The position numbers and the translations under genes were made by a program. This document shows, piece after piece, positions 1 to 64,000 of a DNA stretch of 64,000 nt; the stretch's first letter is position 1; the number at the start of each line of letters is the position of its first letter. The notes under the pieces were generated by a model. That model worked only from the letters and a program-made list of their open reading frames with translations. It was not told where the DNA came from and made no database searches. The stretch comes from Janibacter limosus (GTDB lineage Bacteria; Actinomycetota; Actinomycetes; Actinomycetales; Dermatophilaceae). The stretch is from assembly GCF_004295485.1 (NCBI RefSeq), contig NZ_CP036164.1, positions 1,736,001 through 1,800,000 on the forward strand, in the 5' to 3' direction.

Positions 1-417
1 GCGACGCTTCTGACTTTGGAACTGCTCGCTTTGGAAGAAGTACGCAACATACTTTGGTTCGAAAGTGTGACGATATATGTAGGCATCACCGCTCAGCACG
101 ACGCTCGACTCACCCACCCACGCGGTCGCCTTAGCGACTGCCTCGTCATCTTCGCTCGTCGTAGCAATGAGAAGATCGCCGGGCTTTGCATATCTCAACT
201 TGGCTGCGACGCTCTCAGACGTGAATGATTTCGTCTCCGTCGCCCAAACACCATAGTGGGTGTGGATCTGACCGTAGTGGACAGCCGGGACACCCTCACC
301 TACGAGGTCCTTCTTCTGAAGACCATTACCCCGGATGAACTCGCCAACTTCGCCAAGGGTTCTGAACGGAACTCGACCTGGGGACGGTTTGGCGAGCAAC
401 GCCTCCAACTTGCTCAC
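1..417 (-). CDS. hsdS: Type I restriction-modification specificity subunit HsdS (5' part, cut by window edge)
   Basis: The frame opens with GTG at 417 and stays open to the window edge (139 codons), so the gene is incomplete here, not broken. The GTG shares four bases (GTGA) with the hsdM stop, the usual hsdM-hsdS coupling. The translation begins VSKLEALLAKPSPGRVPFRTLG and continues with GVPAVHYGQIHTHYGV and KPGDLLIATTSED, the pattern of the first target-recognition domain of HsdS, which contacts one half of the bipartite DNA site. The neighbouring methylase supports the call. hsdR is not in the window. Confidence 0.85.
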   Translation of the reverse strand, partial: MSKLEALLAKPSPGRVPFRTLGEVGEFIRGNGLQKKDLVGEGVPAVHYGQIHTHYGVWATETKSFTSESVAAKLRYAKPGDLLIATTSEDDEAVAKATAWVGESSVVLSGDAYIYRHTFEPKYVAYFFQSEQFQSQKRR

Positions 418-1982
418 TTCGAAGCCTCCAGATCGGCGACAATTGAGTCAATGGACGTCCGCAGCTCCGATTGTTGCGCGACGATTCTCGCGATCTCCGC
501 GTTGAGTTCAGTGATGTCGACAACTTCACGGGTGTCTTCAAGCTCGACGTAGGACGAGACGGCGATGTTGTAATCGTTGTTGGCGATATCCTCGGCCGGT
601 ACCAGTCTGGTGACGTGATCCGTATCTTCGCGCAGGGTGAACGCGTCGAGGATCGCGTCTTGATGTTCGGGCAGCATCTTATTCTTGTTACCGGCGCGCT
701 TAAACCTTGCCGAGGCGTCGATGAACAGCACCGAGTTATCACTCTTGGATTTCTTCAAGACAATTATGCAGGTGCCAATGGTGGTACCGAAAAACAGATC
801 CGGAGGGAGCTGGATGACGGCGTCGACGTAATTGTTATCGATCAGGTACTTGCGGATCTTCTGCTCTGCTCCCCCGCGATACAGCACCCCAGGGAACTCG
901 ACGATCGCTGCGGTGCCATCGACCGCGAGCCAGTGGAGCATGTGCATCGTGAACGCCAGGTCGGCCTTCGACTTCGGTGCCAGCACTCCAGCCGGAGCGA
1001 AGCGTGGGTCGTTGATCAGTAGCGGGTTGGCGTCACCGTCCCACTTGATCGAGTACGGGGGGTTGGAGACGATCGCTTCAAACGGCTCGTCGTCCCAGTG
1101 CGCCGGGTCAGTGAGCGTGTCCCCGTGGGCGAGGTCAAACTTTTCGTAGTTGATGTCGTGCAGGAACATGTTGATCCGCGCGAGGTTGTACGTGGTCAGG
1201 TTGATCTCCTGACCGAAGAAGCCCTGACGGACGTTCTCCTTGCCGAGCACCTTCGCGAACTTCAACAGCAGGGACCCAGATCCGGCAGCCGGGTCATAGA
1301 CCTTGTTGACCTGCGTCTTGCCCACCAAGGTGATCCGGGCGAGCAGCTCGGAGACTTCCTGCGGCGTGTAGTACTCGCCGCCAGACTTGCCAGCCTGGGA
1401 CGCGTACATCTGCATGAGGTACTCGTAGGCATCGCCGAACAGGTCGATCGAGCTATCCCCGAAATTGCCCAGCGGCAAGTCGCCGATGGCTTCCAGCAGC
1501 TTGACCAGCTTCACGTTGCGCTTGGCCACGGTGTTGCCGAGCTTCGAACTGTTCACATCGAGGTCATCGAAGAGGCCCTTCAGGTCGTCCTCGCTGTCGG
1601 AGCCAACGGCCGACCCCTCGATGTCCTTGAAGATGCCCTCAAGAGTCTCGTTGAGGTTGGGGTCGTTGGCAGCGCGGTTGCGCACGTTCTCGAACAACTC
1701 GGACGGCAGGATGAAGAAGCCCTTCTCCGCCACGGTGTCCTTGCGGCCGAACTCAGCGTCGGAGTCGGACAGCCTGGCGTAGTCAAAGTCAGCGTCGCCC
1801 GCAGCTCGCTCGAGACCGTTGAGGTACACAGTTAGGTTCTCGGAGATGAAGCGGTAGAACAGCATCCCGAGCACGTAAGACTTGAAGTCCCAACCATCGA
1901 CGCTGCCCCGCAGATCATTGGCGATCCGCCAAATCGTCTTGTGAAGCTCAGCGCGCTGAGCCTCCTGGGCTCGGTCCGCCAT
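414..1982 (-). CDS. hsdM: Type I restriction-modification DNA methyltransferase subunit HsdM
   Basis: The 522-residue length is typical of HsdM. The N-terminal helical HsdM domain spans about residues 10-140, followed by the N6-adenine methylase fold. The SAM-binding motif DPAAGSGSLL lies at about 230-239 and the catalytic NPPY at 307-310; GGEYYTPQEV at about 201-210 is another family signature. Together with HsdS it would methylate adenine in the host's recognition site and, with an unseen HsdR, restrict foreign DNA. It starts with ATG at 1982 and overlaps hsdS by four bases. Confidence 0.95.
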   Translation of the reverse strand: MADRAQEAQRAELHKTIWRIANDLRGSVDGWDFKSYVLGMLFYRFISENLTVYLNGLERAAGDADFDYARLSDSDAEFGRKDTVAEKGFFILPSELFENVRNRAANDPNLNETLEGIFKDIEGSAVGSDSEDDLKGLFDDLDVNSSKLGNTVAKRNVKLVKLLEAIGDLPLGNFGDSSIDLFGDAYEYLMQMYASQAGKSGGEYYTPQEVSELLARITLVGKTQVNKVYDPAAGSGSLLLKFAKVLGKENVRQGFFGQEINLTTYNLARINMFLHDINYEKFDLAHGDTLTDPAHWDDEPFEAIVSNPPYSIKWDGDANPLLINDPRFAPAGVLAPKSKADLAFTMHMLHWLAVDGTAAIVEFPGVLYRGGAEQKIRKYLIDNNYVDAVIQLPPDLFFGTTIGTCIIVLKKSKSDNSVLFIDASARFKRAGNKNKMLPEHQDAILDAFTLREDTDHVTRLVPAEDIANNDYNIAVSSYVELEDTREVVDITELNAEIARIVAQQSELRTSIDSIVADLEASK

Positions 1983-2486
1983 CAGGCCAAGCCTCCGGTG
2001 AGAACGTCGCGCTGCATCGGTCGGTGGTGGCTGTAGGTCATTCTGCCCCTCATTCTAACAGAGTCTCGAACATGTGTACGATAAATCAAGTCCGCGACCA
2101 GGCAGTCGATTGACTCCGACGCAACCACCGGGACGCGCTGGGCTCATCCTGTCAGTCGACACCGACAGGCAGTGGGACTGGCCCCAGCCCCTCGCCTGTG
2201 TCCAGTGGCCAGGCGACCAATGGGTCGCAGCGGTCGACGCGTGCGCGTGTCAATTTCACACGATCCTAAATCGATTGACCTCACCTCGGTTACATGCGCC
2301 CTTTCAATTCGCTCGTTCCCCTCAAATCAGGATTGCTGTTGAGTCTCCTCATCAACCGTCATCAACGATGGGCGAAATCAACAGCTTGATGCCTCACTCC
2401 CCAGTTGGATTCACTCCTTGTCGATGGCATGCGGCTCACAGATCACCATTCCGGTGGCCGGCTGCACCACACCGAGGAGGTAGGCC
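1983..2486. other. Gene-poor region upstream of hsdM
   Basis: About 500 bp with no convincing gene on either strand. Open frames here lack a recognisable protein pattern or ribosome site. It should hold the hsdM promoter; a short hairpin-forming stretch (CCTGTC...GACAGG, about 2148-2170) is the only structure noticed. Base composition is lower in GC than the metabolic part of the window, in keeping with acquired DNA. Confidence 0.4.
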
Positions 2487-2754
2487 ATGACTGGCCACCC
2501 TCAGCCACGGGCACCACCGGCGGCCAGCACCTCAGGACTCTGGCCGTCAGGATCAGCGACGATCTGCGCGCTCAGCTGCACAACGAAGGAGATCCGTCTG
2601 GCCATCGAGTACTGGATCGCGAAGTCCAAGAGCGATCCCAACCGGCTCAAGAAGGGCGAGGCAGTCCGAGCCGACATCGAGCGAGATGCCGAGACGCTCG
2701 CAACGCCATCGCTGCGATCTTCAACAGCGGGAGCGGCCCAAGGACGAGGCATAG
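2487..2754 (+). pseudogene. Decayed ribbon-helix-helix (Arc/MetJ-like) DNA-binding protein
   Basis: A good ribosome site (GAGGAGG) precedes the ATG at 2487, but the protein can only be read by changing frame. One frame gives LRTLAVRISDDLRAQL, a ribbon-helix-helix beta strand and first helix. Another gives EIRLAIEYWIAKSKSDPNRL, the second helix and the following coil. A return to the first frame gives RNAIAAIFN. Roughly a dozen residues expected between the two helices are missing near 2580. I read this as a plasmid- or element-type RHH regulator inactivated by at least two frameshifts and an internal deletion. Function inferred only from the fold pattern. Confidence 0.55.
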
Positions 2755-2913
2755 CTCTCCAGCCAGTCGGTCTACCGATACGAGCAAGAGCTCTCAGTCA
2801 TGCGGGCTCGCGAGGTCATGAGGTCCACTGCTTCCGGGGGTCGGCCGGCCGCACCGAAAGGCCCACCCAGCCCGTGACGCGTTGCACCAATCGAGCGCCC
2901 GAGCACGCAGTGC

Positions 2914-5499
2914 CTACTCCGAGCCCACCGTCGTCGCGTATGCCTGTCGAAGCTGGGCTTGCGCGGCGACAAGCCAGTCCACCGCCTCCTCCCATCGGCT
3001 TCGGTCATCGACGGAAGCGAAGTCCGATGTCAACACGACCCTCGCTGCCTTGTGCCCGTCCATCGGATCCCACGCTGGCACTGAGTCCAATTCAGTCTCG
3101 ACGGTCTCTCTTCGGGCGAGCAACGCCTCGTAACGCTCGGTGTTCTCGGACGCCTCCGGAGAGTTGAAATACAGCTGGACCGCTAGGCCCGCTCGGTACC
3201 AACACGTGGAGACGACCACACCGGGGATACCCAGCGACGTGTCGATCCACGCGCCGCTCGACGTGGTGCCACGGGTCCAGGTCGGATGCTCTGAGCGCAT
3301 CCGCTCCAGGGCCAGCTCCCAGAACCCGCGGTACAGCGCAGCCTTGGAATCGCTGTCTCCGCGCTTCGTGCCGCCCAAGAACTCCTGACGAACGTCCCGT
3401 AGGCGGCGGCCGTCAGCGATGGACCAGAAGTACCAACCGTTCGTTGTTCGTCCGCGCAGGTGCTTGGCGGCCCCGGAGGGGCTGTCGAAGGTTTTGCCGT
3501 CAAGGTGGATCCGCCGGTCCTCGCCCAACGTGGCTTCCCGGCCGACGAAGTCTCGATGAGTCGCGGTGAGCGTATCGCCGACGTGGAGCAAGCCCCCTTC
3601 GACCAGGTGCTTGAGCTGGACCCAGTCGCCCGCCTTCACTTGCGGATCCACCACCTTGCCGACGTGGCCATCGGGTACCGACCACACCCTCAGCAGGACG
3701 TCGATCAGCTCACCCGTCCGCGCGTCGATGCTCGACTCGTCCCAGTCGGAGTGCTCGGCACGATCGACGAGGCGGGCGGTGATCTTCATCGTGTTGTGCT
3801 TCAGCAGCGCCGTCCGCTTACTCCCCCATGGGCCATTGGAGACCTTCGAGTTCAATGCCGTGGTGAGCAGCGTCAGGTTGCCGAGACGATGCACACGCTC
3901 CTGACGTTCCATCTCCTGCTCGGGGCTGCCAACGGGCCACGAGTCCTGCCACTTCTGGGGCAGAACGTGCTCGATCGGATAGGCGATTCGCTCGACCTGC
4001 GGCTGCCCGGTCTCGGCGCGGTATTCGTTCTCGACGGCCTCGAGGAAGGTGCGCAGGCGTGCTCGCGGGAAACGCCGGTAGGCCGGCTCTGTCGACAGCG
4101 CCTGTCGGATCTCATCGTCTCCGGGCCAGTACGTACTCGACACGTTGAGGCGGGCGAGGTGCGAGATCACCCGCGTCGCCAACTCATTGGACGGCGCGCT
4201 GTCGTTGGCCTGGATGATGTCCGCGATGATGCGGCCCAGATCGGAGCTCGTCATACGGAGGAACTGGCGCCGCACGATCCAGCTCTCCGCAGCCGAGACC
4301 ACCTGGTCGATGACGTCCTGAGGCACCTTGCGCGCGGGTGCGTGCAACCAGATCAACAACGGTTTGAGCAGCTCGATGCCGCCAGCCTGCATGCGATACA
4401 TCGACAACTCAACAACGCTCAGGGAGCCGCTCGGCCTGGCCGCCGCCTCCGTCCATGCCTGGTATTGGTCGGCCTGCTGCTTGAGGAGGGGCAACAGATC
4501 GGCCATATTTTGATCCGAGGACTGCTCCACGAAGGACTTGAACCTCGTGAACGTCGACTGCGGACTGATCTCCTCACCGGCCTGCGCCGTGAGCCACTGG
4601 TTGAGGAAGAGGGAGCTACGACTGACGAGGTAACGCCCGACGCTGACCTCCTTGGTCCAGAATTTCTTCTCGAAGGGCCAGTCCTCCTTGTAGACCCGCT
4701 GGGCGTCGCCCCCTTCGGCCTCGACCCGCTGGAAGACAAAGTTGCGGACCAGGTCGGCGGCCGTCAACGGAGTCCCGCGCGCGTTGAGCGTCTCGAAGAT
4801 CTCCTGCGAGTCCTCTGACGCGAGCAGCTCGATCGTCACCAAGGTCAGGCCATCCATGAGGACCTGGGTAAGGGCCTCGGCCCGCTGCTCGAAGTCTTCG
4901 GTGCCGACATCGCCGAGCCACTGCTCGACCACCGAGATGAAGTAGTGGTGGGCTTGAGCGACCCGGCTCTCTGCGTGGTCGAGCGAGGGGTGGTCAATGG
5001 GTGCCTCAGCGGTCATCACTTCGTCGAAGGCCGGGCAGTCGTCGTTGAGGTGACGAAGCTTGAGCAGGCTCGAGCCCTCGGGCATGAAGTCGGCCGAGTT
5101 GTGCGTCAGCGACTGGAGCTGGTTGGCCAGCCGCGTGAGTCCCGCCTGGGCCATCAGCGAGTGCGTAGCATCCATGAGCAGCTGCAGCGTGGTCAGGCGC
5201 TGCTGTCCGTCCACCACGGTCCACGTTGTCACGCGGTTGCCTCGCGGAGGCTGGCCCTGCATAACCACTGCACCGAGGAAGTGTTGAGGCGCGAGGTGTG
5301 GCTGGGCGATCCGCAGCTCAGTGACGCGCTGGATGTCCTTCCACAGGGGCTCCCACTGCTCGTCTTGCTTCCAGACGTAGGACCGCTGGAAGAGCGGGAT
5401 CACGAAGTGCTGCGGCAGGGTGAGCAGCTCAAGAGGAGTGCGCTTGTAGGTGTCCACGAGCGGCAGTCTGCCCCGTTCATGAGGGCAGCGGTGAGTCAT
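2914..5499 (-). CDS. DUF262-DUF1524-RAMA-DUF4268 protein (GmrSD-like nuclease, probable defence)
   Basis: Starting at ATG 5499 the protein has 861 residues; a GTG at 5457 is an alternative start. Four modules are visible: a DUF262 ParB-like NTPase (IPLFQRSYVW near 34-43, DGQQRLTTLQLL near 98-109); a DUF1524 HNH-type nuclease (EHVLPQ near 511-516, HRLGNLTLL near 538); a RAMA-like domain at about 620-700 (DGKTFDSPSGAAKHL, NGWYFW); and a DUF4268-like C-terminus from about 715. DUF262 plus DUF1524 is the architecture of GmrSD type IV restriction enzymes and of SspE. RAMA domains occur in restriction and methylase proteins and are thought to read modified bases. It is divergent from the EcsC-like gene and lies 1 kb from hsdM, so a defence role is the best inference. 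No ssp or dnd genes are present. Confidence 0.8.
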   Translation of the reverse strand: MTHRCPHERGRLPLVDTYKRTPLELLTLPQHFVIPLFQRSYVWKQDEQWEPLWKDIQRVTELRIAQPHLAPQHFLGAVVMQGQPPRGNRVTTWTVVDGQQRLTTLQLLMDATHSLMAQAGLTRLANQLQSLTHNSADFMPEGSSLLKLRHLNDDCPAFDEVMTAEAPIDHPSLDHAESRVAQAHHYFISVVEQWLGDVGTEDFEQRAEALTQVLMDGLTLVTIELLASEDSQEIFETLNARGTPLTAADLVRNFVFQRVEAEGGDAQRVYKEDWPFEKKFWTKEVSVGRYLVSRSSLFLNQWLTAQAGEEISPQSTFTRFKSFVEQSSDQNMADLLPLLKQQADQYQAWTEAAARPSGSLSVVELSMYRMQAGGIELLKPLLIWLHAPARKVPQDVIDQVVSAAESWIVRRQFLRMTSSDLGRIIADIIQANDSAPSNELATRVISHLARLNVSSTYWPGDDEIRQALSTEPAYRRFPRARLRTFLEAVENEYRAETGQPQVERIAYPIEHVLPQKWQDSWPVGSPEQEMERQERVHRLGNLTLLTTALNSKVSNGPWGSKRTALLKHNTMKITARLVDRAEHSDWDESSIDARTGELIDVLLRVWSVPDGHVGKVVDPQVKAGDWVQLKHLVEGGLLHVGDTLTATHRDFVGREATLGEDRRIHLDGKTFDSPSGAAKHLRGRTTNGWYFWSIADGRRLRDVRQEFLGGTKRGDSDSKAALYRGFWELALERMRSEHPTWTRGTTSSGAWIDTSLGIPGVVVSTCWYRAGLAVQLYFNSPEASENTERYEALLARRETVETELDSVPAWDPMDGHKAARVVLTSDFASVDDRSRWEEAVDWLVAAQAQLRQAYATTVGSE

Positions 5500-5547
5500 G
5501 ACGCGAGAATCGGACTCGATGTCACATCGCTGTCCTATTCTCCAGAC

Positions 5548-6243
5548 ATGGCCGAAAGCGATGCAGCCGTTGAACCCGCGGTGCCCCTGAAAATGCTGGA
5601 CCGCGCACTCGAAGCAAGCGCGCCCTTGGTCGATCGACACATCGAGCGCATTCGCAAGAACCGCCCCGACGCAACGCCCGCGCACGTCGTGAAAAGGCTC
5701 AATGGAGAGTTTCGAGCTGCCACGGTCTCTGCTGGCGCAGGTGTGGGTGCGGCCGCTGCCGCTCCGGGAGTCGGCACCGCTGCTGCCCTCGGTATCTCCG
5801 GCCTGGAAGCGATCAGCTTCATGCAGGCCAGCGCCCTCTACGTTCTTGCGCGAGCTCACGTGCAGGGACTCCCCATCGCCGACGTCGAACGACGCCGGAC
5901 GCTCGTGATGGCAGTGATGCTCGGGGACGCCGCGACCCGCGGATTGCCCCGAGTCGCAGAGAGAACTGGAAAGCACTGGGGCAAGTACCTCGTCAAGCAG
6001 GTCCCACGCGGCCAACTACAGCAGATCAACAAAGTCCTCGGCCGAAACTTTGTCACCCTCTATGGCAGACGACAGGGCATCATCGTGCTCGGCCGTGTTG
6101 CACCCTTTGGGATCGGCGCAGCCATCGGTGCAGCCGCTAATGGAGCCACGTCTCAAGGCGTAATCTCCGCAGCAAACAAGGCCTTCGGCAAACCACCGCT
6201 GTCGTGGTTTGACGAACCCGACGAAGAAGGCGAGTCGGCATAA
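5548..6243 (+). CDS. EcsC-like protein, membrane-associated, function unknown
   Basis: 231 residues from ATG 5548, 48 bp from the divergent DUF262 gene. After a charged N-terminal third it has a glycine/alanine-rich hydrophobic stretch (GAGVGAAAAAPGVGTAAALG, about 67-86) and a second one near the end (VAPFGIGAAIGAAANG). This two-ended small-residue pattern resembles the EcsC family, whose molecular role is poorly known. The shared intergenic promoter region suggests co-regulation with the DUF262 nuclease-like gene. No catalytic motif is recognisable. Confidence 0.6.
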   Translation: MAESDAAVEPAVPLKMLDRALEASAPLVDRHIERIRKNRPDATPAHVVKRLNGEFRAATVSAGAGVGAAAAAPGVGTAAALGISGLEAISFMQASALYVLARAHVQGLPIADVERRRTLVMAVMLGDAATRGLPRVAERTGKHWGKYLVKQVPRGQLQQINKVLGRNFVTLYGRRQGIIVLGRVAPFGIGAAIGAAANGATSQGVISAANKAFGKPPLSWFDEPDEEGESA

Positions 6244-6317
6244 CTGGCCGTCCCGGGCCAGAGTCATGAACGCTCGGCCACCCCAGACAGGTCCTAGCGC
6301 AACTTAGAAGAGGATTC

Positions 6318-6776
6318 ATGTCGAACACTCCCGACGTTTCCGACCGTGATCGTCGCGCTGCGGCTCTGGCCTCGCACTTGGCGAAGGGCGTCCGCGACGG
6401 AGACGTCGCAGCCGCCGATGCCCTGCGAGTGCTGCGCCACGAGTTGCGCCGCAGGAACACCAACAGCAAGCTCCGCATCGAACGACGATCCAAGGCCGCC
6501 CAACAAGTCATCGACGACTATGCGTCGCGAGGTGAGAGCCCGCCCAAGAACGGGTCTCCTGACGCCCTGCATGCGGACCACTGCCACGAGATCAACACCG
6601 AGACCTTGCAACAGTTCGTGAGCCCAGAGCAGTGGATCGTCGAACTGGACAGGCTTCGTGAAGTTGTGTGCGTGACCGCCGCCGAGAACTACCGTCTGAT
6701 GTCGGCGGAGAAGTCCGGCCTGTGGGGCCACGAGAAATACGAGCGGGCCGGTATCGAGTTCGTCTCGGGGAACTGA
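6318..6776 (+). CDS. Hypothetical protein, 152 aa
   Basis: ATG 6318 follows a purine-rich ribosome site (AGAGGA). The protein is hydrophilic and mostly helical in composition, with an arginine-rich stretch RHELRRRNTNSKLRIERRSK at about 45-64 and no membrane segment. I do not recognise a family. It lies 74 bp after the EcsC-like gene on the same strand and could be cotranscribed with it. Confidence 0.55.
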   Translation: MSNTPDVSDRDRRAAALASHLAKGVRDGDVAAADALRVLRHELRRRNTNSKLRIERRSKAAQQVIDDYASRGESPPKNGSPDALHADHCHEINTETLQQFVSPEQWIVELDRLREVVCVTAAENYRLMSAEKSGLWGHEKYERAGIEFVSGN

Positions 6777-6805
6777 TTCAAGTCCGAAACCGCTAGCGTG
6801 ACGCC

Positions 6806-7313
6806 ATGGAAGCCATCGCAGTGGGCCAGATCACCATTTCCACCGAGGTTGCGAAGCAATGGATTCACGATTACACCGCCCCTGAGAAGTTGGCGAGCAA
6901 GAAGCCATACGCCTACCCGGGATACGACACGCTCGACACCGGGAGCGGTAATAGTGAGCTCAACGATGGTGATTTGCTCGCTCCCATCCTGCTCAACGCC
7001 CCTCCGTCGGTAAGTGCCTTCTCCGATTTCAGGCCATGAGGAACTCATTGCAGGGGGTGCTCAGCACCTATATTGATGCGCCGCTGGTCACTCTCGACGA
7101 TGAAATTTTGACCGCCAAGGTCCACTCGTTGTACCAAGTACTCGATGACGACCGGAGCAAGCACGGCGCACGAGGGCAAAGTGGCACGGTCCTGTCCAAG
7201 ATCCTCCACCGCAAGCACCCGAAGTCACTCCCGCTCCATGACAAGTGGGTCCGGCGCTGCTACCTCGGAAGCGATGGTGTTCCTACTGACAAGACTCGCC
7301 CGTGGGCTGAGTA
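6806..7313 (+). pseudogene. DUF6308-family gene, 5' part (frameshifted and split by an IS3-family element)
   Basis: Residues from ATG 6806 (DYTAPEKLASKKPYAYPGYD, then LLAPILLNAPPSV) and from the next frame (GQSGTVLSKILHRKHPKSLP, TRPWAEY) together match the DUF6308 pattern I recall. A one-base loss near 7030 shifts the frame: restoring one C would give DFQAMRNSLQGVL across the break. The insertion sequence begins after GTA at 7311-7313. Joining this part to 8613 onward restores WAEYMVLITRAMKSDL, the expected family sequence. The family's function is unknown to me. Confidence 0.7.
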
Positions 7314-7386
7314 TGGACTGCTTCGGTGATGTCGGACAGTGGGCCCTCTTAAGATGAGGGTTCTACCGGAAAGTGAGATCGTGGAC

Positions 7387-7677
7387 ATGACTGCTTCACG
7401 CAGACGGTTTAGCCAAGAATTCAAGGACGAGTTGTGCCAAGAAGTCATCGCGACTTCCAAGTCGATCAAGGAGGTAGCGACCTCCTATGGCGTCGGTCCC
7501 GAGACGCTGCGGAACTGGCTGAACAAGTATCGGGACGCGCACGGTGATGCAGAGACTGAGTTGACAGTTTCCGAACGAGCACGCCTCAAAGAGCTGGAAC
7601 GCGAGAACTCCGAGCTCAAGGCGGAGACTGCATTCCTGAAAAAAGCAACGGCTTACTTCGCGAGGGAGCAGCGATAG
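7387..7677 (+). CDS. IS3-family transposase OrfA (HTH_Tnp_1)
   Basis: 96 residues from ATG 7387. The helix-turn-helix (SIKEVATSYGVGPETLRNWL) binds the element ends, and a leucine-rich coiled coil follows (ERARLKELERENSELKAETA). A run of six A followed by G at 7639-7645 lies near the 3' end. The minus-one frame is open from there through orfB, so programmed frameshifting to an OrfAB fusion, known in IS3 elements, is plausible. Its stop (TAG, 7675-7677) shares one base with the orfB start. Confidence 0.9.
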   Translation: MTASRRRFSQEFKDELCQEVIATSKSIKEVATSYGVGPETLRNWLNKYRDAHGDAETELTVSERARLKELERENSELKAETAFLKKATAYFAREQR

Positions 7678-8570
7678 TGAGCAAGTACGAGTACATCGAC
7701 TCCTGCAAGAATGACCCCGACCAGAACAACCCCGTCTACAAGATGTGCGCGTGGCTGGCGGTCTCGACATCAGGCTTCTACCACTGGTTGAGCCGTCCGA
7801 CCTCGGCCACCGCGTCCCGTCGCGCGGCGCTGACCGCCCGCGTGCAGCACTTCTTCGCCGCATCGGATGGGACCTACGGGTACCGCCGCATCCATGCCGA
7901 CCTGGCTGACGAGCACACCGAGTGCTCGCCTGAGCTGGTGCGTCAGATCATGCGCGACGAAGGCCTGGTCGCCTGCCAGCCCCGTCCGTTCCGGGTCACC
8001 ACCGAAGCCGACGCCCACGCCGCGGCGAGCATGCCTGACCTGCTCGAGCGAGACTTCACCGCCGAGCGTCCCGGGATGAAGTTCGTCGGTGACATCACCT
8101 ACATCCACACGTGGGCCGGCTTTGTCTACCTGGCGACGGTCATCGACTGCTACTCCAAGAAAGTGGTGGGCTGGTCGATCGCTGACCACATGCGCACCGA
8201 GCTCGTCGAAGACGCGTTGAAGAATGCGGCTGCAACGACATTCATCGAGCCCAAGGCGATCTTTCATTCCGACCGCGGCAGCGTCTACACCTCGGCCGAT
8301 TACCGCAAGCTCGTGACGTCTTTGGGCATGCGCTCGTCGATGGGTAGAACCGGTATTTGTTGGGATAACGCAATGGCAGAATCGTTCTTCGCGGCGTTGA
8401 AGAACGAACGTGTCTACCGGACCGTCTACGCCACCAAGAAGCAGGCGCGACGGGATGTCATCTCCTACATCGAGGGCTTCTACAACGCCCGCAGGCGGCA
8501 TTCATCGCTGGATTACCGGTGCCCGAATGACGTGCACTACAGTTACACCCAGTCGGTCACGGCAGCATAG
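7677..8570 (+). CDS. IS3-family transposase OrfB (DDE integrase core)
   Basis: 297 residues from GTG 7677. An HTH_21 segment (GTYGYRRIHADLADEHTECS) leads into an rve/DDE catalytic core. The three acidic residues lie in FVGDITYIHTW, AIFHSDRGSVYTS and NAMAESFFAALKNE. The C-terminal NARRRHSSLDYRCPNDVH is typical of the family. All catalytic residues are present and the element is intact, so it may still be active. Confidence 0.93.
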   Translation: MSKYEYIDSCKNDPDQNNPVYKMCAWLAVSTSGFYHWLSRPTSATASRRAALTARVQHFFAASDGTYGYRRIHADLADEHTECSPELVRQIMRDEGLVACQPRPFRVTTEADAHAAASMPDLLERDFTAERPGMKFVGDITYIHTWAGFVYLATVIDCYSKKVVGWSIADHMRTELVEDALKNAAATTFIEPKAIFHSDRGSVYTSADYRKLVTSLGMRSSMGRTGICWDNAMAESFFAALKNERVYRTVYATKKQARRDVISYIEGFYNARRRHSSLDYRCPNDVHYSYTQSVTAA

Positions 8571-8612
8571 GAATCAATCAATTCCACTGTCCGAAATCGA
8601 CGCGGCAGACCA

Positions 8613-8775
8613 GTACATGGTGCTCATCACGCGGGCCATGAAGAGCGACCTGACGAGACAGCAGGACGAGATCATCACCCTGAGGAACGCCGTTCAAGGT
8701 TCCACCCAACTGACGGACCTGCGGCTCCTCGACATCCTCGCCTGGACCAGCAGGGGAAAGAGCCCCTTGGCCTGA
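8613..8775 (+). pseudogene. DUF6308-family gene, 3' part
   Basis: Continuation of the gene interrupted at 7313. The frame runs YMVLITRAMKSDLTRQQDEI and ends LRLLDILAWTSRGKSPLA before the TGA at 8773-8775. The first three bases (GTA) are the target duplication copy. The LLDILAW ending matches the C-terminal pattern of the family. Confidence 0.7.
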
Positions 8776-8815
8776 CCGGGCGAACCTTGTCGGTGGGCTT
8801 TCATATCGTGACGCC

Positions 8816-9616
8816 ATGGAGCTCGGAGTTGAAGCCATAGGCCGCGTCGTCTCACGCCTGCTCGGCAAGACCAACGCGCCGGTCGATCGGAACATGGTCA
8901 TCCCCACCAGCCTGCATGACCTCGACTCGCTACTCGCCGGGGGTCTGCGCACCGGGCAGACCACCGTGGTCGCTGCCCGCAGCGGGGATGGCGCGTCCAC
9001 CTTCGCCCTTGGCGTCGCACGCTCGGCGGCCCTCCACCACCAACTACCGACGGTGGTCATCGCGCCCGGCGCCCCCGAGTCGGAGGTCGTCATGCGGCTG
9101 ATCTCGGCAGAGACCCACATCCCGCTACAGCGGCTGCGTAGAGGTGACTTCGACGACAGCGAGGCCCAGCGCCTGCGCGAGTGGGAGGAGCGCATCACCT
9201 CGAAGCATCTGTCCGTCAGGGCCGCCAAGCCCCCGGCAGGCACCCTCGTCGACTCCGTCGTCGCCGTGATGCACGAGGACGATGTCAGGGTCGTCATTGT
9301 CGACAGCATCGCGACCATCGGTGCATCCGCCCGCGAGGACGTCGCGTCCATGGCCGCGTGGGCGCGCGAGCACCATCTCGCGCTCGTGCTTGTCACCGGA
9401 GCTCTGCAACCGACCACTGGCGAGGGGGGCCCGCCCCAACTGACCGAACTGCGCGATTACGACGCCGTCGTCGACCTCGTCGACGCGGTGCTGATGCTCG
9501 AGCAGGCCGACCCACCACAGGCGATCATCCACGTCGTCAAGCACCGCTACGGACCGACCGGCAGCGTCCACGTCGCGCACATCGCGCACTGCTGCTCCTA
9601 CGCCAACCTGCCGTGA
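8816..9616 (+). CDS. DnaB-helicase-like RecA-fold protein with degenerate Walker A
   Basis: 266 residues from ATG 8816. The sequence follows the C-terminal ATPase domain of the replicative helicase DnaB without the N-terminal domain. PTSLHDLDSLLAGGLRTGQT precedes the P-loop region AARSGDGASTFALGVARSAA, where DnaB has GMGKT: the catalytic lysine is replaced by alanine. Walker B is VRVVIVDSIATIG (about 159-171), and VIHVVKHRYGPTGSV matches the final strand and arginine-finger region. ATP hydrolysis is doubtful. It sits alone between a DUF6308 remnant and a HepT remnant, so a mobile-element or defence role is possible but unproven. Confidence 0.7.
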   Translation: MELGVEAIGRVVSRLLGKTNAPVDRNMVIPTSLHDLDSLLAGGLRTGQTTVVAARSGDGASTFALGVARSAALHHQLPTVVIAPGAPESEVVMRLISAETHIPLQRLRRGDFDDSEAQRLREWEERITSKHLSVRAAKPPAGTLVDSVVAVMHEDDVRVVIVDSIATIGASAREDVASMAAWAREHHLALVLVTGALQPTTGEGGPPQLTELRDYDAVVDLVDAVLMLEQADPPQAIIHVVKHRYGPTGSVHVAHIAHCCSYANLP

Positions 9617-9724
9617 ATCCCCTTCCATCCCTCCCTGGCGGCGTTCGCCCTCAGCGGCTGAGCCAGTCGGTGAGGGCATCAGCCGGATCCCCTTCCCCGT
9701 TCTCGGTCGTGTGCACGAGCAAAC

Positions 9725-9805
9725 CGTGTCTGGACCACACTCACCCGAGACGTCCCCTCCCTTCGCTCCTATCTCGTCGACGTCGTGATCCCGGCTCTCG
9801 GCTGA
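9725..9805 (+). pseudogene. HepT (DUF86) toxin, 3'-end remnant
   Basis: The frame ending at TGA 9803-9805 reads RVWTTLTRDVPSLRSYLV and ends DVVIPALG. The intact HepT at 11879-12229 ends with RVWTTLTRDVPALRSYLV then EVVIPGLS, so 26 residues align with only four or so differences. The upstream nine tenths of the gene is gone. This is a relic of a second copy of the same toxin module about 2.1 kb upstream of the intact one. Confidence 0.75.
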
Positions 9806-9861
9806 GCTCGAACAGGGTCGGCACACACCGATCACACCTACATGCGCCGTACGCTGATGAG

Positions 9862-10050
9862 ATGGCCACCAAGCCCCGCCGATGGGAGACCCGCGTCTCG
9901 TCCGAGACCGACGAGCAGGTAGCTCGCGGCGACGTAACGCTGATGGACCTGGCCCTCTTCGATGCCCTCGTCGAGTCCCTGGAGACGCCGGACCCCGCGC
10001 CCGCTCTGCGTCGCAAGGCTCGGGCACCGCGCCAGACTCGACTCGACTGA
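9862..10050 (+). CDS. Small hypothetical protein, 62 aa
   Basis: ATG 9862 to TGA 10048-10050. The protein is charged (WETRVSSETDEQVARGDVTL, then a basic tail RRKARAPRQTRLD) and has no membrane segment or known motif. It could be a small antitoxin-like or regulatory protein, or chance coding potential between two gene remnants. No strong ribosome site is visible. Confidence 0.3.
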   Translation: MATKPRRWETRVSSETDEQVARGDVTLMDLALFDALVESLETPDPAPALRRKARAPRQTRLD

Positions 10051-10075
10051 TCCACAGCCTCCACAACAACTTCCC

Positions 10076-10222
10076 ATGACGGCCTCGGTTACCTCGACCG
10101 CCAACGACCCGGCGGCTCCCTTCGCCGCTCTGGTCAGCAAGCCGGTGTGCGCCTACCCGACCCACCCCCAGCTCACCGGCAGCGACCCGACCCGGTCGGA
10201 CAGCTACAGCTGCGTCGAGTAG
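10076..10222 (+). pseudogene. Tannase/feruloyl-esterase-like gene, 3'-end remnant
   Basis: The last 30 or so residues, SKPVCAYPTHPQLTGSDPTR and SDSYSCVE, resemble the conserved C-terminus of the tannase and feruloyl esterase family, which commonly ends with a (R)P(L/V)C.YP...GGDP...FTC pattern. Only about 48 codons remain from an in-frame ATG at 10076; the catalytic domain is absent. The resemblance is from memory and short, so the family call is tentative. Confidence 0.45.
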
Positions 10223-10253
10223 CGGGGCGCGTCCGGTCACCGCCTCGTCCGAA

Positions 10254-10294
10254 GGGAGCGCCGACACCATCCGATCGGATGAGTCGGCGCTCCC
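10254..10294. terminator. Perfect-stem hairpin, likely bidirectional terminator
   Basis: GGGAGCGCCGAC at 10254-10265 pairs with its complement at 10283-10294. The loop itself holds the palindrome CATCCGATCGGATG, so the whole 41 bp can fold into one long hairpin. It lies after the tannase-like remnant and before the nuclease lipoprotein gene, where it would separate the two transcripts. Confidence 0.7.
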
Positions 10295-10344
10295 TCCCTT
10301 CGGCCTAGTCTCTGGCTCACCAGGACAGCAAGCGAGGGGAAGTC

Positions 10345-11352
10345 ATGATCAGGTCAACACGTGCGGGGTCGATGCAGGGGCGAAGGGGGCCACGCGCCAC
10401 GGTGATGGCCGCCGGCATCCTTGCTCTCGTGCTGACGGGGTGCACCCCCGGGGACGCGTCAGGCGGGGACTCGGATCCTTCCGCGTCCGCCAGCGACGCG
10501 GCCGAGGCCGGGTCCGACCTCGCCGCCGCCGAGACCGCGACACCCACCGCTGACAGCACGTCGAAGCAGTCCCCCTCCGCGTCGAAGAGCTCGTCGAAGA
10601 GTTCAGCGACAAAGGCCGCTGCCGCAGGATCGGGGCAGGCGTCGACCCGTCGCCTCTACCGCGTCACGCGGGTCGTCGACGGGGACACCGTCCGCGTCGA
10701 CCTCAACGGCGGCGAGGCGGTCCGGATCATCGGCATCGACGCACCCGAGAGCGTCCACCCCGACAAGCCCGTGGAGTGCGGAGGCCCCGCGGCCTCCGAG
10801 GCGGCACGCGCGATGCTGAGCGGCAAGCGGGTCGCTCTCGTCTTCGACCCCACCCAGGCCCGCCGTGACCGGTACGACCGACTGCTGGCGTACGTCGAGA
10901 TCCCGGACAAGGGTGACTTCGGCAAGATCATGCTGCAGAAGGGTCATGCGCGGGAGTACACCTACGCCGCGCCGTACCAGCGCCAGGCTGCCTACCGCGC
11001 GGCCGAGCGACAGGCTCGCTCGTCCGACCTCGGGGTCTGGGGCCAGTGCACGCAGCAGCAGCCCTCGAGCGCTCCGTCCACCGCACCGGCACCGACGTCC
11101 GCGCCGCCGACCACTCCGGCGCCCGCGCCTGCCCCGGCACCTGCACCCGCACCCGAGCCGGCGCCTCAACCCAAGCCCGTCCCCAAGCCGGCCCCGCCCG
11201 CTCCGCCTGCCCCGCCGGCACCTCCGGCCGTCGTGTCACCCGGCCCTGGATGGACCACCGACGCCCTGACGCCTGGCTACACCGGCTGCCGCCAGGGCTA
11301 CCCCGGCGGCAAGATCAACGGCGTCTACTGGTGGAAGCCGATCGCCTGCTGA
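10345..11352 (+). CDS. Secreted thermonuclease (SNase-family) lipoprotein
   Basis: 335 residues from ATG 10345, with GAGGGGAAG just upstream. A signal peptide ends at the lipobox LVLTGC (about 26-31), so the protein is probably anchored outside the membrane. A Ser/Ala/Thr-rich linker follows, then an SNase domain at about 104-233: RVVDGDTVRVDL, RIIGIDAPES and RRDRYDRLLAYV carry the usual catalytic Asp/Arg/Glu positions. Next comes a Pro/Ala-rich wall-spanning stretch (about 239-297) and a C-terminal module GYTGCRQGYPGGKINGVYWW with paired cysteines. It would degrade extracellular nucleic acids. Confidence 0.88.
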   Translation: MIRSTRAGSMQGRRGPRATVMAAGILALVLTGCTPGDASGGDSDPSASASDAAEAGSDLAAAETATPTADSTSKQSPSASKSSSKSSATKAAAAGSGQASTRRLYRVTRVVDGDTVRVDLNGGEAVRIIGIDAPESVHPDKPVECGGPAASEAARAMLSGKRVALVFDPTQARRDRYDRLLAYVEIPDKGDFGKIMLQKGHAREYTYAAPYQRQAAYRAAERQARSSDLGVWGQCTQQQPSSAPSTAPAPTSAPPTTPAPAPAPAPAPAPEPAPQPKPVPKPAPPAPPAPPAPPAVVSPGPGWTTDALTPGYTGCRQGYPGGKINGVYWWKPIAC

Positions 11353-11402
11353 CCGCAAGAGCCACCTGCTTTGCCACAACGCTCATGCACGGCCGGCGAT
11401 GT

Positions 11403-11418
11403 ATATCGATGTCGATAT
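11403..11418. promoter_or_regulatory. Palindromic candidate operator of the HTH-nucleotidyltransferase/HepT module
   Basis: ATATCGA-TG-TCGATAT is a perfect inverted repeat with 7-bp arms and a 2-bp spacer, ending 20 bp before the ATG at 11439. The next gene begins with an XRE-type helix-turn-helix, so autoregulation by the antitoxin at this site is a natural inference. It is AT-rich in a GC-rich setting, which makes it unlikely to be chance. Confidence 0.6.
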
Positions 11419-11438
11419 TGGCGGGCTACGCTAAGTCC

Positions 11439-11882
11439 ATGGACATCCGAGCACGTCGGCAAGCGGCTGGCATGAGCCAAGCCGCGCTCGCGCGCGCGGC
11501 CCGAGTGCCACAGCCCAACATCTCCGCCTACGAAAATGGGCGCCGCAGGCCTACCGCGGAAGTGCTCGAGCGCATCGCGACCGCTCTTGACGTGCCTCTC
11601 GCAGTCCGTCTCGATACTCACCGGGACGCCATAGTCGCCGCCGTCACCGAGCACCACGCCATGCACCCGCGCCTCTTCGGGTCGATCGCACGCGGAGATG
11701 CCGGCGTCGGATCCGACGTGGATCTCCTCGTCGACTTCACCGACGAGGCCTCGCTCCTCGACGAGGTCGGTCTGCGGCTCGCGCTGCGCGATCTCCTCGA
11801 GGTCGAGGTCGACGTGGTCGGGTCGGACTCACTGCGCGGCGACGTGCGCGACCGGATCCTCCACGAGGCGATACCGCTGTGA
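11439..11882 (+). CDS. Antitoxin: XRE helix-turn-helix fused to MNT-type nucleotidyltransferase (MntA-like)
   Basis: 147 residues from ATG 11439. Residues 1-55 form an XRE helix-turn-helix (MSQAALARAARVPQPNISAY). Residues 60-147 are a minimal nucleotidyltransferase with GS at 81-82 and DxD at 93-95, the GSx10DxD motif of MntA. MntA antitoxins neutralise HepT by adding AMP groups to it (type VII toxin-antitoxin systems). Fusion to a DNA-binding domain would combine modification and transcriptional control. It overlaps hepT by four bases (GTGA). Confidence 0.85.
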   Translation: MDIRARRQAAGMSQAALARAARVPQPNISAYENGRRRPTAEVLERIATALDVPLAVRLDTHRDAIVAAVTEHHAMHPRLFGSIARGDAGVGSDVDLLVDFTDEASLLDEVGLRLALRDLLEVEVDVVGSDSLRGDVRDRILHEAIPL

Positions 11883-12229
11883 AAGGACCGGACACGAAGG
11901 CAGTGGACGCTGCCAGAGGGGTCGTCTCCGTCTGCGACGCCCTGGCGGACATGGTCGGTTCGGACTTCGACATCTTCGCCGCCGACCAGCGCACCCAGTG
12001 GGCCGTGGAGATGGGCCTCATCCGCATCGGCGAAGGGATCAATCGCATCCCGGCTGACGTGCTGCTCCGGTTCCCGGATCAGCCCTGGCGCAAGATGGTG
12101 GCGATGCGCAACTTCGCAGCTCACCAGTACGACGACCTTGACCCCAGACGGGTGTGGACCACGCTGACCCGGGACGTCCCCGCCCTCCGCTCCTATCTGG
12201 TCGAGGTCGTCATCCCGGGGCTGAGTTGA
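11879..12229 (+). CDS. hepT: HepT-family (DUF86) ribonuclease toxin
   Basis: 116 residues from GTG 11879, inside the antitoxin stop region. The HEPN catalytic motif Rx4HxY is intact as RNFAAHQY (residues 77-84). HepT proteins cleave RNA and are silenced by AMPylation of the tyrosine by the paired nucleotidyltransferase. It ends 12 bp before the convergent DapA-family gene. A remnant of a near-identical C-terminus lies at 9725-9805. Confidence 0.88.
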   Translation: MKGPDTKAVDAARGVVSVCDALADMVGSDFDIFAADQRTQWAVEMGLIRIGEGINRIPADVLLRFPDQPWRKMVAMRNFAAHQYDDLDPRRVWTTLTRDVPALRSYLVEVVIPGLS

Positions 12230-12240
12230 CGGTCGAACGC

Positions 12241-13176
12241 TCAGCCCACCAGACCGAGCCGAGCCACCACCTCGACGACCCGCGCGCGTTGGTCGTCGGC
12301 AAGCCCCTGGATCGGCAGCGGCAGGCAGTGCGGCGCCACCAGGCCGAGGTGCTCGGCGATGGCCGCGACGACGCGCAGGCTCCCTCCGTACTCGGCGAAG
12401 AGATCCCACAACGGCGTCAACCGGTCCGACGCTGCGAGGGCGTCGGCGATCCTCCCTTCGCCCACGGCACGGGTGATCTCGAGAGCCGGCTGCGGGAGGG
12501 TGCCGCCGATGACGGAGTACCAGGCCTCGCAGCCCGCGGCGAGGCCGGCCGCGGCCATACCGTCGCCCGAGACCCCGATGGTCACGTGCTCGGGGACCAC
12601 GGCCCGGATCGCCGCGACGTGCTCACGGGCCGCCGCCGGGTCGGCGGGCACCCCCGGGATCTTGATCGACGCGATGCCGGGCAGCTCGGCGATGCGGCCG
12701 TAGAGCTCGGTGGAGAAGCGGAAGTGCGTCGTCCCCGGGTTGTCGTAGACGACGACCGGCAGGTCGGTGCTCTCGGTGACGGTGCGGAAGAGCGCGTGGA
12801 CGTCGTCGTCGGTGAGCGGCTGGTAGGTCATCGGGGCGAGCAGCACTCCCTTCGCCCCCGCCTCCTCGGCACCGGCGACGTGCTCGAGCACGTGCGAGGT
12901 GCGCAGCGCCCCGACCCCGACGATGACGGGAGTGGACCCGGCGTGCTCGACGGCGAGCCGGGCGACCCGGGCCCGCTCCCCCGCGGTGAGGTAGGCGTAG
13001 GAGCCGGTCGAGCCGAGTGCGGTGATCGAGTCCACCCCTGCCCCGGCGAGGCGCTCGACGAGCCCGGCGAAGGCCCGCTCGTCCACGACGTCGTCCACGA
13101 GCGGGGTCAGGGGGAAGGCGCTCAGCCCAGCGGGCAGCACCCGGGCGGGAACCACGGAGGAACCTATGGCCGGCAT
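12241..13176 (-). CDS. Dihydrodipicolinate synthase (DapA)-family aldolase/lyase
   Basis: 311 residues from ATG 13176. It has the TIM-barrel features of the DapA/NanA family: ALGSTGSYAYLTAGER (substrate-binding loop), Tyr144 in VVVYDNPGTTHF and the Schiff-base lysine Lys172 in GIASIKIPG. Substrate cannot be told from sequence; true lysine-pathway DapA usually sits elsewhere with a GTTGE loop, whereas GSTGS here suggests a catabolic sugar-acid or other 2-oxoacid aldolase. It starts 2 bp after the monooxygenase-like gene, so the two are probably an operon. Confidence 0.85.
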   Translation of the reverse strand: MPAIGSSVVPARVLPAGLSAFPLTPLVDDVVDERAFAGLVERLAGAGVDSITALGSTGSYAYLTAGERARVARLAVEHAGSTPVIVGVGALRTSHVLEHVAGAEEAGAKGVLLAPMTYQPLTDDDVHALFRTVTESTDLPVVVYDNPGTTHFRFSTELYGRIAELPGIASIKIPGVPADPAAAREHVAAIRAVVPEHVTIGVSGDGMAAAGLAAGCEAWYSVIGGTLPQPALEITRAVGEGRIADALAASDRLTPLWDLFAEYGGSLRVVAAIAEHLGLVAPHCLPLPIQGLADDQRARVVEVVARLGLVG

Positions 13177-13178
13177 GC

Positions 13179-13745
13179 TCACCGCCCCCTCGGCACGAGG
13201 AACCAGCGCATGGCCTTGGTCAGCACGGGTGAGACGAGGAAGACCATCCCGGCGACGATGAGGACGACATTGATCGCCGTCGACAGCAGGAAGGGCAGAC
13301 CCAGGTCCTTCCACACCGGCGCGACGAGCCACAGCACGAGCGAGGCGAGGGGCCAGATGCCCATCCACGTGACGACCGCCGTCTTCCACCGCGGGACCAC
13401 GACGCCGCGCGGCACGTCCGGACCGAGGAACCACTCGTCGATCGCGCTCAGCCGCCGGTGCTCCGGCTCGCCCTCGGCGTGCGGACGCATCCGGGCGAAG
13501 ATCTCCCGGCGCTGCGCCGACCCGTCCCACCGCGCGAGGTCGTCCTGCGAGGCGAAGTTGACCACGACCTGGTGCTGACCGCCCTCGGCCTCGGGCGGGA
13601 TCAGCTCGGCCCCGAGGAATCCGTGATGCGCTCGCATCAGGCCGAACATCTCCCGGACCAGCTCCTCGTACTGCGCCGCGTGCCCGGGCCGTGCGCGTCG
13701 CCGCGCGATCCGGGTGACGGCCGACTGGTTGGTGCCATCCGACAT
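13179..13745 (-). CDS. Antibiotic-biosynthesis-monooxygenase (ABM) domain protein with C-terminal membrane helices
   Basis: 188 residues from ATG 13745. The N-terminal half (TRIARRRARPGHAAQYEELV ... GFLGAELIPPE ... NFASQDDLARW) is an ABM ferredoxin-like barrel. Two hydrophobic segments follow (TWMGIWPLASLVLWLVAPVW and LLSTAINVVLIVAGMVFLV). This ABM plus two-helix arrangement is widespread but functionally undefined. It is directly upstream of the DapA-family gene on the same strand. Confidence 0.8.
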   Translation of the reverse strand: MSDGTNQSAVTRIARRRARPGHAAQYEELVREMFGLMRAHHGFLGAELIPPEAEGGQHQVVVNFASQDDLARWDGSAQRREIFARMRPHAEGEPEHRRLSAIDEWFLGPDVPRGVVVPRWKTAVVTWMGIWPLASLVLWLVAPVWKDLGLPFLLSTAINVVLIVAGMVFLVSPVLTKAMRWFLVPRGR

Positions 13746-13837
13746 GTGAACCACGCCTTCATCCGCCGGGCGCAGCTGTCGCCGCGTCGATCGCCACATC
13801 CAACCACGCAAGCTTCACGGTCGTCGTCGTCGTTCCG

Positions 13838-14110
13838 TCAGGCGCTCAGGGACAAGATGCGCTCGACCGCAGCGGGATAGGCGGCGACGACCTCCTCGAT
13901 GTCGACGAGCTGCGGCAGGTCCTCGGCTCCCTGGTGCTCCAGGAGGTAGGTGATCGTCGCCCGGGCGGTGGCCTCGTCGTCACCGAGCCTGCCGTCGCTG
14001 CTCGACTCGGCCTCGACGAGCGAGAGCCGCATCGTCGTGGTGCCCTCGTCGGTGGCCACCCGCACCACGTACTCCCCATCGCCCTGCGGGGTGATCTCGA
14101 AGTCCTGCAT
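13838..14110 (-). CDS. Hypothetical protein, 90 aa
   Basis: ATG 14110 was chosen because GAAGGGAGAG lies at ribosome-site distance. The protein is acidic, with an N-terminal beta-rich stretch (DFEITPQGDGEYVVRVATDE) and a helical C-terminus (DEATARATITYLLEHQGAED). No family is recognised with certainty. It stands 92 bp upstream of the ABM gene. Confidence 0.65.
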   Translation of the reverse strand: MQDFEITPQGDGEYVVRVATDEGTTTMRLSLVEAESSSDGRLGDDEATARATITYLLEHQGAEDLPQLVDIEEVVAAYPAAVERILSLSA

Positions 14111-14253
14111 CGGACTCTCCCTTCTCCTGTCCTCTCCAGATGACACCCGGCCCGCCGGGGAGTCAAGGTGACCGCGGTGCCTGCGGCCCCCTTCGGCAGG
14201 GGTCTGGGTCGGGGTGGTCGTCCGGGGCTGGCCAACGGGCTTATGGTCGCCAC

Positions 14254-15108
14254 ATGGTCAACTTCGCGCAGGTCACCCCCCAGGACGTCCAGGAGGCGGT
14301 CTCCGAGTACGACCGTCTCGGTCAGGACGAGTTCCTGAGCGGGCACGGCTTCGGCCGCAGCCGCGGGTACGAGCTGCTGCTCGACGGCAAGGCCTACGAC
14401 TCCAAGGCCGTGCTCGGGGTGGCCCACCGGTACGCGAGCGGGACCCTCGCCACCAGCAGCGAGTTCAGCGGCGGCAGGTTCGGGGCGGCCAAGGTGCTGC
14501 GGGACCTGGGCTTCGACGTCACCGAGCCCGCTGCCTCCTCACCCGAGGTCGTCCCCGCCACCGGCGCCTGGCGCGACGTCTCGGACATGGGCTCCGACGC
14601 GGCCCGCGAGGCGTGGAGCGCCGCCGCGCGCCCCGTGCTGCTCGACATCGCCCGCCGGTACCAGGCGGTCATCACCTACAGCGAGCTGTCGGCCGAGATC
14701 CAGCGACAGACCGGCATCCGCACCAAGCAGGGACTGCAGCACTGGATCGGCAAGGTCCTCGAGCGGATCGCCATCGACTGCCACGACCAGGAGGAGCCCA
14801 ACCTGAGCTCCCTCGTCGTCAACAGCTCCGGGAGCGTCGGCGCCGGCTACGCGGCAGCCGTCCGCACCAGCGGCGGGGAGGAGCCCGCGGACCTCGACGA
14901 CCACGCCGCCGCCGAGCGACTGGCCTGCCACCGGCACTTCGAGGCCGCCGACCTGCCGGCCGGCGGCGGCACCCCTGCCCTGTCCCCGCAACTGGCCCAG
15001 CGCCGCGAGCGCATCCGCAGCCGGGCGACTCCTCCGCCGGAGCCGGTCCTGTGCCCGACCTGCTTCATCGCGCTGCCGTCATCGGGGCAGTGCGACGGCT
15101 GCTCCTGA
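14254..15108 (+). CDS. ScoMcrA-like N-terminal head domain protein with C-terminal zinc ribbon
   Basis: 284 residues from ATG 14254. Residues 10-95 (GFGRSRGYELLLDGKAYDSK, GGRFGAAKVLRDLGFDV) match the head domain found at the N-terminus of the type IV restriction enzyme ScoMcrA and many HNH proteins. No SRA or HNH domain follows. Instead there is a helical domain (RRYQAVITYSELSAEIQRQT ... GLQHWIGKVLERIA) that resembles a module found with DNA-modification readers, and a CPTC...CDGC zinc ribbon at the end. A nucleic-acid-binding or defence role is inferred. Confidence 0.7.
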   Translation: MVNFAQVTPQDVQEAVSEYDRLGQDEFLSGHGFGRSRGYELLLDGKAYDSKAVLGVAHRYASGTLATSSEFSGGRFGAAKVLRDLGFDVTEPAASSPEVVPATGAWRDVSDMGSDAAREAWSAAARPVLLDIARRYQAVITYSELSAEIQRQTGIRTKQGLQHWIGKVLERIAIDCHDQEEPNLSSLVVNSSGSVGAGYAAAVRTSGGEEPADLDDHAAAERLACHRHFEAADLPAGGGTPALSPQLAQRRERIRSRATPPPEPVLCPTCFIALPSSGQCDGCS

Positions 15109-15166
15109 GGCCCCCCTCGTCCGGCACCACGGGAATTGATTGCCGCGACAACCTGTTGGACGCACC

Positions 15167-16216
15167 ATGCAGGCTTTCGGATTCTTGAGCTTCGGGCACT
15201 ACGGCCACGGCAGCGGTCCGGGTGACCCCGACGCCCGCCAGGCGCTGCACGACGCCGTCGAGATCGGTGTCGGCGCGGACCAGATCGGGGTCAACGGCGC
15301 CTACTTCCGCGTCCACCACTTCGCGCGGCAGGGCGCCGCACCGATGCCGGTGCTCGCGGCCATCGCCGCCCGGACCCGGCACATCGAGGTCGGCACCGGC
15401 GTCATCGACATGCGCTACGAGACGCCCCTGCAGCTCGCCGAGGAGGCCGCCGCACTCGACCTGATCTCCGACGGCCGCGTCGCCCTCGGGGTCAGCCGCG
15501 GGTCACCGGAGCCGGCGAAGCGTGGGTGGGAGGCCTTCGGTCACACCGGGTCCAGCGACCCCCGTGGCGTCGACCTCGCCTACGAGCACTTCGACTCCTT
15601 CATGTCCGCGATCCGCGGGGAGCAGGTCGTCGACGCCGACCCCACGAGCGGACCGGCCGGGCGGCTGCGCCTGGAGCCGCACTCCCCCGGTCTCGACCGC
15701 CGCATCTGGTGGGGCGCCGGCTCCCGCGAGACCGCGGAGTGGACCGCCCGGCAGGGGGTCAACCTGATGAGCTCGACCCTGCTCACCGAGGCCACCGGGG
15801 CCTCCTTCGGCGAGCTGCAAGCCGAGCAGATCGAGCGCTACCGGGCGACCTGGCGCGAGGCCGGGCACGACTGGGCGCCACGGGTGTCGGTCTCCCGCAG
15901 CATCTTCCCGATCGTCAGCGACCTCGACCGCCACTTCTTCGGGCTGCAGGGCCAGGGCAGCAGCGACCAGGTCGGCGTCATCGACGGCCTCCGCTCGACC
16001 TTCGGCAAGACCTACGCCGCCGAGCCCGACGTGCTCGTCGAGCAGCTGCTGGCCGACCCGGCCATCGCGGCCGCCGACACGGTCATGCTCACCATCCCCA
16101 GCCAGCTCGGCGTCGACTACAACCTGCACATCCTCGACAGCTTCGCCCAGCACGTCGCCCCCGCCCTCGGGTGGCGCCGCAACAGCGACGGTCCCGTCGC
16201 CCCCCTTCCTGCCTGA
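15167..16216 (+). CDS. LLM-class (luciferase-like) flavin-dependent oxidoreductase
   Basis: 349 residues from ATG 15167. The pattern of bacterial-luciferase-like monooxygenases is clear: AFGFLSFGHYG at the start, HHFARQGAAPMPVLAAIAAR, GTGVIDMRYETPLQLAEEAA and DGRVALGVSRGSPEPAKRGW. It should use FMN or F420; the substrate is unknown. The SDR gene follows after 27 bp and is probably cotranscribed. A remnant of a paralogue's N-terminus occurs at 48208. Confidence 0.88.
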   Translation: MQAFGFLSFGHYGHGSGPGDPDARQALHDAVEIGVGADQIGVNGAYFRVHHFARQGAAPMPVLAAIAARTRHIEVGTGVIDMRYETPLQLAEEAAALDLISDGRVALGVSRGSPEPAKRGWEAFGHTGSSDPRGVDLAYEHFDSFMSAIRGEQVVDADPTSGPAGRLRLEPHSPGLDRRIWWGAGSRETAEWTARQGVNLMSSTLLTEATGASFGELQAEQIERYRATWREAGHDWAPRVSVSRSIFPIVSDLDRHFFGLQGQGSSDQVGVIDGLRSTFGKTYAAEPDVLVEQLLADPAIAAADTVMLTIPSQLGVDYNLHILDSFAQHVAPALGWRRNSDGPVAPLPA

Positions 16217-16243
16217 TCCCCCACCCCACACAAAGGAACCCAC

Positions 16244-16888
16244 ATGAGCACCATCGTCATCTTCGGCGGAACCGGCTACGCCGGCGGCAACATCGCGCGC
16301 GAGGCGGTCACCCGCGGCCACCAGGTCATCTCCTACAGCCGCACCGCTCCCACCGAGACCGCCGAGGGCGTCGAGTACCGCACCGGCTCGCTCACCGACG
16401 ACGCCGTGCTCGCGCAGGCCGCGACGGAGGCCGACGACCTCGTCGTCGCCACCCACGGCGCGGACGTCGGCGGCTCGCCGCTCGTCGACCACGTCGCCCG
16501 GCTCACCTCGGCCGCGATCGAGCACGGCGCTCGCCTGTCCTTCGTCGGTGGCGCCGGCACGCTCGACGTGGCGAAGGGGGGTCCCCGCCTCGTCGACACC
16601 CCCGAGTTCAACGACGAGTGGAAGCCCGAGGCCCTCTCCCACGCCAAGGTGCTGGACGCCTTGCGCTCCGGCACGCAGGACCTCGACTGGTTCTACGTCT
16701 CCCCCGCCGCACTCTTCGGCGCGTGGGCACCGGGCGAGACCACCGGCGCCTACCGCGTCAGCGACGACGAGCTGATCGTCAAGGAGGACGGCAACTCGGA
16801 GATCTCCGGCACCGACTTCGCCAAGGCCTACGTCGACGAGATCGAGCAGCGCAAGCACCCGCGACAGCGGTTCGGCGTCGGGCACTGA
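16244..16888 (+). CDS. NAD(P)H-binding atypical short-chain dehydrogenase (NmrA/SDR_a5-like)
   Basis: 214 residues from ATG 16244 with AAAGGAA upstream. The Rossmann motif IVIFGGTGYAGGNIAREAV opens the protein, and FVGGAGTLDVAKGG and YVSPAALFGAWAPGE are characteristic of this atypical SDR group. It lacks the classical YxxxK pair. Companion of the flavin oxidoreductase upstream. Confidence 0.85.
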   Translation: MSTIVIFGGTGYAGGNIAREAVTRGHQVISYSRTAPTETAEGVEYRTGSLTDDAVLAQAATEADDLVVATHGADVGGSPLVDHVARLTSAAIEHGARLSFVGGAGTLDVAKGGPRLVDTPEFNDEWKPEALSHAKVLDALRSGTQDLDWFYVSPAALFGAWAPGETTGAYRVSDDELIVKEDGNSEISGTDFAKAYVDEIEQRKHPRQRFGVGH

Positions 16889-16898
16889 GCCAGGCGGG

Positions 16899-17735
16899 TC
16901 ACCTCGTCCCGGCAAACACCGCCGTCTTGACCCAGGTCGTGGTGGGCGCGCCCTTGTTGACGGAGCGCTGCACGGTCCACGCCTGGGTGCGGTTGGCGAA
17001 GGTGCCCGCGATCGACTGGTCGGTCAGCAACTCGGAGCCGTCTGAGCAGCTGTACCAGCTGAACTTCCCACCCCAGTGCTGATCGTGGTCGTGCGAGACG
17101 ACTGAGCAGCGGGTGCCGTCCTTGAGGTCGACGTACATCGGGATCGGGCCGGCGTCGCGCGGGTACATCTCCCCGTCCCAGTTGTCCACGGTCGGTGAGG
17201 TGAAGCGGACCGCCTTGTGCCCCAGCGGGTCCGTGATGCACGTCGTCACGCCGCCGTCAGCGAAGGTGCACGCCTTGATGCCCGCGGCGGTGGGCCCGCA
17301 GGTGAAGAGCTCGACCTGGTAGGAGTAGGCCGTCGTCGTGAGCCCGCCCGGCGCGCACACGTCCTCGGCGACCTGCTCGACGCTCCAGGTGTCGTCGATC
17401 CACAACTTCGCGATCGTCGTCGGCGCCGTCGCGGGGCCACCGCTCCCCGCGGTGGAGGAACCGGTGCCGCTCGGCGTGCTGCTCGGCGCGCTCGTGGTGC
17501 TCGATGCCGCTGTGCGGGTGGACGTGGTCGGCCGGGTCGAGGACGACGTGGTGGTCGTGGACGACGACGTGGAGGACGGTGACGTGGTCACCGTGACCTC
17601 GCTGCTCGACGTGGTCTGCGACGACTGGGTCGTCGTCACCGTCACGCTCGCGTCCTCTGCCCCGTCCGCACTGCAGGCGGACACGCCGACAGCCAGGACC
17701 GGGACGGCCATCCACGAGATGATGCTGCGTCGCAT
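16899..17735 (-). CDS. Secreted lipoprotein with Ser/Thr-rich linker
   Basis: 278 residues from ATG 17735. The signal peptide ends in VGVSAC, a lipobox. A Ser/Thr/Val-rich linker (about 28-105) precedes a C-terminal domain with several cysteines (VCAPGG, FTCGP, KACTFADGGVTTCITDP, GTRCSVV, YSCSDGS), probably disulfide-bonded outside the cell. I do not recognise the domain. It converges with the SDR gene. Confidence 0.75.
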   Translation of the reverse strand: MRRSIISWMAVPVLAVGVSACSADGAEDASVTVTTTQSSQTTSSSEVTVTTSPSSTSSSTTTTSSSTRPTTSTRTAASSTTSAPSSTPSGTGSSTAGSGGPATAPTTIAKLWIDDTWSVEQVAEDVCAPGGLTTTAYSYQVELFTCGPTAAGIKACTFADGGVTTCITDPLGHKAVRFTSPTVDNWDGEMYPRDAGPIPMYVDLKDGTRCSVVSHDHDQHWGGKFSWYSCSDGSELLTDQSIAGTFANRTQAWTVQRSVNKGAPTTTWVKTAVFAGTR

Positions 17736-17921
17736 GCCTACCCCCTTGTGCCGTGACCCCCTGCCACGACCTGTCTCAAGCACACCCGATCCGCAGGACC
17801 GACGCAAGCGCTGCAGCCCCGCGTCGTCGGATCGACACCTCAGAGGTCACCATCCGATGACAACCTGCGAACGGTCGCGGTTCAGGCAGCACGGCCGCGA
17901 GCTCGGTGCCACCGTGGAGAC

Positions 17922-18047
17922 ATGAACCTCACTGGTGCCATCCTCACGGTGGCCGGGATGGTCTCGGTCGCCTCGCTCCCCTTTGTCATGGCCTGGGTCG
18001 AGGAGACCTTCATGACCGACACCCGGGTCAAGCAGCGACCGCACTGA
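17922..18047 (+). CDS. Small single-pass membrane protein, 41 aa
   Basis: ATG 17922 has GGAG five bases upstream. The translation is one hydrophobic helix (LTGAILTVAGMVSVASLPFV) followed by a charged tail ending RVKQRPH. It is too short for family assignment. Small membrane peptides of this size are easily missed; the good ribosome site and clean hydropathy are the only support. Confidence 0.45.
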   Translation: MNLTGAILTVAGMVSVASLPFVMAWVEETFMTDTRVKQRPH

Positions 18048-18101
18048 CCGGATCGTCACGACAGGCAGGAGCCCGCGAGCCTCACCGCTCCCGCCTACCA
18101 G

Positions 18102-19181
18102 TCAGGCCCCGGCCGACGCGCCGACGAAGTCCGGCCACCCGGCGTCGAGGTACTCCACGAAGGTCTCGCTGACCCGCTCGGCGTGCAGGTGCTCGCGGCT
18201 CACCGGCAGCGGCGCCATCGCGAAGGCATGGTCGCTCTCGGCCTGCCGGGGGAAGTCGTGGTGCACGATCGCCGCGCGTCCGAGGTCGACGAAGTCCGCT
18301 CCCTTCGACAGGCACCACCGCGCCTGCTGCGCCGAGCGGATCTTGCCCGCGACGCCGAGCCGCGTCAGGCCGCGCGGCAGCGAGGTGAAGGCGTCGATGA
18401 GCAGGTCGCCCTCCTCGTCGACGGTCATGAAGGCGTCCCAGAGCGACATGTCGACGTAGTCGGCGAGCCCGGACTCGAGGACCCACCCCGCGACGGTGAC
18501 GCCCTCGTCGAGGACGATGCCGTTGCCCTGCGGCGTCAGGCGGATGCCGACCTGGAAGTCGGCGCCGGTGCTCTCGCGGATGCCGCGCAGCACCTCGAAG
18601 GTGATCCGGGCCCGGTCCTCGAGCGAGCCTCCGTAGCCGTCGGTGCGGTGGTTGTGCCGGCCGTCGAGGAACTGGCAGAGCAGGTAGCCGTGCGCGCCGT
18701 GGATCTCGACGCCGTCGAAGCCGGCCCGCTCGGCGCGCTGCGCCCCGAGGACGAAGTCCTCCACGACCTGCTGCACCTCGGCCGTGGTGAGGGCACGGGC
18801 GTCGTTGTCCGGGTCGTCGAAGGGAGCGACATTGGGCACGCCCGTCACGCTCGGGTCGGAGCGCCGACCAGCGTGGTGCAGCTGCACCGACGAGACGCTG
18901 CCGGCGGCGCGGATGCCGTCGGCCAGCCGGGTCAGCCCCGGCAGGTGCCGGTCGTCGCTGATGCCGAGCTGGCCCGCCCAGGCCTGCCCCTCGCGGGCCA
19001 CGTAGGTCGCGCAGGTCATCGTCAGACCGAAGCCGCCCTCGGCCCGGGCGACGAGCCAGTCGTACTCGTCGTCGGAGAGGGTCCCGTCAGCGTGGCTCTG
19101 CGTGTTGGTGAGCGGTGCCAGGGCGAGACGGTTGGCCCAGGTCGGGCCGTGGGTGAGGTCGAGGGACTCGTGGAGCGTCAT
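18102..19181 (-). CDS. Old Yellow Enzyme-family NADH:flavin oxidoreductase
   Basis: 359 residues from ATG 19181. FMN-barrel motifs are present: NRLALAPLTN, VQLHHAGRRSDP, FDGVEIHGAHGYLLCQFLDG, NHRTDGYGGSLEDRARITFE and GADFVDLGRAAIVHHDFPRQ. The HGAH and RxDxYGGS-type motifs are the family signature. It would reduce activated alkenes or related electrophiles. It stands alone on the minus strand. Confidence 0.9.
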   Translation of the reverse strand: MTLHESLDLTHGPTWANRLALAPLTNTQSHADGTLSDDEYDWLVARAEGGFGLTMTCATYVAREGQAWAGQLGISDDRHLPGLTRLADGIRAAGSVSSVQLHHAGRRSDPSVTGVPNVAPFDDPDNDARALTTAEVQQVVEDFVLGAQRAERAGFDGVEIHGAHGYLLCQFLDGRHNHRTDGYGGSLEDRARITFEVLRGIRESTGADFQVGIRLTPQGNGIVLDEGVTVAGWVLESGLADYVDMSLWDAFMTVDEEGDLLIDAFTSLPRGLTRLGVAGKIRSAQQARWCLSKGADFVDLGRAAIVHHDFPRQAESDHAFAMAPLPVSREHLHAERVSETFVEYLDAGWPDFVGASAGA

Positions 19182-19255
19182 GGGTCGATCGTCTCAACCC
19201 GCGCGGGACGCCCAGTACCCCGGTCCCACCGTGGTGCCCACAATGGGCAAGCGAC

Positions 19256-19282
19256 GGGGCCTCGTCGACTCGACGAGGCCCC
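19256..19282. terminator. Hairpin terminator
   Basis: GGGGCCTCGTCGA at 19256-19268 and its exact complement at 19270-19282 form a 13-bp stem with a one-base centre, so it is also a near-perfect palindrome. It separates the small gene at 19384-19626 from the Old Yellow Enzyme gene, both on the minus strand. There is no clear T-run, as is common in high-GC actinomycetes. Confidence 0.6.
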
Positions 19283-19383
19283 GGTCCCTCTCCCCCCGGA
19301 GTGTGGTGTGGCGACCGAGGCTGACGCTAGGCGCTGCGCGCCGGTCCCACCCCAGTGGTCGGCTACTGGTCTACGCACGCGGC

Positions 19384-19626
19384 CTACTGGGTGGCAGGCG
19401 GGACAGCGGCCTCGGTCGGCGGGGTCGCGGCCTCGGTCGGCGGGGTCGCGGCCTCCCAGGCGAGCTTGGCCCGCGCCACCTCCAGCAGCGCAGGGACCGA
19501 CTCGAGCGGCACCCCGAGGGCCGCCGCGATCACGAGATCGTCGTAGCCGGCGCGCTCCAGACGCAGCGCGACCCCGTTGGCGGGCGACATCTCGTCGACC
19601 CGCCGGTCCCACTCGTCGCCTCTCAT
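19384..19626 (-). CDS. Hypothetical protein, 80 aa, with C-terminal heptad duplication
   Basis: ATG 19626. Residues 1-62 look like a short helical domain with a helix-turn-helix-like stretch (YDDLVIAAALGVPLESVPAL). The tail repeats EAATPPT twice and ends EAAVPPATQ, encoded by direct repeats of about 21 bp at 19408-19455. It follows the LAL regulator on the same strand. No family assigned. Confidence 0.5.
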   Translation of the reverse strand: MRGDEWDRRVDEMSPANGVALRLERAGYDDLVIAAALGVPLESVPALLEVARAKLAWEAATPPTEAATPPTEAAVPPATQ

Positions 19627-19671
19627 GACCCCACGGTAGGTACCGAGCGACCGCCGTCCCTCAGTGGCGGG

Positions 19672-22443
19672 CTACTGGGCTCGCGAGCGGGAGTGTCCGG
19701 GCGTCGACCGCGGCAGGTACCGCGCGAGGTCGCTCCTGGAGGTGATGCCCAGCTTGGCGAAGGCCTGGTAGAGGTGCGACTCGACGGTGCGTACGGACAG
19801 CACCAGCCGGTCGGCGATGGCGGCATTGCTCAGGCCGGCCGCGGCCAGGGTCGCCACCTCCTCCTCCCGCCGGCTGAGCCGGACGCCGTGGTCGTCGACC
19901 ATCACCGCTGGCCGCAGCGCCGCGTCGACCCGTAGCGCCAGGCCGTCCGTGCGGGCCGACAGCCGGCGGGCGCCCTCGGCCGAGCCCGCGTCACGGTGGG
20001 CCTGCGCCGAGGCGCGCGCCGCCTCGATCGCCAGCGGGACCAGCCCGCGCTCCGCGAAGCGCTCGGCGACGTCCTCGAGCGCCGGCCCGTCGTTGCCGCG
20101 CAGGGCCTCGGCGTGGTCGGCGAGCAGGGTCGGGTACTCGCACTCGGCCCCGGCGGCGATCTGGCGAAGGGAGGTGGTCACGTCCTTGCTCCGGTCCCCC
20201 AGGCGACAGGCCAGGTGCAGCAGCCAGGCGCGGTCGAGCTCCAGCTCGGGGTGCCGACCGGCGCCCTCCAGGGCCACGGCCACGGCGGCGGAGGCGCCCC
20301 TGTCGGCCGCGGTGAGCCAGGCCTGCGCGCAGACGATGTCGACGGTCAGCCGGGTGACCCCCGCGCCCTGGCGCGACGCCTGGGCCCGGTCGAGCCACTG
20401 GCGTGCCTTGTCGGGCCGGCCGCTGAGCGAGGCGGTCTGGCTCAGGAGCACCTGTGCCCAGGTGAGCGAGTCGGCCAGGTCGACCTCGCCGAAGTCGGCG
20501 ACTGCGTCGAGCAGCACGGCGCGGGCCTGCTCGGGTCGGCCGGCGAGGATCAGGCACCGCCCGAGACCCAGGCCGGTCAGCCCCCGGTTGATCGCGTCGG
20601 GGCTGTCGGCCGCCTGATGGTGGATGGCCTCCAGGCCCGGGAGGACGTCGGCGACGCGACCGTCGAGCATCGCGGAGAAGAGCGCCTGCAGGTCCGCCTC
20701 GGCGGCCAGGCTCGCGGCCCGACCGGTCGCTCCGACGGGGAACCGGCGCATGCGCTCCCACACGATCGCGGCGCGCCGGTGCAGGCCCAGCACCGCGAGG
20801 GCCTCACCAGTGGTCTCCAGGAGCAGCACCTGCTGCGGCACGGGCAGGTCCGAGCGGTCGAGGAGCGGCTCGGCGATGTCCAGCGCCTCCCGTGCCCGCC
20901 CGCGGCCGATGGCGAGGGCCGCGCGGTAGGCCGCGACCCGGTCCGCGGCGCGGCTCCCCGCCCCGGTCTGGACACCGTCGGCCCCGGCCGGGGCACCGTC
21001 GGCCCCCACCCGACCCGCGACCCGGTCCAGCACAGCGAGCACCTCGTCAGCGCGCCCGAGCGCCAGACCCGTCACCCAGTAGCGGACGTCGACGTAGTCG
21101 TCGACCGAGTCCTGGTCACCGTCGGCGAGCACCGCGGGCTCGAGGCGGGCGAGCAGCTGGTCCGCCTCGTCGATCTGGCTGCTGCCGACGAGGGCGCGCG
21201 CGAGCTCGATGACCAGGCGGGCACGGACGGGCGTGTGGTGGTCGGCGCCCGCGGCCAGCGCCGAGCGCGCCAGCCGCTCGGCGAGATCATGGGCAAAGGC
21301 GTGGTTGGCCCGCGCAGCCGCCTCGAGCAGCGCGTCCTGCGAGACCGGCTGACCTGCCTCGAGGCGCCACCGGGCGATCCGCACGGCCTCGGCCCGGGCC
21401 AGCTGCGGGTCCGCGGCCGCATAGGCGTCGGCCAGGTCGCCGACGAGCCGGCGCCGGGAGACCCGCCCGACCCGGTCGAGGACGACCTCGCCGTAGAGCG
21501 GATGGGCCAGGCGCAGCACACCGCGCCCGATCTGCCCGTCGACGTGGACGAGGTCGGCCTCCTCGAGCGAGGCGAGCACCTCGGTCGGGGCGACGCGCTC
21601 TGCGACCTCCAGCGGCAGCGGCTCACCGAGGGCCACGAGGGCCAGGGCCCGTCTCTGCTCGGGGTCGAGCAGCGCCAGCCGGGCCCAGACGGCGTCGACG
21701 AGGCGAGGGGCGAGCACCACCTCGGTGTCCCAGACCCACACGTCGTCGCGCTGCACGAGCGACCCGTGCTCGACGGCGGCGGTGACCAGCTCCCGCGCGT
21801 AGAGGATGTTGCCTCCGCTGACCGTCGCCAGCCGCGTCAGGGTGCGGGCACTGACCAGCCCGCCGAGCGCGTGACCGATCACCTCGCCCATCTCCTTGTG
21901 CGAGAAGGGCTGCAGGTCGACCCGCAGCGTCAGGCCGTCCTTCCACAGGGAGGTGATCGGGTCCGGCACCCGCTCCCCCCGACGGACCGAGACGACCGGG
22001 ACGATGACCCCGTCGAGGCACAGCTGGAGCAGCAGCGCGGCGCTGCCGTGGTCGAGGTGCTGGGCGTCGTCGACGAGGAGCACGGTGCCCCGCTCGGAGC
22101 GCATCGCCGAGGCGAAGGCCGCGTGCCACGCTGCCCGGTCCATCGGGTCGTGGGTCCCCTCGGGCAGCAGGTGCAGGACCGCCCCGTAGGGGGTCAGTGC
22201 CCCCGCCTCGGTGGCGATGATGGACAGCGTGGTCATCCCCTGCTCGCTGGCCCACCGGCCGACCTCCCGGACCAGTCGGGTCTTGCCGACTCCTGCGGGA
22301 GCGACCACGACCGCTCCGGCCGGCCGCGACGTGCCGTCCCCGAGCGTCCGGGTGATCACGTCGAGCTCGTCCGCGCGTCCGCGGAAGGGCCACTCCGCGT
22401 GCAGCGCGCGCTCGAGGGCGGGGTCGTCGTGGCCTGGCGTCAC
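19672..22443 (-). CDS. LAL-type LuxR-family transcriptional regulator (AAA ATPase plus LuxR HTH)
   Basis: 923 residues from ATG 22443, the typical size of large ATP-binding LuxR regulators. Walker A VVVAPAGVGKTRLV lies at about 45-58, and Walker B is VLLVDDAQHLD. A long TPR-like helical middle follows. The C-terminal LuxR helix-turn-helix is LSRREEEVATLAAAGLSNAA ... VRTVESHLYQAFAKLGI. Such regulators respond to small ligands through the ATPase/TPR part. Its targets are not evident; the adjacent M20 peptidase or small gene may be among them. Confidence 0.92.
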   Translation of the reverse strand: MTPGHDDPALERALHAEWPFRGRADELDVITRTLGDGTSRPAGAVVVAPAGVGKTRLVREVGRWASEQGMTTLSIIATEAGALTPYGAVLHLLPEGTHDPMDRAAWHAAFASAMRSERGTVLLVDDAQHLDHGSAALLLQLCLDGVIVPVVSVRRGERVPDPITSLWKDGLTLRVDLQPFSHKEMGEVIGHALGGLVSARTLTRLATVSGGNILYARELVTAAVEHGSLVQRDDVWVWDTEVVLAPRLVDAVWARLALLDPEQRRALALVALGEPLPLEVAERVAPTEVLASLEEADLVHVDGQIGRGVLRLAHPLYGEVVLDRVGRVSRRRLVGDLADAYAAADPQLARAEAVRIARWRLEAGQPVSQDALLEAAARANHAFAHDLAERLARSALAAGADHHTPVRARLVIELARALVGSSQIDEADQLLARLEPAVLADGDQDSVDDYVDVRYWVTGLALGRADEVLAVLDRVAGRVGADGAPAGADGVQTGAGSRAADRVAAYRAALAIGRGRAREALDIAEPLLDRSDLPVPQQVLLLETTGEALAVLGLHRRAAIVWERMRRFPVGATGRAASLAAEADLQALFSAMLDGRVADVLPGLEAIHHQAADSPDAINRGLTGLGLGRCLILAGRPEQARAVLLDAVADFGEVDLADSLTWAQVLLSQTASLSGRPDKARQWLDRAQASRQGAGVTRLTVDIVCAQAWLTAADRGASAAVAVALEGAGRHPELELDRAWLLHLACRLGDRSKDVTTSLRQIAAGAECEYPTLLADHAEALRGNDGPALEDVAERFAERGLVPLAIEAARASAQAHRDAGSAEGARRLSARTDGLALRVDAALRPAVMVDDHGVRLSRREEEVATLAAAGLSNAAIADRLVLSVRTVESHLYQAFAKLGITSRSDLARYLPRSTPGHSRSRAQ

Positions 22444-22552
22444 GGCAGTTCCACCCGTGATCGCCGCAGCGCTCGTCCCAGCATGTCCGGCCTCCTCGAC
22501 GGGTCCAGACTATCGCCGGGGTCGCCAGCCGCCGACCCCGGCGCAGGTGGTG

Positions 22553-24106
22553 TCAGCCCTTGGTGCGGAAGGCCGCGAAGACCTCGTACATGTAGTCGCT
22601 GCCCTGGGCGAGCGCCTCGACGAAGATGCGCTCGTTGTTGCCGTGCATCCCGATGAGCTGCTCGTTGCTCAGGACATAGGGGTACACGCCGTAGCCGGGT
22701 ACCCCCTTCTCACGCCACGGCCCCAGGCTCGTGCCCGCCTCGAAGAGCGCCGGGGCGAAGGGGGTGTCCTCGTAGGTCGCCTCCGACGCGTCCGACAGGG
22801 CCCGCCACAGGTCGGTGTCGAGGTCCGCGGGCGCGGTCGCCCACGTCTCGTCGAGGCGCGCGAGCGCCTGCTCCTCGCTCTCCCCCGCAGCGCCGATGAC
22901 CTTGACCTCGACGTCCCGGTCCTTGAGCAGCTCGCGCACGGCGGCGACGAACTCCCGGGGCTTCTCCCCGCCGGGGATGCCGCGGCAGTTGACCCGGGTC
23001 GTCGCCTCGGACGGGATGACATTCTCCTTGTAGCCCGCCTCCTGGATGACGAAGGCGTGCGTCGTGCGCAGCAGCGCCCGGTGCAGGTGGGGGTAGTCGG
23101 AGCGCTGCACCACGAGGGCGGCCGCCCGCTCACGGGACGGCTGGCTCTTCGCCCCCAGCATCAGCCGGATCGCCTTGGCCAGTCCGTGGTCGCTCGTCGC
23201 GTCGGCCAGCGCCTCGAAGTACTCGCGGGTGACCTCGGTCAGGTGCACCGGAGCCTCCCAGTCGCCGAGCTCGGCGATCGCCCGCGAGACCTTGACGACC
23301 GCCGAGTCGTCGGGCATCGGCTTCGACGAGTGGGTCGCCGTCCCCTTCGCGACGAGGTCGAGGTTGAAGTAGACGTTGTCCTGGCGGGTCGCGGTGATGA
23401 GCATCGGGGTGGTCTGGTCGCTCTGGGCGAGGAACCAGCCGCCCTCGGTGAGGACCGCACCGGCGTCGATCTTGTCCCAGTGGTTCTTCGCCAGCCAGCC
23501 CGAGCCGTAGTCGCCGGCCTCCTCGTCGCAGTCGGTGAGGACGATGATGTCGCGGTCGAAGGTCGCGCCCTCGTCGAGGTGTCGCAGGAGCGCGCTGATC
23601 ATCGCGGAGTTGGCGCCCTTCATGTCCAGGGCGCCACGGCCGTAGACCTCACCGTCGACGACCTCCCCGGCGAAGGGGTCGACGTCCCAGTTGTCCTCCT
23701 CGACCGGCACGACGTCGGAGTGCCCCAGGATGAGCAGTGACTCCGCCGAGCCGGTCCCCGGGATCCGGGCGATGAGGTGCACGTTGTCGGGCTGCGGGGT
23801 CTCGATGATCTCGACGGGCACGCCGGCCCGCTCCCAGACCGCCTTGAGCATCTCTGCGTGGGGCCGGGTGTCGGCGCCCTTGCCGAAGTTCTGCGTGTCG
23901 AAGGACAGCATCCGCTTGAGCAGGTCGAGCGGATCCAGGTCAGCGGCCGGGATCGCGGCTCCCGTCAGACCGGACGAAGGGGAGGTCGTGCGGGCGTAGG
24001 CGCTCGCCCCTCCGGCGGTGGCGGCCCCCAGGACGGCCACGCCGACGCCTCCGAGGAAGGTGCGGCGAGGGAGGGTGCGGGGGGTCTCGTCGGGTGTGGT
24101 GTGCAT
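22553..24106 (-). CDS. Tat-exported M20-family metallopeptidase
   Basis: 517 residues from ATG 24106, with AAAGGAG at ideal distance. The leader PRRTFLGGVGVAVLGAATAG is a twin-arginine signal, so a folded metalloenzyme is exported. The metal-binding sites of M20 peptidases are visible: LILGHSDVVPVE, YGRGALDMKGA and DCDEEAGDYG (catalytic acidic pair), with a late histidine in GMHGNNER. The dimerisation domain includes ATHSSKP. It likely cleaves a dipeptide or acyl amino acid outside the membrane. Confidence 0.9.
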   Translation of the reverse strand: MHTTPDETPRTLPRRTFLGGVGVAVLGAATAGGASAYARTTSPSSGLTGAAIPAADLDPLDLLKRMLSFDTQNFGKGADTRPHAEMLKAVWERAGVPVEIIETPQPDNVHLIARIPGTGSAESLLILGHSDVVPVEEDNWDVDPFAGEVVDGEVYGRGALDMKGANSAMISALLRHLDEGATFDRDIIVLTDCDEEAGDYGSGWLAKNHWDKIDAGAVLTEGGWFLAQSDQTTPMLITATRQDNVYFNLDLVAKGTATHSSKPMPDDSAVVKVSRAIAELGDWEAPVHLTEVTREYFEALADATSDHGLAKAIRLMLGAKSQPSRERAAALVVQRSDYPHLHRALLRTTHAFVIQEAGYKENVIPSEATTRVNCRGIPGGEKPREFVAAVRELLKDRDVEVKVIGAAGESEEQALARLDETWATAPADLDTDLWRALSDASEATYEDTPFAPALFEAGTSLGPWREKGVPGYGVYPYVLSNEQLIGMHGNNERIFVEALAQGSDYMYEVFAAFRTKG

Positions 24107-24285
24107 GTGGCGACTCCTTTGTCGGTGGTCCGCGCAGGCTGCCGCCGAGCCCCCGTGCACCCCAAGGGTGACCGCCCGGTAGTGAGGCGAGCGGTGCCCC
24201 CTTCGCGACCGACGGACGAGCGATCGGCCGAAGCTGAAGCTGACCCACGCTTTGGTGTCCCCTGACGAGACCCTGACCCTCGGGC

Positions 24286-25707
24286 CTACCGGTTGCGGCG
24301 CGCGATCGCCGTCGAGAGCACGGCGGCGAAGCCGGTCCACGCCGCGTAGGGCACCAGCGCCCAACCGCCCCGCCCACCGGCGGCCGCAGCGCGCCGTGCC
24401 AGGTCGGTCGAGCTGGCGGCGAGCACCCCGGCCTCGACCGCCGCGACGGCTGGCCGACGCACCCGCCAGAAGAGCACGCTCCACGCCGTGTTGAGCACGA
24501 GGTTGCCCCACAGTGCCCGTCGGTAGGCCGCTGCCTCGTCGGGTCTCCCCTCCCCTTCGAGCCGGGCGAGGGTGGCGACCGAGGTGGCGACGATGTCGGC
24601 GTACAGCGGTGTCCACACCAGGGGGAAGGCGAGCGGAGGCGGCTGCCACGACGGCAGGTCGAGCGACCGGTACCACCGGCTGTCGGGCTGGGTGGCCGCC
24701 GCGCCCAGCGCCGCGGCGCCCACCGTCGCCGCGGTGACCGTCAGGACGTCGCGGAGCACGTGGTCGGGCTGCGCGGTACGCATCGCCCGGCGCACCGCGT
24801 CGTCAAACCCGACGAGCCCGCCCTCCGGCAGCCCGACGTGGTCGTCGAGGTCCTGCTCCCGTCGCACGACCTCGTGGACCAAGCTGCCGACGAGCGGCTT
24901 GGCGACGTCGGCCTCGACGGGGGTGATCAGCCCGACCCAGTGGCTGGCCAGCCACGGCGTGAGCACGGGAACCCCGACGATGAGCCGTCGCCGCAGCCCG
25001 TTGACCGCGGCGAAGCGCTGGATCATCTGCTCGTAGGTCAGGACCTCGGGTCCGCCGATGTCGAAGGTGCGGTTGACGTCCTCGGGCAGCCGCGCCGCAC
25101 CCACGAGGTAGTGGAGCGCGTCGTCGACGGCAATCGGCTGGATCCGGTTGCGCAGCCACTGCGGGGCGACCATCGCCGGCAGCCGCTCGGTGAGGTAGCG
25201 CAGCATGTCGAAGGAGACCGACCCGTCACCCAGGACGACGGCGGCCTGCAGCACCGCGGCCGGCACGGGCGCGTCGAGCAGCACCTGCCCGACCTCCACG
25301 CGCGAGGCGAGGTGCACCGACAGGTCGGCGCCCTCGGGGTGCAACCCACCGAGGTACACGATGCGGCTGACCCCGGCGTCGGTCGCTGCCGTGGCGAAGC
25401 CCTCGGCCAGCTCACGGTCTCGCCGCGCGAGGTCGCCGCCGCCGTCCATCGAGTGCACGAGGTAGTAGGCGACGTCGGTGCCCGACAGGGCTCGCCGCAG
25501 GTCGTCGCCGGACGTCGCGTCGCCCTCGACGACCTCGACCCGATCGCCCCAGTCGTGCGCACCGAGCTTGTCGGCGGAGCGGGTGAGCACGCGCACCGTC
25601 CACCCCTCATCCAGGAGGCGGGGCACGAGCAGGCCACCGATGTAGCCGGTGGCCCCGGTGACGAGCACCGTGCCGGAGGCGAAGGGAGTGGCTGTGGACG
25701 TGGACAT
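24286..25707 (-). CDS. SDR (NAD(P)H-binding) domain fused to TspO/MBR membrane domain
   Basis: 473 residues from ATG 25707. The N-terminal 300 residues are an atypical SDR (VLVTGATGYIGGLLVPRLLD, VLTRSADKLG, YYLVHSM, IVYLGGLHPEG). The C-terminal 130 residues are a tryptophan-rich TspO/MBR domain: SLDLPSWQPPPLAFPLVWTP, then GNLVLNTAWSVLFW and LVPYAAWTGFAAVLS. TspO proteins bind porphyrins and react to light and oxidative stress. As last gene of an operon with photolyase and a light-type regulator upstream, a photooxidative-stress role is inferred. The fusion is unusual but both halves are clear. Confidence 0.85.
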   Translation of the reverse strand: MSTSTATPFASGTVLVTGATGYIGGLLVPRLLDEGWTVRVLTRSADKLGAHDWGDRVEVVEGDATSGDDLRRALSGTDVAYYLVHSMDGGGDLARRDRELAEGFATAATDAGVSRIVYLGGLHPEGADLSVHLASRVEVGQVLLDAPVPAAVLQAAVVLGDGSVSFDMLRYLTERLPAMVAPQWLRNRIQPIAVDDALHYLVGAARLPEDVNRTFDIGGPEVLTYEQMIQRFAAVNGLRRRLIVGVPVLTPWLASHWVGLITPVEADVAKPLVGSLVHEVVRREQDLDDHVGLPEGGLVGFDDAVRRAMRTAQPDHVLRDVLTVTAATVGAAALGAAATQPDSRWYRSLDLPSWQPPPLAFPLVWTPLYADIVATSVATLARLEGEGRPDEAAAYRRALWGNLVLNTAWSVLFWRVRRPAVAAVEAGVLAASSTDLARRAAAAGGRGGWALVPYAAWTGFAAVLSTAIARRNR

Positions 25708-25712
25708 GTCGG

Positions 25713-26435
25713 TCACCTCAGGAGGTCGAGGACGGGTGGCAGGAGGAAGAGCATCGAGCTGGACCAGATGACGTGCGTGATGATCGGTGCGAGGACGCCG
25801 CCGGTGACCCGGCGCTGCGCCCCCACGAGCACCCCGAGCAGGAGCGCGGCGAAGGTCAGCAGGAGGTTGCCGGTCGCGGCGGTGACGAGCACGTACACGA
25901 GCGTGGTGATCGCGATGGGTCGCCGCCGACCGACGGAGGCGAAGAGCGCCCCGCGGAAGAAGAGCTCCTCGCCGATGCCGGTGACGACGGTGATCGCCCA
26001 GACGATCGGCAGGGACCCGTAGCGCGCGTGGTCGAGCACCTCGTCGACGAGGCTCGCCAGCCACGGCACCCGGCCCATGACGAGGGCGCCGGCGAGGAAG
26101 ATCGCGACGGCGAGCAGCGCCAGCGCGATCGGCTGCACGACCGGTCGGGCATAGCCGGACTCGCGGGTGTGCGCCCAGCCGACGTGGAGGCGACCGGCGG
26201 CCAGGCCGCCGACGATCCACACCAGGGCCAGCGCGAGCCCGCCGAGGTAGAAGCTGTCGTCCCCCGGTGGGATGCGCAGGGTCACCGCGAGGACCAGGGT
26301 CCCGACGACGAGCGTCGCGACCGTGACCACCCGGCGGCGGCGCACCAGTGCGTCCGGCTCGTGGTGGTCCCTCGGGACCGGCGCCACGAGCGCGGCGGCG
26401 ACGAAGGAGCGCAGCTCCCTGACCGGGTGGATCAC
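25713..26435 (-). CDS. CPBP-family intramembrane glutamic metalloprotease
   Basis: 240 residues from GTG 26435, which overlaps the photolyase stop by four bases. Several hydrophobic helices are present. The family motifs are TGIGEELFFRGALF (EExxxR) and, near the end, VLAPIITHVIWSSSMLFL with the conserved histidine. CPBP proteases include Rce1-like and bacteriocin-immunity proteins; the substrate here is unknown. It is 5 bp upstream of the SDR-TspO gene. Confidence 0.85.
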   Translation of the reverse strand: MIHPVRELRSFVAAALVAPVPRDHHEPDALVRRRRVVTVATLVVGTLVLAVTLRIPPGDDSFYLGGLALALVWIVGGLAAGRLHVGWAHTRESGYARPVVQPIALALLAVAIFLAGALVMGRVPWLASLVDEVLDHARYGSLPIVWAITVVTGIGEELFFRGALFASVGRRRPIAITTLVYVLVTAATGNLLLTFAALLLGVLVGAQRRVTGGVLAPIITHVIWSSSMLFLLPPVLDLLR

Positions 26436-27823
26436 GTCTGCGCCCGCGCCATCTCGTACCGGTCCAGCGCCTCGCGGCGCTCCTCGGCGTGGTCGAGGAC
26501 GCGCTCGGGGTAGCCGTGGGCGGCGCCGTCGGGGTGGGTCCACGGTGTGTGGGCGGCCTTGCCCGGCAGGTGGGCGAGCTCGGGCACCCAGCGACGCACG
26601 TAGGCGCCGTCGGGGTCGAAGCGCTCCCCCTGGGTGATCGGGTTGAAGACCCGGAAGTACGGTGACGCGTCGGTCCCGGTGCCCGCCACCCACTGCCAGC
26701 CGTGGCTGTTGGAGGCCAGGTCGCCGTCGAGCAGGTGGTCGAGGAAGTGCCGCGCCCCGACCGGCCACCACACGTGCAGGTCCTTGGTGAGGAAGCTCGC
26801 GACGACCATCCGCACCCGGTTGTGCATGAACCCCTCGGCGAGCAGCTGGCGCATCCCCGCGTCGACGAAGGGGTAGCCGGTGCGCCCCTGCCGCCACGCC
26901 TCCACGAGCCGGTCGGTCTCCGGGCCCTCGTCGTAGGGCAGCGCAGCGAGGGCCTCCCGCAGGTCGGCCCACGCCGAGTCGGGGCGGTGCCACAGCACGT
27001 CGGCGTAGAACTCGCGCCACGCGAGCTCGGTGACGTAGCGGTGGGCGGCATCGCCGTCCGCCTGCGGGTGGGCCGCAATGTCCGCGAGCATCGTCCGGGG
27101 GTGGATCTCGCCGTGGGTGAGGTGGATCGACATCCGGCTCGTGACGTCGAGGTCGGGTCGGTCGCGGTCGGCGTCGTAGCCGTCGAGGTCGTCCTGGACG
27201 AAGCTGCGCCACCGCTCCAGCGCCGCCTCCTCCCCCGCGGGCCCGTCGACGGCGTCCTCGTCCGCGGCGGCGAGCACGCGCTCGAGGGCGTCCTCGCCGA
27301 CCTCGGCGAGCAGGTCGGCACCGTCCGTCAGCCACACGTCGTCGCCGACCCGGTCGGCGGGCGCCGGCCAGCCGTGGTCGCGCCAGGCCCGGGCGAAGGG
27401 GGTGAAGACCTTGTACGGCGTGCCCTCACCCGTGAGGACCAGCCCGGGACCGACCGCGTAGGGGCTGCCGGTCGTGACGAGCTCCGCGCCCTGCTCCCGC
27501 AGCCGCCCGGCGACGTCCTCGTCCCGCTCCCGTCCCGCGGGCGTCGTGTCCCGCGTGACGTGCACCCGCTCGGCGCCGACTGCCGCGGCCGCCTGCGGCA
27601 CGAGGTCCACCGGGTCGCCGCAGCGGACGACCAGCGCTCCGCCGGTCGCCTCGTGCAGGGCCACGATCGAGCGCAGCATCCGGACGGCCGGCGGGCGACG
27701 GTCGGTGAGCAGCCGTGGCTCCACGACGACGAAGGGGAGGACCTCCCCTTCGTCGGCTGCGGCCAGGAGCGCCGGGTGGTCCGACAGTCGCAGGTCCCGG
27801 CGGAACCACATGAGGGCGGTCAC
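26432..27823 (-). CDS. phr: Deoxyribodipyrimidine photolyase (class I cryptochrome/photolyase family)
   Basis: 463 residues from GTG 27823, giving fMet-TALMWFRRDLRLSDHP, the usual photolyase start; the GTG overlaps the SDR stop by four bases. The antenna domain covers about 1-130. The FAD domain has RMSIHLTHGEIHPRT, WREFYADVLWHRP, GYPFVDAGMRQLLAEGFMHN and RVRMVVASFLTKDLHVWW. The enzyme repairs UV pyrimidine dimers with blue light. It is in the operon facing the CarH-like regulator. Confidence 0.93.
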   Translation of the reverse strand: MTALMWFRRDLRLSDHPALLAAADEGEVLPFVVVEPRLLTDRRPPAVRMLRSIVALHEATGGALVVRCGDPVDLVPQAAAAVGAERVHVTRDTTPAGRERDEDVAGRLREQGAELVTTGSPYAVGPGLVLTGEGTPYKVFTPFARAWRDHGWPAPADRVGDDVWLTDGADLLAEVGEDALERVLAAADEDAVDGPAGEEAALERWRSFVQDDLDGYDADRDRPDLDVTSRMSIHLTHGEIHPRTMLADIAAHPQADGDAAHRYVTELAWREFYADVLWHRPDSAWADLREALAALPYDEGPETDRLVEAWRQGRTGYPFVDAGMRQLLAEGFMHNRVRMVVASFLTKDLHVWWPVGARHFLDHLLDGDLASNSHGWQWVAGTGTDASPYFRVFNPITQGERFDPDGAYVRRWVPELAHLPGKAAHTPWTHPDGAAHGYPERVLDHAEERREALDRYEMARAQT

Positions 27824-28575
27824 GAGGACGAGCGTGCCACGCGGGCGGTGATCGCCGCCCACAGCCGCACCGGCAGCACACGGGCGACCTTCATCGTCAC
27901 GGCCATCCGGCGGGGGAAGACGATCTCGACCTTGCCACCCTCGAGCCCGTCGGCGATCTCGGTGGCCGCTTCCTCCGGCTCGATGATGAAGGGCATGGGG
28001 AAGGAGTTGGTCTCGGTCATGTCGGTGCGCACGAAGCCCGGGCAGACCGTCGTGACCTGCACGTCCTTGGTCGACAAGGATGCGCGCATCGACTCCAGCA
28101 GGTTGATCTGCGCCGCCTTGGTCGCGGCATAGGCCTCTCCCCCGGACAGGCCGCGGTAGCCGGCGACCGAGGCGATCCCGACGAGGTGCCCGCTGCGGTG
28201 CGAGACCATCTGCGGCAGGGTCGCGGCGATGACGTTGTTGAGCCCCAGGAGGTTGACCTCGACATGCGTCACGAACTCGTCGGCCTGCCAGTCGGTGGCG
28301 GTGTAGGTGTGCCAGTACCCGGCGCACCAGATCACCATGTCGATACCCCCGATCGCCGTGCGCACCCGCTCGGCAGCGGCCCAGCACGCGCTCCGGTCGG
28401 TGACGTCGAGCGGGACCGTGACCATGCGTCCGCCCGAGACCTCGTCGAGCCGCTCCGCCCGGCGGGCGCTGATCGCCACGATCGCGCCACGGCGCTGCAG
28501 CTCCTCGGCCAGTGCCGCACCGATGCCGCTGGAGGCGCCGACCAGCCAGATACGTTGTCCGACAAGGCTGCTCAT
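27820..28575 (-). CDS. Short-chain dehydrogenase/reductase
   Basis: 251 residues from ATG 28575. Classical SDR: nucleotide motif WLVGASSGIGAALAEELQ, VIWCAGYWH, and the catalytic Ser ... YxxxK in GIASVAGYRGLSGGEAYAAT followed by K. Four-base overlaps join it to the fatty-acid methyltransferase upstream and the photolyase downstream. In comparable clusters an SDR accompanies the methyltransferase; its substrate is not known. Confidence 0.88.
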   Translation of the reverse strand: MSSLVGQRIWLVGASSGIGAALAEELQRRGAIVAISARRAERLDEVSGGRMVTVPLDVTDRSACWAAAERVRTAIGGIDMVIWCAGYWHTYTATDWQADEFVTHVEVNLLGLNNVIAATLPQMVSHRSGHLVGIASVAGYRGLSGGEAYAATKAAQINLLESMRASLSTKDVQVTTVCPGFVRTDMTETNSFPMPFIIEPEEAATEIADGLEGGKVEIVFPRRMAVTMKVARVLPVRLWAAITARVARSSS

Positions 28576-29849
28576 GCTGCCTCCACCCGCTCGAGACGGA
28601 TCTGCGCCACGTCGATGTAGTCGGCGGCGAAGCCGGCCTCGCAGTACGCGAGGTAGAACTCCCACTTGCGGCGGAAGGTCTCGTCGAACCCGCTCGCAGC
28701 GATCGTGGGCCACTCCTGGATGAAGGTGCGGCGCCAGCGGCGCAGGGTCTCGGCGTAGTCGCGGCCGAAGCGGTGCGTCGCGGTCACCCGCAGCGAGGTG
28801 TGCTCGGTGGTGGTCTCCTCGATCGCCTCGCTGGAGGGGATCAGCCCGCCGGGGAAGATGTGCTTCTGGATCCACCCGTAGGAGCGGCGCGTCGCCAGGT
28901 AGCGATCGTGCGACATGAGGATCGACTGGATCGCGGCGATGCCCCCGGGCGCGAGCAGGTCGTCGATCGCGCGGAAGTAGGTCGGCCAGTACTCCTCGCC
29001 GACGGCCTCGATCATCTCGACACTGACGATGGCGTCGAACTGCCCGCTCACCTCGCGGTAGTCCTGCAGCCGCACCTCGACCCGAGCCGCGAGACCCGGC
29101 TCGTCGACGTCGGCCGCGGCGATGCGCTCACGGGCCAGGGCGGCCTGCTCGTGCGAGAGGGTGATCGAGGTGACGGTGGCGCCGCGGCGGGCGGCGGCGA
29201 TGGCCAGCGAGCCCCACCCGGTGCCGATCTCCAGCACCCGGCTGCCGGCCGTGACATCGGCGGCGTCGAGGACCGCATCGATCTTGGCGTGCTGGGCCTC
29301 GACGAGGGTCTGCTCCGCCAGCGGACGAGAGCGGTCGAAGAGCGCGGAGCTGTAGCTGAGGGTCTCGTCGAGGAAGGCGGTGAAGAGGTCATTGCTCAGG
29401 TCGTAGTGCGCCTCGATGTTCTTGCGCGAGCCGAGCAGCGTGTTGCGCGTGCCGCTCGGGATGCGCCGGTCGACAACGCGCTTCATGCGCGCGAGTCCCG
29501 AGGGGACGAGGGTGGTGATCCGCTGGGCGAAGGGCAGCAGCGCGTCCGCCAGGTCGGTCCCGGGAGCCGCCTCCCAGTCCCCGGCCATGTAGCCCTCCCC
29601 CATGCCGATCTTGGGGTGGTGCGCCATCCGCTCGAAGAGTGCCGTCGGGTGCACGATCTGCAAGGTCGGGGCGTCGGCCTCCCGACCGCCACCCAGGGTG
29701 GTCCCGTCGGGCATCGTCACCCGCACCGGCGCCCGGTCGAGCACCGCGGCGAGGATCGGTCGGGCCAGACGGGCCCGCAGGCACCACGGGCGAAGGGCGG
29801 GTCGGCGCAGGCAGATCGGTTGGTCGAGGGTGGGGACAGAAGCGGTCAT
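28572..29849 (-). CDS. Cyclopropane-fatty-acyl-phospholipid synthase-family methyltransferase
   Basis: 425 residues from ATG 29849, preceded by AGGACCTCC. SAM motif VLEIGTGWGSLAIAAARRGA lies at about 205-224, with NIEAHYDLSNDLFTAFLDET and VEMIEAVGEEYWPTYF as CFA-synthase signatures. It modifies unsaturated acyl chains in membrane lipids. Together with the DUF1365 and FAD oxidoreductase genes it forms a trio known near light-responsive MerR regulators and, in Rhodobacter sphaeroides, linked to singlet-oxygen response and furan fatty acids. Whether the product here is cyclopropane, methyl-branched or furan lipid is open. Confidence 0.9.
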   Translation of the reverse strand: MTASVPTLDQPICLRRPALRPWCLRARLARPILAAVLDRAPVRVTMPDGTTLGGGREADAPTLQIVHPTALFERMAHHPKIGMGEGYMAGDWEAAPGTDLADALLPFAQRITTLVPSGLARMKRVVDRRIPSGTRNTLLGSRKNIEAHYDLSNDLFTAFLDETLSYSSALFDRSRPLAEQTLVEAQHAKIDAVLDAADVTAGSRVLEIGTGWGSLAIAAARRGATVTSITLSHEQAALARERIAAADVDEPGLAARVEVRLQDYREVSGQFDAIVSVEMIEAVGEEYWPTYFRAIDDLLAPGGIAAIQSILMSHDRYLATRRSYGWIQKHIFPGGLIPSSEAIEETTTEHTSLRVTATHRFGRDYAETLRRWRRTFIQEWPTIAASGFDETFRRKWEFYLAYCEAGFAADYIDVAQIRLERVEAA

Positions 29850-30610
29850 CGGAGGTCCTCCTGCGAGTGCGGGGTACGAGGCTGGATGGGGAGTCGGCGC
29901 GTCCACAGCCAGATGCCGTGGACGCGGATCAGGGCGCTGACGCGCCAGGTCATGAGCAGGTGGCGGGCGGCGGTGCGCACGACGGTGGCGTCGGTCGCTG
30001 CGCGTGGGACACCGCTCGTCGTCGCGGTGAGGATCCGCTCGCCGTCGCGATCCAGGCCGACGGTCACGACGACGCGGTCACGCTCCAGGCGCAGGCTCAC
30101 CGCGTACTCGCCGCTGGTGTCGTTGAAGGGCGAGACGTAGAAGGCCTTGTCGGTGCGTGCCCGCCCGCTCTCGTCGACCTCGAGCAGGTACGCGTGCCGC
30201 TCGCCGTAGGTGTTGTGCACCTCGAAGACGCAGGCCCGCAGGCGCCCGTCCGGCGCGAGGCACCAGTAGACGGTCAGCGGGTCGAAGACGTGGCCCAGGA
30301 CCCGCGCGTTGGCGAGCATGACGACCCGGTCGTCGGCAGCGAGCGTGATGTCCCGGTGGGCGAGGAATCGCGTCAGGTCACCGCGGATGCCGCCACCCTG
30401 CTCGCCCCCGTCGAGGTGGTCACGCGCTTCGATCCGGGTGAGCGCGCGCAGCGGCCACCGGTGGCGTGGCAGGTCGTCGACGTCGACGAGCCACTGGTAC
30501 TGGCGGTTGGCGAAGGCGTGCTCGACCGGCGTGCGGCGGGTGTGGCTGACGGTGCCGACGACGAGGCTCGGCAGGGTCGGCAGCTCGGTGAGCGTGGGCG
30601 CGGTGGTCAC
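29846..30610 (-). CDS. DUF1365 protein
   Basis: 254 residues from GTG 30610, overlapping the FAD oxidoreductase stop by four bases (GTG 30613 is in frame too). DUF1365 signatures: GTVSHTRRTPVEHAFANRQY, LGHVFDPLTVYWCLAPDG, VFEVHNTYGERHAYLL and KAFYVSPFNDTSGEY. The family nearly always sits between an FAD amine-oxidase-like gene and a CFA-synthase-like gene, as here, and is presumed to act in the same lipid modification. Confidence 0.92.
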   Translation of the reverse strand: MTTAPTLTELPTLPSLVVGTVSHTRRTPVEHAFANRQYQWLVDVDDLPRHRWPLRALTRIEARDHLDGGEQGGGIRGDLTRFLAHRDITLAADDRVVMLANARVLGHVFDPLTVYWCLAPDGRLRACVFEVHNTYGERHAYLLEVDESGRARTDKAFYVSPFNDTSGEYAVSLRLERDRVVVTVGLDRDGERILTATTSGVPRAATDATVVRTAARHLLMTWRVSALIRVHGIWLWTRRLPIQPRTPHSQEDLR

Positions 30611-31893
30611 CACGTCGCCCCGAGTCGCTGCGCCGCCTCGACGCCCGAGCGGCACCCGTCCTCGTGGAACCCCCAGCCGAGGTGCGCGCCGGCGAAGGCC
30701 AGCCGGTCGCCGCCGGCGGTGCGCAGCCGGGCGGCCGCTGCGACGGCCTCCCGGGTGAAGACCGGGTGCGCGTAGTCCATCCGCGCGACCACGTCCGCCT
30801 CGTCGAAGGGGGTCGGGGAGTTGAGCGTGACGAGCAGCTGGTCGCCGTCCTCGTCGAAGCCCTGCAGCCGGTTCATCCAGTAGCTGACCCGCGCCCGGCT
30901 GGCCCCGCCGCAGCTCTCGCTGCGGTAGTTCCACGAGGCCTTGGCCCGCGTCGCGCTCGGCAGGTGGGTGGTGTCGCGGTGGAGGACGGTCGCGTTGCGG
31001 GAGTAACGGATTGCGCCGAGGTCCTCCTTCTCCTGCGGGGTCGCGTCGGCGAGCAGCGCCAGCGCCTGGTCGGCGTGGGTGGCGATGACGACCTTGTCGA
31101 AGGGGGTGACCCCGGCGGCGGTGCGCACGTCGACCCCGTCGGGGCGCCGGGTCACGGACGTGACGGCCGCGCTGGTGCGCACGTCACGCAGCCGGGACGC
31201 GAGGGCGTCGACATAGGTCCGGGACCCGCCGACGACGGTGCGCCAGGTCGGGGACCCGCTGATGCTGAGCATGCCGTGGTGCTCGAGGAAGGCGAAGAGG
31301 TGCCGGGCCGGGTAGTCGAGGGAGTCCTCGTCGCCGGAGGACCACACGCACGAGACGAGCGGGAGCGCGAAGTGGGCGATGAAGTGCTCCGAGAAGCTGC
31401 CGCGCTGCAGGAACTCGCCCCAGGTCGGGTCGTCGCCCGAGCCGCTGCCGCCGGTGTCGGCCAGGACCGCCCGGGCGGCCTTGTGGAAGCGCGGGATCTC
31501 CAGCAGCATCCGCAGGAAGCGCGGGTCGGCGAGCCGCCGCGGCTGAGCGAGGACCGCGCCGAGCCCGGCGCCGCCCGCCCACGAGAGACCGCACCCGTCG
31601 CAGGTGATCGACATGCTCATCTCGGTCGGGCGGGTGGGCACGTCGAGCTCGCGGAAGAGGCGCAGCAGGTGGGGGTAGGTGCGCTCGTTGTGGACGATGA
31701 AGCCGCTGTCGACGCGCACCTCACCGCCGCCGCTCGTGGGGACGGTGTGGGTGTGGGCGTGCCCGCCGAGCCGGTCGTCGGCCTCGAAGAGGGTGACGTC
31801 GTGGGTCTGCGACAGGACATACGCCGCAGTCAAACCGGAGACGCCCGCGCCGATGACGGCGACGCTCGGGCGGTCGGGGTGGTGCTCGGTCAC
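30607..31893 (-). CDS. FAD-dependent amine-oxidase-like oxidoreductase
   Basis: 428 residues from ATG 31893. The dinucleotide-binding start is VAVIGAGVSGLTAAYVLSQT with FEADDRLGGHAHTH, then VDSGFIVHNERTYPHLLRLF. These match the NAD(P)/FAD protoporphyrinogen/amine-oxidase-like group that precedes DUF1365 and CFA-synthase-like genes. It is first in the seven-gene minus-strand operon and faces the regulator gene across a 139-bp intergenic region with likely operator repeats. Confidence 0.92.
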   Translation of the reverse strand: MTEHHPDRPSVAVIGAGVSGLTAAYVLSQTHDVTLFEADDRLGGHAHTHTVPTSGGGEVRVDSGFIVHNERTYPHLLRLFRELDVPTRPTEMSMSITCDGCGLSWAGGAGLGAVLAQPRRLADPRFLRMLLEIPRFHKAARAVLADTGGSGSGDDPTWGEFLQRGSFSEHFIAHFALPLVSCVWSSGDEDSLDYPARHLFAFLEHHGMLSISGSPTWRTVVGGSRTYVDALASRLRDVRTSAAVTSVTRRPDGVDVRTAAGVTPFDKVVIATHADQALALLADATPQEKEDLGAIRYSRNATVLHRDTTHLPSATRAKASWNYRSESCGGASRARVSYWMNRLQGFDEDGDQLLVTLNSPTPFDEADVVARMDYAHPVFTREAVAAAARLRTAGGDRLAFAGAHLGWGFHEDGCRSGVEAAQRLGATW

Positions 31894-31958
31894 GACGGAT
31901 GCTCCTGCTGGGAGAGGAAGGGGGGCACGATGGGTTCGGAGCCGACCGCGCCAAAGGA

Positions 31959-32020
31959 TTGTTCAACCTTTGTCCAAGACGCTAGAGTCACCTTGACCGC
32001 GCTGTCAAATGTTTGTTCAA
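31959..32020. promoter_or_regulatory. Divergent promoter region with CarH-like 11-bp operator repeats
   Basis: TTGTTCAA at 31959 and TTGTCCAA at 31970 are exactly 11 bp apart, the repeat period of CarH operators. A third TTGTTCAA lies at 32013 with a weaker copy (CTGTCAAA) 11 bp before it. On the plus strand, TTGTTC (31959-31964) and TAGAGT (31983-31988) could be -35 and -10 of the regulator operon. On the minus strand a perfect TTGACA (complement of 32003-32008) could be the -35 for the oxidoreductase operon, with the first repeat pair near its start point. Repression of both directions in the dark is inferred. Confidence 0.55.
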
Positions 32021-32032
32021 GGATGTGCAGCC

Positions 32033-32470
32033 ATGAAGATCACCCGCACCATCAACGTCGCTGATACCCCACCGTCGGCGGTCTACGCCTATCTCGCCGA
32101 CTTCACGACGAGCACGCAGTGGGACCCGGGGACCCTGGAGACGACCCTCGTGGAGGGCGATGGCGGGATCGGCAGCCGCTACCGCAACCGCTCGGTCTTC
32201 CGCGGTCGGCAGACCGAGCTCGTCTACGAGACGATCGACCTGCAGCCGGACCGCCTCGTCGTCATGCGAGGTGAGAACAAGAGCGTCATCGCCCGGGACA
32301 CCATGTCGATCAGCCGCGACGAGCGGGGCACCGGTACCGTGCTCGTCTACGAGGCGGACTTCACCTTCAAGGGACTCGCCAAGCTGGCCACCCCCTTCCT
32401 CCGCGGCCAGCTGACCCGGCTGGGGGACGAGGCGGAGGCGGCTCTCGCCCGCGAGCTGCCGCACGTGTAG
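32033..32470 (+). CDS. SRPBCC (START/polyketide-cyclase-like) family protein
   Basis: 145 residues from ATG 32033. ITRTINVADTPPSAVYAYLA ... DFTTSTQWDPGT is the standard N-terminus of the hydrophobic-pocket SRPBCC fold. It probably binds a lipid-like ligand. It is cotranscribed with the CarH-like regulator 22 bp downstream and diverges from the lipid-modifying operon, which fits a role in handling fatty acids or membrane stress. Confidence 0.82.
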   Translation: MKITRTINVADTPPSAVYAYLADFTTSTQWDPGTLETTLVEGDGGIGSRYRNRSVFRGRQTELVYETIDLQPDRLVVMRGENKSVIARDTMSISRDERGTGTVLVYEADFTFKGLAKLATPFLRGQLTRLGDEAEAALARELPHV

Positions 32471-32492
32471 AGGAGATCGAGGACCGCCCCTG

Positions 32493-33368
32493 ATGTACAC
32501 GATCAAACGCGCCGCCGAGCTGACCGGCGTCCCCGCCGCCACGCTGCGCGCCTGGGAGCGCCGCTACGACCTCGTCGAGCCGCGGCGCACCGACGCCGGC
32601 TACCGCCTCTACGACGACGAGGCCGTCGCCCGGGTTACCCGGATGGCGACGCTCATCGCCGACGGCTGGAGCGCGAGCACCGCTGCGGCAGAGGTGCATC
32701 GCCTCCTCGGTCCCGACAGCGCGACACTCCCCCCTTCGCCGGCGACGGATGGCCCGACCGCCACCGCCGAGCTCGTCGCGGCCGCCGCCGCGATGGACCC
32801 GGCCGAGGTCTCCCGGGTCCTGGACGAGCAGCTCGCCCGCACCCCCTTCGAGTCGGTCGTCGACGACTGGCTCATGCCGACGCTCGAGGAGGTCGGGCAG
32901 GCCTGGGAGGACGGGCGCGTCTCGATCGCCGGCGAGCACCTCGTCGCGCACGCGGTACTGCGCCGGCTCTCTGCTGCCTTCGACGCCGCCCCGGGCCGTC
33001 CCGGCGGTCCGCGGGTCCTCGTCGGACTGCCCGCCGGGGTGCACCACGAGCTGGGCATCTTCGCCTTCGCCGTCGTCCTGCGCCGACACGGGGTGGACGT
33101 GGTCTACCTCGGGCCTGACCTGCCCGCGCCTGCCTGGCGTGACGCGCTCGAGACCCACGGCGCGAGCTGCGCGGTGCTCGGGGTGCCGCGACGACGCGAC
33201 GCCCGGCCCGCCCGAGAGGTCGTCGAGGCGCTGCACGACGTCGACGACACCCTGACGATCCTCGTCGGAGGAGGGCACCAGGACGAGCTCGACGGCACGC
33301 GCACCACGCGTCTGGGGCACCTCATCGGCCCGGCCGCCGCCGAGGTCGCCGCCCTGCTGCCTGCGTAG
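32493..33368 (+). CDS. MerR-type regulator with B12-binding domain, CarH/LitR-like photoreceptor
   Basis: 291 residues from ATG 32493. Residues 1-70 are a MerR winged helix (YTIKRAAELTGVPAATLRAW). Residues 105-165 form the four-helix bundle with the CarH signature Wx9EH: Trp138, Glu148, His149. A cobalamin-binding Rossmann domain follows; His185 in VHHELG takes the place of the lower cobalt ligand, though the usual acidic residue two before it is valine. The residue after Trp138 is Glu, not the His that caps cobalt in Thermus CarH. Such proteins bind adenosylcobalamin, repress in the dark and release DNA in light. Its neighbourhood fits this. Confidence 0.85.
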   Translation: MYTIKRAAELTGVPAATLRAWERRYDLVEPRRTDAGYRLYDDEAVARVTRMATLIADGWSASTAAAEVHRLLGPDSATLPPSPATDGPTATAELVAAAAAMDPAEVSRVLDEQLARTPFESVVDDWLMPTLEEVGQAWEDGRVSIAGEHLVAHAVLRRLSAAFDAAPGRPGGPRVLVGLPAGVHHELGIFAFAVVLRRHGVDVVYLGPDLPAPAWRDALETHGASCAVLGVPRRRDARPAREVVEALHDVDDTLTILVGGGHQDELDGTRTTRLGHLIGPAAAEVAALLPA

Positions 33369-33380
33369 ACTCCCGACATC

Positions 33381-34058
33381 ATGAGCACCCTGCAGACGCT
33401 CGACCGCGGCCTCGAGGCGATGGACATCGTCTCCCGTCGCACGGGCGGCATCTCGCCCGCGGCACTCGCCGACGAGCTGGGCGTTCACCGGGCCGGCGCC
33501 TACCGCATCCTCGCGACCCTGGAGCAGCGCCACCTCGTCACGAAGGGCGAAGACGGCCGCTACCGTCTCGGCAGCGGCGCGCTGGTCGTCGCCGGCCGCT
33601 TCATGAGCCAATATCGTTCTGCCGCACAACCGGTCGTCCAGGACCTCGCCGACCGCACCGGGCACACGGCCTTCGTGGCCATCGCCGACCGCGAGGAGTC
33701 CGTGGCCATCGCAGTCGCCGAGCCCTCCACCCGCGGTCCCATCGGTGTCAGCTACCAGGTCGGCACGCGGCACCCCCTCGAGCACGGTGCCGACGGGCTG
33801 GCCATCCTCGCCCTGCGCCCCGAGGCCCCCGATGACATCGAGGCGGTGCGCACCGCCCGCGAGCGGGGCTTCGGGCTCTCCCGCGGCGAGATCCAGCCGG
33901 GCACCGCAGGCCTCGCCGTGGCGACCGGTGCCGCCTCCGACACCGATGTCGAGAGCTCCATCGGACTCATCACGCTCGGCCACCCCGACGACCTCGACGT
34001 CGAGCGCCTGCTACCGCTGCTGCACGAGTCCCGCGAGCGCATCGCCCGCCTGTACTGA
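33381..34058 (+). CDS. IclR-family transcriptional regulator
   Basis: 225 residues from ATG 33381, 12 bp after the CarH-like gene. The winged helix is LDRGLEAMDIVSRRTGGISP ... ALADELGVHRAGAYRILATL; the ligand-binding domain follows (GHTAFVAIADREESVAIAV, HPLEHGADGLAILAL). IclR proteins commonly control aromatic-acid catabolism, and the homogentisate genes lie just downstream, so it is a candidate regulator of those genes through the palindrome at 38412-38426. Confidence 0.85.
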   Translation: MSTLQTLDRGLEAMDIVSRRTGGISPAALADELGVHRAGAYRILATLEQRHLVTKGEDGRYRLGSGALVVAGRFMSQYRSAAQPVVQDLADRTGHTAFVAIADREESVAIAVAEPSTRGPIGVSYQVGTRHPLEHGADGLAILALRPEAPDDIEAVRTARERGFGLSRGEIQPGTAGLAVATGAASDTDVESSIGLITLGHPDDLDVERLLPLLHESRERIARLY

Positions 34059-34109
34059 GGCTCCGCCGGTGGCCGCGCGGCGGGCCGGGCCGGGCGATAG
34101 CGTGGCCGG

Positions 34110-35074
34110 ATGGCCAAGGTCGACGGAGCCCCAGCGTTCACGCTCAACCAGATCGCCGTCTTCGCAGCCGTCGCTGACGCGGGGACGATCGTCGGGGCCG
34201 CCGAGCAGCTGCACGCCTCCCCCTCCGCCGTGTCGGCCGCCCTCACGGAGCTGGAGCGGACGCTGCACGCTCAGCTGGTCCACCGGCTGCGGGCGAAGGG
34301 GGTCCGCCTCACCCCCACGGGCGAGCTGCTCCTGCCCCGAGCGCGACTGCTGCTCCACCAGGCCACCGAGCTCGAGGCCGACGCCCACGGCACCGACGCC
34401 GGAGTCTCGGGGCGGGTGCGCCTGGGCTGCTCGCCGTGGTTCTCCCCAATGTCCTGCCCGGGCTCCTGTCGGGGTTCCACGACCTGCACCCCGACGCCAC
34501 CATCGAGGTCCTCGAGGCCGCACCCGACCACCTGACCGCCGCCCTCGAGGAGGGCGCTCTCGACCTCGCGATCACCTACGACCTCGACCTGCCCGACGGC
34601 TGGCAGCGGGCCCCCTTCGCCAGTCTCGTGCCTCACGTGATCCTGCCGCGCGACCACCCGCTCGCCGACGGTCCGGACGCGATCGACCTCGGCGACCTCG
34701 CGGGCGACCCCATGGTCCTGCTCGACGTCGCCCCGAGCGCGAAGCACGCCCACGACTGCTGCCGTGCAGCGGGATTCGTGCCCGAGGTGGCCCTGCGAGC
34801 CCGCACGTACGAGACCGTCCGCGCCTTCGTCGGGCGCGGCTACGGGTGGACCCTGCTCGTCTCGCGTGCCGCCAGCCTCGAGACCGCGGAGGGACGCGAG
34901 GTCGTCGTCAAGCAGATCGCCGCACCGGCCCTGCCCACGGTGCAGGTCTGCGTGCTCTGGCACCCTCGCGCGATGCTCAACCGGGCCTCGCGCACCTTCG
35001 TCAGCCACACGCTGGCGCACGGGAGCTCGCTCGTCGGTGGGCCGCTCGACCCTGCCGAACCACAGGTTTCTTGA
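34110..35074 (+). pseudogene. LysR-family regulator with a single frameshift
   Basis: The first part (34110 to about 34430) has the LysR helix-turn-helix FTLNQIAVFAAVADAGTIVG ... LHASPSAVSAALTELERTL. The second, in another frame from about 34430 to 35074, is the substrate domain (VLPNVLPGLLSGFHDLHPDA ... GALDLAITYDLDLPDGWQ ... RAFVGRGYGWTLL). One lost base near 34428-34432 explains the break: GGC TGC CTC GCC GTG would restore the frame. It is either a recent pseudogene or a sequencing error. It would have regulated the MHS transporter operon. Confidence 0.8.
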
Positions 35075-35093
35075 GGTTCCAGCCTCAAAACCT
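35065..35093. promoter_or_regulatory. Inverted repeat before the aromatic-acid operon
   Basis: TTGAGG-TTCCAG-CCTCAA (35071-35088) is flanked by near-complementary AGGTT and AACCT, giving a hairpin about 29 bp long followed by CCGCTTTT. It overlaps the LysR stop and lies 75-100 bp before the transporter start. It could be a terminator of the regulator gene or an operator of the operon. Confidence 0.45.
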
Positions 35094-35166
35094 CCGCTTT
35101 TCAGGACAGTGGTCATCCGCCACTCTTCTCGGGTCTGACAACGGCGTCGAACCCGAAAGGCTTCTC

Positions 35167-36522
35167 ATGAGCACCACCACCGTCCCCACCGTGGCCGCAG
35201 GACCACCCGCGAGCAGGGCCCACGCCCGTCGCGCCGTGCTCGGCAGCTTCGTCGGCACCGCCATCGAGTGGTACGACTTCTTCATCTACGGCACGGCCGC
35301 CGCCCTGGTGCTCGGCCCGCTCTTCTTCCCGGGCGAGTCCTCGGTCGCCGGCACGATGGCCGCCTTCGGCACCTACGCCGTCGGCTTCGTCGCCCGCCCC
35401 GTCGGCGGCGTCGTCATGGGCCACTTCGGCGACCGGGTCGGGCGCAAGTCGATGCTCGTCATCGCCATGCTCCTCATGGGTACCGCCACCGTCGCCGTCG
35501 GGCTGCTGCCCACCTACGCGCAGATCGGCGTCTGGGCCCCGATCCTGCTCGTGCTGTGCCGCTTCATCCAGGGTCTGGGTGTCGGCGGCGAGTGGGGCGG
35601 AGCCGTCCTCATGGCCACCGAGTACGCGCCGAAGGGCAAGCGCGGCCTCTACGGCGTCGCGCCCCAGCTCGGCGTCCCGGTCGGCGTGCTGCTCGCCAAC
35701 CTGACCTTCTTCACCATCACCAGCGTGACGACCACGGAGCAGTTCCTCGCCTGGGGCTGGCGCCTGCCCTTCCTCTTCAGCTTCCTCCTCATCGGTGCCG
35801 CCATGTGGATCCGCCTGGGGGTCATGGAGAGCCCGGAGTTCCGGGCCGTCGCCGCGAAGAACGAGGTGCGTCAGGCACCGATCGTCGAGGTCCTGTCGAA
35901 GAGCTGGCGCAAGGTGCTCCTCGCCGCCGGCAGCTTCATCGCCACCAACGGTGTGGCCAACGTCTTCATGGTCTTCCTCCTCTCCTACGGCACCGCCGAG
36001 CTCGGCTTCTCCCGCGACACGATGCTCTTCGCGCTCATCGCCTCCGTCCCCCTGTGGATGCTCGGCATGGCGTTGTCCGCGCACTACTCGGACGTCCTCG
36101 GTCGCCGCACCGTCTACGTCGGCGCCGCCGTCGGCCTGCTCGTCGTCAGTGCGGTCTTCTTCCCGATGGTCGACTCCGGGAGCCTGCCCGTGCTCGTCGT
36201 CGCCGAGATGCTCATGGCCTTCTTCCTCGGCCTGACCGTCGGCCCGCAGTCAGCGGTCTTCGCCGAGCTCTTCCCCGCCGCCGTCCGCTTCAGCGGGGCC
36301 TCGCTCGCCTATCAGGTCGGCGCGATCCTCGGTGGCGGCCTCGCGCCGATCATCGCCACCTGGCTCTTCGACAGCTTCGGCACGAGCGCTGCCGTCACCG
36401 GCTACTGCGTCGCCGCGAGCCTGATCAGCCTCACCTGCAGCGCCGTGCTCCTGCGCCGCCCCCACGAGGCCGAGCCCGACACCCTGACCACCATCACCGC
36501 GTCCGAGGTCGCGGCATCATGA
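35167..36522 (+). CDS. MHS-family (MFS) organic-acid:proton symporter
   Basis: 451 residues from ATG 35167. The MHS signature is SFVGTAIEWYDFFIYGTAAA with GHFGDRVGRKSMLVIAMLLM between helices 2 and 3 and GEWGGAVLMATEYAPKGKRG in the middle. Twelve hydrophobic segments are visible. It probably imports the aromatic acid (for example a hydroxyphenylacetate or hydroxybenzoate) degraded by the following genes, with which it overlaps by four bases. Confidence 0.9.
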   Translation: MSTTTVPTVAAGPPASRAHARRAVLGSFVGTAIEWYDFFIYGTAAALVLGPLFFPGESSVAGTMAAFGTYAVGFVARPVGGVVMGHFGDRVGRKSMLVIAMLLMGTATVAVGLLPTYAQIGVWAPILLVLCRFIQGLGVGGEWGGAVLMATEYAPKGKRGLYGVAPQLGVPVGVLLANLTFFTITSVTTTEQFLAWGWRLPFLFSFLLIGAAMWIRLGVMESPEFRAVAAKNEVRQAPIVEVLSKSWRKVLLAAGSFIATNGVANVFMVFLLSYGTAELGFSRDTMLFALIASVPLWMLGMALSAHYSDVLGRRTVYVGAAVGLLVVSAVFFPMVDSGSLPVLVVAEMLMAFFLGLTVGPQSAVFAELFPAAVRFSGASLAYQVGAILGGGLAPIIATWLFDSFGTSAAVTGYCVAASLISLTCSAVLLRRPHEAEPDTLTTITASEVAAS

Positions 36523-38408
36523 GCCCGTACTTCCAGCCGACCCACCACACCCCCTCCGTCCTCGACCCGACACCGCAGGGGTCCCCCCTTCGCGTCGTCG
36601 TCGTCGGGGCCGGGCCGGTCGGTCTGGCCACCGCCCTCGGACTCGCCCGCCGGGGTGTCCCGGTGACCGTCCTCGAGGCCGAGACCGCGGTCTCCTTCGG
36701 TAGCCGAGCCATCTGCATCTCGAGGCACAGCCTCGAGGTGGCCTCCCGGCTCGGTGTCGACACCGCGCTGGCCGACCGGGCGCTGCCCTGGACCGGTGGC
36801 CGCACCTTCTACGGCGACCAGGAGGTCCTGCACTTCCTCATGCCGCACGACCCGCACCACACCCGCCCGCCGATGGTCAACATCTCCCAGTCGGAGATCG
36901 AGCAGGTCATGGCCGACGCCGCGCAGGCCGAGCCACTCATCGACCTGCACTGGGGCACACCGGTGGCCGGGATGACCCGCACCGAGTCCGGCGTCGCCCT
37001 GGACGTGGACACCGCGGCCGGGCCGGCGACCGTGCACGCGGACTGGGTCGTGGCCGCAGACGGTGGACGCTCCCGGATGCGTGAGCTCGCCGGACTGCGC
37101 CTGCAGGGCACCGCCTACGAGGGCCGCTACGTCATCGCCGACATCCACTGGGAGTCGGCGCTACCGACCGAGCGGATGGTCTGGTTCGACCCGCCGAGCA
37201 ACCCCGGCTCGACGGTGATCATGCACCGCCAGCCCGACGACATCTGGCGCATCGACTACCAGCTCTCCCCCGAGGACGACGCCGACGTCGAGACCACCGA
37301 GGAGCGCATCCGGGAGCGGATCGCGCAGCACCTGGCCTGGCTGGAGCGGTCGGTCGGCGTCGACGGCTCCGGGCCCTGGACCCTCGAGTGGCACGGGTTC
37401 TACAAGGCGCGCGCTCTCGCCCTCGACGACTTCGTCCACGGGCGGTTGCTCTTCGCCGGCGACGCCGCGCACCTCGTGCCGATCTTCGGCGTGCGGGGCC
37501 TCAACTCCGGCATGGAGGACGCCGAGACGCTGGCGTGGATGCTCGCCGCGGTCGTGCACGACGATGCCAGCGACCAGCTGCTGCAGGCCTACTCGCGCGA
37601 GCGTCACCACGCCTGGCAGCAAAACATCAGCAACGCCGGTAAGTCGACGCTCATCATGACCCCGGGCACCGAGGGTTACCGCACCACGCGCGATGCCCTC
37701 CTCGGCCTGTCCCTGGTGCGCCCCGAGTTCAGCCACCTCATCGACCCACGGCAGAGCAGCGCCACGCACGCCCGCACCTCCGTACTCACACAGCGATGCG
37801 CCGCGAGTGACGGCCTGCAGCCGGGCGACCCCCTCGAGGACCGGGCGATCACGACGAGCGAAGGGGGCAGCAGCCTGCACGAGGTCCGCGGCCCCGGATT
37901 CGGCGTGTACGTCATCGAGCCCAGCGCCATCGACCTCGTCGGGGCCACGCGGGTGGCCGACCAGCTGCGCTCGGTCCTCCCGCACGAGCAGGTCACCACG
38001 ATCGCCCTCGGGGGCACCGTCACCCCTGATGCGGTCACCGTCCTCGACGACGGCGGTACGGCACAGTCCTGGTCGGTGCCGGCTGGAGAGATCGTCGTGG
38101 TGCGCCCGGACGGCCTGGTGCTGGCGCGCGGTCGCACGGACGAGCTCGTCGGCCTGGGCGAGCGACTGCTCGGCGGGGGCGAGACGAGCAGCATCGACGG
38201 CGAGGTGGCCGTGCTCGACGAGCGCGAGCAGGTGTGGCTCGACCTCTCCGACGCGCTTGACGGCACGCAGGACCGGGAGGGGCTGCTGGCCCGACTCGCC
38301 TTCGTCCTCGGCGCCGAGGTCGGTCCTGAACGACTGCGCGCAGCCCTGGCCGAGGTCGCCCCCGCCGGGCGCACGGAGGCGTTGACCCCGGCACCCGCCA
38401 CTCGATAG
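36519..38408 (+). CDS. FAD-dependent aromatic-ring monooxygenase (UbiH/MhpA/PheA-like)
   Basis: 629 residues from ATG 36519 (ATGA overlap with the transporter). FAD motifs: VVVVGAGPVGLATALGLARR, the DG-type site ADWVVAADGGRSRMRELAG, and GRLLFAGDAAHLVPIFGVRG. A thioredoxin-like C-terminal domain, usual in this family, follows after about residue 440. Being in line with homogentisate dioxygenase, it may hydroxylate an aromatic acid such as 3-hydroxyphenylacetate to homogentisate; this substrate is inferred from gene order only. Confidence 0.88.
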   Translation: MSPYFQPTHHTPSVLDPTPQGSPLRVVVVGAGPVGLATALGLARRGVPVTVLEAETAVSFGSRAICISRHSLEVASRLGVDTALADRALPWTGGRTFYGDQEVLHFLMPHDPHHTRPPMVNISQSEIEQVMADAAQAEPLIDLHWGTPVAGMTRTESGVALDVDTAAGPATVHADWVVAADGGRSRMRELAGLRLQGTAYEGRYVIADIHWESALPTERMVWFDPPSNPGSTVIMHRQPDDIWRIDYQLSPEDDADVETTEERIRERIAQHLAWLERSVGVDGSGPWTLEWHGFYKARALALDDFVHGRLLFAGDAAHLVPIFGVRGLNSGMEDAETLAWMLAAVVHDDASDQLLQAYSRERHHAWQQNISNAGKSTLIMTPGTEGYRTTRDALLGLSLVRPEFSHLIDPRQSSATHARTSVLTQRCAASDGLQPGDPLEDRAITTSEGGSSLHEVRGPGFGVYVIEPSAIDLVGATRVADQLRSVLPHEQVTTIALGGTVTPDAVTVLDDGGTAQSWSVPAGEIVVVRPDGLVLARGRTDELVGLGERLLGGGETSSIDGEVAVLDEREQVWLDLSDALDGTQDREGLLARLAFVLGAEVGPERLRAALAEVAPAGRTEALTPAPATR

Positions 38409-38426
38409 AATGTGCGCTGAGCGCAC
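38382..38426 (+). promoter_or_regulatory. hmgA promoter with palindromic operator
   Basis: TTGACC (38382-38387) and TAGAAT (38406-38411) with an 18-bp spacer form a sigma-70-like promoter. The perfect palindrome GTGCGCT-G-AGCGCAC (38412-38426) begins directly after the -10 box, an ideal repressor position. hmgA starts at 38480 with GAAGGA upstream. The nearby IclR protein is the best candidate for binding. Confidence 0.6.
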
Positions 38427-38479
38427 GATCGAGAGCATATATCGCACACTCTCCCGCACAACGAGGTGAAGGAACACTC

Positions 38480-39700
38480 ATGGCCCACTACCGCCAGGTC
38501 GGACCCGTGCCCGACAAGAGGCACACCCTCTTCAAGGACGACGACGGCTCGATCCTCTACGAGGAGCTCATGGGCGAGGAGGGCTTCAGCTCGGACAGCT
38601 CGCTGCTTTACCACCGCCACATCCCCTCGGGCATCGTCGGTGCGCGCCACTGGGAGCTGCCCGACCAGACACTCACGCCCAACGAGCCACTGCTCCCCCG
38701 GCACCTCAAACCGCACGACCTCTTCACCGACGCGCAGGCGGCCACGACCGACGCGGTGACCGGCCGCCAGCTCGTCCTGGGCAACGCGGACGTGCGCATC
38801 TCCTACGCCCACGTCGGCGCGACCTCACCGTTGTACAAGAACGCGATCGGTGACGAGTGCGTCTACGTCGAGCGCGGCTCGGCCCTGGTCGAGACGCAGC
38901 TCGGGGCGCTCGAGGCCAGCGAGGGTGACTACGTGATCATCCCGCGGGCGATGATCCACCGCTGGGTCCTGCGCGAGGGCGAGACCGCTCGGCTGTACTT
39001 CATCGAGGCCACCAGCCACATCGCCCCGCCCAAGCGCTACCTCTCCCGGTACGGCCAGCTCCTCGAGCACGCGCCCTACTGCGAGCGCGACCTGCGTGGC
39101 CCCACCGAGCCCCTGCTGCGCGAGGAGCAGGACGTCGAGGTCCACATCAAGCACCGCGGTCGCGGCCCGAGCGGCATCACCGGCACCGTGCACACGGTGC
39201 CGGAGCACCCCTTCGACGTCGTCGGCTGGGACGGGTGCCTCTACCCCTACACCTTCAACATCCGCGACTACATGCCGATCACGGGCAAGGTGCACCAGCC
39301 GCCGCCGGCCCACCAGGTCTTCGAGGGCAACAACTTCGTCATCTGCAACTTCGTCCCGCGCAAGGTCGACTACCACGAGCTCTCCGTGCCGGTGCCGTAC
39401 TACCACTCCAATGTCGACTCCGACGAGGTCATGTTCTACGTCGACGGGGACTACGAGGCGCGCAAGGGCTCGGGCATCGCCAAGGGCTCGATCTCGCTGC
39501 ACCCGGGCGGGCACGCCCACGGTCCGCAGCCGGGTGCCGTCGAGGCCTCGCTCGGCGCCGAGTACTTCGACGAGACCGCGGTCATGGTCGACACCTTCCG
39601 CCCGCTCGACCTCGGGGTCGGCGGTGTCGCGACCGACGACGGCGTCTACGCGCGCTCGTGGACCGGCGGCCGGTGGATCACCGACGAGGACGGCGCATGA
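38480..39700 (+). CDS. hmgA: Homogentisate 1,2-dioxygenase
   Basis: 406 residues from ATG 38480, the length of bacterial HGD. Family patterns are RHIPSGIVGARHWE, VGATSPLYKNAIGDECVYVE, GDYVIIPRAMIHRW and the metal-binding region DYHELSVPVPYYHSNVDSDE with the conserved Glu and His. It opens the homogentisate ring to maleylacetoacetate using iron. The stop overlaps the next gene by four bases (ATGA). Confidence 0.93.
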   Translation: MAHYRQVGPVPDKRHTLFKDDDGSILYEELMGEEGFSSDSSLLYHRHIPSGIVGARHWELPDQTLTPNEPLLPRHLKPHDLFTDAQAATTDAVTGRQLVLGNADVRISYAHVGATSPLYKNAIGDECVYVERGSALVETQLGALEASEGDYVIIPRAMIHRWVLREGETARLYFIEATSHIAPPKRYLSRYGQLLEHAPYCERDLRGPTEPLLREEQDVEVHIKHRGRGPSGITGTVHTVPEHPFDVVGWDGCLYPYTFNIRDYMPITGKVHQPPPAHQVFEGNNFVICNFVPRKVDYHELSVPVPYYHSNVDSDEVMFYVDGDYEARKGSGIAKGSISLHPGGHAHGPQPGAVEASLGAEYFDETAVMVDTFRPLDLGVGGVATDDGVYARSWTGGRWITDEDGA

Positions 39701-40560
39701 CGAGCACGAAGGGGGGCACCGTCCCGGAGCAGGCCGTGCCCCAGCAGTTCCTCGAGTTCTTCGACGACGCCGCGACCTTCCCGCCCGGCCTCGCGCCGGT
39801 CGAGCAGGCGGTGACCGACCACGTGGCGCGACGGTCGGCTCCCTTCGTCAGTGCCGTGGGACCCGCGGTGCTCGCTCTCGCGGACCTGCCCCGGGCACGC
39901 GAGATCGCGGCCGGTCTCGACCTGTCGGGCGGCCCCGTGGAGGTCTCGGTGGTGACGCCTGCCGGCGCGCTCGACGAGGCCCTCACCGCCGCGCGGGCGC
40001 TCGCCCCCGAGCTGCGGATCGTCGCCGTCGAGCTCAAGACCGACCCGGGCGACCGGGCCACCTGGACCGAGCAGGTGCGGCAGGCCGCAGCCGTCCGCGA
40101 CCTGCCGGTCTACGTCGAGCTGACGGCCGGCCAGGTGGCCGACGGCGCCCTCGACCTGCTGGCCGGTACCGGGCTGCGGCTGAAGTACCGCACCGGCGGC
40201 ATCGAGGCGCGCCTCTTCCCCACCCCCGAGCAGCTCGCCGACGTGCTCACCGCAGCAGTGGCCGCGGGGCTGCCCTTCAAGCTGACCGCCGGTCTGCACG
40301 AGGCGATCCGCTACACCAACGCCACGACCGGATTCACCCACCACGGCTTCCTCAACATCGCACTGGCCACCCAGGCCGCGCGTGCCGGTGAGGACCGTGC
40401 GGTCGTCGCCGGGTGGCTCGCCGAGACCGACCCGTCCCGGCTCGCCCAGGCCGGCGCCACCTCCGACGGGTCGTGGCGCGAGTCCTTCACGTCCTTCGGC
40501 ACGTGCAGCGTCGGCGAGCCCGCCGACGCCCTGCGGCGCCTTGATCTCTTCCCGGCCTGA
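39697..40560 (+). CDS. Conserved-looking protein of the homogentisate operon, function unknown
   Basis: 287 residues from ATG 39697. The pattern suggests an alpha/beta barrel: LEFFDDAATFPPGLAPVEQA, VSAVGPAVLALADLP, RIVAVELKTDPGD, LPVYVELTAG, GLRLKYRTGGIEARLFPTPE, LPFKLTAGLHEAIRY and THHGFLNIALAT. No maleylacetoacetate isomerase (GST-like) gene is present, so this protein occupies the place where that step would be encoded; it bears no likeness to the GST-type isomerase. Translationally coupled to hmgA. Confidence 0.75.
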   Translation: MTSTKGGTVPEQAVPQQFLEFFDDAATFPPGLAPVEQAVTDHVARRSAPFVSAVGPAVLALADLPRAREIAAGLDLSGGPVEVSVVTPAGALDEALTAARALAPELRIVAVELKTDPGDRATWTEQVRQAAAVRDLPVYVELTAGQVADGALDLLAGTGLRLKYRTGGIEARLFPTPEQLADVLTAAVAAGLPFKLTAGLHEAIRYTNATTGFTHHGFLNIALATQAARAGEDRAVVAGWLAETDPSRLAQAGATSDGSWRESFTSFGTCSVGEPADALRRLDLFPA

Positions 40561-40635
40561 CCCCCCTTCGTGGCTCGTCCCTCGCACCTCAGGACGACGC
40601 CTTCGTCCACCCCTGACCTGAGAGGTCCCCACTCC

Positions 40636-41883
40636 ATGACGACTGCAGCGCAGCGCTTCTCGACCACCGGCTTCGGCCCCGACCACCTGCCCTACGCCTC
40701 CTTCTCCCCCGCTGGCGGCGACCCGCGACTGGGCGTGCGCCTGGGTGATCTGGCGATCTCGCTGCGCGACCTCGTCGCCGCGGTGGCCGCCGCGAGCGGG
40801 CCGCGACTGCTCGTCGAGGCCGGCAACGCCGCCTCCGCCGACGACCTCGACCCGCTGCTCGCCGCCGGCCACACCGTCTGGCGGCCGCTGCGCGCGTGGC
40901 TGCAGGAGGTCGTGACGACCGACGGTCTCGACGGCGTCGTCGAGGCCGTCGCCACCCCTGTGTCCGACATCGAGCTGCACATGCCCTTCACCGTCGCGGA
41001 CTACGTCGACTACTACGCCTCCGAGCACCACGCCTCCAACATCGGCAAGATGTTCCGCCCCGACCAGGCGCCGCTGCTGCCCAACTGGAAGCACCTGCCG
41101 GTCGGGTACCACGGCCGCGCCGGCACGGTCATCGCCTCGGGCACCGACATCCCGCGCCCCAAGGGCCTGCGCCCGGAGGAAGGGGGGACCCCCAGCTTCG
41201 GTCCCTCGCGTCGCCTCGACATCGAGGCCGAGCTGGGCTTCGTGCTCGGCGGCTCCGCCCCGCACGGCGAGGTGTCCGTGGCTCGGGCCGGCGCCGAGCA
41301 CCTGTTTGGCGTCGTCCTCTTCAACGACTGGTCCGCCCGTGACATCCAAGGCTACGAGTACGTGCCGCTCGGCCCCTACCTCGGCAAGTCCTTCGCCTCG
41401 ACGATCTCGCTGTGGGTCACGCCGTGGGACGCGCTGGCCGCCGCTCGCGTCGCGCCGCCGGCTCGCGAGCACGAGCTCGCCGACTATCTCGACGACTCGG
41501 TGGACGGGCCGTGGGGTCTGGACATCACGATGGAGGTCGACCTCGACGGTCAGGTGCTCTCGCACCCGCCGGCCAGGACGCTCTACTGGACTGCGCCGCA
41601 GATGGTCGCGCACATGAGCGTGGGCGGCGCCTCGATCCGCCCGGGCGACTTCTTCGGCTCCGGCACGGTCTCCGGCACCGAGGTCGACCAGCGCGGTTCC
41701 TTCATGGAGCTGTCGTGGGGCGGCAAGGAGCCGCTGAAGCTGGCCGACGGCCGCGAGCAGGCCTTCCTGCAGGACGGCCAGACCGTCACGCTGCGGGGCA
41801 CCGCCCCCGGAGCCAACGGGTCGGTCATCGACTTCGGTGAGTGCGTGGGGACGATCACGCCCGCCACGGGTGGGACTGCCTGA
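40636..41883 (+). CDS. fahA: Fumarylacetoacetase
   Basis: 415 residues from ATG 40636, close to the family length. FAH motifs: DYVDYYASEHHASNIGKMFR, YHGRAGTVIASGTDI, DIEAELGFVLGG, LFNDWSARDIQGYEYVPLGP and GTVSGTEVDQRGSFMEL. It hydrolyses fumarylacetoacetate to fumarate and acetoacetate, the last step of the pathway. A 75-bp gap separates it from the unknown gene, and a terminator follows. Confidence 0.93.
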   Translation: MTTAAQRFSTTGFGPDHLPYASFSPAGGDPRLGVRLGDLAISLRDLVAAVAAASGPRLLVEAGNAASADDLDPLLAAGHTVWRPLRAWLQEVVTTDGLDGVVEAVATPVSDIELHMPFTVADYVDYYASEHHASNIGKMFRPDQAPLLPNWKHLPVGYHGRAGTVIASGTDIPRPKGLRPEEGGTPSFGPSRRLDIEAELGFVLGGSAPHGEVSVARAGAEHLFGVVLFNDWSARDIQGYEYVPLGPYLGKSFASTISLWVTPWDALAAARVAPPAREHELADYLDDSVDGPWGLDITMEVDLDGQVLSHPPARTLYWTAPQMVAHMSVGGASIRPGDFFGSGTVSGTEVDQRGSFMELSWGGKEPLKLADGREQAFLQDGQTVTLRGTAPGANGSVIDFGECVGTITPATGGTA

Positions 41884-41902
41884 GGGGCTTCCGCCAAGCA
41901 CT

Positions 41903-41947
41903 CCTTCGCCCTCGTCCCTGGTGCGTGTCGCGCACCAGAGACGAAGG
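41903..41947 (+). terminator. Terminator of the homogentisate operon
   Basis: The inner stem CTGGTGCG (41918-41925) / CGCACCAG (41931-41938) is extended by an outer CCTTCG / CGAAGG pairing (41903-41908 with 41942-41947) with small mismatches. It lies just after the fumarylacetoacetase stop. Confidence 0.65.
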
Positions 41948-41999
41948 CGCTCCATCACCTGGCTCCAGCACAACGGCGGACGCCGACGCGTGGCCCAGG

Positions 42000-42030
42000 G
42001 GGTAGATATCTACCCTTTTCGAAGGGTAGA
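42000..42030. promoter_or_regulatory. vapBC operator: two overlapping palindromes
   Basis: GGGTAGATATCTACCC (42000-42015) is a perfect 16-bp palindrome. Its right arm also forms TCTACCCTT-TTCG-AAGGGTAGA (42009-42030), a second perfect inverted repeat. Three alternating half-sites therefore lie 9 bp before the vapB ATG, as expected for cooperative VapB(C) autoregulation. Confidence 0.75.
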
Positions 42031-42038
42031 TTGACTCC

Positions 42039-42308
42039 ATGGGGCTGAACATCAAGAACGAGCGCGTCCACGACCTCGCACGGCAGGCGGCCGCGGTCAC
42101 GGGCAAGTCTCAGACCGCGGCGATCGAGGAGGCCTTGACGCGCTTGCTGGCCGACCACGACATCGACCCCGAGCAGCGACGAGTGGCGGCGAAGGTCGAC
42201 CGGGTGCACGGCATCGTCCGCGCCTACCTCGACACCCCACGCAACGCCGATCGTGAGATCGACCGAGTCGAGGACCTCTTCGACGAGCGGACCGGACTCC
42301 CCCGATGA
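42039..42308 (+). CDS. vapB: VapB-type antitoxin
   Basis: 89 residues from ATG 42039. The N-terminus GLNIKNERVHDLARQAAAVT (PSK/Rv0623-like) is a DNA-binding antitoxin domain; the acidic C-terminus (DTPRNADREIDRVEDLFDER) would wrap the toxin. It overlaps vapC by four bases (ATGA). The antitoxin is intact although the toxin is not. Confidence 0.88.
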   Translation: MGLNIKNERVHDLARQAAAVTGKSQTAAIEEALTRLLADHDIDPEQRRVAAKVDRVHGIVRAYLDTPRNADREIDRVEDLFDERTGLPR

Positions 42309-42616
42309 TCGTGGACTCCTCGGCCCTGATGGCCATCCTCGAGGACGAGCCCGGGTCCAACGACTTGGTGCGCGCGGCGGCCTCGTCCCGGTGCCGGATG
42401 TCCGTGGCCGCCCGACTCGAGGTATCCATCGTCGCCGACGCCCGATCCACATCGCACGGAGCTCGCCTGGACGAGCTCATCACCGCGCTCGAGATCGTTA
42501 TCGAGCCGGTGACGGAGCACGAAGGGGAGATTGCGCGGCGGGCATACCAGAGGTACGGACGCGGCTCCGGATCACCCGCACGGCTCAATTTCGGCGACTG
42601 CTTCGCCTACGCGCTG
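42305..42616 (+). pseudogene. vapC: VapC PIN-domain toxin, 5' part (interrupted by IS110-family element)
   Basis: Residues from ATG 42305: MIVDSSALMAILEDEP carries the first PIN aspartate, and GSGSPARLNFGDCFAYAL holds the later acidic site. After GCGCTG at 42611-42616 the family sequence stops and about ten element-encoded residues lead to a stop at 42644-42646. Joining 42616 to 44078 restores FAYALSVAAGEPLLFVGEDF, which has exactly the spacing of related VapC proteins. The toxin is therefore split and probably inactive. Confidence 0.88.
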
Positions 42617-42632
42617 ATGCTCCTATTGATTG

Positions 42633-43859
42633 TCAAGCGGCGGTGAGCCAGGCGCGGTAGGCGTTGGCGAGGTCGTCGTCTCGTCTGGTGCCTCGTTCGA
42701 GGGTGGAGATGCGTGCGGGCCAGACGCCGAAGTGTTGGGCGGCGCTGGTCAAGGTGATGTTCTTGGCCTGTCTCATCGGTCGTAGGTCGTCGATGGCGGG
42801 CACGGTGATGGTCCGGGTGAGGTATTTGAAGATCTCGCGGGCGATGGCTCGCTTGAGGCGGCGCAGGATCTCCTTGCTGGAGCGGCCTTTGTCGCGTTGT
42901 CGCTGGACGTAGCCGCGGGTCTGGGCGTGGCTGACCATGCGCACCAGAGCGATGCGGTGTAGTGCGCTGTTGGCCGCGCGGTCTCCTCCTCGCGACAGCC
43001 GGTAGCGGTTGGTTTTGCCCGAGGACGCGGGTACGGGCGCAGTCCCACACAGCGCGGCGAACGACGCCTCGTGGCTGAGGCGTTCGGGGTTGCCCCCGGC
43101 GGTGATCAGCAGTTGTGCTGCGGTGTCCGGGCCGACGCCGTGGGCGCCGAGCAGGCCGGGGTTGAGCGTGCGGACGATGGCCGTGATGTCGGCTTCGAGG
43201 TCGCTGGCCTGCTCGTCCAAGAAGGCGTGGCGGGCGGCGAGGTCTTTCATCGCTCGCAGCACGGCGCCACCGACCAGGTCATCCCGGTTGGGGCGACAGC
43301 GAGCGAGTGTCTCGACCAGTCGAGCGTTGTTCAGGTCGCGGTACTTCTCCCGGATGCCGTCGGGGGCGGTGATCAGGAGTTGTTGGATCTGGTGGATCGT
43401 CGCGGTGCGGGCCTTGACGGCTGAGCGTCGCGCGGTGTGCAGGGCGCGCAGACCGAGGATCTTCTCGTCCTTGGGCGCCGAGGTCGATCGCCCCGACAGC
43501 ACGGCGCGGGCTGCGTGGTAGGCGTCGATGGGGTCGGACTTGCCTTGTTTGCGGCGCACGGTCTTGTCGGGTCGCAGGACTTCCCGCACGTCCATACCGG
43601 CCGCGGCGCAGGCCCGGGCGATGCCTGCCCCGTAGGAGCTGGTGCCCTCGATCCCGACACGCTCGATCACGCCATGGGCCTGAAGGAAGTCGGTCGCTGC
43701 GCGGTACCCGGCGAGCGTGGTGAGGAATTCTTCGTCGGCGACATCGCGCCCTACAACGGTCACCACGGCCACGTGGATGGTGTCGGCGTGGGTGTCGATG
43801 CCGCCGACGACCTCCTCCACGGCTTCGTGGTCTGGGTATGTCGGTGCTGCTGCTGTCAT
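42633..43859 (-). CDS. IS110-family transposase (DEDD plus Transposase_20) with C-terminal helix-turn-helix-like tail
   Basis: 408 residues from ATG 43859. The RuvC-like DEDD domain has GGIDTHADTIHVAVVTV, VGIEGTSSYGAGIARAC and KSDPIDAYHAARAVL. The C-terminal domain has GAHGVGPDTAAQLLITAGG, SFAALCGTAPVPASSGKTNR and YRLSRGGDRAANSAL, with the serine region used for recombination. After about residue 360 a tail, KNITLTSAAQHFGVWPARIS then TLERGTRRDDDL, resembles an XRE-type helix-turn-helix, which is not standard for the family. Confidence 0.92.
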   Translation of the reverse strand: MTAAAPTYPDHEAVEEVVGGIDTHADTIHVAVVTVVGRDVADEEFLTTLAGYRAATDFLQAHGVIERVGIEGTSSYGAGIARACAAAGMDVREVLRPDKTVRRKQGKSDPIDAYHAARAVLSGRSTSAPKDEKILGLRALHTARRSAVKARTATIHQIQQLLITAPDGIREKYRDLNNARLVETLARCRPNRDDLVGGAVLRAMKDLAARHAFLDEQASDLEADITAIVRTLNPGLLGAHGVGPDTAAQLLITAGGNPERLSHEASFAALCGTAPVPASSGKTNRYRLSRGGDRAANSALHRIALVRMVSHAQTRGYVQRQRDKGRSSKEILRRLKRAIAREIFKYLTRTITVPAIDDLRPMRQAKNITLTSAAQHFGVWPARISTLERGTRRDDDLANAYRAWLTAA

Positions 43860-44077
43860 GCTGGAAGCGCCCTTCTCGGCTGTCGTCGACTGGGTGACGT
43901 CGGCCGTGGGCGGTCAGACAGGACACTGGTGAGGAACTGCCAAGCTCTTATCAGGTCATGACCGCCCCGGCCGGCGGCGAGCCCGAGGGGCCGGACAGAT
44001 CAACTGGAAGGCAACCCAACAGGGCGCCAGTCGGAGGGTGAGTCACGACCCCTCGGACCCTGATTCCATCATCAGTG
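43860..44077 (-). ncRNA. Candidate bridge RNA region of the IS110-family element
   Basis: 218 bp between the transposase start and the element end, with no credible gene. In IS110-group elements this end is transcribed as a structured bridge RNA with two guide loops, one pairing with the target and one with the element. I could not identify the loops by eye. The target to be matched is the vapC sequence around CTACGCGCTG / TCGGTGGCGG. Assigned by position only. Confidence 0.45.
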
Positions 44078-44272
44078 TCGGTGGCGGCAGGTGAGCCCTT
44101 GCTTTTCGTCGGCGAGGACTTCACCCATACCGACATCGTTCCAGCGCTGGCCCGAGCGCACCGAGGTCCGACCGCCTCACCGCCCGAGGAAGTGGGCCGC
44201 GCTCCGCTCAGGGGTGAGGTCGAGCCGGCGCAGCAGCTGGGCGTTGAGCGCGACGACGACGGTCGACAGTGA
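44078..44272 (+). pseudogene. vapC: VapC toxin, 3' part
   Basis: SVAAGEPLLFVGEDFTHTDI then VPAL is the conserved VapC end with the last PIN acidic residues. The frame continues for some 40 residues to a TGA at 44270-44272, overlapping the convergent CopB 3' end, so the original stop may have been lost or the C-terminus may be long. Confidence 0.75.
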
Positions 44273-46270
44273 CATCAGGATCGCCCCGACGCTCATCGGC
44301 AGGACGAAGCCGATCGGCGCCAGGACACCCGCAGCCAGCGGGACGGAGATGAGGTTGTAGCCGCCCGCCCACCACAGGTTCTGCTTCATCTTGCGGTACG
44401 AGGCGCGGGAGAGCTCGATGACCGAGAGCACCGAGCGCGGGTCGGAGCTGGCGAGGATCACGCCGGCCGAGGCGATGGCCACGTCCGTGCCGGCGCCGAT
44501 CGCGATGCCGACGTCGGCCTGGGCAAGGGCAGGAGCGTCGTTGACGCCGTCTCCGACCATGGCGACCTTCCTCCCTTCGCCCTGCAGCTCGGCGACCTTG
44601 GCCGCCTTGTCCTGGGGGCGCACACCGGCGAAGACGCGGTCGATGCCCAGGTCCGCGGCGACCGTCTGCGCGACGGCCTGCGCGTCGCCGGTGATCATCA
44701 CGACCTGCGCGCCCGCAGCGTGCAGTGCGTCGACGGCATCGCGGGACTCGGGTCGGACCTCGTCGGCCAGACGCAGCGCGCCGATCACCTCACCGTCGGC
44801 CACCACGTGCAGGATGATCGCGCCCTCATCCCGCCAGGTCTCGACCGCCGGCAGCTCGGCGAGGTCGTACTGCTCGAGCAGGTAGGGACCACCGACCTCG
44901 GTGACCGTGCCTGCCACCGTGGCCCGTACACCCACCGCGGGCGAGGACGAGAAGTCCACTGCCGCAGGCACATCGAGACCACGTGAGGTCGCGGCACCGA
45001 CGATCGCGCGAGCCAGCGGGTGCTCGCTGTCGCCCTCGGCCGCAGCAGCCAGCAGGAGGACCTCGTCCTCGGAGTGGTCGCCCACGGGCTCGATGCCGGT
45101 GACCGTGGGCTCGCCCTTGGTCAGGGTGCCCGTCTTGTCGAAGAGCACGGTGTCGACGGTGCGCATGGACTCCAGGGCGAGGCGGTCCTTGACGAGCACC
45201 CCACCTCGAGCAGCGCGCTCGGTCGCGATGGAGACCACGAGCGGGATCGCCAGGCCCAGGGCGTGGGGACAGGCGATGACCAGCACCGTGATCGTGCGGA
45301 CGACGGCACTGTCCGGCAGACCCAGCAGGGACCAGACCACAGCCGTGATGGCGGCAGAGCCGAGGGCGAACCAGAAGAGCCAACCGGCAGCCGTGTCGGC
45401 GATGCGCTGGGCGCGCGAGGACGAGGCCTGGGCGTCGGTCACGAGCCGCTGGATCCCGGCGAGCGCAGTGTCGTCGCCCGTCGCGGTGATCTCCACGCGC
45501 AACCCGGAGTCGGTGGCGACGGTCCCGGCGACGACGGCATCCCCCTTCGTCCGGCGCACCGTCCTGGACTCGCCGGTGACCATCGACTCGTCCATGCTCG
45601 CCGAGCCGTCGACGACGGTGCCGTCCGCGGGGACCGCGGCACCCGGACGGACGATGACGACGTCACCGACCTGGAGGTCGGCCGGGGCGACGGTCACGAT
45701 CTCGTCACCCTCGACCCGCTCCGCCTCGTCGGGCAGGAGCGCGGCGAGGGAGTCCAGGGCAGAGGTGGTCTGGGCGAGCGAGCGCATCTCGATCCAGTGG
45801 CCGAGCAGCATGATGACGACCAGGAGCGCCAGCTCCCACCAGAAGCTCAGCTCGTGGTGGAGCACACCCAGGCTGGCACCCCAGGAGGCGACGAAGGCCA
45901 CCGTGATGCCCAGTGCGATGAGCAGCATCATCCCGGGCTTGCGCGTGCGGACCTCGGACACTGCGCCGGTGAGGAAGGGGCGACCACCCCAGACGTACAT
46001 CACCGTCCCGAGGACCGGCGACACCCACCGCGCCCACTCCCCCTGCGGCAGGTCGTAGCCGATGAGGTCGGCGAACATGTCGTTGAAGCCCACGACCGGG
46101 ATCGACAGCACGAGCATGATCCAGAAGAGGCGACGGAACTGGCCCACATGGTCACCGTGACCGCCGTGACCCGAGTGATCCCCGTGCCCCGCGTGATCCA
46201 CATGATCGGCGTGCGCATCGTGACTGGCGGGCTGGCCGTGGTCAGCGTGGTGATCGTGTAGGTCAGTCAT
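44177..46270 (-). CDS. copB: CopB-type P1B heavy-metal ATPase
   Basis: 697 residues from ATG 46270. The first 42 residues are His/Asp-rich. The transmembrane metal site is CPH (VIACPHALGLAIP), typical of CopB/P1B-3 pumps for copper, in contrast to the CPC of CopA. Catalytic motifs: phosphorylation DKTGTLTKGEP, nucleotide-site HP in SEHPLARAI, actuator VTGES and hinge GDGVNDAPAL. It exports copper (perhaps Cu(II) or silver). Its promoter region has a copper-box-like inverted repeat and is shared with the DUF6153 gene. Confidence 0.94.
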   Translation of the reverse strand: MTDLHDHHADHGQPASHDAHADHVDHAGHGDHSGHGGHGDHVGQFRRLFWIMLVLSIPVVGFNDMFADLIGYDLPQGEWARWVSPVLGTVMYVWGGRPFLTGAVSEVRTRKPGMMLLIALGITVAFVASWGASLGVLHHELSFWWELALLVVIMLLGHWIEMRSLAQTTSALDSLAALLPDEAERVEGDEIVTVAPADLQVGDVVIVRPGAAVPADGTVVDGSASMDESMVTGESRTVRRTKGDAVVAGTVATDSGLRVEITATGDDTALAGIQRLVTDAQASSSRAQRIADTAAGWLFWFALGSAAITAVVWSLLGLPDSAVVRTITVLVIACPHALGLAIPLVVSIATERAARGGVLVKDRLALESMRTVDTVLFDKTGTLTKGEPTVTGIEPVGDHSEDEVLLLAAAAEGDSEHPLARAIVGAATSRGLDVPAAVDFSSSPAVGVRATVAGTVTEVGGPYLLEQYDLAELPAVETWRDEGAIILHVVADGEVIGALRLADEVRPESRDAVDALHAAGAQVVMITGDAQAVAQTVAADLGIDRVFAGVRPQDKAAKVAELQGEGRKVAMVGDGVNDAPALAQADVGIAIGAGTDVAIASAGVILASSDPRSVLSVIELSRASYRKMKQNLWWAGGYNLISVPLAAGVLAPIGFVLPMSVGAILMSLSTVVVALNAQLLRRLDLTPERSAAHFLGR

Positions 46271-46282
46271 ACTCGGTGAACA

Positions 46283-46301
46283 TATACCTTAGGGGGGTAT
46301 A
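46283..46301. promoter_or_regulatory. CsoR/RicR-like copper box
   Basis: TATACC-TTAGGGG-GGTATA-type inverted repeat (arms 46283-46288 and 46296-46301) around a G-rich centre resembles operators of CsoR-family copper repressors (TACCC...GGGTA). It lies 13 bp from the copB start and 46 bp from the DUF6153 start, so it could control both. No csoR gene is in the window. Confidence 0.6.
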
Positions 46302-46346
46302 CTCCCAGTCGTGTTCCCCTGAACGGCGATGCTTAGGATGTGAGTC

Positions 46347-46799
46347 ATGACCGTGGATCTGGAAGCAGGCATGTCCCGGTCCTTCGGCGCTCCGCGAACG
46401 CTGTGGGGACTGGTCCTGCTGGGCCTGGCCACTGCGGTCATCGCCGGCATCCTGTCGATGCACGGGTTCTCGGCCGGGCACCACGCACCGGCACTCGCCT
46501 CGGTCGCAGCAGCCTCTGGCGCGGACTCCACAACTGCACACACCACAGCAGAGCACGCAGCCCTCGCAGCACCCACGGACGGGATCGCGACGTCCTGCAC
46601 GGCGGGTGACTGCGACGACTCCACGACGATGCTGTGCCTCTTCGTGCTGCTGACCCTGGCCCTCGTCCTGTCCGGGCGTCTCGGACGCTCCTGGCGCTGG
46701 CAACCCCCGTGGCAGGCCATGGCACCGCATCACCCACCCTGCGCGACGCCCACCGGACCGGACGTGTCCTTGATCAGGTTGTGCATCAGTCGGACGTGA
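46347..46799 (+). CDS. DUF6153-family membrane protein
   Basis: 150 residues from ATG 46347. Two hydrophobic helices (LWGLVLLGLATAVIAGILSM and TMLCLFVLLTLALVL) flank a His/Ala-rich middle with a CTAGDC cysteine pair. This matches the DUF6153 proteins I recall next to copper genes in actinomycetes. It may bind or sense copper at the membrane; this is inferred from context. Confidence 0.72.
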   Translation: MTVDLEAGMSRSFGAPRTLWGLVLLGLATAVIAGILSMHGFSAGHHAPALASVAAASGADSTTAHTTAEHAALAAPTDGIATSCTAGDCDDSTTMLCLFVLLTLALVLSGRLGRSWRWQPPWQAMAPHHPPCATPTGPDVSLIRLCISRT

Positions 46800-46890
46800 G
46801 CAGCCTCCCCGTCCGGCGACCCTCGAACGCGGAGATGACACCGGACGCGACCTGCCCGTCCCGCACCACACGACAAGGAATCGATCCAAC

Positions 46891-47535
46891 ATGCGCACTT
46901 TCCGCTTCATCACCACCGCAGCGACCGCCGCGGCGGCCGCCCTCATCGTCACCGGCTGCTCCGCGAGCGACGACTCTCGCGACACCGGCCCCTCCGCGAG
47001 CAGCCAGACGGCAGCCGACTTCAACCAGGCCGATGTCACCTATGCCCAGGGCATGACCATGCACCACCAGCAGGCCGTCGAGATGTCCGACCTCGTCCTC
47101 GACAAGAGCGGTGTCGACCCCGACGTCACGAAGCTGGCCAAGGAGATCAAGAAGGCTCAGGGCCCGGAGATCACCACGATGCAGGGTTGGCTCGAGGACT
47201 GGGGCCAGGGCTCCATGGATCACGAATCGATGGGCGGCATGGACGGCATGGACGGCACGGACGGCACGGACGGCACGGACGGCACGGACGGCACGGACGG
47301 CATGGACGGCATGGTCAGCGCCGAGGACATCACCGCGCTGAAGCAGGCCGATGGCCCGGCCGCCTCCACGCTCTTCCTCACCCAGATGATCGAGCACCAC
47401 GAGGGCGCGGTCGCGATGGCCCAGCAGCACCGCAAGGATGGCAAGAACCCCGAGGCCCTCAAGCTGTCCAGCACGGTCATCACGGACCAGAAGGCCGAGA
47501 TCACGAAGATGCGCACGATGCGCTCCGGGCTCTGA
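46891..47535 (+). CDS. DUF305 copper-associated lipoprotein
   Basis: 214 residues from ATG 46891. The lipobox ALIVTGC marks a lipoprotein. The two DUF305 halves carry the metal-binding-looking HH motifs: FNQADVTYAQGMTMHHQQAV and LFLTQMIEHHEGAVAMAQQH. Between them sits a repeat tract of Gly-Met-Asp and Gly-Thr-Asp triplets. Methionine and histidine richness together with the neighbouring CopB suggest periplasmic-side copper binding. Confidence 0.88.
   Translation: MRTFRFITTAATAAAAALIVTGCSASDDSRDTGPSASSQTAADFNQADVTYAQGMTMHHQQAVEMSDLVLDKSGVDPDVTKLAKEIKKAQGPEITTMQGWLEDWGQGSMDHESMGGMDGMDGTDGTDGTDGTDGTDGMDGMVSAEDITALKQADGPAASTLFLTQMIEHHEGAVAMAQQHRKDGKNPEALKLSSTVITDQKAEITKMRTMRSGL
47236..47316 (+). 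repeat. In-frame 9-bp tandem repeats in the DUF305 gene
   Basis: Nine consecutive nonamers of the form GGCAYGGAC: two GGCATGGAC, five identical GGCACGGAC, one GGCATGGAC and a final GGCATGGTC. They encode (GMD)2(GTD)5GMD-GMV. The five perfect copies suggest recent slippage expansion; each change would add or remove three residues without breaking the frame. Confidence 0.9.
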
Positions 47536-47550
47536 CCCGAACCTCGCCCC

Positions 47551-47581
47551 GGGCCCGGCCGGTCGATCGCCGGCCGGGCCC
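47551..47581 (+). terminator. Strong GC-rich terminator after DUF305 gene
   Basis: GGGCCCGGCCGG (47551-47562) and its exact complement (47570-47581) form a 12-bp stem with the loop TCGATCG, 16 bp after the stop codon. Confidence 0.8.
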
Positions 47582-47614
47582 TCCCTTCGTCGTCGCTCCC
47601 CCGAAAGGCCCACC

Positions 47615-48178
47615 ATGACCACCCACCACTCCCGCGCCCGGATCGGCCGCCGCGGGCTCCTCTCCTGACCGGCACTGGCGCGATGACTGCCCTGTCCGCC
47701 TGCGCGGACCCGGCCGGACCGAACGCCGAGCCCACCTCCCTACCTGCCGATGTAGCAGCCCACGGCGTCGACGCCGAGCAGCTGACGATGACCGTCTACA
47801 AGGACGCGTCGTGCGGCTGCTGCGGCGGGTGGGTCACCCACGCCGAGGAGCACGGCTTCACCATCACGACCGAGCACCCCGAGTCACTGGCGACGGTCTG
47901 GCAGGACCACGACGTCGCGCTGGACCTCCAGTCGTGCCACCTCGCGCGCAACCCCGACGGCCACCTCTTCGTCGGTCACGTCCCCGCCCGGCACGTCGTG
48001 GAGTACCTCGCGGACCCGCCGCAGGGAGGCCGCGGCCTCAGCGTGCCCGCCATGCCCCGTGGGGACGCCGGGGATGGAGCAGGGCGACCGGTTCGACCCC
48101 TACTCCGTCATGCTGATCACCCATGGGGAGCCGAGCGTCTTCGCGAAGGTGGCCAAGGCCTCCGATCAGAAGATCTGA
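47615..48178 (+). pseudogene. DUF411 metal-binding protein gene with two frameshifts
   Basis: ATG 47615 follows GAAAGG and starts MTTHHSRARIGRRGLL, a twin-arginine-like leader. A 2-bp excess in CTCCTCTCCTG (about 47658-47666) breaks the frame; without it, LLLTGTGAMTALSACADPA would follow. The main frame then shows the DUF411 core, VYKDASCGCCGGWVTHAEEH ... LQSCHLARNPDGHLFVGHVP. A fourth C in CCCC at 48055-48058 breaks it again; correcting this yields MPVGTPGMEQGDRFDPYSVM ... AKASDQKI to the TGA at 48176-48178. DUF411 proteins accompany copper-resistance genes. It is a pseudogene unless both indels are sequencing errors. Confidence 0.82.
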
Positions 48179-48207
48179 CCCGCAGCGCCCGCCGTCCCAT
48201 CCCCTTC

Positions 48208-48255
48208 GACGCCTTCGGCTTCCTCAGCTTCGGTCACTACGGAAACGGCAACGGG
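48208..48255 (+). pseudogene. N-terminal remnant of an LLM-class oxidoreductase
   Basis: The frame reads DAFGFLSFGHYGNGNG, nearly identical to QAFGFLSFGHYGHGSG at the start of the intact flavin oxidoreductase at 15167. No further homology follows. It appears to be a leftover of a second copy, now between the DUF411 and mazEF genes. Confidence 0.6.
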
Positions 48256-48367
48256 CGTGAGCATCGCCGCGGAGTGGCGACGCTGGGAGTCCTTGCGGAC
48301 GGCTCGGTGCGCGCGGCAGCATTGCGACTGCGTGTGCCCTGCTGGGTCGCTCCCGGGAATGACGTCT

Positions 48368-48385
48368 ATGCCACAATCGTGGCAT
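48368..48385. promoter_or_regulatory. Palindrome over the mazE start codon
   Basis: ATGCCAC-AATC-GTGGCAT is a perfect inverted repeat with 7-bp arms. Its last two bases are the first two of the antitoxin ATG (48384). An autoregulatory operator is the simple reading; translation control through a hairpin is also possible. Confidence 0.6.
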
Positions 48386-48620
48386 GACTAGAACACGACT
48401 CAGCACGACCGTCGACGCCGAGCTGCTCGCCAGTGCTCGCGGCGCCCTCCCCGGGCTCACGGACGCCAAGATGCTCGATGAGGCTCTGTCGGCCCTCGTC
48501 ACGCGTCACCGCGCTGCCGAGATCGAGGCCGGCTATGTCGCGTATGACGATCACCCACTTGATGAGCCGGATGCCTGGGGTGATCTCGCATCCTTCCGCG
48601 AAGCCGCTAGCCGATCATGA
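48384..48620 (+). CDS. mazE: MazE-like antitoxin
   Basis: 78 residues from ATG 48384. [20 protein letters not shown] has the ribbon-helix-helix look of antitoxins paired with MazF in actinomycetes; the C-terminus is acidic ([15 protein letters not shown]). Its stop overlaps the toxin start by four bases (ATGA). The exact antitoxin family is uncertain. Confidence 0.8.
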
Positions 48621-48946
48621 CGGCGCTACCCGCTCGGGGTGAGGTGTGGTGGTGCGAGATGGCCGGGATCGGGCGAAGACCCGTCGTCGTGCTCTCCCGC
48701 GACTCGGTCATCCCGCGTCTACGCCGATCCCTTGTGGCCCCGTGCACGACGACGATCCGCGCTCTGGCGAGCGAGGTCCACCTTGAGCCGGGCGAGGACC
48801 CCATCCCCCTGCGCTCGGCCGTCAACCTGGACTCGGTGGAGAGCGTCTCCGTCGCCGTCCTCATCGAACGGATCGGCCGCTTGTCGGATGCGCGCATGCG
48901 CGAAGTGTGTGCGGCTCTCGCGATCGCGGTCGACTGCTCGTCCTGA
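48617..48946 (+). CDS. mazF: MazF/PemK-family mRNA interferase toxin
   Basis: 109 residues from ATG 48617. Motifs [20 protein letters not shown] (with the catalytic arginine region), VAPCTTTIR and [20 protein letters not shown] are those of MazF toxins, which cut mRNA at short sites. The gene is complete. Confidence 0.9.
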
Positions 48947-48973
48947 CTCAGCCGTGATCTGGGGTTTATGCAA

Positions 48974-49013
48974 TAATCTGCGTATGGACGCATATAAGCA
49001 GATATGCGGATTA
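48974..49013. promoter_or_regulatory. AT-rich nested inverted repeats over the arsR start
   Basis: TAATCTGCGTAT (48974-48985) is mirrored by ATATGCGGATTA (49002-49013) at 10 of 12 positions. Inside, TGCGT/ACGCA (48979-48992) and GCATAT/ATATGC (48990-49007) form further inverted repeats. The start codon at 48984 lies within the site. ArsR/SmtB proteins bind such 12-2-12-like repeats, so metal-dependent autorepression is inferred. The AT content differs sharply from the surroundings. Confidence 0.6.
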
Positions 49014-49355
49014 AATCCGGACAGTCAGTACGTGGAGCTTGCCGTCGAAGTGTTCGGACTCCTCGCCGACGCGACGAGGGTCCGGATCATCCTGGCCCTG
49101 CGCCGCGAGGATGAGCTGTCGGTCAACCGAATCGCTGAGGCCGTCGTCAAGTCGCCCGCTGCGGTCTCCCAGCATCTGGCGAAGCTGCGGATGGCCAGGA
49201 TCGTGTCGACCCGGCAGGAGGGCCAGCGGGTGTTCTACCGCCTGGAAAATGAGCACGCCTCGCAGCTGGTGTCCGACGCGATCTTCCAGGCCGAACACTC
49301 AGTCGCCGACGGGCACGCCCCGGCGCACCACCACGAGGCTCGAGACCGAGCATGA
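48984..49355 (+). CDS. ArsR/SmtB-family metalloregulator
   Basis: 123 residues from ATG 48984. Winged helix: FGLLADATRVRIILALRRED ... AEAVVKSPAAVSQHLAKLRM, then FYRLENEHASQLVSDAIFQA. The last helix (DAIFQAEH) and the C-terminal HAPAHHHE tail could bind Zn, Ni or Co. It overlaps the CDF transporter by four bases, a standard sensor-efflux pair. The coding sequence opens unusually AT-rich, hinting at acquisition from elsewhere. Confidence 0.9.
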   Translation: MDAYKQICGLNPDSQYVELAVEVFGLLADATRVRIILALRREDELSVNRIAEAVVKSPAAVSQHLAKLRMARIVSTRQEGQRVFYRLENEHASQLVSDAIFQAEHSVADGHAPAHHHEARDRA

Positions 49356-50314
49356 CCCAGCACAGCCACTCGCACCCGGCAGGGTTCAAGGGCTTCTTCT
49401 ACGAGATCTTCGTGCCGCACTCCCACGACGCTGCCGATTCGATCGACGACGCTATGGAGGCGCACTCCGAGGGCATCCGAGCGCTGAAGATCAGCCTCGT
49501 GCTCATGCTTGGCACGACCGTCGTGCAGGCGGTGATCGTCACGTTCTCCGGCTCTGTCGCGCTGCTCGCCGACACGATCCACAATCTCTCCGACGCGCTC
49601 ACCGCCGTACCCCTGTGGATCGCGTTCGTGCTGTCCCGCCGCGTGGCGACGCGGAAGTACACCTACGGGTTCAACAGGGCAGAGGATCTCGCTGGCCTGT
49701 TCATCGTGCTCATGATCGCCCTGTCCTCGATCGTGGCCGCGTACGAGGCGATCGACCGCATGATCAACCCGAGGCCGATGGACAACATCGGCTGGGTGAT
49801 CGCCGCAGGCGTCATCGGCTTCCTCGGCAACGAGGCCGTCGCCGTCTACCGCATCCGAGTGGGCAAGAAGATCGGCTCGGCGGCCCTTGTCGCCGATGGC
49901 GTCCATGCCCGCACCGACGGGTTCACCTCCCTGGCCGTGGTTGTCGGCGGCATCGGGGTCGTGCTCGGCTTCCCGCTTGCCGACCCGATCGTCGGGCTAC
50001 TCATCTCGGCCATGATCGCCGTACTGTTGATCGGCACCGTCCGCTCGGTCGGACGCCGCCTCATGGACGGGATCGAGCCCGAGCTGGTCGACCGCGCCGA
50101 GCATGCGCTGCAGCACCTGGCAGAGGTCGAGTCAGTTGAGAGCGTGCGGCTGCGCTGGGTCGGCCACCGCCTCCACGGCGACGCCCTCGTCCGCACCTCG
50201 GCGACAAGCCTGGCCGAGGCCGACCACCTGGCAGAGGATGCCGAGGCCGCGGTGAAGAAACGCATGCCGAATGTTGACGAAATGACCGTCCGGGTCATGG
50301 CGAATGTGAGATGA
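49352..50314 (+). CDS. Cation diffusion facilitator (CDF) metal efflux transporter
   Basis: 320 residues from ATG 49352. Six helices are predicted by eye. Metal site in TM2 is ADTIHNLSDALTAVP and in TM5 GVHARTDGFTSLAVV; an N-terminal HSHSH and PHSHD tract and the cytoplasmic domain (VESVRLRWVGHRLHGDALV) complete the family picture. It exports a divalent metal (Zn, Co or Ni) in exchange for protons under control of the upstream ArsR. Confidence 0.93.
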   Translation: MTQHSHSHPAGFKGFFYEIFVPHSHDAADSIDDAMEAHSEGIRALKISLVLMLGTTVVQAVIVTFSGSVALLADTIHNLSDALTAVPLWIAFVLSRRVATRKYTYGFNRAEDLAGLFIVLMIALSSIVAAYEAIDRMINPRPMDNIGWVIAAGVIGFLGNEAVAVYRIRVGKKIGSAALVADGVHARTDGFTSLAVVVGGIGVVLGFPLADPIVGLLISAMIAVLLIGTVRSVGRRLMDGIEPELVDRAEHALQHLAEVESVESVRLRWVGHRLHGDALVRTSATSLAEADHLAEDAEAAVKKRMPNVDEMTVRVMANVR

Positions 50315-50318
50315 CCAA

Positions 50319-50345
50319 GGCCTCGTGAACACTGCTCACGAGGCC
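50319..50345 (+). terminator. Terminator after the CDF gene
   Basis: GGCCTCGTGA (50319-50328) pairs with TCACGAGGCC (50336-50345) around a 7-base loop, 5 bp after the stop, followed by CTTCGTCATT. Confidence 0.75.
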
Positions 50346-50442
50346 CTTCGTCATTGTGGGGAACGGTAGATGCGTCCGAGATGTCGGACGGTGAAGCCCG
50401 ATACGCTCGGTCCGCACCACCCACCGCCGTGAGGGAGACGAC

Positions 50443-51594
50443 GTGACCAACCTCGACGACGCCCTGCAGGACCTCTCGGAAGCCGTGCAACAGCGCCTCG
50501 TCGTGCTCGACGAGGGCATGCGGGTCATCGCCTACTCCATCCACGAGAGCGAACCAGACCGCGCCCGCCTGTCGCACCTGCTCGCCCACAGCGACACCTG
50601 GCAGGCGCCGGCCGCCGGTACCGACGGGGTCGGCACCCACACTGCGAGCGACGGGACGCAGTGGGTGCTGCACCCCCTTCGCGATGATCGTCACCGGGTC
50701 GGCCACCTCCTGCACGTGCGGGCGAAGGGGGTCCCCTCGCCTCCCGAGGACGTCCTCACCGAGGGCGCCGCGCAGCTGGGTGTGCTCCTGTCGCTGCGCA
50801 CGATGTACGCCGAGCGGGACGCTGCGCGGGCTCGCGGGCTGCTCACGGAGCTGCTCGGCGAGCACTCCACCGAGATCGGGCGCGCTTCTGCCGCAAGGGC
50901 TCTCGTCGACGAGGAGCTCGTCGGGTCAGCGGGCCAGTACTGCGCGGTCGTCCTCGCCGTACCGCCGGGCCACCCTGGTGGGGACTGGGAGGCGCGCCGG
51001 GCGGTGGACGCCACCTTGGACTTCGTCTCCCGGACGTCCACGGCGACGGTGGTCGGGGGCGTCGTCGAAGGGCTGGGCGTCCTGGTCTTCCCCCGGCCGG
51101 TCGTGCAGGACCGGCTCGAGCGGGTGCTCGGCGCGCCCGGGCTGGCGCACGTGCGCGCGGGCATCGGTGGGGTCGTCGACGACCTGCTGTCCGTCGCCAC
51201 CTCCCACGAACAGGCCCGCCGGGCCTGGCGTGCCGCGTGTCTCGACCCGCTGACCCACCCGCGCGTCACGGAGTGGTCGGGGCTCGGCATCGACAAGCTG
51301 CTGCTCGCCCTGCCCCTGGACCGGCTCGACCTCGACGACCTGCCCGAGCCGGTCACCCGGCTCATCGCGTCGGACCACCGCGAGGTCGACGTGCCGACGC
51401 TCGAGGCCTACCTCGACGCGGGAGGGGACGCGCAGGCGAGCGCCGTCGCCCTGGGCATCCACCGCTCGACGTTGTACTACCGGCTCACCCGGATCCGGGA
51501 GACGACCCGGGCCGACCTCGGCGACGGTCGAGTGCGCCGCGACCTGCACACGGGGCTGCGGGTCGCCCGTCTCGCCGGGCTGCTCAGCGGCTGA
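50443..51594 (+). CDS. PucR/CdaR-family transcriptional regulator
   Basis: 383 residues from ATG 50443. The C-terminal HTH_30 domain is LEAYLDAGGDAQASAVALGI ... HRSTLYYRLTRIRETT; the middle GGDEF-like fold (GLGVLVFPRPVV ... AGIGGVVDDL) is usual. Members regulate catabolic genes. Its 3' end overlaps the convergent monooxygenase gene by 11 bp, which makes that gene a likely target. Confidence 0.88.
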   Translation: MTNLDDALQDLSEAVQQRLVVLDEGMRVIAYSIHESEPDRARLSHLLAHSDTWQAPAAGTDGVGTHTASDGTQWVLHPLRDDRHRVGHLLHVRAKGVPSPPEDVLTEGAAQLGVLLSLRTMYAERDAARARGLLTELLGEHSTEIGRASAARALVDEELVGSAGQYCAVVLAVPPGHPGGDWEARRAVDATLDFVSRTSTATVVGGVVEGLGVLVFPRPVVQDRLERVLGAPGLAHVRAGIGGVVDDLLSVATSHEQARRAWRAACLDPLTHPRVTEWSGLGIDKLLLALPLDRLDLDDLPEPVTRLIASDHREVDVPTLEAYLDAGGDAQASAVALGIHRSTLYYRLTRIRETTRADLGDGRVRRDLHTGLRVARLAGLLSG

Positions 51595-52807
51595 GCGACC
51601 CCGGCCGGATCCCGCGGTCGACCGTCGGGTCGTAGCCGTGGATCCACGCCAGCCTGTCCTCGAACCAGTCGGCGCCCGCCATCGCGGCATTGCGCGCGTC
51701 AGCCTGCGGCCCGTCGGGCAGGTGGAGCACCTCCGCGACCTGGGCGGACGCGAACTGCACTGCGCGAGTGCGCATCCGGCGTCTGCCCTCGAATGCCTCG
51801 AAGGCCGCCGTCGGGTCACCCGAGCCGACCGTCGCCAGCTCTTCCGCGAGCGCCCAGGTGTCCTCGATGGCCTGGTTGGCGCCCTGCCCGTGGTGCGGGA
51901 CGAGCGCGTGCGCCGCGTCGCCGAGGAGCACGACCCTCCCCCTGTGCCAGCTGGCCAGCGGGGGGCGACGCATGAGTGCCCAGCGCTGAGTGACCTCGAC
52001 CGCCCCGAGCATCTGCGTCACCGCGGGGTGCCACCCGGCGAAGGGGGCGAACTTGTCCTCGTCGCGCGCCGGCACGACCCACTGGTCGGCGGTCCACTCC
52101 TGCGGGTCGCGGCTCACCGCGAGGAAGTTGACGTCCTGACCGTCGCCGCCCATCGCGTAGTGCAGGAGGTGGCCGGTCGGACCGATCCAGAACTGGATGG
52201 CGTGCGGGTCGGGCAGCTCGGTCAGCTGCTCGGTGGGGATGATCCCGCGGAAGCCGGAGTGCCCGGAGTAGATCGCGTCGTCGTGCCCGACGACCCACTG
52301 ACGGACCATGGAGCGGGCCCCGTCCGCTCCGACGACGATGCCGGCGCTGCGCTGCGTGCCGTCGGCCAGGTCCAGCAGGACCCGGTCGCCGTCCTCGTGC
52401 AGACCGGTGACGTGGTGGGAGAGCAGGATCCGGTCCGGGCCGACGGCCTCGGAGAGGATCCGCTGCAGGTCGGCGCGGTGCACGCCCAGGTAGTCGGAGC
52501 CGAAGCGCTCGCGGTAGCCCCGGCCGACCGGGGTGCGGCCGAGCGTCGCGCCGGAGCGCCCGTCGCGGAAGACCAGGTCGGTCTGCGCCCAGGACACCTC
52601 CTCGAGGGCGTCGAGGACACCGAGGCGGGCGAAGAGGTTGTTGGCATTGGCCGACAGCGCGACCGCCGCGCCGACCTCGCGCAGCTCCGCGGTGCGCTCG
52701 AGGATCGTCGCGGCGATGCCGCGCTCGCGCAGGGCGAGGGCAAGGGTGAGGCCGCCGATGCCGGCGCCGATGATCACCACGTCGTCGTGGGGAGTCTGCT
52801 GGTCCAT
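51584..52807 (-). CDS. FAD-dependent aromatic hydroxylase (salicylate/3-hydroxybenzoate hydroxylase-like)
   Basis: 407 residues from ATG 52807. FAD motifs: DVVIIGAGIGGLTLALALRE, the DG motif GIVVGADGARSMVRQWVVG, and GRVVLLGDAAHALVPHHGQG (with ANQAIEDTWALAEEL). These are typical of single-component class A flavin monooxygenases acting on hydroxylated benzoates. 3-hydroxybenzoate 6-hydroxylase and salicylate 1-hydroxylase are the main candidates; substrate cannot be fixed. It is convergent with the PucR gene. Confidence 0.87.
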   Translation of the reverse strand: MDQQTPHDDVVIIGAGIGGLTLALALRERGIAATILERTAELREVGAAVALSANANNLFARLGVLDALEEVSWAQTDLVFRDGRSGATLGRTPVGRGYRERFGSDYLGVHRADLQRILSEAVGPDRILLSHHVTGLHEDGDRVLLDLADGTQRSAGIVVGADGARSMVRQWVVGHDDAIYSGHSGFRGIIPTEQLTELPDPHAIQFWIGPTGHLLHYAMGGDGQDVNFLAVSRDPQEWTADQWVVPARDEDKFAPFAGWHPAVTQMLGAVEVTQRWALMRRPPLASWHRGRVVLLGDAAHALVPHHGQGANQAIEDTWALAEELATVGSGDPTAAFEAFEGRRRMRTRAVQFASAQVAEVLHLPDGPQADARNAAMAGADWFEDRLAWIHGYDPTVDRGIRPGSLSR

Positions 52808-52921
52808 GTGGACGACGCTAGGGGCGACGCGGTGTCGCTGTCATCGGGCTGGATGACGCATCTGACCGGTTGATCATCCGACACGGTGTCGGATCGCCCA
52901 TCGAGGTGGCATGCTCCGTCC

Positions 52922-54277
52922 GTGACCTCCGCAGACGCGCTCTTCTCCCGGTTGGTGCGACGCGACCCCGACGCGGAGGCCGAGCTGCCCACGGCTGTGC
53001 GCGAGGACCTGCCGGGCAACTCCCTTCGCCTCATCGGGGCCAACGCGCTGCAGTCCTCGGGGGACCAGGCGGTCAACGCCTCGACCGTCCTGCCGTGGCT
53101 CTTCCACGCGCTCGGGGTGCCGGCCGTGCTCACCGGTCTGCTGGTCCCGATCCGCGAGTCCGGCTCGATGCTCCCCCAGGCATTCCTCACTCCCCTCGTC
53201 GTCCGGGTCCGGCGGCGCACCAACGTCTTCGTCGCCGGCGCGGTCGTCCAGGCGGTCTGCGTGGCGGTCATGGCCGCCACGGCCGCGCTCGCCAGCGGGC
53301 TGGTGGCCGGCATCATCATCGTCGCGGCGCTCGCCGTGTTTTCCCTCGGCCGGTGCCTGTGCTCGATCTCGTCCAAGGACGTGCAGGGCCGCACCATGCC
53401 GAAGGGAGAGCGCGGCCAGGTCAACGGCCTCGCCACGACGGCTTCCGGGCTGGTCGCGATCACCCTCGGCCTCGCGGTGCGGGCACTCGGCGACCGGCTC
53501 GACGTCGCCGTCCTCGCCGCGATCCTCGGCCTCGGTGCCGTGCTGTGGGTGCTCGTCGCGCTGGTCTACTCCGGGATCCGGGAGCCGGTCGAGGAGAGTG
53601 GGCAGGAGCACCCTTCGAGACGGTCGCGGGGCGAACTCCTCAGGGAGCGGGAGGAGGGGCCGGGGTGGTTCGCGCAGACCGTGACGCTGCTGCGTGAGGA
53701 CCGGGCCTTCCGCTCCTTCGTCACAGTCCGCGGGTTCCTGCTCGTCTCCTCGCTCAGCCCGCCCTTCATCGTCACGCTCGCGGTGCAGTCGGGCGCGCCG
53801 GCGCTCACCGGGCTCGGGGGCTTCATCATCGCCTCGGGCCTGGCCGCGCTCCTCGGCGGACGGGTCTTCGGGCGGCTGGCCGACCGGTCCAGCAAGTGGC
53901 TGATGACGATCGGGGCCGGCCTCGCGTCGATCGTCCTCGTGGCCCTCGTCCTGCTCGTCACGCTGCTCGACCTCGACGGCGGCAGCCTGCTCACCTACGT
54001 GGTCTTCGTCAGCGGCTACTTCCTCGTGACGATGCTGCACACCGGGGTGCGGGTCGGGCGCAAGACCTATGTCATCGACATGGCCGAGGGCGACCAGCGC
54101 ACCACCTATGTCGCCGTCTCCAACTCGGCGATGGGCGTGATCCTGCTGGTCGTCGGAGCCATCAGCTCGGCGATCGCTGGCTTCGGCATCGTGTGGGCCC
54201 TGCTCTTCCTCGCGGCGCTCGGCGTGCTGGGGGTCGTCTCGTCGACCCGGCTGGCGGAGGTCTCGCGCGGCGCCTGA
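52922..54277 (+). CDS. MFS transporter
   Basis: 451 residues from GTG 52922 (a GTG at 52886 is also in frame but adds an unlikely leader). Multiple hydrophobic segments are clear, for example VAVMAATAALASGLVAGIII and WLMTIGAGLASIVLVALVLL. Loops such as GGRVFGRLADRSSKW fit the MFS signature. The substrate is unknown. It diverges from the aromatic hydroxylase. Confidence 0.75.
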   Translation: MTSADALFSRLVRRDPDAEAELPTAVREDLPGNSLRLIGANALQSSGDQAVNASTVLPWLFHALGVPAVLTGLLVPIRESGSMLPQAFLTPLVVRVRRRTNVFVAGAVVQAVCVAVMAATAALASGLVAGIIIVAALAVFSLGRCLCSISSKDVQGRTMPKGERGQVNGLATTASGLVAITLGLAVRALGDRLDVAVLAAILGLGAVLWVLVALVYSGIREPVEESGQEHPSRRSRGELLREREEGPGWFAQTVTLLREDRAFRSFVTVRGFLLVSSLSPPFIVTLAVQSGAPALTGLGGFIIASGLAALLGGRVFGRLADRSSKWLMTIGAGLASIVLVALVLLVTLLDLDGGSLLTYVVFVSGYFLVTMLHTGVRVGRKTYVIDMAEGDQRTTYVAVSNSAMGVILLVVGAISSAIAGFGIVWALLFLAALGVLGVVSSTRLAEVSRGA

Positions 54278-54280
54278 GGC

Positions 54281-54850
54281 TCAGTCGTGGACCGAGCGCA
54301 CCACGCGCGCAGGCGCGCCCACGACGATCGAGTCCGCAGGCACGTCCTTGGTGACGACCGCCCCGGCCGCCACGATGGCGCCGTCGCCGATGGTCACGCC
54401 CTTGAGGATCGTCGCATTGGCGCCGATCCAGACCTTGCGGCCGATGACGATCGGAGCCGGGTGCATGTCGGCCCGACGGTCCGGGTGGACGTCGTGGTCG
54501 AGGGTCGCGAGCACCGCGTTGTGGCCGATGAGGCTGTCGTCGCCGATGGTGACACCGCCCTGGTCCTGGAACCGGCAGCCGGAGTTGATGAAGACCCGCT
54601 CGCCGAGGTGGATGTTGCGGCCGAAGTCCGCGGTGAAGGGCGGGAAGAGCGTCACGCTCTCGTGCACCGGACGGCCGGTGAGCTGCGCGAGGAGCTCACG
54701 GACGCGCCCCGGCTCGTGGTAGCCACCGTTGAGCTCGCCGGTGACCCGCATCGCTGCCTGGCTCGCCTCGTGCATGACGGCGTGAAGGGGGGATCCTCCC
54801 GGGATCGTCCGGCCGGCGTCGAGCTCGGCGATGAGTACGTCGATGTCCAT
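54281..54850 (-). CDS. Sugar O-acetyltransferase (maltose acetyltransferase-like, hexapeptide repeat)
   Basis: 189 residues from ATG 54850. The left-handed beta-helix hexapeptides (FTADFGRNIHLGERVFINSG, VTIGDDSLIGHNAVLATLDH, IVIGRKVWIGANATILKGVT, IGDGAIVAAGAVVTKDVPAD) and the conserved catalytic histidine region LDHDVHPDRR identify the NodL/LacA/Maa group. It transfers acetyl from acetyl-CoA to a sugar. It ends 3 bp from the convergent transporter gene. Confidence 0.92.
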   Translation of the reverse strand: MDIDVLIAELDAGRTIPGGSPLHAVMHEASQAAMRVTGELNGGYHEPGRVRELLAQLTGRPVHESVTLFPPFTADFGRNIHLGERVFINSGCRFQDQGGVTIGDDSLIGHNAVLATLDHDVHPDRRADMHPAPIVIGRKVWIGANATILKGVTIGDGAIVAAGAVVTKDVPADSIVVGAPARVVRSVHD

Positions 54851-54891
54851 GGGTCCACTGTGGCAGGCGTGTGGTGAGGAGAGCCCCGACG

Positions 54892-56370
54892 ATGGAGGAC
54901 GATGGCCTCGTGGGAGCCGAACGCATGACGAGTGGGGACAGGTCCGGGCTGGGTGACGGGAGCGACCTCGGTGGCGGCACCGGGCTGCGTCTGGACTCGG
55001 CTCGCGGCCGCTGGCTGCTCGTCATGACGATCCTCGGCTCGGGCATGGCCGGGATCGACGCGACGATCGTCAATGTCGCACTCCCCCAGATCGGGCGCTC
55101 CTTCGAGACCTCCTTCACCACCCTGCAGTGGGTCGTCACCGGCTACGCGCTCACCCTGGCCGCCTTCATCCTCCTCGGCGGGGTGCTCGGCGACCGCCTG
55201 GGTCGGCTGCGCGTCTTCGTCATCGGGGTCGTGTGGTTCACCCTCGCGTCGCTGGCCTGCGGACTCGCCCCGACCGCCGGCACGCTCGTCGCGGCCCGCG
55301 CCCTGCAGGGCATCGGCGGCGCGCTGCTCACCCCCGGCAGCCTCGCGCTGCTGCAGTCGGCCTTCGTCCGCGAGGACCGCTCACGCGCGATCGGCACCTG
55401 GGCCGGCCTGGGCGGCGTCGCCATGGCGGTCGGGCCCTTCGTCGGCGGCTGGCTCGTCGAGGTCGCCTCGTGGCGCTGGGTCTTCCTCATCAACCTGCCC
55501 GTCGCGGCCGTGGTGCTGCTCATCGCGCGGGGACTTCCCCCCTTCGCCCGGCCGGTGGGCAGGCCACCTCGCCTGGACGTCCTCGGCGCCGGCCTCGGGG
55601 TGCTCGCCCTGGCCGGTGCCACCTACGCCCTCACCGAGATCGGCGGAGGCAAGCTCTCCCCCTTCGCCATCGGGGCGGCGGTGGTGGGCGTGATCGGGAC
55701 AGCGGCCTTCATCCGGCACGAGCACCGCACCGCCCACCCGATGCTGCCACTGACGATCTTCGCCTCACGGACCTTCGCGACGGTCAACGCGGTGACCTTC
55801 CTCGTCTACGGCGGGATGGGCGTGGTCTTCCTCCTCCTCGTCCTCCAGCTGCAGGTCGTCGCCGGCTGGTCCCCGCTGGCCTCCGGCATCGCGAGCCTGC
55901 CCACGACGGCGCTGATGATGCTCGGGTCGAGCCGCTCGGGCGTGCTGGCCGACCGCATCGGACCACGCCTGCAGATGGGGGTCGGGCCGCTGGTCATGGC
56001 CGCGGGCATCCTGCTCCTGCTGCGCGTCGGCAGCGACACCGACTACGTGCTCGACGTGCTGCCGGGGATCCTCGTCTTCGGCATCGGGCTCACCGCCATG
56101 GTCGCCCCGCTCACCTCCACCGCGCTGGCCTCGGCACCCGACGAGCACGCCGGGCTCGCGTCCGGGGTCAACAACGCGGTGGCTCGCACCGGAGGCCTCA
56201 TCGGGATCGCTGCCGTGCCGGCACTGGCCGGGCTGACCGGGCAGGTCGTCGAGGACCCCGCGGCCTTCGACGCCGGCTTCCGGGCGGCGATGATCGCCTG
56301 CGCGCTCGTCATCGCCGCGGGCGGAGCGCTCGCGGCGATCGCGCTGCGAAGCCGTACCGTGGACGGGTGA
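54892..56370 (+). CDS. DHA2-family MFS drug/metabolite exporter
   Basis: 492 residues from ATG 54892, chosen for the GAGGAG upstream (an earlier GTG at 54871 is possible). DHA2 signatures: [50 protein letters not shown] and [20 protein letters not shown]. Fourteen helices are plausible. It overlaps kynA by four bases, so it may export a tryptophan-derived compound such as anthranilate or kynurenine. Confidence 0.88.
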
Positions 56371-57209
56371 CCGGCAACACGCGAGACATCGAGGCAGGCG
56401 TCCACCAAGACTTCCGGGAGGAGATGTCCTACGGGTCCTACCTGGCGCTCGAGACGCTGCTCGACGCGCAGCGCCCGGTGAGCGAGCACCACGACGAGAT
56501 GCTCTTCATCATCCAGCACCAGACCTCGGAGCTGTGGCTCAAGCTCGTGCTGCACGAGACCCGCTCGGCGATGGCGCTGCTCGCCGCCGACGAGATGCGG
56601 ATGGCGCTCAAGCGGATCGCGCGGGTCAAGCACATCCAGCGCACCCTCACCGACCAGTGGTCCGTGCTCGCGACGCTCACCCCGACCGAGTACCAGGAGT
56701 TCCGCCCCTATCTCGGGCACGCGTCGGGCTTTCAGTCCTGGCAGTACCGCGCGGTGGAGTTCGCCCTGGGCAACAAGCACGCCGGCATGCTGCGGGTGCA
56801 CGAGGCCGACCCCGAGGCGCACGCGGTGCTCACCGAGCTGCTCGAGGCGCCGAGTCTCTACGACGAGTTCCTCCGCTATCTGTCCCGGCGCGGCTACGCG
56901 ATCCCCGAGCACGTGCTCACCCGGGACGTCACGCGCGCCCACGAGCTCGACCCACAGCTGACCCGCGTCCTCACGCGGATCTACGCCGAGGCCGAGGACA
57001 ACTGGGACGTCTACGAGGCCTGCGAGGAGCTCGTCGACCTCGAGGACAACTTCCAGCTGTGGCGCTTCCGCCACCTCAAGACCGTGCAGCGGGTCATCGG
57101 GATGAAGACGGGCACCGGCGGCAGCTCCGGCGTCGGGTTCCTGCAGAAGGCACTCGAGCTGACCTTCTTCCCCGAGCTCTTCGCCGTGCGGACGGAGATC
57201 GGGTCGTGA
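56367..57209 (+). CDS. kynA: Tryptophan 2,3-dioxygenase
   Basis: 280 residues from GTG 56367 (GTGA overlap with the exporter). Heme-dioxygenase patterns: [58 protein letters not shown], and the axial-histidine region [20 protein letters not shown]. It oxidises tryptophan to N-formylkynurenine, the first step of the pathway. Confidence 0.94.
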
Positions 57210-58468
57210 GCGGAGATCAGGTCGTGAGCGGGGGTCGCGGTACGGGACCGGCGGCGTTGCGGGACAAGGCGGCTGCGCTCGACGCGACTGACCCCCTTCG
57301 TCACTGCCGGGATCTGTACGTCCCCGCAGACGGGCTCGTCGCCTACCTCGACGGCAACTCGCTGGGTCGCCCCCTCCGCGCCACCGCGCAGCGGATCACC
57401 AACCTCGTCGCGCACGACTGGGGCACCCGGCTGATCAGGTCGTGGGACGAGCAGTGGATGGACCTGCCGCTGCGCCTCGGCGACCGGATCGGCGAGGTCT
57501 GCCTGGGTGCGGCCGCCGGCCAGACCGTCGTCGGCGACTCGACGACCGTCATGCTCTACAAGCTGCTCCGGGCAGCCGTCGCCGCGGCCGGTCCCGAGCG
57601 GCCCGAGATCGTGGTCGACACGGAGAACTTCCCGACCGATCGCTATGTCGCACAAGGCATTGCGGACGAGACCGGAGCGCGGCTGGTCTGGGTCGAGCCG
57701 GACCCGGCGAAGGGGGTCACCCCCGACCTCGTCGAGGCCGCACTCACCGAGCGCACCGGTGTCGTCCTGCTGTCCCACGTCGCCTACAAGTCCGCGTGGA
57801 TCGCGGACCTGCCGGAGATCACCCGACGGCTGCACGACGCCGGCGCGCTCGTCCTGTGGGACCTGTGCCACTCGGTCGGTGTGGTGCCCAGCGATCTCGA
57901 CGAGCACGACGTCGACCTCGCGGTGGGGTGCACCTACAAGTTCCTCGGCGGCGGACCCGGCGCACCGGCCTTCGGCTATGTCGCGGCGCGTCACCACGAG
58001 CGGCTGCGCCAGCCGATCCAGGGCTGGATGGGCCACGCCGAACCCTTCGTCATGGGACCCGACTACCGACCGGGCGCGGGGATGCGCGGGTTCATCTCGG
58101 GCACTCCCCCGGTGCTCGGGATGGTGGGCATCGAGGACACCGTCGACCTCATCGAGTCCGTCGGGTTGGATGCGGTGCGGGACAAGGCCGCTCGGCTGGG
58201 CCGCTTCGTCATCGAGTCCGTCGACGAGCTGCTGGCCGGGCACGGGGTGCGGGTCACCTCACCGCTCGTCGACGAGCAGCGGGGCGGGCACGTGACCTTG
58301 GCCCACCCGCGGTTCCGCGAGGTGTACCGCGAGCTGTGGGCGCAGGACGTCGTGCCGGACTTCCGCGAACCCGACGGGATCCGGCTCGGCCTGTCGCCGC
58401 TGAGCACGTCCTACGCCGAGGTGGCCGAGGCGCTCGTGCGGATCGAGGCGCTGCTCAGCGCTGGGTGA
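57206..58468 (+). CDS. kynU: Kynureninase
   Basis: 420 residues from GTG 57206, overlapping kynA by four bases (a GTG at 57224 is an alternative). PLP-enzyme motifs: [53 protein letters not shown] and the lysine in [40 protein letters not shown] is family-specific. It cleaves kynurenine to anthranilate and alanine. Confidence 0.94.
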
Positions 58469-58470
58469 GA

Positions 58471-59298
58471 TCAGCCCTGGGTGAGTGCGGCGACGACCGA
58501 CGGCCAGTGCGACGAGGCCGGGTCGATGACGTCGAAGTGGTGTGCACCGGGCAGGACCGTGCGCTCCCACCCCTGGGTCAGACGAAGGGGGACCGTCGCG
58601 TCGTCCTCCCCGTGCAGGACCGTGATGCGTTGCGCCGCAGCGGGGTTGGTTGCGGTGAGGTTGGGTGCGGCGAGATCGGCGGCCGCGGCGAGCCTCGTCG
58701 GGTCGAGCTGCGCGTAGAGGTCGGGTGCCTGCTGGGGGTCGGCGCCGATCCAGTCGCGGACCGCGTCGTTGCCCAGGTGATCGGCGACGGCTGTGTCGAA
58801 GTCGGCGACCGGTGCGAGCGCGACGGCGCGGGTCGGGGGCAGTGCGTGGTGCAGGGCACGCCACATGACGAGGGCTCCTCCGGCGCTGTGGCCGACCCAG
58901 CAGGCGATCTCGTGGCCGGCCTCGCGCAGGTGGGTGTCGAGCGCCGTGAGGTCGTCGGTGGTGGCGGTCGGGTCGCCCGGGACCCGTCGGTACTCGGCGA
59001 GCACGACCCGCCACCCGGCTGCAGCGAGGGCCCGAGCCATCGGGCGAGCATGGGTGCGGTCGATCGCCGGTCGGAAGTAGCCGCCGTGCACGACGATGAG
59101 GGTGGGCGGGGTGCTGGCGGTGGGGGCTGCTGCGTCGGAGGCCGGGGCTGCTGCGTCGGGGGTGCAGGTCTCGTAGACCTGGTCGGGCTGCGAACCGTAG
59201 GCGGTCACGGGGCAGGCGAGGGTACTCCCTTCGTCCAGCAGTCGGTCCAGAGCAGCGTCCTCGGCAGTCACCGCCCCAGCCTCCCACTGGATCCGCAA
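58471..59298 (-). CDS. Alpha/beta hydrolase, probable kynurenine formamidase
   Basis: 275 residues from ATG 59298. Oxyanion-hole motif VVHGGYFRPAIDRTHARPMA, nucleophile elbow CWVGHSAGGALVM, acid in TVLHGEDDATVPL and histidine in LPGAHHFDVIDP complete a Ser-Asp-His triad of the HSL/arylformamidase type. It ends 2 bp from the kynU stop. The pathway lacks a KynB-type formamidase here, so this hydrolase is the natural candidate for N-formylkynurenine hydrolysis. Confidence 0.8.
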   Translation of the reverse strand: MRIQWEAGAVTAEDAALDRLLDEGSTLACPVTAYGSQPDQVYETCTPDAAAPASDAAAPTASTPPTLIVVHGGYFRPAIDRTHARPMARALAAAGWRVVLAEYRRVPGDPTATTDDLTALDTHLREAGHEIACWVGHSAGGALVMWRALHHALPPTRAVALAPVADFDTAVADHLGNDAVRDWIGADPQQAPDLYAQLDPTRLAAAADLAAPNLTATNPAAAQRITVLHGEDDATVPLRLTQGWERTVLPGAHHFDVIDPASSHWPSVVAALTQG

Positions 59299-59358
59299 CC
59301 GGCGCGTTGAGGAGATCTACCCAGTGACGTCGTCGGTGCCTACGCCTACTGTCGAGCC

Positions 59359-59718
59359 ATGACGACGGTAGCGATGCGACACCCCGACCGGGGCTGGGTC
59401 CATGCGGTCCCGGTGCTCGCCTTCGTGGTGGGCGCGCTCGCCTACCCCCTGTACGTGCTGGTGGCGACCTTCCGCATCGCTGACGCCGACATCGCGACCC
59501 GGCCGGGGGCGCCCTTCGCCGCCGCTGCCGTGGCGGCGATCGCCCTGCTCGCCGGGGTGCTCATCGCCAGCTTCGTCACGATGGTGGCCTACGCCGTCTG
59601 CCGATCGGGAAGCACTCGTCTCGTCCGGGGCGCCCAGGTGGCCGGGTTGGGCCTGACCGGGATCGGGTGCGGCGCGGGCATCTGGCTGGCGATCATCGTG
59701 GCCGAGCAGCTGGCCTGA
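59359..59718 (+). CDS. Small membrane protein, 119 aa
   Basis: ATG 59359. Three hydrophobic helices are evident (VHAVPVLAFVVGALAYPLYV, AAAVAAIALLAGVLIASFVT and VAGLGLTGIGCGAGIWLAII). No family recognised. It lies between the formamidase-like gene (divergent) and the DUF222/HNH gene. Confidence 0.7.
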   Translation: MTTVAMRHPDRGWVHAVPVLAFVVGALAYPLYVLVATFRIADADIATRPGAPFAAAAVAAIALLAGVLIASFVTMVAYAVCRSGSTRLVRGAQVAGLGLTGIGCGAGIWLAIIVAEQLA

Positions 59719-59796
59719 TCGACGTCCGCGCAGCTCTTGTCCACACAGTCCACACCACCCCTTGTGCTCGAACACCTGTTCGACTAGCGTGGATGC

Positions 59797-61545
59797 ATGG
59801 ACGGGACATCGGGGTTCGAGGAGATGCTGACGCAGACACTGCGTCGTATCGACCTGCACACGATGCGCCGTCCGATCGAGTTCCCGCAGGGCATGGCCGA
59901 GACCATCCAGCGCGCGCACCGCGAGGTCGACCGCATGATGGAGCGGCTGGTCGACGAGGAGGCTGACGTCGCCGCCCTGAGGGAGCAGGTCACCGAGGTG
60001 GAGCGGCTCAAGCGACGGATCGAGGCCGTCCAGCTGCACCTGACCGCCAAGGCGTCCCGGACCAGGGCCCACGAGGCCGATGGCGAGCTCGACTCCGGTT
60101 CCTGGCTGGCCGGCGCGACCGACAGTGACCGTCGGCAGGCTGCTGGCCAGGCAGCCCTGGCAGATGCGCTGGGCGACACGCCTGCCGCAGCCGGGTCCGA
60201 CAGCGATGCTGCTGGCGGTGGCGAGCCGGCGGGTGACAGCACGGGTGATGGGGCGGCCGGCCAAGGTGACGCCACGGCTGATGGGGCGGCTGGCCAAAGT
60301 GACGCGGCCGGAGCAGGTGACGCAGCCGAAGCAGGTGACGAGCATGACCGCCCGGCGGACGGTGACGGTGACGGTGACGCGTGCGGCTCTGGCACAGAAG
60401 ATCGTCGGGCAGCAGGCCGTCGCGCCGACGGGCGACCGCTCCTGACGGCGACGAGCGCCGCACTCGATGCCGGCACGATCAGCGCCGCGCACGCCCAGGT
60501 CATCATGCGGGCGCTCGACGACCTGCCCGAGTCAGTCACCGACGAGCAGCGACGTCACTGCGAGGAGGAGCTGCTCCTGCTGTGCGTCAACCGCTCCCCT
60601 GGTCAGCTGCGACGGGCCGCACGACGAGTGCTCGAGGCCATCGAGCCCGAGCCTGAGGCGGTCGACCAGCACGAAGACGACCTCGTTGCAGACGAGGAGG
60701 AGCAGGCGCGGGACAAGGCTGCCTTCTGGCTCAAGGACAACCAGGACGGGACAGTGACGGGCCACTTCACCGTGCCGTGGGTCTCCGGGATGATGCTCAA
60801 GAAGATCATCGACGCCATGACCGCTCCCCGCCGCCGTGGGAGCGACGACAAGGCTGGTCGGGACGGCGCGGCACGCGGGACGGGCACGGGCGGCACTGCA
60901 CGCGGGACGAGCACCGACGGCGCAGCACGCGGGACGGGCACGGACGGCGCAGCACGAGGGACGGCCACGCACGGCCGTGCCGGCACCGGCTCGACCAGCA
61001 AGGACCGCTACCTCGACTGGCAGCACCGGCGGGGCCTGGCCTTCGCTGACCTGCTGACGCGCATCCCGACCGATCACCTGCACACCAAAGTCTCGGCCAC
61101 GATGCTCATCACGACGCGGCTGTCGGACCTGATGGACAACTTCGAAGCCGCTGGGACCAAGGTCGCCACGACGGACATGCCGGACGTCCTCAGCGCTGGT
61201 GCGGCGCGGCGGCTGGCCTGCGGAGCAGGTCTGCTGCCGGCCGTTCTCGACGGAGACTCGGTACCCCTTGACTTGGGGCGACAACGACGACTCTTCACCG
61301 ACAACCAGCGAATGGCCTTGGCCGGGCGCTACAGCGAGTGCGCGGCGCAGGGGTGCGACCGGCCCTTCGCGTGGACCGAGACCCATCATCTGAAGCCGTG
61401 GGAAACCGGTGGCAGGACCGATCTCGACAACGCCGTTCCTCTCTGCGGCACCCACCACCACATGATCGACAGCGCCCTGTGGACCTACGTCATCACGAGG
61501 CTGGCCCGTCGGACCGTGTCGCTCGCATTCCACCGACGGGCATAG
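59797..61545 (+). CDS. DUF222/HNH endonuclease domain protein (13E12-type)
   Basis: 582 residues from ATG 59797. An N-terminal helical DUF222 region includes a coiled coil (REVDRMMERLVDEEADVAAL). Two acidic or repetitive insertions follow (about 115-205 and 350-395). The C-terminal HNH nuclease is complete: CAAQGCDRPFAWTETHHLKP ... GGRTDLDNAVPLCGTHHHMI. Such multicopy genes are frequent in actinomycetes and often considered selfish or recombinogenic; no direct function is known. Confidence 0.9.
   Translation: MDGTSGFEEMLTQTLRRIDLHTMRRPIEFPQGMAETIQRAHREVDRMMERLVDEEADVAALREQVTEVERLKRRIEAVQLHLTAKASRTRAHEADGELDSGSWLAGATDSDRRQAAGQAALADALGDTPAAAGSDSDAAGGGEPAGDSTGDGAAGQGDATADGAAGQSDAAGAGDAAEAGDEHDRPADGDGDGDACGSGTEDRRAAGRRADGRPLLTATSAALDAGTISAAHAQVIMRALDDLPESVTDEQRRHCEEELLLLCVNRSPGQLRRAARRVLEAIEPEPEAVDQHEDDLVADEEEQARDKAAFWLKDNQDGTVTGHFTVPWVSGMMLKKIIDAMTAPRRRGSDDKAGRDGAARGTGTGGTARGTSTDGAARGTGTDGAARGTATHGRAGTGSTSKDRYLDWQHRRGLAFADLLTRIPTDHLHTKVSATMLITTRLSDLMDNFEAAGTKVATTDMPDVLSAGAARRLACGAGLLPAVLDGDSVPLDLGRQRRLFTDNQRMALAGRYSECAAQGCDRPFAWTETHHLKPWETGGRTDLDNAVPLCGTHHHMIDSALWTYVITRLARRTVSLAFHRRA
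60862..60969 (+). repeat. 27-bp tandem repeats in the DUF222/HNH gene
   Basis: Four units of 27 bp encode DGAARGTGT, GGTARGTST, DGAARGTGT and DGAARGTAT. They are in frame, GC-rich and slightly diverged, consistent with expansion within a tolerant linker between the DUF222 and HNH parts. Confidence 0.85.
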
Positions 61546-61588
61546 ACCGGCCCCGCCAGCCAGAAGTCATCTGACTCGCGGGGCCGGT
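61546..61588. terminator. Terminator between HNH and liv genes
   Basis: ACCGGCCCCGC (61546-61556) pairs exactly with GCGGGGCCGGT (61578-61588), an 11-bp stem with a 21-base loop. It starts at the HNH stop codon and can serve both convergent transcripts. Short direct repeats (GTCGTGCCGGAG, GCCAGACCC) fill the rest of the gap to livF. Confidence 0.7.
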
Positions 61589-61692
61589 GTGCCGGGCCTG
61601 GGGCGTCGTGCCGGAGCGGGGCTGTCGTGCCGGAGGCTGGGCCCTGCTCGACGCCAGCTCGCCAGACCCAGCGTCGCCAGACCCCAGCTTCG

Positions 61693-62400
61693 CTAGACGC
61701 CCAGGTAGGCCTGCTGCACCGCCGGGTCGTCAGCGAGGTCTTCGGCGGCTCCGGAGAGGACGACTCGCCCCTCGGCCAAGACGTACCCGGTGGAGGCGAT
61801 CTTGAGCGCTGACCGGGCGTTCTGCTCCGCGAGCAGCACACCGATGCCCTCACGGTTGATCCCGACGATGGCCTCGAAGACCTGCTCGGTGACGAGCGGA
61901 GCCAGACCCATCGATGGCTCGTCGAGGATGAGCATCTTGGGGTCGGACATCAGAGCCCGGCCGATGGCCACCATCTGCTGCTGGCCGCCGGAGAGGGAGC
62001 CGGCATTCTGGTTGCTCTTGTCCTGCAGGATCGGGAAGAGCTCGTAGCTGCGCTCCAGCAGGGCTCGCACCCGCTTGCGGTCCCGGCGTCCCACATAGGC
62101 ACCGAGGGTGAGGTTCTTCTCCACGGACATCCGTGGGAAGAGGTGGCGACCCTCCGGGCAGTGGGCCAGTCCCCGACGCACGATCGCTGCCGATCGACTG
62201 CGGGTGATCTCCTCCCCCTCGAACTCGACGCGACCAGATCGGGGACGCAGCAGACCACTGACGGTGCGGAAGAGCGTGGACTTGCCGGACCCGTTGGCCC
62301 CGAGGATGACGGTCAGCTCCCCCGCCGCGGCGGTGATGTCGACCGAGTGCAGGACGTCGCCGGCACCGTAGCCGACGCTCACGTCGGTGATGGTCATCAT
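61693..62400 (-). CDS. livF: Branched-chain amino acid ABC transporter ATP-binding protein LivF
   Basis: 235 residues from ATG 62400. Walker A GANGSGKSTLFRT, signature SLSGGQQQMVAIGRAL, Walker B KMLILDEPSMGLAP and the LivF-type VLLAEQNARSALKIA. It overlaps livG by four bases. With LivG it energises import through LivHM. Confidence 0.95.
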   Translation of the reverse strand: MMTITDVSVGYGAGDVLHSVDITAAAGELTVILGANGSGKSTLFRTVSGLLRPRSGRVEFEGEEITRSRSAAIVRRGLAHCPEGRHLFPRMSVEKNLTLGAYVGRRDRKRVRALLERSYELFPILQDKSNQNAGSLSGGQQQMVAIGRALMSDPKMLILDEPSMGLAPLVTEQVFEAIVGINREGIGVLLAEQNARSALKIASTGYVLAEGRVVLSGAAEDLADDPAVQQAYLGV

Positions 62401-63176
62401 GTCGTCGCTCCCGTCGTCCCCGCACCGGTGCCGAGGTATGCCTCGATGACCTGGGGGTTGCTCTTGATGTCGTCCGGGGTGCCCACGGCGATCCGCTGTC
62501 CGTGATCGAGGACGACGATCTGGTCGGCGAGGTTCATCACCATCGACATCTTGTGCTCGACGAGGCAGACGGTGACCCCCCGGGCGACGATCTCCCGGAT
62601 GAGGGTGCCGAAGGACTCCGTCTCCTCGTCGGTGGTCCCCGCAGCGGGCTCGTCGAGGAGCAGCAGCTTCGGCTCCGTGGCCAGGGCCTGGGCGATCGAG
62701 ATGCGCTTCTGCGCCTCCTGCGGGAGGGTCGAGGCGATCTCGTCACGCAGGTGCGCCACACCGACGAACTCGAGCTCGTGCATCGACCTGTCGAGGCTGC
62801 GCCTCTCGTCCTTGCGGAACCTCGGGGTGTGCAGCACGGCGTCGAGGGCATTGGACCTCGAGCGCACCACACACGCCGCGCGCACGTTGTCCAGGACGCT
62901 CGCACCGTCGAAGAGGTGCGTCGTCTGGAAGGTGCGGGCGATGCCGTCGCGCACCGTCTGGTGCGGCTGCATGCCCGTGATGTCCTTGCCGTCGAAGGTG
63001 ACCGTCCCCGCCGTCGGCCGGTAGAACCCGGCCAGCAGGTTGAAGAGGGTCGACTTGCCGGCGCCGTTGGGTCCGATGATCGCCGTGACGCAACCCTCGG
63101 GGACGTCGAAGTCGACGTCCTGGACCGCGTGCAGGCCACCGAAGGCCTTGCTGAGCCCACGTACCTCGAGAAGCAT
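62397..63176 (-). CDS. livG: Branched-chain amino acid ABC transporter ATP-binding protein LivG
   Basis: 259 residues from ATG 63176. Walker A IGPNGAGKSTLFNLLAGFYR, the LivG-type GIARTFQTTHLFDGASVLDN, signature-region LPQEAQKRISIAQALATEPK and Walker B LLLLDEPAAGTTDEET, followed by CLVEHKMSMVMNLAD. In the signature the usual LSxGQ is replaced by LPQEAQK, a divergence worth noting. It shares one base with livM. Confidence 0.93.
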   Translation of the reverse strand: MLLEVRGLSKAFGGLHAVQDVDFDVPEGCVTAIIGPNGAGKSTLFNLLAGFYRPTAGTVTFDGKDITGMQPHQTVRDGIARTFQTTHLFDGASVLDNVRAACVVRSRSNALDAVLHTPRFRKDERRSLDRSMHELEFVGVAHLRDEIASTLPQEAQKRISIAQALATEPKLLLLDEPAAGTTDEETESFGTLIREIVARGVTVCLVEHKMSMVMNLADQIVVLDHGQRIAVGTPDDIKSNPQVIEAYLGTGAGTTGATT

Positions 63177-64000
63177 CAGAGTCTCCCTTCGCTCGTGGCA
63201 GTGGTGGTCCCGGTGGTGCGCGCTGCCCGCCGTGAGCGACGGGACGCGAGGAACTCGTTGAGGTAGCCGACGATGCCGCGCGGGGCGAAGATCACGAGCA
63301 GGACGATGATCGGGCCGAGCACGATGAAGCGGTAGGCCTCGAGTCCCTGCAGCATCTCGAAGAGGAATGCGACGAGCACGCTGCCGACGACCGGGCCCAT
63401 GACAGTCCCCATGCCACCGATGAGCAGGAAGAGCAGGAACTGGAAGGTCAGGTCGATCGACGCCGAGTCCGCGCCGATGAACCCGTTGAGGGTCGCGAAG
63501 AGGCCACCGGCCAGGCCGGCGATGCCCGCCGAGGCGGTGTAGGCCAGCTGCTTGCTGACGCCGACGTTGACACCGATCGACTTGGCCAGGTCCTCGGAGG
63601 TGCGGATGGCCACGAGCGAACGACCCGCGTTGGAGTGCAGGATCGCGTGCGTCGTGTACGCCACGACTCCGAGGAAGAGCAGCACGAGGTAGTACAGGAC
63701 CACCGGTTCGCTGAAGTCGAGCGGGCCGATGCCCTCGGGCAGCTTGATCCCGCTGACACCGGAGTGGGCGTGGGTGACCGTCTCCCAGCGGATGATGATG
63801 ATGTAGATGAGGAAGCCCAGGGCCATCGTGAAGATCGCGAAGTAGGCACCCTGCGTGCGCAGCGCGATCAGGCCCGAGGCGTACCCCATCACCGTGGTGA
63901 CCACGACGGCGACGACGAAGGCGGTCCAGAAGGACCAGTCGTGGTCGGTCGTCGCCAGGCCGACGATGTAGGCGCCGACCCCGAAGAAGGCGCCGTGGGC
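63176..64000 (-). CDS. livM: Branched-chain amino acid ABC transporter permease LivM (3' part, cut by window edge)
   Basis: The frame ends at TGA 63178-63176 and remains open to the window edge, so the start is outside. Hydrophobic segments alternate with family motifs: AHGAFFGVGAYIVGLATT, MGYASGLIALRTQGAYFAIF, GRSLVAIRTSEDLAKSIGVN and GGMGTVMGPVVGSVLVAFLF. It forms the membrane channel with LivH. The terminus ends in a basic tail with Thr/Ala. Confidence 0.93.
   Translation of the reverse strand, partial: AHGAFFGVGAYIVGLATTDHDWSFWTAFVVAVVVTTVMGYASGLIALRTQGAYFAIFTMALGFLIYIIIIRWETVTHAHSGVSGIKLPEGIGPLDFSEPVVLYYLVLLFLGVVAYTTHAILHSNAGRSLVAIRTSEDLAKSIGVNVGVSKQLAYTASAGIAGLAGGLFATLNGFIGADSASIDLTFQFLLFLLIGGMGTVMGPVVGSVLVAFLFEMLQGLEAYRFIVLGPIIVLLVIFAPRGIVGYLNEFLASRRSRRAARTTGTTTATSEGRL

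What the first reader, a model, noticed from the sequence alone, without database searches (positions are those of the whole stretch)
24286..33368. CarH/LitR-type light regulator facing a seven-gene lipid, photolyase and TspO operon
The MerR/B12 protein keeps Wx9EH (W138, E148, H149) and a histidine in the lower-ligand position, and faces FAD oxidoreductase-DUF1365-CFA synthase-SDR-photolyase-CPBP-SDR/TspO, all joined by tiny overlaps or gaps. CarH/LitR regulators next to photolyase and cfa-DUF1365-oxidoreductase genes are known in pseudomonads, and the CFA-type methyltransferase group is linked to singlet-oxygen defence in Rhodobacter. Adding an intramembrane protease and an SDR-TspO fusion is new to me and suggests a photooxidative membrane-repair module with porphyrin sensing.
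Basis: partly seen in the sequence, partly recalled or inferred. Interest (0 to 1): 0.75.

Follow-up and report, generated by a model that had tools for sequence, protein, structure and literature searches.

The report
Light-switched furan fatty acid operon
A soil bacterium appears to place genes for an unusual protective membrane fat, DNA repair and related functions under a vitamin B12 light switch and, at the same start site, under a stress sigma factor whose natural trigger is still unknown, which suggests light damage as one candidate trigger.

Summary
The window is Janibacter (close to J. limosus). A CarH/LitR-type MerR-B12 regulator faces seven tightly packed genes. The first three match the furan fatty acid enzymes UfaD, UfaO (DUF1365) and UfaM in family and gene order, so the CFA-like gene is probably not a cyclopropane synthase.

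Photolyase, SDR and TspO near ufa or CarH genes are known or seen elsewhere. The SDR-TspO fusion is common. CPBP is the least expected partner.

The new part is the wiring. The 139-bp intergenic region holds 11-bp direct repeats like CarH operators; the pattern matches exactly once in the 3.5-Mb genome. It also holds a SigK-type ECF promoter aimed at ufaD. The genome has sigK-rskA 1.2 Mb away. The relaxed SigK motif lies before ufaD in 35 of 60 genomes with SigK and 0 of 8 without. sigK sits beside ufa only where CarH does not (0 of 34 against 11 of 33).

Best reading: a photo-oxidative defence operon of the SigK regulon, gated by an AdoCbl light repressor. All functional steps are inferred. 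Novelty: new variant of a known kind.

The parts
30607..31893 (-). UfaD-like FAD oxidoreductase (predicted methyl-fatty-acyl desaturase), first gene of the operon
   Evidence: PF01593; followed by DUF1365 and CMAS genes in 67 of 67 family loci; 39-42% identical to the FAD gene of Paracoccus, Rhizobium and Pseudoalteromonas ufa clusters
29846..30613 (-). UfaO-like DUF1365 protein (predicted furan-forming oxygenase)
   Evidence: PF07103, 214.7 bits against a cut-off of 25; one match in the genome
28572..29849 (-). UfaM-like SAM methyltransferase of the CMAS family
   Evidence: PF02353; has Ser and Gln where E. coli Cfa has C139 and H266, keeps E239 and Y317
27820..28575 (-). short-chain dehydrogenase
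   Evidence: PF00106; 40% identical to the SDR of the Paracoccus ufa cluster, 33% to that of Pseudoalteromonas
26432..27823 (-). DNA photolyase
   Evidence: PF00875 and PF03441; best NCBIfam matches are photolyases, below their cut-offs
25713..26435 (-). CPBP (Rce1-like) intramembrane protease family protein
   Evidence: PF02517; in 33 of 33 family loci that have it, the NAD(P)-binding (with or without TspO) gene is present too
24286..25707 (-). NAD(P)-binding (NmrA-like) domain fused to TspO, last gene of the operon
   Evidence: PF13460 residues 18-123, PF03073 residues 326-468; W51/W138 of B. cereus TspO kept; one TspO match in the genome
32033..32470 (+). SRPBCC (Polyketide_cyc2) protein, first gene of the regulator's unit; the ORF opens at 32009 but ATG 32033 behind AAGGA is the likelier start
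   Evidence: PF10604; start reasoning
32493..33368 (+). CarH/LitR-type MerR-B12 photoreceptor regulator
   Evidence: PF13411, PF02607, PF02310; best PDB matches are Thermus CarH; light signature complete; only match in a search of the genome with this protein
31959..31976 (+). predicted CarH operator O1: two copies of an 11-bp direct repeat (TTGTTCAACCT TTGTCCA)
   Evidence: only exact match to TTGTYNAANNTTTGTYNA in the 3.5-Mb genome (pattern written from this site); 11-bp spacing test in relatives
32002..32019 (+). predicted CarH operator O2: second pair of 11-bp repeats in the leader of the SRPBCC-regulator unit
   Evidence: only one-mismatch match to the same pattern in the genome
31934..31961 (-). 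SigK-type ECF promoter toward ufaD: CAATCC (31961-31956), 16-bp spacer, CCGAAC (31939-31934)
   Evidence: one of 6 matches to CMATCCN15-16YCGAAC in the genome (control 1); two others lie before the fasciclin and molybdopterin-oxidoreductase genes next to sigK
31959..31988 (+). predicted housekeeping promoter of the SRPBCC-regulator unit: TTGTTC, 18 bp, TAGAGT; its first hexamer lies in O1
   Evidence: read from sequence; the consensus scan did not report it (0 found), so it is weak; TTGTCC-N17-TAGAGT in L055, L062 and L068

Best explanation
This is a photo-oxidative defence operon. In the dark, AdoCbl-bound oligomers of the CarH-type regulator sit on 11-bp repeats in the shared intergenic region and block two promoters: the one for SRPBCC and the regulator itself, and the SigK-type promoter of ufaD, whose -35 element overlaps the first repeat by 3 bp. 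Light breaks the Co-C bond and the repressor falls off. Full expression then also needs the ECF sigma factor SigK, released from RskA by a signal that is probably photo-oxidative. The operon makes methylated furan fatty acids (UfaM methylates an unsaturated phospholipid acyl chain, UfaD desaturates it, UfaO inserts O2), which trap reactive oxygen in the membrane. It also makes a photolyase for UV damage, an SDR, a CPBP membrane protease, and a TspO fused to a NAD(P)-binding domain that may remove or sense photosensitising porphyrins.

Shown by sequence: gene content and order, light-signature residues, repeats, SigK-type site, a SigK-RskA pair in the genome, and co-occurrence statistics. Inferred: every binding, light, enzymatic and sigma-factor step.
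For: Regulator: best PDB matches are Thermus CarH. W, EH, lower His and GxxxP are kept in 35 of 35 sequences; the G of GxxH in 32 of 35. A Cob_adeno_trans (AdoCbl-forming) gene is in the genome.

Operator: the published CarH repeat is 11 bp, nAnnTnnACAn (PMC8156234, passages). Its reverse-complement core TGTnnA, paired at 11 bp, occurs around the ufaD start (600 bp upstream, 60 bp inside) in 23 of 35 regulator-positive and 2 of 33 regulator-negative sequences (shuffle means 0.09 and 0.11). Other spacings from 7 to 16 bp give at most 3 of 35.

SigK: the strict promoter motif is in 19 of 35 and 9 of 33 sequences (shuffle means 0.03 and 0.04). The relaxed motif, which includes the window, is in 35 of 60 genomes with SigK and 0 of 8 without (Fisher 0.002; by genus 18 of 30 against 0 of 8, p 0.003). 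The window's genome has sigK over its NCBIfam cut-off and rskA. SigK sites are reported as highly conserved in Actinobacteria, and M. tuberculosis sigK as autoregulated from the Rv0449c promoter (PMC7509140, passages); that Rv0449c is a UfaD homologue is recalled, not compared here.

Chemistry: same D-O-M order as R. palustris RPA2571-2569, whose products make furan fatty acids (PMC7380195, passages).

Light in other Actinobacteria: M. kansasii induces phrB-tspO and, weakly, two fasciclins with putative SigK sites (PMC9861118). R. erythropolis raises two CFA-family proteins 22- and 44-fold at 40 h (PMC9416670), and an ufa cluster on a plasmid of another R. erythropolis strain has two CMAS genes and a SigK-like site.
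Against: No experiment has been done on this organism. The window's SigK-type site fails the strict pattern: its spacer is 16 instead of 15 bp and the base before CAATCC is A. In a Janibacter relative (L053) the -10 is TCGAAC. My first, looser SigK pattern gave 8 matches in the genome against 6 in its backwards control; only the pattern narrowed afterwards separates (6 against 1), and two of those 6 matches have no such neighbour that I assigned. The consensus scan found no sigma-70 promoter in 31800-32100. 12 of 35 regulator-positive sequences lack the repeat pair, and a stricter form (TTGTYnA twice) is in only 6 of 35. The TtCarH H132 equivalent is never His (0 of 35), so the light-state bis-His complex cannot form the same way. 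Orthology to R. sphaeroides UfaD/O/M was not tested directly, and UfaO homologues across phyla are only 25-30% identical. The Gln at the Cfa H266 position is not exclusive to the UfaM copies: 34 of 40 second CMAS copies have it too.

In M. kansasii only 14 genes changed after 20 min of light; neither sigK nor any cyclopropane-synthase or methyltransferase gene is named among them, dipZ (also with a putative SigK site) did not change, and the fasciclins rose only 6- and 3-fold from low counts. The R. erythropolis paper does not mention SigK, and its two proteins were not matched by sequence to ufaM. Motif patterns were written after seeing part of the loci; the SigK-presence and spacing tests were run afterwards. 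Two of the eight genomes without SigK are under 90% complete.
Confidence: 0.53

Rival explanations
1. The regulator controls only its own unit (SRPBCC and itself). The ufa operon is plain SigK regulon and needs no light switch; the two units are neighbours because both serve light stress.
For: The repeats overlap the regulator's own promoter more than the ufaD promoter. In several relatives the SigK -35 lies some bases away from the repeats. ufa with adjacent sigK and no CarH exists in 11 of 67 family loci.
Against: In the window the repeat and the SigK -35 overlap. Six of the eight genomes without SigK have CarH and ufa together, so something other than SigK must drive ufa there. CarH is linked to photolyase, CPBP and the NAD(P)-binding gene.
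Confidence: 0.25
2. It is a plain CarH light operon; the GTTCGG...GGATTG element in the window is a decayed leftover of a SigK promoter and no longer works in Janibacter.
For: The window misses the strict pattern and has a 16-bp spacer; a Janibacter relative (L053) has TCGAAC.
Against: The site before the genome's own molybdopterin-oxidoreductase gene beside sigK also has a 16-bp spacer. The site is one of only 6 genome matches; of the other five, two lie before genes beside sigK and one before a secreted-protein gene.
Confidence: 0.2
3. The CMAS gene is a true cyclopropane synthase and the operon makes cyclopropane lipids for stress.
For: Family PF02353; best PDB match is E. coli Cfa; V. cholerae and R. 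erythropolis papers call the light-induced relatives cyclopropane synthases.
Against: Ser and Gln replace Cys139 and His266 of E. coli Cfa (catalytic roles recalled). UfaD and UfaO genes stand directly before it in 67 of 67 family loci (UfaO by choice of loci, UfaD not), and a DUF1365 protein puts O2 into a furan (PMC7380195).
Confidence: 0.1
4. The regulator senses cobalamin status, not light.
For: There are no light data for this organism.
Against: Complete published light signature and a photolyase in the operon.
Confidence: 0.1

Closest known systems
Class II LitR regions of Pseudomonas mendocina and P. putida (phrB, SDR, FAD oxidoreductase, ufaM, cryB, folE; PMC9758184, passages)
   Same: MerR-type LitR regulator near phrB, SDR, FAD oxidoreductase and ufaM; light-inducible genes; repressor bound in the dark.
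   Different: Class II LitR works with a LOV protein; here the AdoCbl signature is complete, the repeats are 11-bp TGTnnA type instead of TGTACA-N12-TGTACA, and there is CPBP, an SDR-TspO fusion and a SigK-type promoter.
RpoE-ChrR singlet-oxygen regulon of Rhodobacter sphaeroides (rpoE, chrR, RSP1091-1087, RSP2144 ufaM/cfaS, phrA, fasciclin RSP1409; PMC7074977 and PMC7380195, passages)
   Same: UfaD, UfaO, UfaM, an SDR and a photolyase; furan fatty acids; an ECF sigma factor.
   Different: No ChrR over cut-off in the window's genome or in 36 relatives searched (12 of the 37 have weak matches); SigK-RskA and CarH appear to take its place.
SigK-RskA regulon of mycobacteria (Rv0449c promoter, mpt70/mpt83; PMC7509140, passages)
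   Same: SigK-type promoter before the UfaD-type gene; sigK-rskA-fasciclin set in the genome.
   Different: Here sigK-rskA is about 1.2 Mb away from ufa and CarH sits next to ufa instead.
Thermus thermophilus HB27 carH locus on pTT27 (L151)
   Same: carH, phr, and an SDR 50% identical to the SDR half of the fusion; a gene annotated as TspO at the edge of the same stretch.
   Different: Holds carotenoid genes; its SDR is fused to DUF2867, not TspO; no ufa trio in the stretch. The window's genome has no phytoene synthase match.
Rhizobium tropici CIAT 899 pRtrCIAT899a and Paracoccus zhejiangensis pPZ02 ufa clusters
   Same: UfaD-UfaO-UfaM in the same order; TspO in Rhizobium; SDR, fasciclin and an RskA_C anti-sigma factor in Paracoccus.
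   Different: No CarH annotated in the fetched stretches; ECF sigma factors with ChrR or RskA-type anti-sigma factors lie beside them.

Membership tests
CarH/LitR AdoCbl photoreceptor family | MerR DNA-binding domain plus B12-binding_2 and B12-binding domains | tested here: met
   PF13411, PF02607, PF02310
CarH/LitR AdoCbl photoreceptor family | Light signature GxxW, EH, GxxH, GxxxP (includes Wx9EH) | tested here: met
   G135/W138, E148/H149, G182/H185, G207/P211
CarH/LitR AdoCbl photoreceptor family | NCBIfam CarH equivalog cut-off (NF052513) | tested here: not met
   131.2 bits against a cut-off of 400, but best match of all NCBIfam models; so a CarH-type protein, not the curated equivalog
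CarH/LitR AdoCbl photoreceptor family | Operator of 11-bp direct repeats near the target promoter | tested here: met
   sequence only, binding not shown; two repeats per site here, three or four in known operators
CarH/LitR AdoCbl photoreceptor family | AdoCbl binding, dark oligomer, light-triggered release from DNA | not testable with these tools
   needs purified protein
CarH/LitR AdoCbl photoreceptor family | TtCarH H132 (light-state ligand, recalled; not a family-wide requirement as far as I recall) | tested here: not met
   Glu139; His in 0 of 35
Furan fatty acid (Ufa) pathway | UfaD-type FAD oxidoreductase, UfaO DUF1365 and UfaM-type methyltransferase encoded together | tested here: met
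   same order as R. palustris RPA2571-2569
Furan fatty acid (Ufa) pathway | Direct orthology to R. sphaeroides RSP1091, RSP1090, RSP2144 | not tested
   those sequences were not fetched; Paracoccus, Rhizobium and Pseudoalteromonas cluster members used instead
Furan fatty acid (Ufa) pathway | Furan fatty acid in lipids | not testable with these tools
   needs lipid analysis
Cyclopropane fatty acid synthase (E. coli Cfa type) | Bicarbonate-site residues C139, E239, H266, Y317 (roles recalled) | tested here: not met
   Ser, Glu, Gln, Tyr
SigK (ECF) regulon | SigK and RskA encoded in the genome | tested here: met
   SigK 269.8 bits over cut-off 226; RskA_C 75.5 bits over 29.4
SigK (ECF) regulon | SigK-type promoter before ufaD | tested here: inconclusive
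   relaxed motif met with 16-bp spacer, strict motif not met; motif absent in all 8 genomes without SigK
TspO/MBR | TspO domain over cut-off and the two Trp recalled as catalytic in B. cereus TspO | tested here: met
   98.2 bits over 24; both Trp aligned

The most novel reading that the evidence does not exclude
SigK-RskA is the actinobacterial counterpart of the RpoE-ChrR singlet-oxygen response. Its unknown natural signal is photo-oxidative membrane stress, and its core output is furan fatty acids. In one branch of the Micrococcales an AdoCbl photoreceptor was added on the same promoter, so that the operon needs both a light report (repressor off) and a damage report (SigK on). sigK is no longer beside ufa wherever the photoreceptor is.
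Probability: 0.28. Interest if true: 0.8.

Novelty: new variant of a known kind. Interest (0 to 1): 0.6.

Why it matters
B12-based CarH/LitR regulators are known mainly from the control of carotenoids (PMC6739363, passages); here the genome has no phytoene synthase match and the neighbouring target is a furan fatty acid operon. The signal that activates SigK is stated to be unknown (PMC7509140, passage; PMC9861118, passage). A SigK-type promoter in front of a light-gated furan fatty acid operon gives a direct, cheap test of one answer in a soil bacterium. It would also suggest a pathway for the DUF1365-linked genes that are spread patchily over Actinobacteria (35 of 296 genomes sampled from the phylum, 70 of 119 in the window's family).

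Tried and rejected
Cyclopropane synthesis as the job of the CMAS gene: thought unlikely on Cfa residues and constant company of UfaD.

Novelty of TspO or photolyase in such clusters: rejected. Novelty of the SDR-TspO fusion itself: rejected; 118 of the 120 listed relatives have the TspO domain. Among 79 loci with named hosts 18 have the full-length fusion; of these 17 have CPBP, 13 a CarH-type MerR, 12 UfaO and UfaM, and 8 the photolyase within the fetched stretch.

'Furan fatty acids replace carotenoids where CarH controls ufa': rejected as a general rule. Phytoene synthase is found in 17 of 34 regulator-positive and 18 of 33 regulator-negative genomes, although the window's own genome has no match.

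ChrR as hidden regulator: no match over cut-off in 37 genomes searched (37 of the 68 I had); 12 have weak matches. The weak match in the window's genome (542357-542578) is RskA itself.

A sigma-70 promoter by consensus scan of 31800-32100: none found. A looser SigK pattern: 8 matches against 6 in the control, not informative.

The tryptophan-rich protein annotated in the Paracoccus cluster has no Pfam match, so I do not count it as TspO. The secreted protein behind another SigK-type site (L108) has no Pfam match. Of the 6 matches, the ones at 937462 and 2779421 were not assigned to a regulon gene.

Statistics: Fisher values ignore shared ancestry except where a genus-level count is given. Two of 69 non-own DUF1365 places (short contig ends) were not fetched. 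Of 35 genomes with DUF1365, the window's own and one already fetched were left out, giving 33 loci. SigK presence was taken at E 1e-45 (59 of 67; 58 over the curated cut-off). No structure was predicted.

Full report
WHAT IS THERE. The window is position 1,736,001-1,800,000 of a one-contig 3.55-Mb genome. Its SDR-TspO protein is 98% identical to one named Janibacter limosus, and the J. limosus type strain (L157) has the nine genes from the last operon gene to the regulator at 88-100% protein identity. An SRPBCC gene (ATG 32033 to 32470) was missed; it lies between the two units and heads the regulator's unit. An IclR gene follows the regulator after 12 bp; in the family loci it is found only in those of the window's genus.

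THE REGULATOR. It has a MerR domain and both B12 domains, and its best PDB matches are Thermus CarH. A study of light-responsive B12 domains gives the signature GxxW, EH, GxxH, GxxxP (PMC11796333, passages). The window has all of it. Over the window and 34 family homologues, W, EH, the lower histidine and GxxxP are kept in 35 of 35, and the G of GxxH in 32 of 35. The residue that follows the Trp, His132 in TtCarH, is never His (0 of 35), so the light state must differ in detail. The score for the curated CarH equivalog is below its cut-off (131.2 against 400), so I call it CarH-type. A search with the protein finds no second copy in the genome; a Cob_adeno_trans gene is there; B12 synthesis was not checked.

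THE CHEMISTRY. In Rhodobacter sphaeroides UfaM methylates an unsaturated acyl chain, UfaD desaturates it and UfaO, a DUF1365 protein, inserts O2 to make a furan; the R. palustris proteins RPA2569 (UfaM), RPA2570 (UfaO) and RPA2571 (UfaD) do the same (PMC7380195, passages). The window has the same three families in the same order. DUF1365 is found in 70 of 119 genomes sampled from the family. I fetched the surroundings of 67 of the 69 non-own places, and UfaD, UfaO and UfaM stand in this order on one strand in 67 of 67. In the whole phylum DUF1365 is rarer, 35 of 296, and the trio is in 29 of 33 stretches fetched. The UfaM-like protein has Ser and Gln where E. coli Cfa has C139 and H266 (catalytic roles recalled). 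At the second place Gln is found in 101 of 101 first copies, but also in 34 of 40 second CMAS copies, so it argues against canonical Cfa better than it identifies UfaM. I did not fetch the R. sphaeroides proteins; comparison was with Paracoccus, Rhizobium and Pseudoalteromonas clusters (39-42% for UfaD, 25-30% for UfaO, 34-44% for UfaM).

THE PASSENGERS. Photolyase, CPBP and the NAD(P)-binding gene go with the regulator in the family: 25 of 34 against 4 of 33, 25 of 34 against 8 of 33, and 26 of 34 against 8 of 33. CPBP never occurs in these loci without the NAD(P)-binding gene (33 of 33). The TspO half is fused in 19 of 67 loci; 15 have the NAD(P)-binding half without the fused TspO. TspO beside ufa genes also occurs in Rhizobium tropici, with an ECF sigma factor and ChrR. 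In Thermus thermophilus the carH locus itself has phr next to the phytoene synthase gene, and an SDR 50% identical to the SDR half but fused to DUF2867. In Mycobacterium kansasii light raises a phrB-tspO-mmpL2 cluster 27- to 32-fold (PMC9861118, passages and table). So TspO in a light module is not new; the constant CPBP partner is the least explained. The TspO half keeps both Trp that I recall as needed for porphyrin photodegradation in B. cereus.

THE OPERATOR. CarH binds 11-bp direct repeats, nAnnTnnACAn, three or four in a row, over the target promoter (PMC8156234, passages). In the window 31959-31976 and 32002-32019 each hold two such repeats (TTGTTCAACCT-TTGTCCA; CTGTCAAATGT-TTGTTCA). 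In the genome the first is the only exact match to the pattern and the second the only one-mismatch match; four more matches have two mismatches, against two in the control. In relatives, paired TGTnnA at 11 bp lies near the ufaD start in 23 of 35 regulator-positive and 2 of 33 regulator-negative sequences, shuffle means 0.09 and 0.11; a stricter form is in 6 of 35 and 0 of 33. Spacings of 7-10 and 12-16 bp give 0-3 of 35.

THE SIGMA FACTOR. Reading toward ufaD, many relatives share CCATCC or CCAATCC, mostly 15 bp, CCGAAC, which I recognised (recalled) as the SigK type. A held paper says that SigK sites are highly conserved in Actinobacteria and that M. tuberculosis sigK is autoregulated from the Rv0449c promoter (PMC7509140, passages); I recall Rv0449c as a UfaD homologue and did not compare it. 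The window's genome has sigK over the NCBIfam cut-off, then rskA, a fasciclin and a molybdopterin oxidoreductase at about 541,800-545,800, with motif sites before the last two. A first, loose pattern was uninformative (8 matches, control 6). The narrower one has 6 matches (control 1), one of them the ufaD promoter, 31934-31961, with a 16-bp spacer as in the site before the oxidoreductase. The strict motif is before ufaD in 19 of 35 and 9 of 33 sequences, shuffle means 0.03 and 0.04; the relaxed one in 24 of 35 and 11 of 33. I then asked which genomes have SigK: 59 of 67 plus the window's. The relaxed motif is in 35 of 60 genomes with SigK and 0 of 8 without (Fisher 0.002; by genus 18 of 30 against 0 of 8, 0.003), and the strict one in 28 of 60 and 0 of 8 (0.017). 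Two of the eight are 84-89% complete. This test was set up after the motif, so it is the best evidence that the motif is a SigK promoter. The window passes only the relaxed form.

REGULATOR EXCHANGE. In 11 of 33 regulator-negative family loci sigK-rskA lies in the fetched stretch with ufa; in 0 of 34 regulator-positive ones. In 8 of 33 loci from the wider phylum sigK-rskA is in the stretch with the DUF1365 gene, and in two of these (genomes of 8.9 and 9.9 Mb) a CarH-type MerR with the full signature is there as well. So the exclusion seen in the family does not hold phylum-wide. Paracoccus has an RskA_C-type anti-sigma factor and a fasciclin beside its ufa trio; Rhizobium and Pseudoalteromonas have ChrR. 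The R. capsulatus photo-oxidative sigma factor resembles SigK (34%) more than R. sphaeroides RpoE (24%) (PMC7074977, passage). No ChrR over cut-off is in 37 genomes of the window's family that I searched. One effector set thus sits with ChrR, RskA or CarH in different lineages, and in Janibacter and its relatives apparently answers to two of them.

LINK TO LIGHT IN OTHER ACTINOBACTERIA. M. kansasii light-induced genes include two fasciclins with putative SigK sites; the paper calls the signals for SigK obscure. Against this, the whole response at 20 min is 14 genes, no sigK, cyclopropane-synthase or methyltransferase gene is named among them, dipZ did not change, and the fasciclins rose 6- and 3-fold from low counts. 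In Rhodococcus erythropolis JCM3201 light raises two CFA-family proteins with consecutive accessions 22- and 44-fold at 40 h; the paper does not mention SigK (PMC9416670, passages). An ufa cluster on a plasmid of R. erythropolis KB1 has two adjacent CMAS genes and a perfect SigK-type site upstream. That the two proteins are that pair is my inference.

VERDICT. A CarH-type photoreceptor gating a furan fatty acid operon that also carries a SigK-type promoter is the best reading (0.53 as a whole; about 0.85 for the CarH-type light regulator, 0.75 for furan fatty acids, 0.7 for the SigK promoter, 0.4 for true two-input gating). I found no held paper that describes this combination in the listings. 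The field's subscription literature was not searchable, and two papers on SigK and singlet-oxygen regulons were not held.

Noticed in passing
window 34110-34535 and 34436-35074 (+): A LysR-type regulator reads in two frames: the helix-turn-helix part in one (by eye), the substrate-binding domain (PF03466) in another; either a frameshift in this strain or a sequencing error.
   Followed up: partly
window 33381-41883 (+): IclR regulator, transporter and FAD hydroxylase (by eye), homogentisate-dioxygenase-like and fumarylacetoacetase-like genes: an aromatic-acid catabolic cluster directly behind the light regulator.
   Followed up: partly
window 1-10000: Lower G+C (0.58-0.65 against mostly 0.67-0.76 later) with a type I restriction methylase-like ORF and an IS3-type integrase-like ORF (names read from the sequence): looks like a genomic island.
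   Followed up: no
G000:C1 about 541800-545800 (L107): sigK-rskA-fasciclin-molybdopterin oxidoreductase cluster with two SigK-type sites; another site precedes a secreted-protein gene without Pfam match at about 3326300 (L108).
   Followed up: yes
L132, L137: Loci from large genomes of the same class hold ufa, sigK-rskA, a second ECF sigma factor, a CarH-type MerR and a photolyase within 18.5 kb, perhaps the Streptomyces lit region (recalled).
   Followed up: partly
L151 18013-19458: The Thermus carH locus has the same SDR type fused to DUF2867; the fusion partner differs (DUF2867 or TspO) while the SDR stays.
   Followed up: partly
L171 (Knoellia subterranea), L174 (Enemella dayhoffiae): SDR-TspO fusion in one stretch with a CarH-type MerR but without ufa genes: the fusion seems to belong to the light regulator as much as to the lipid genes.
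   Followed up: no
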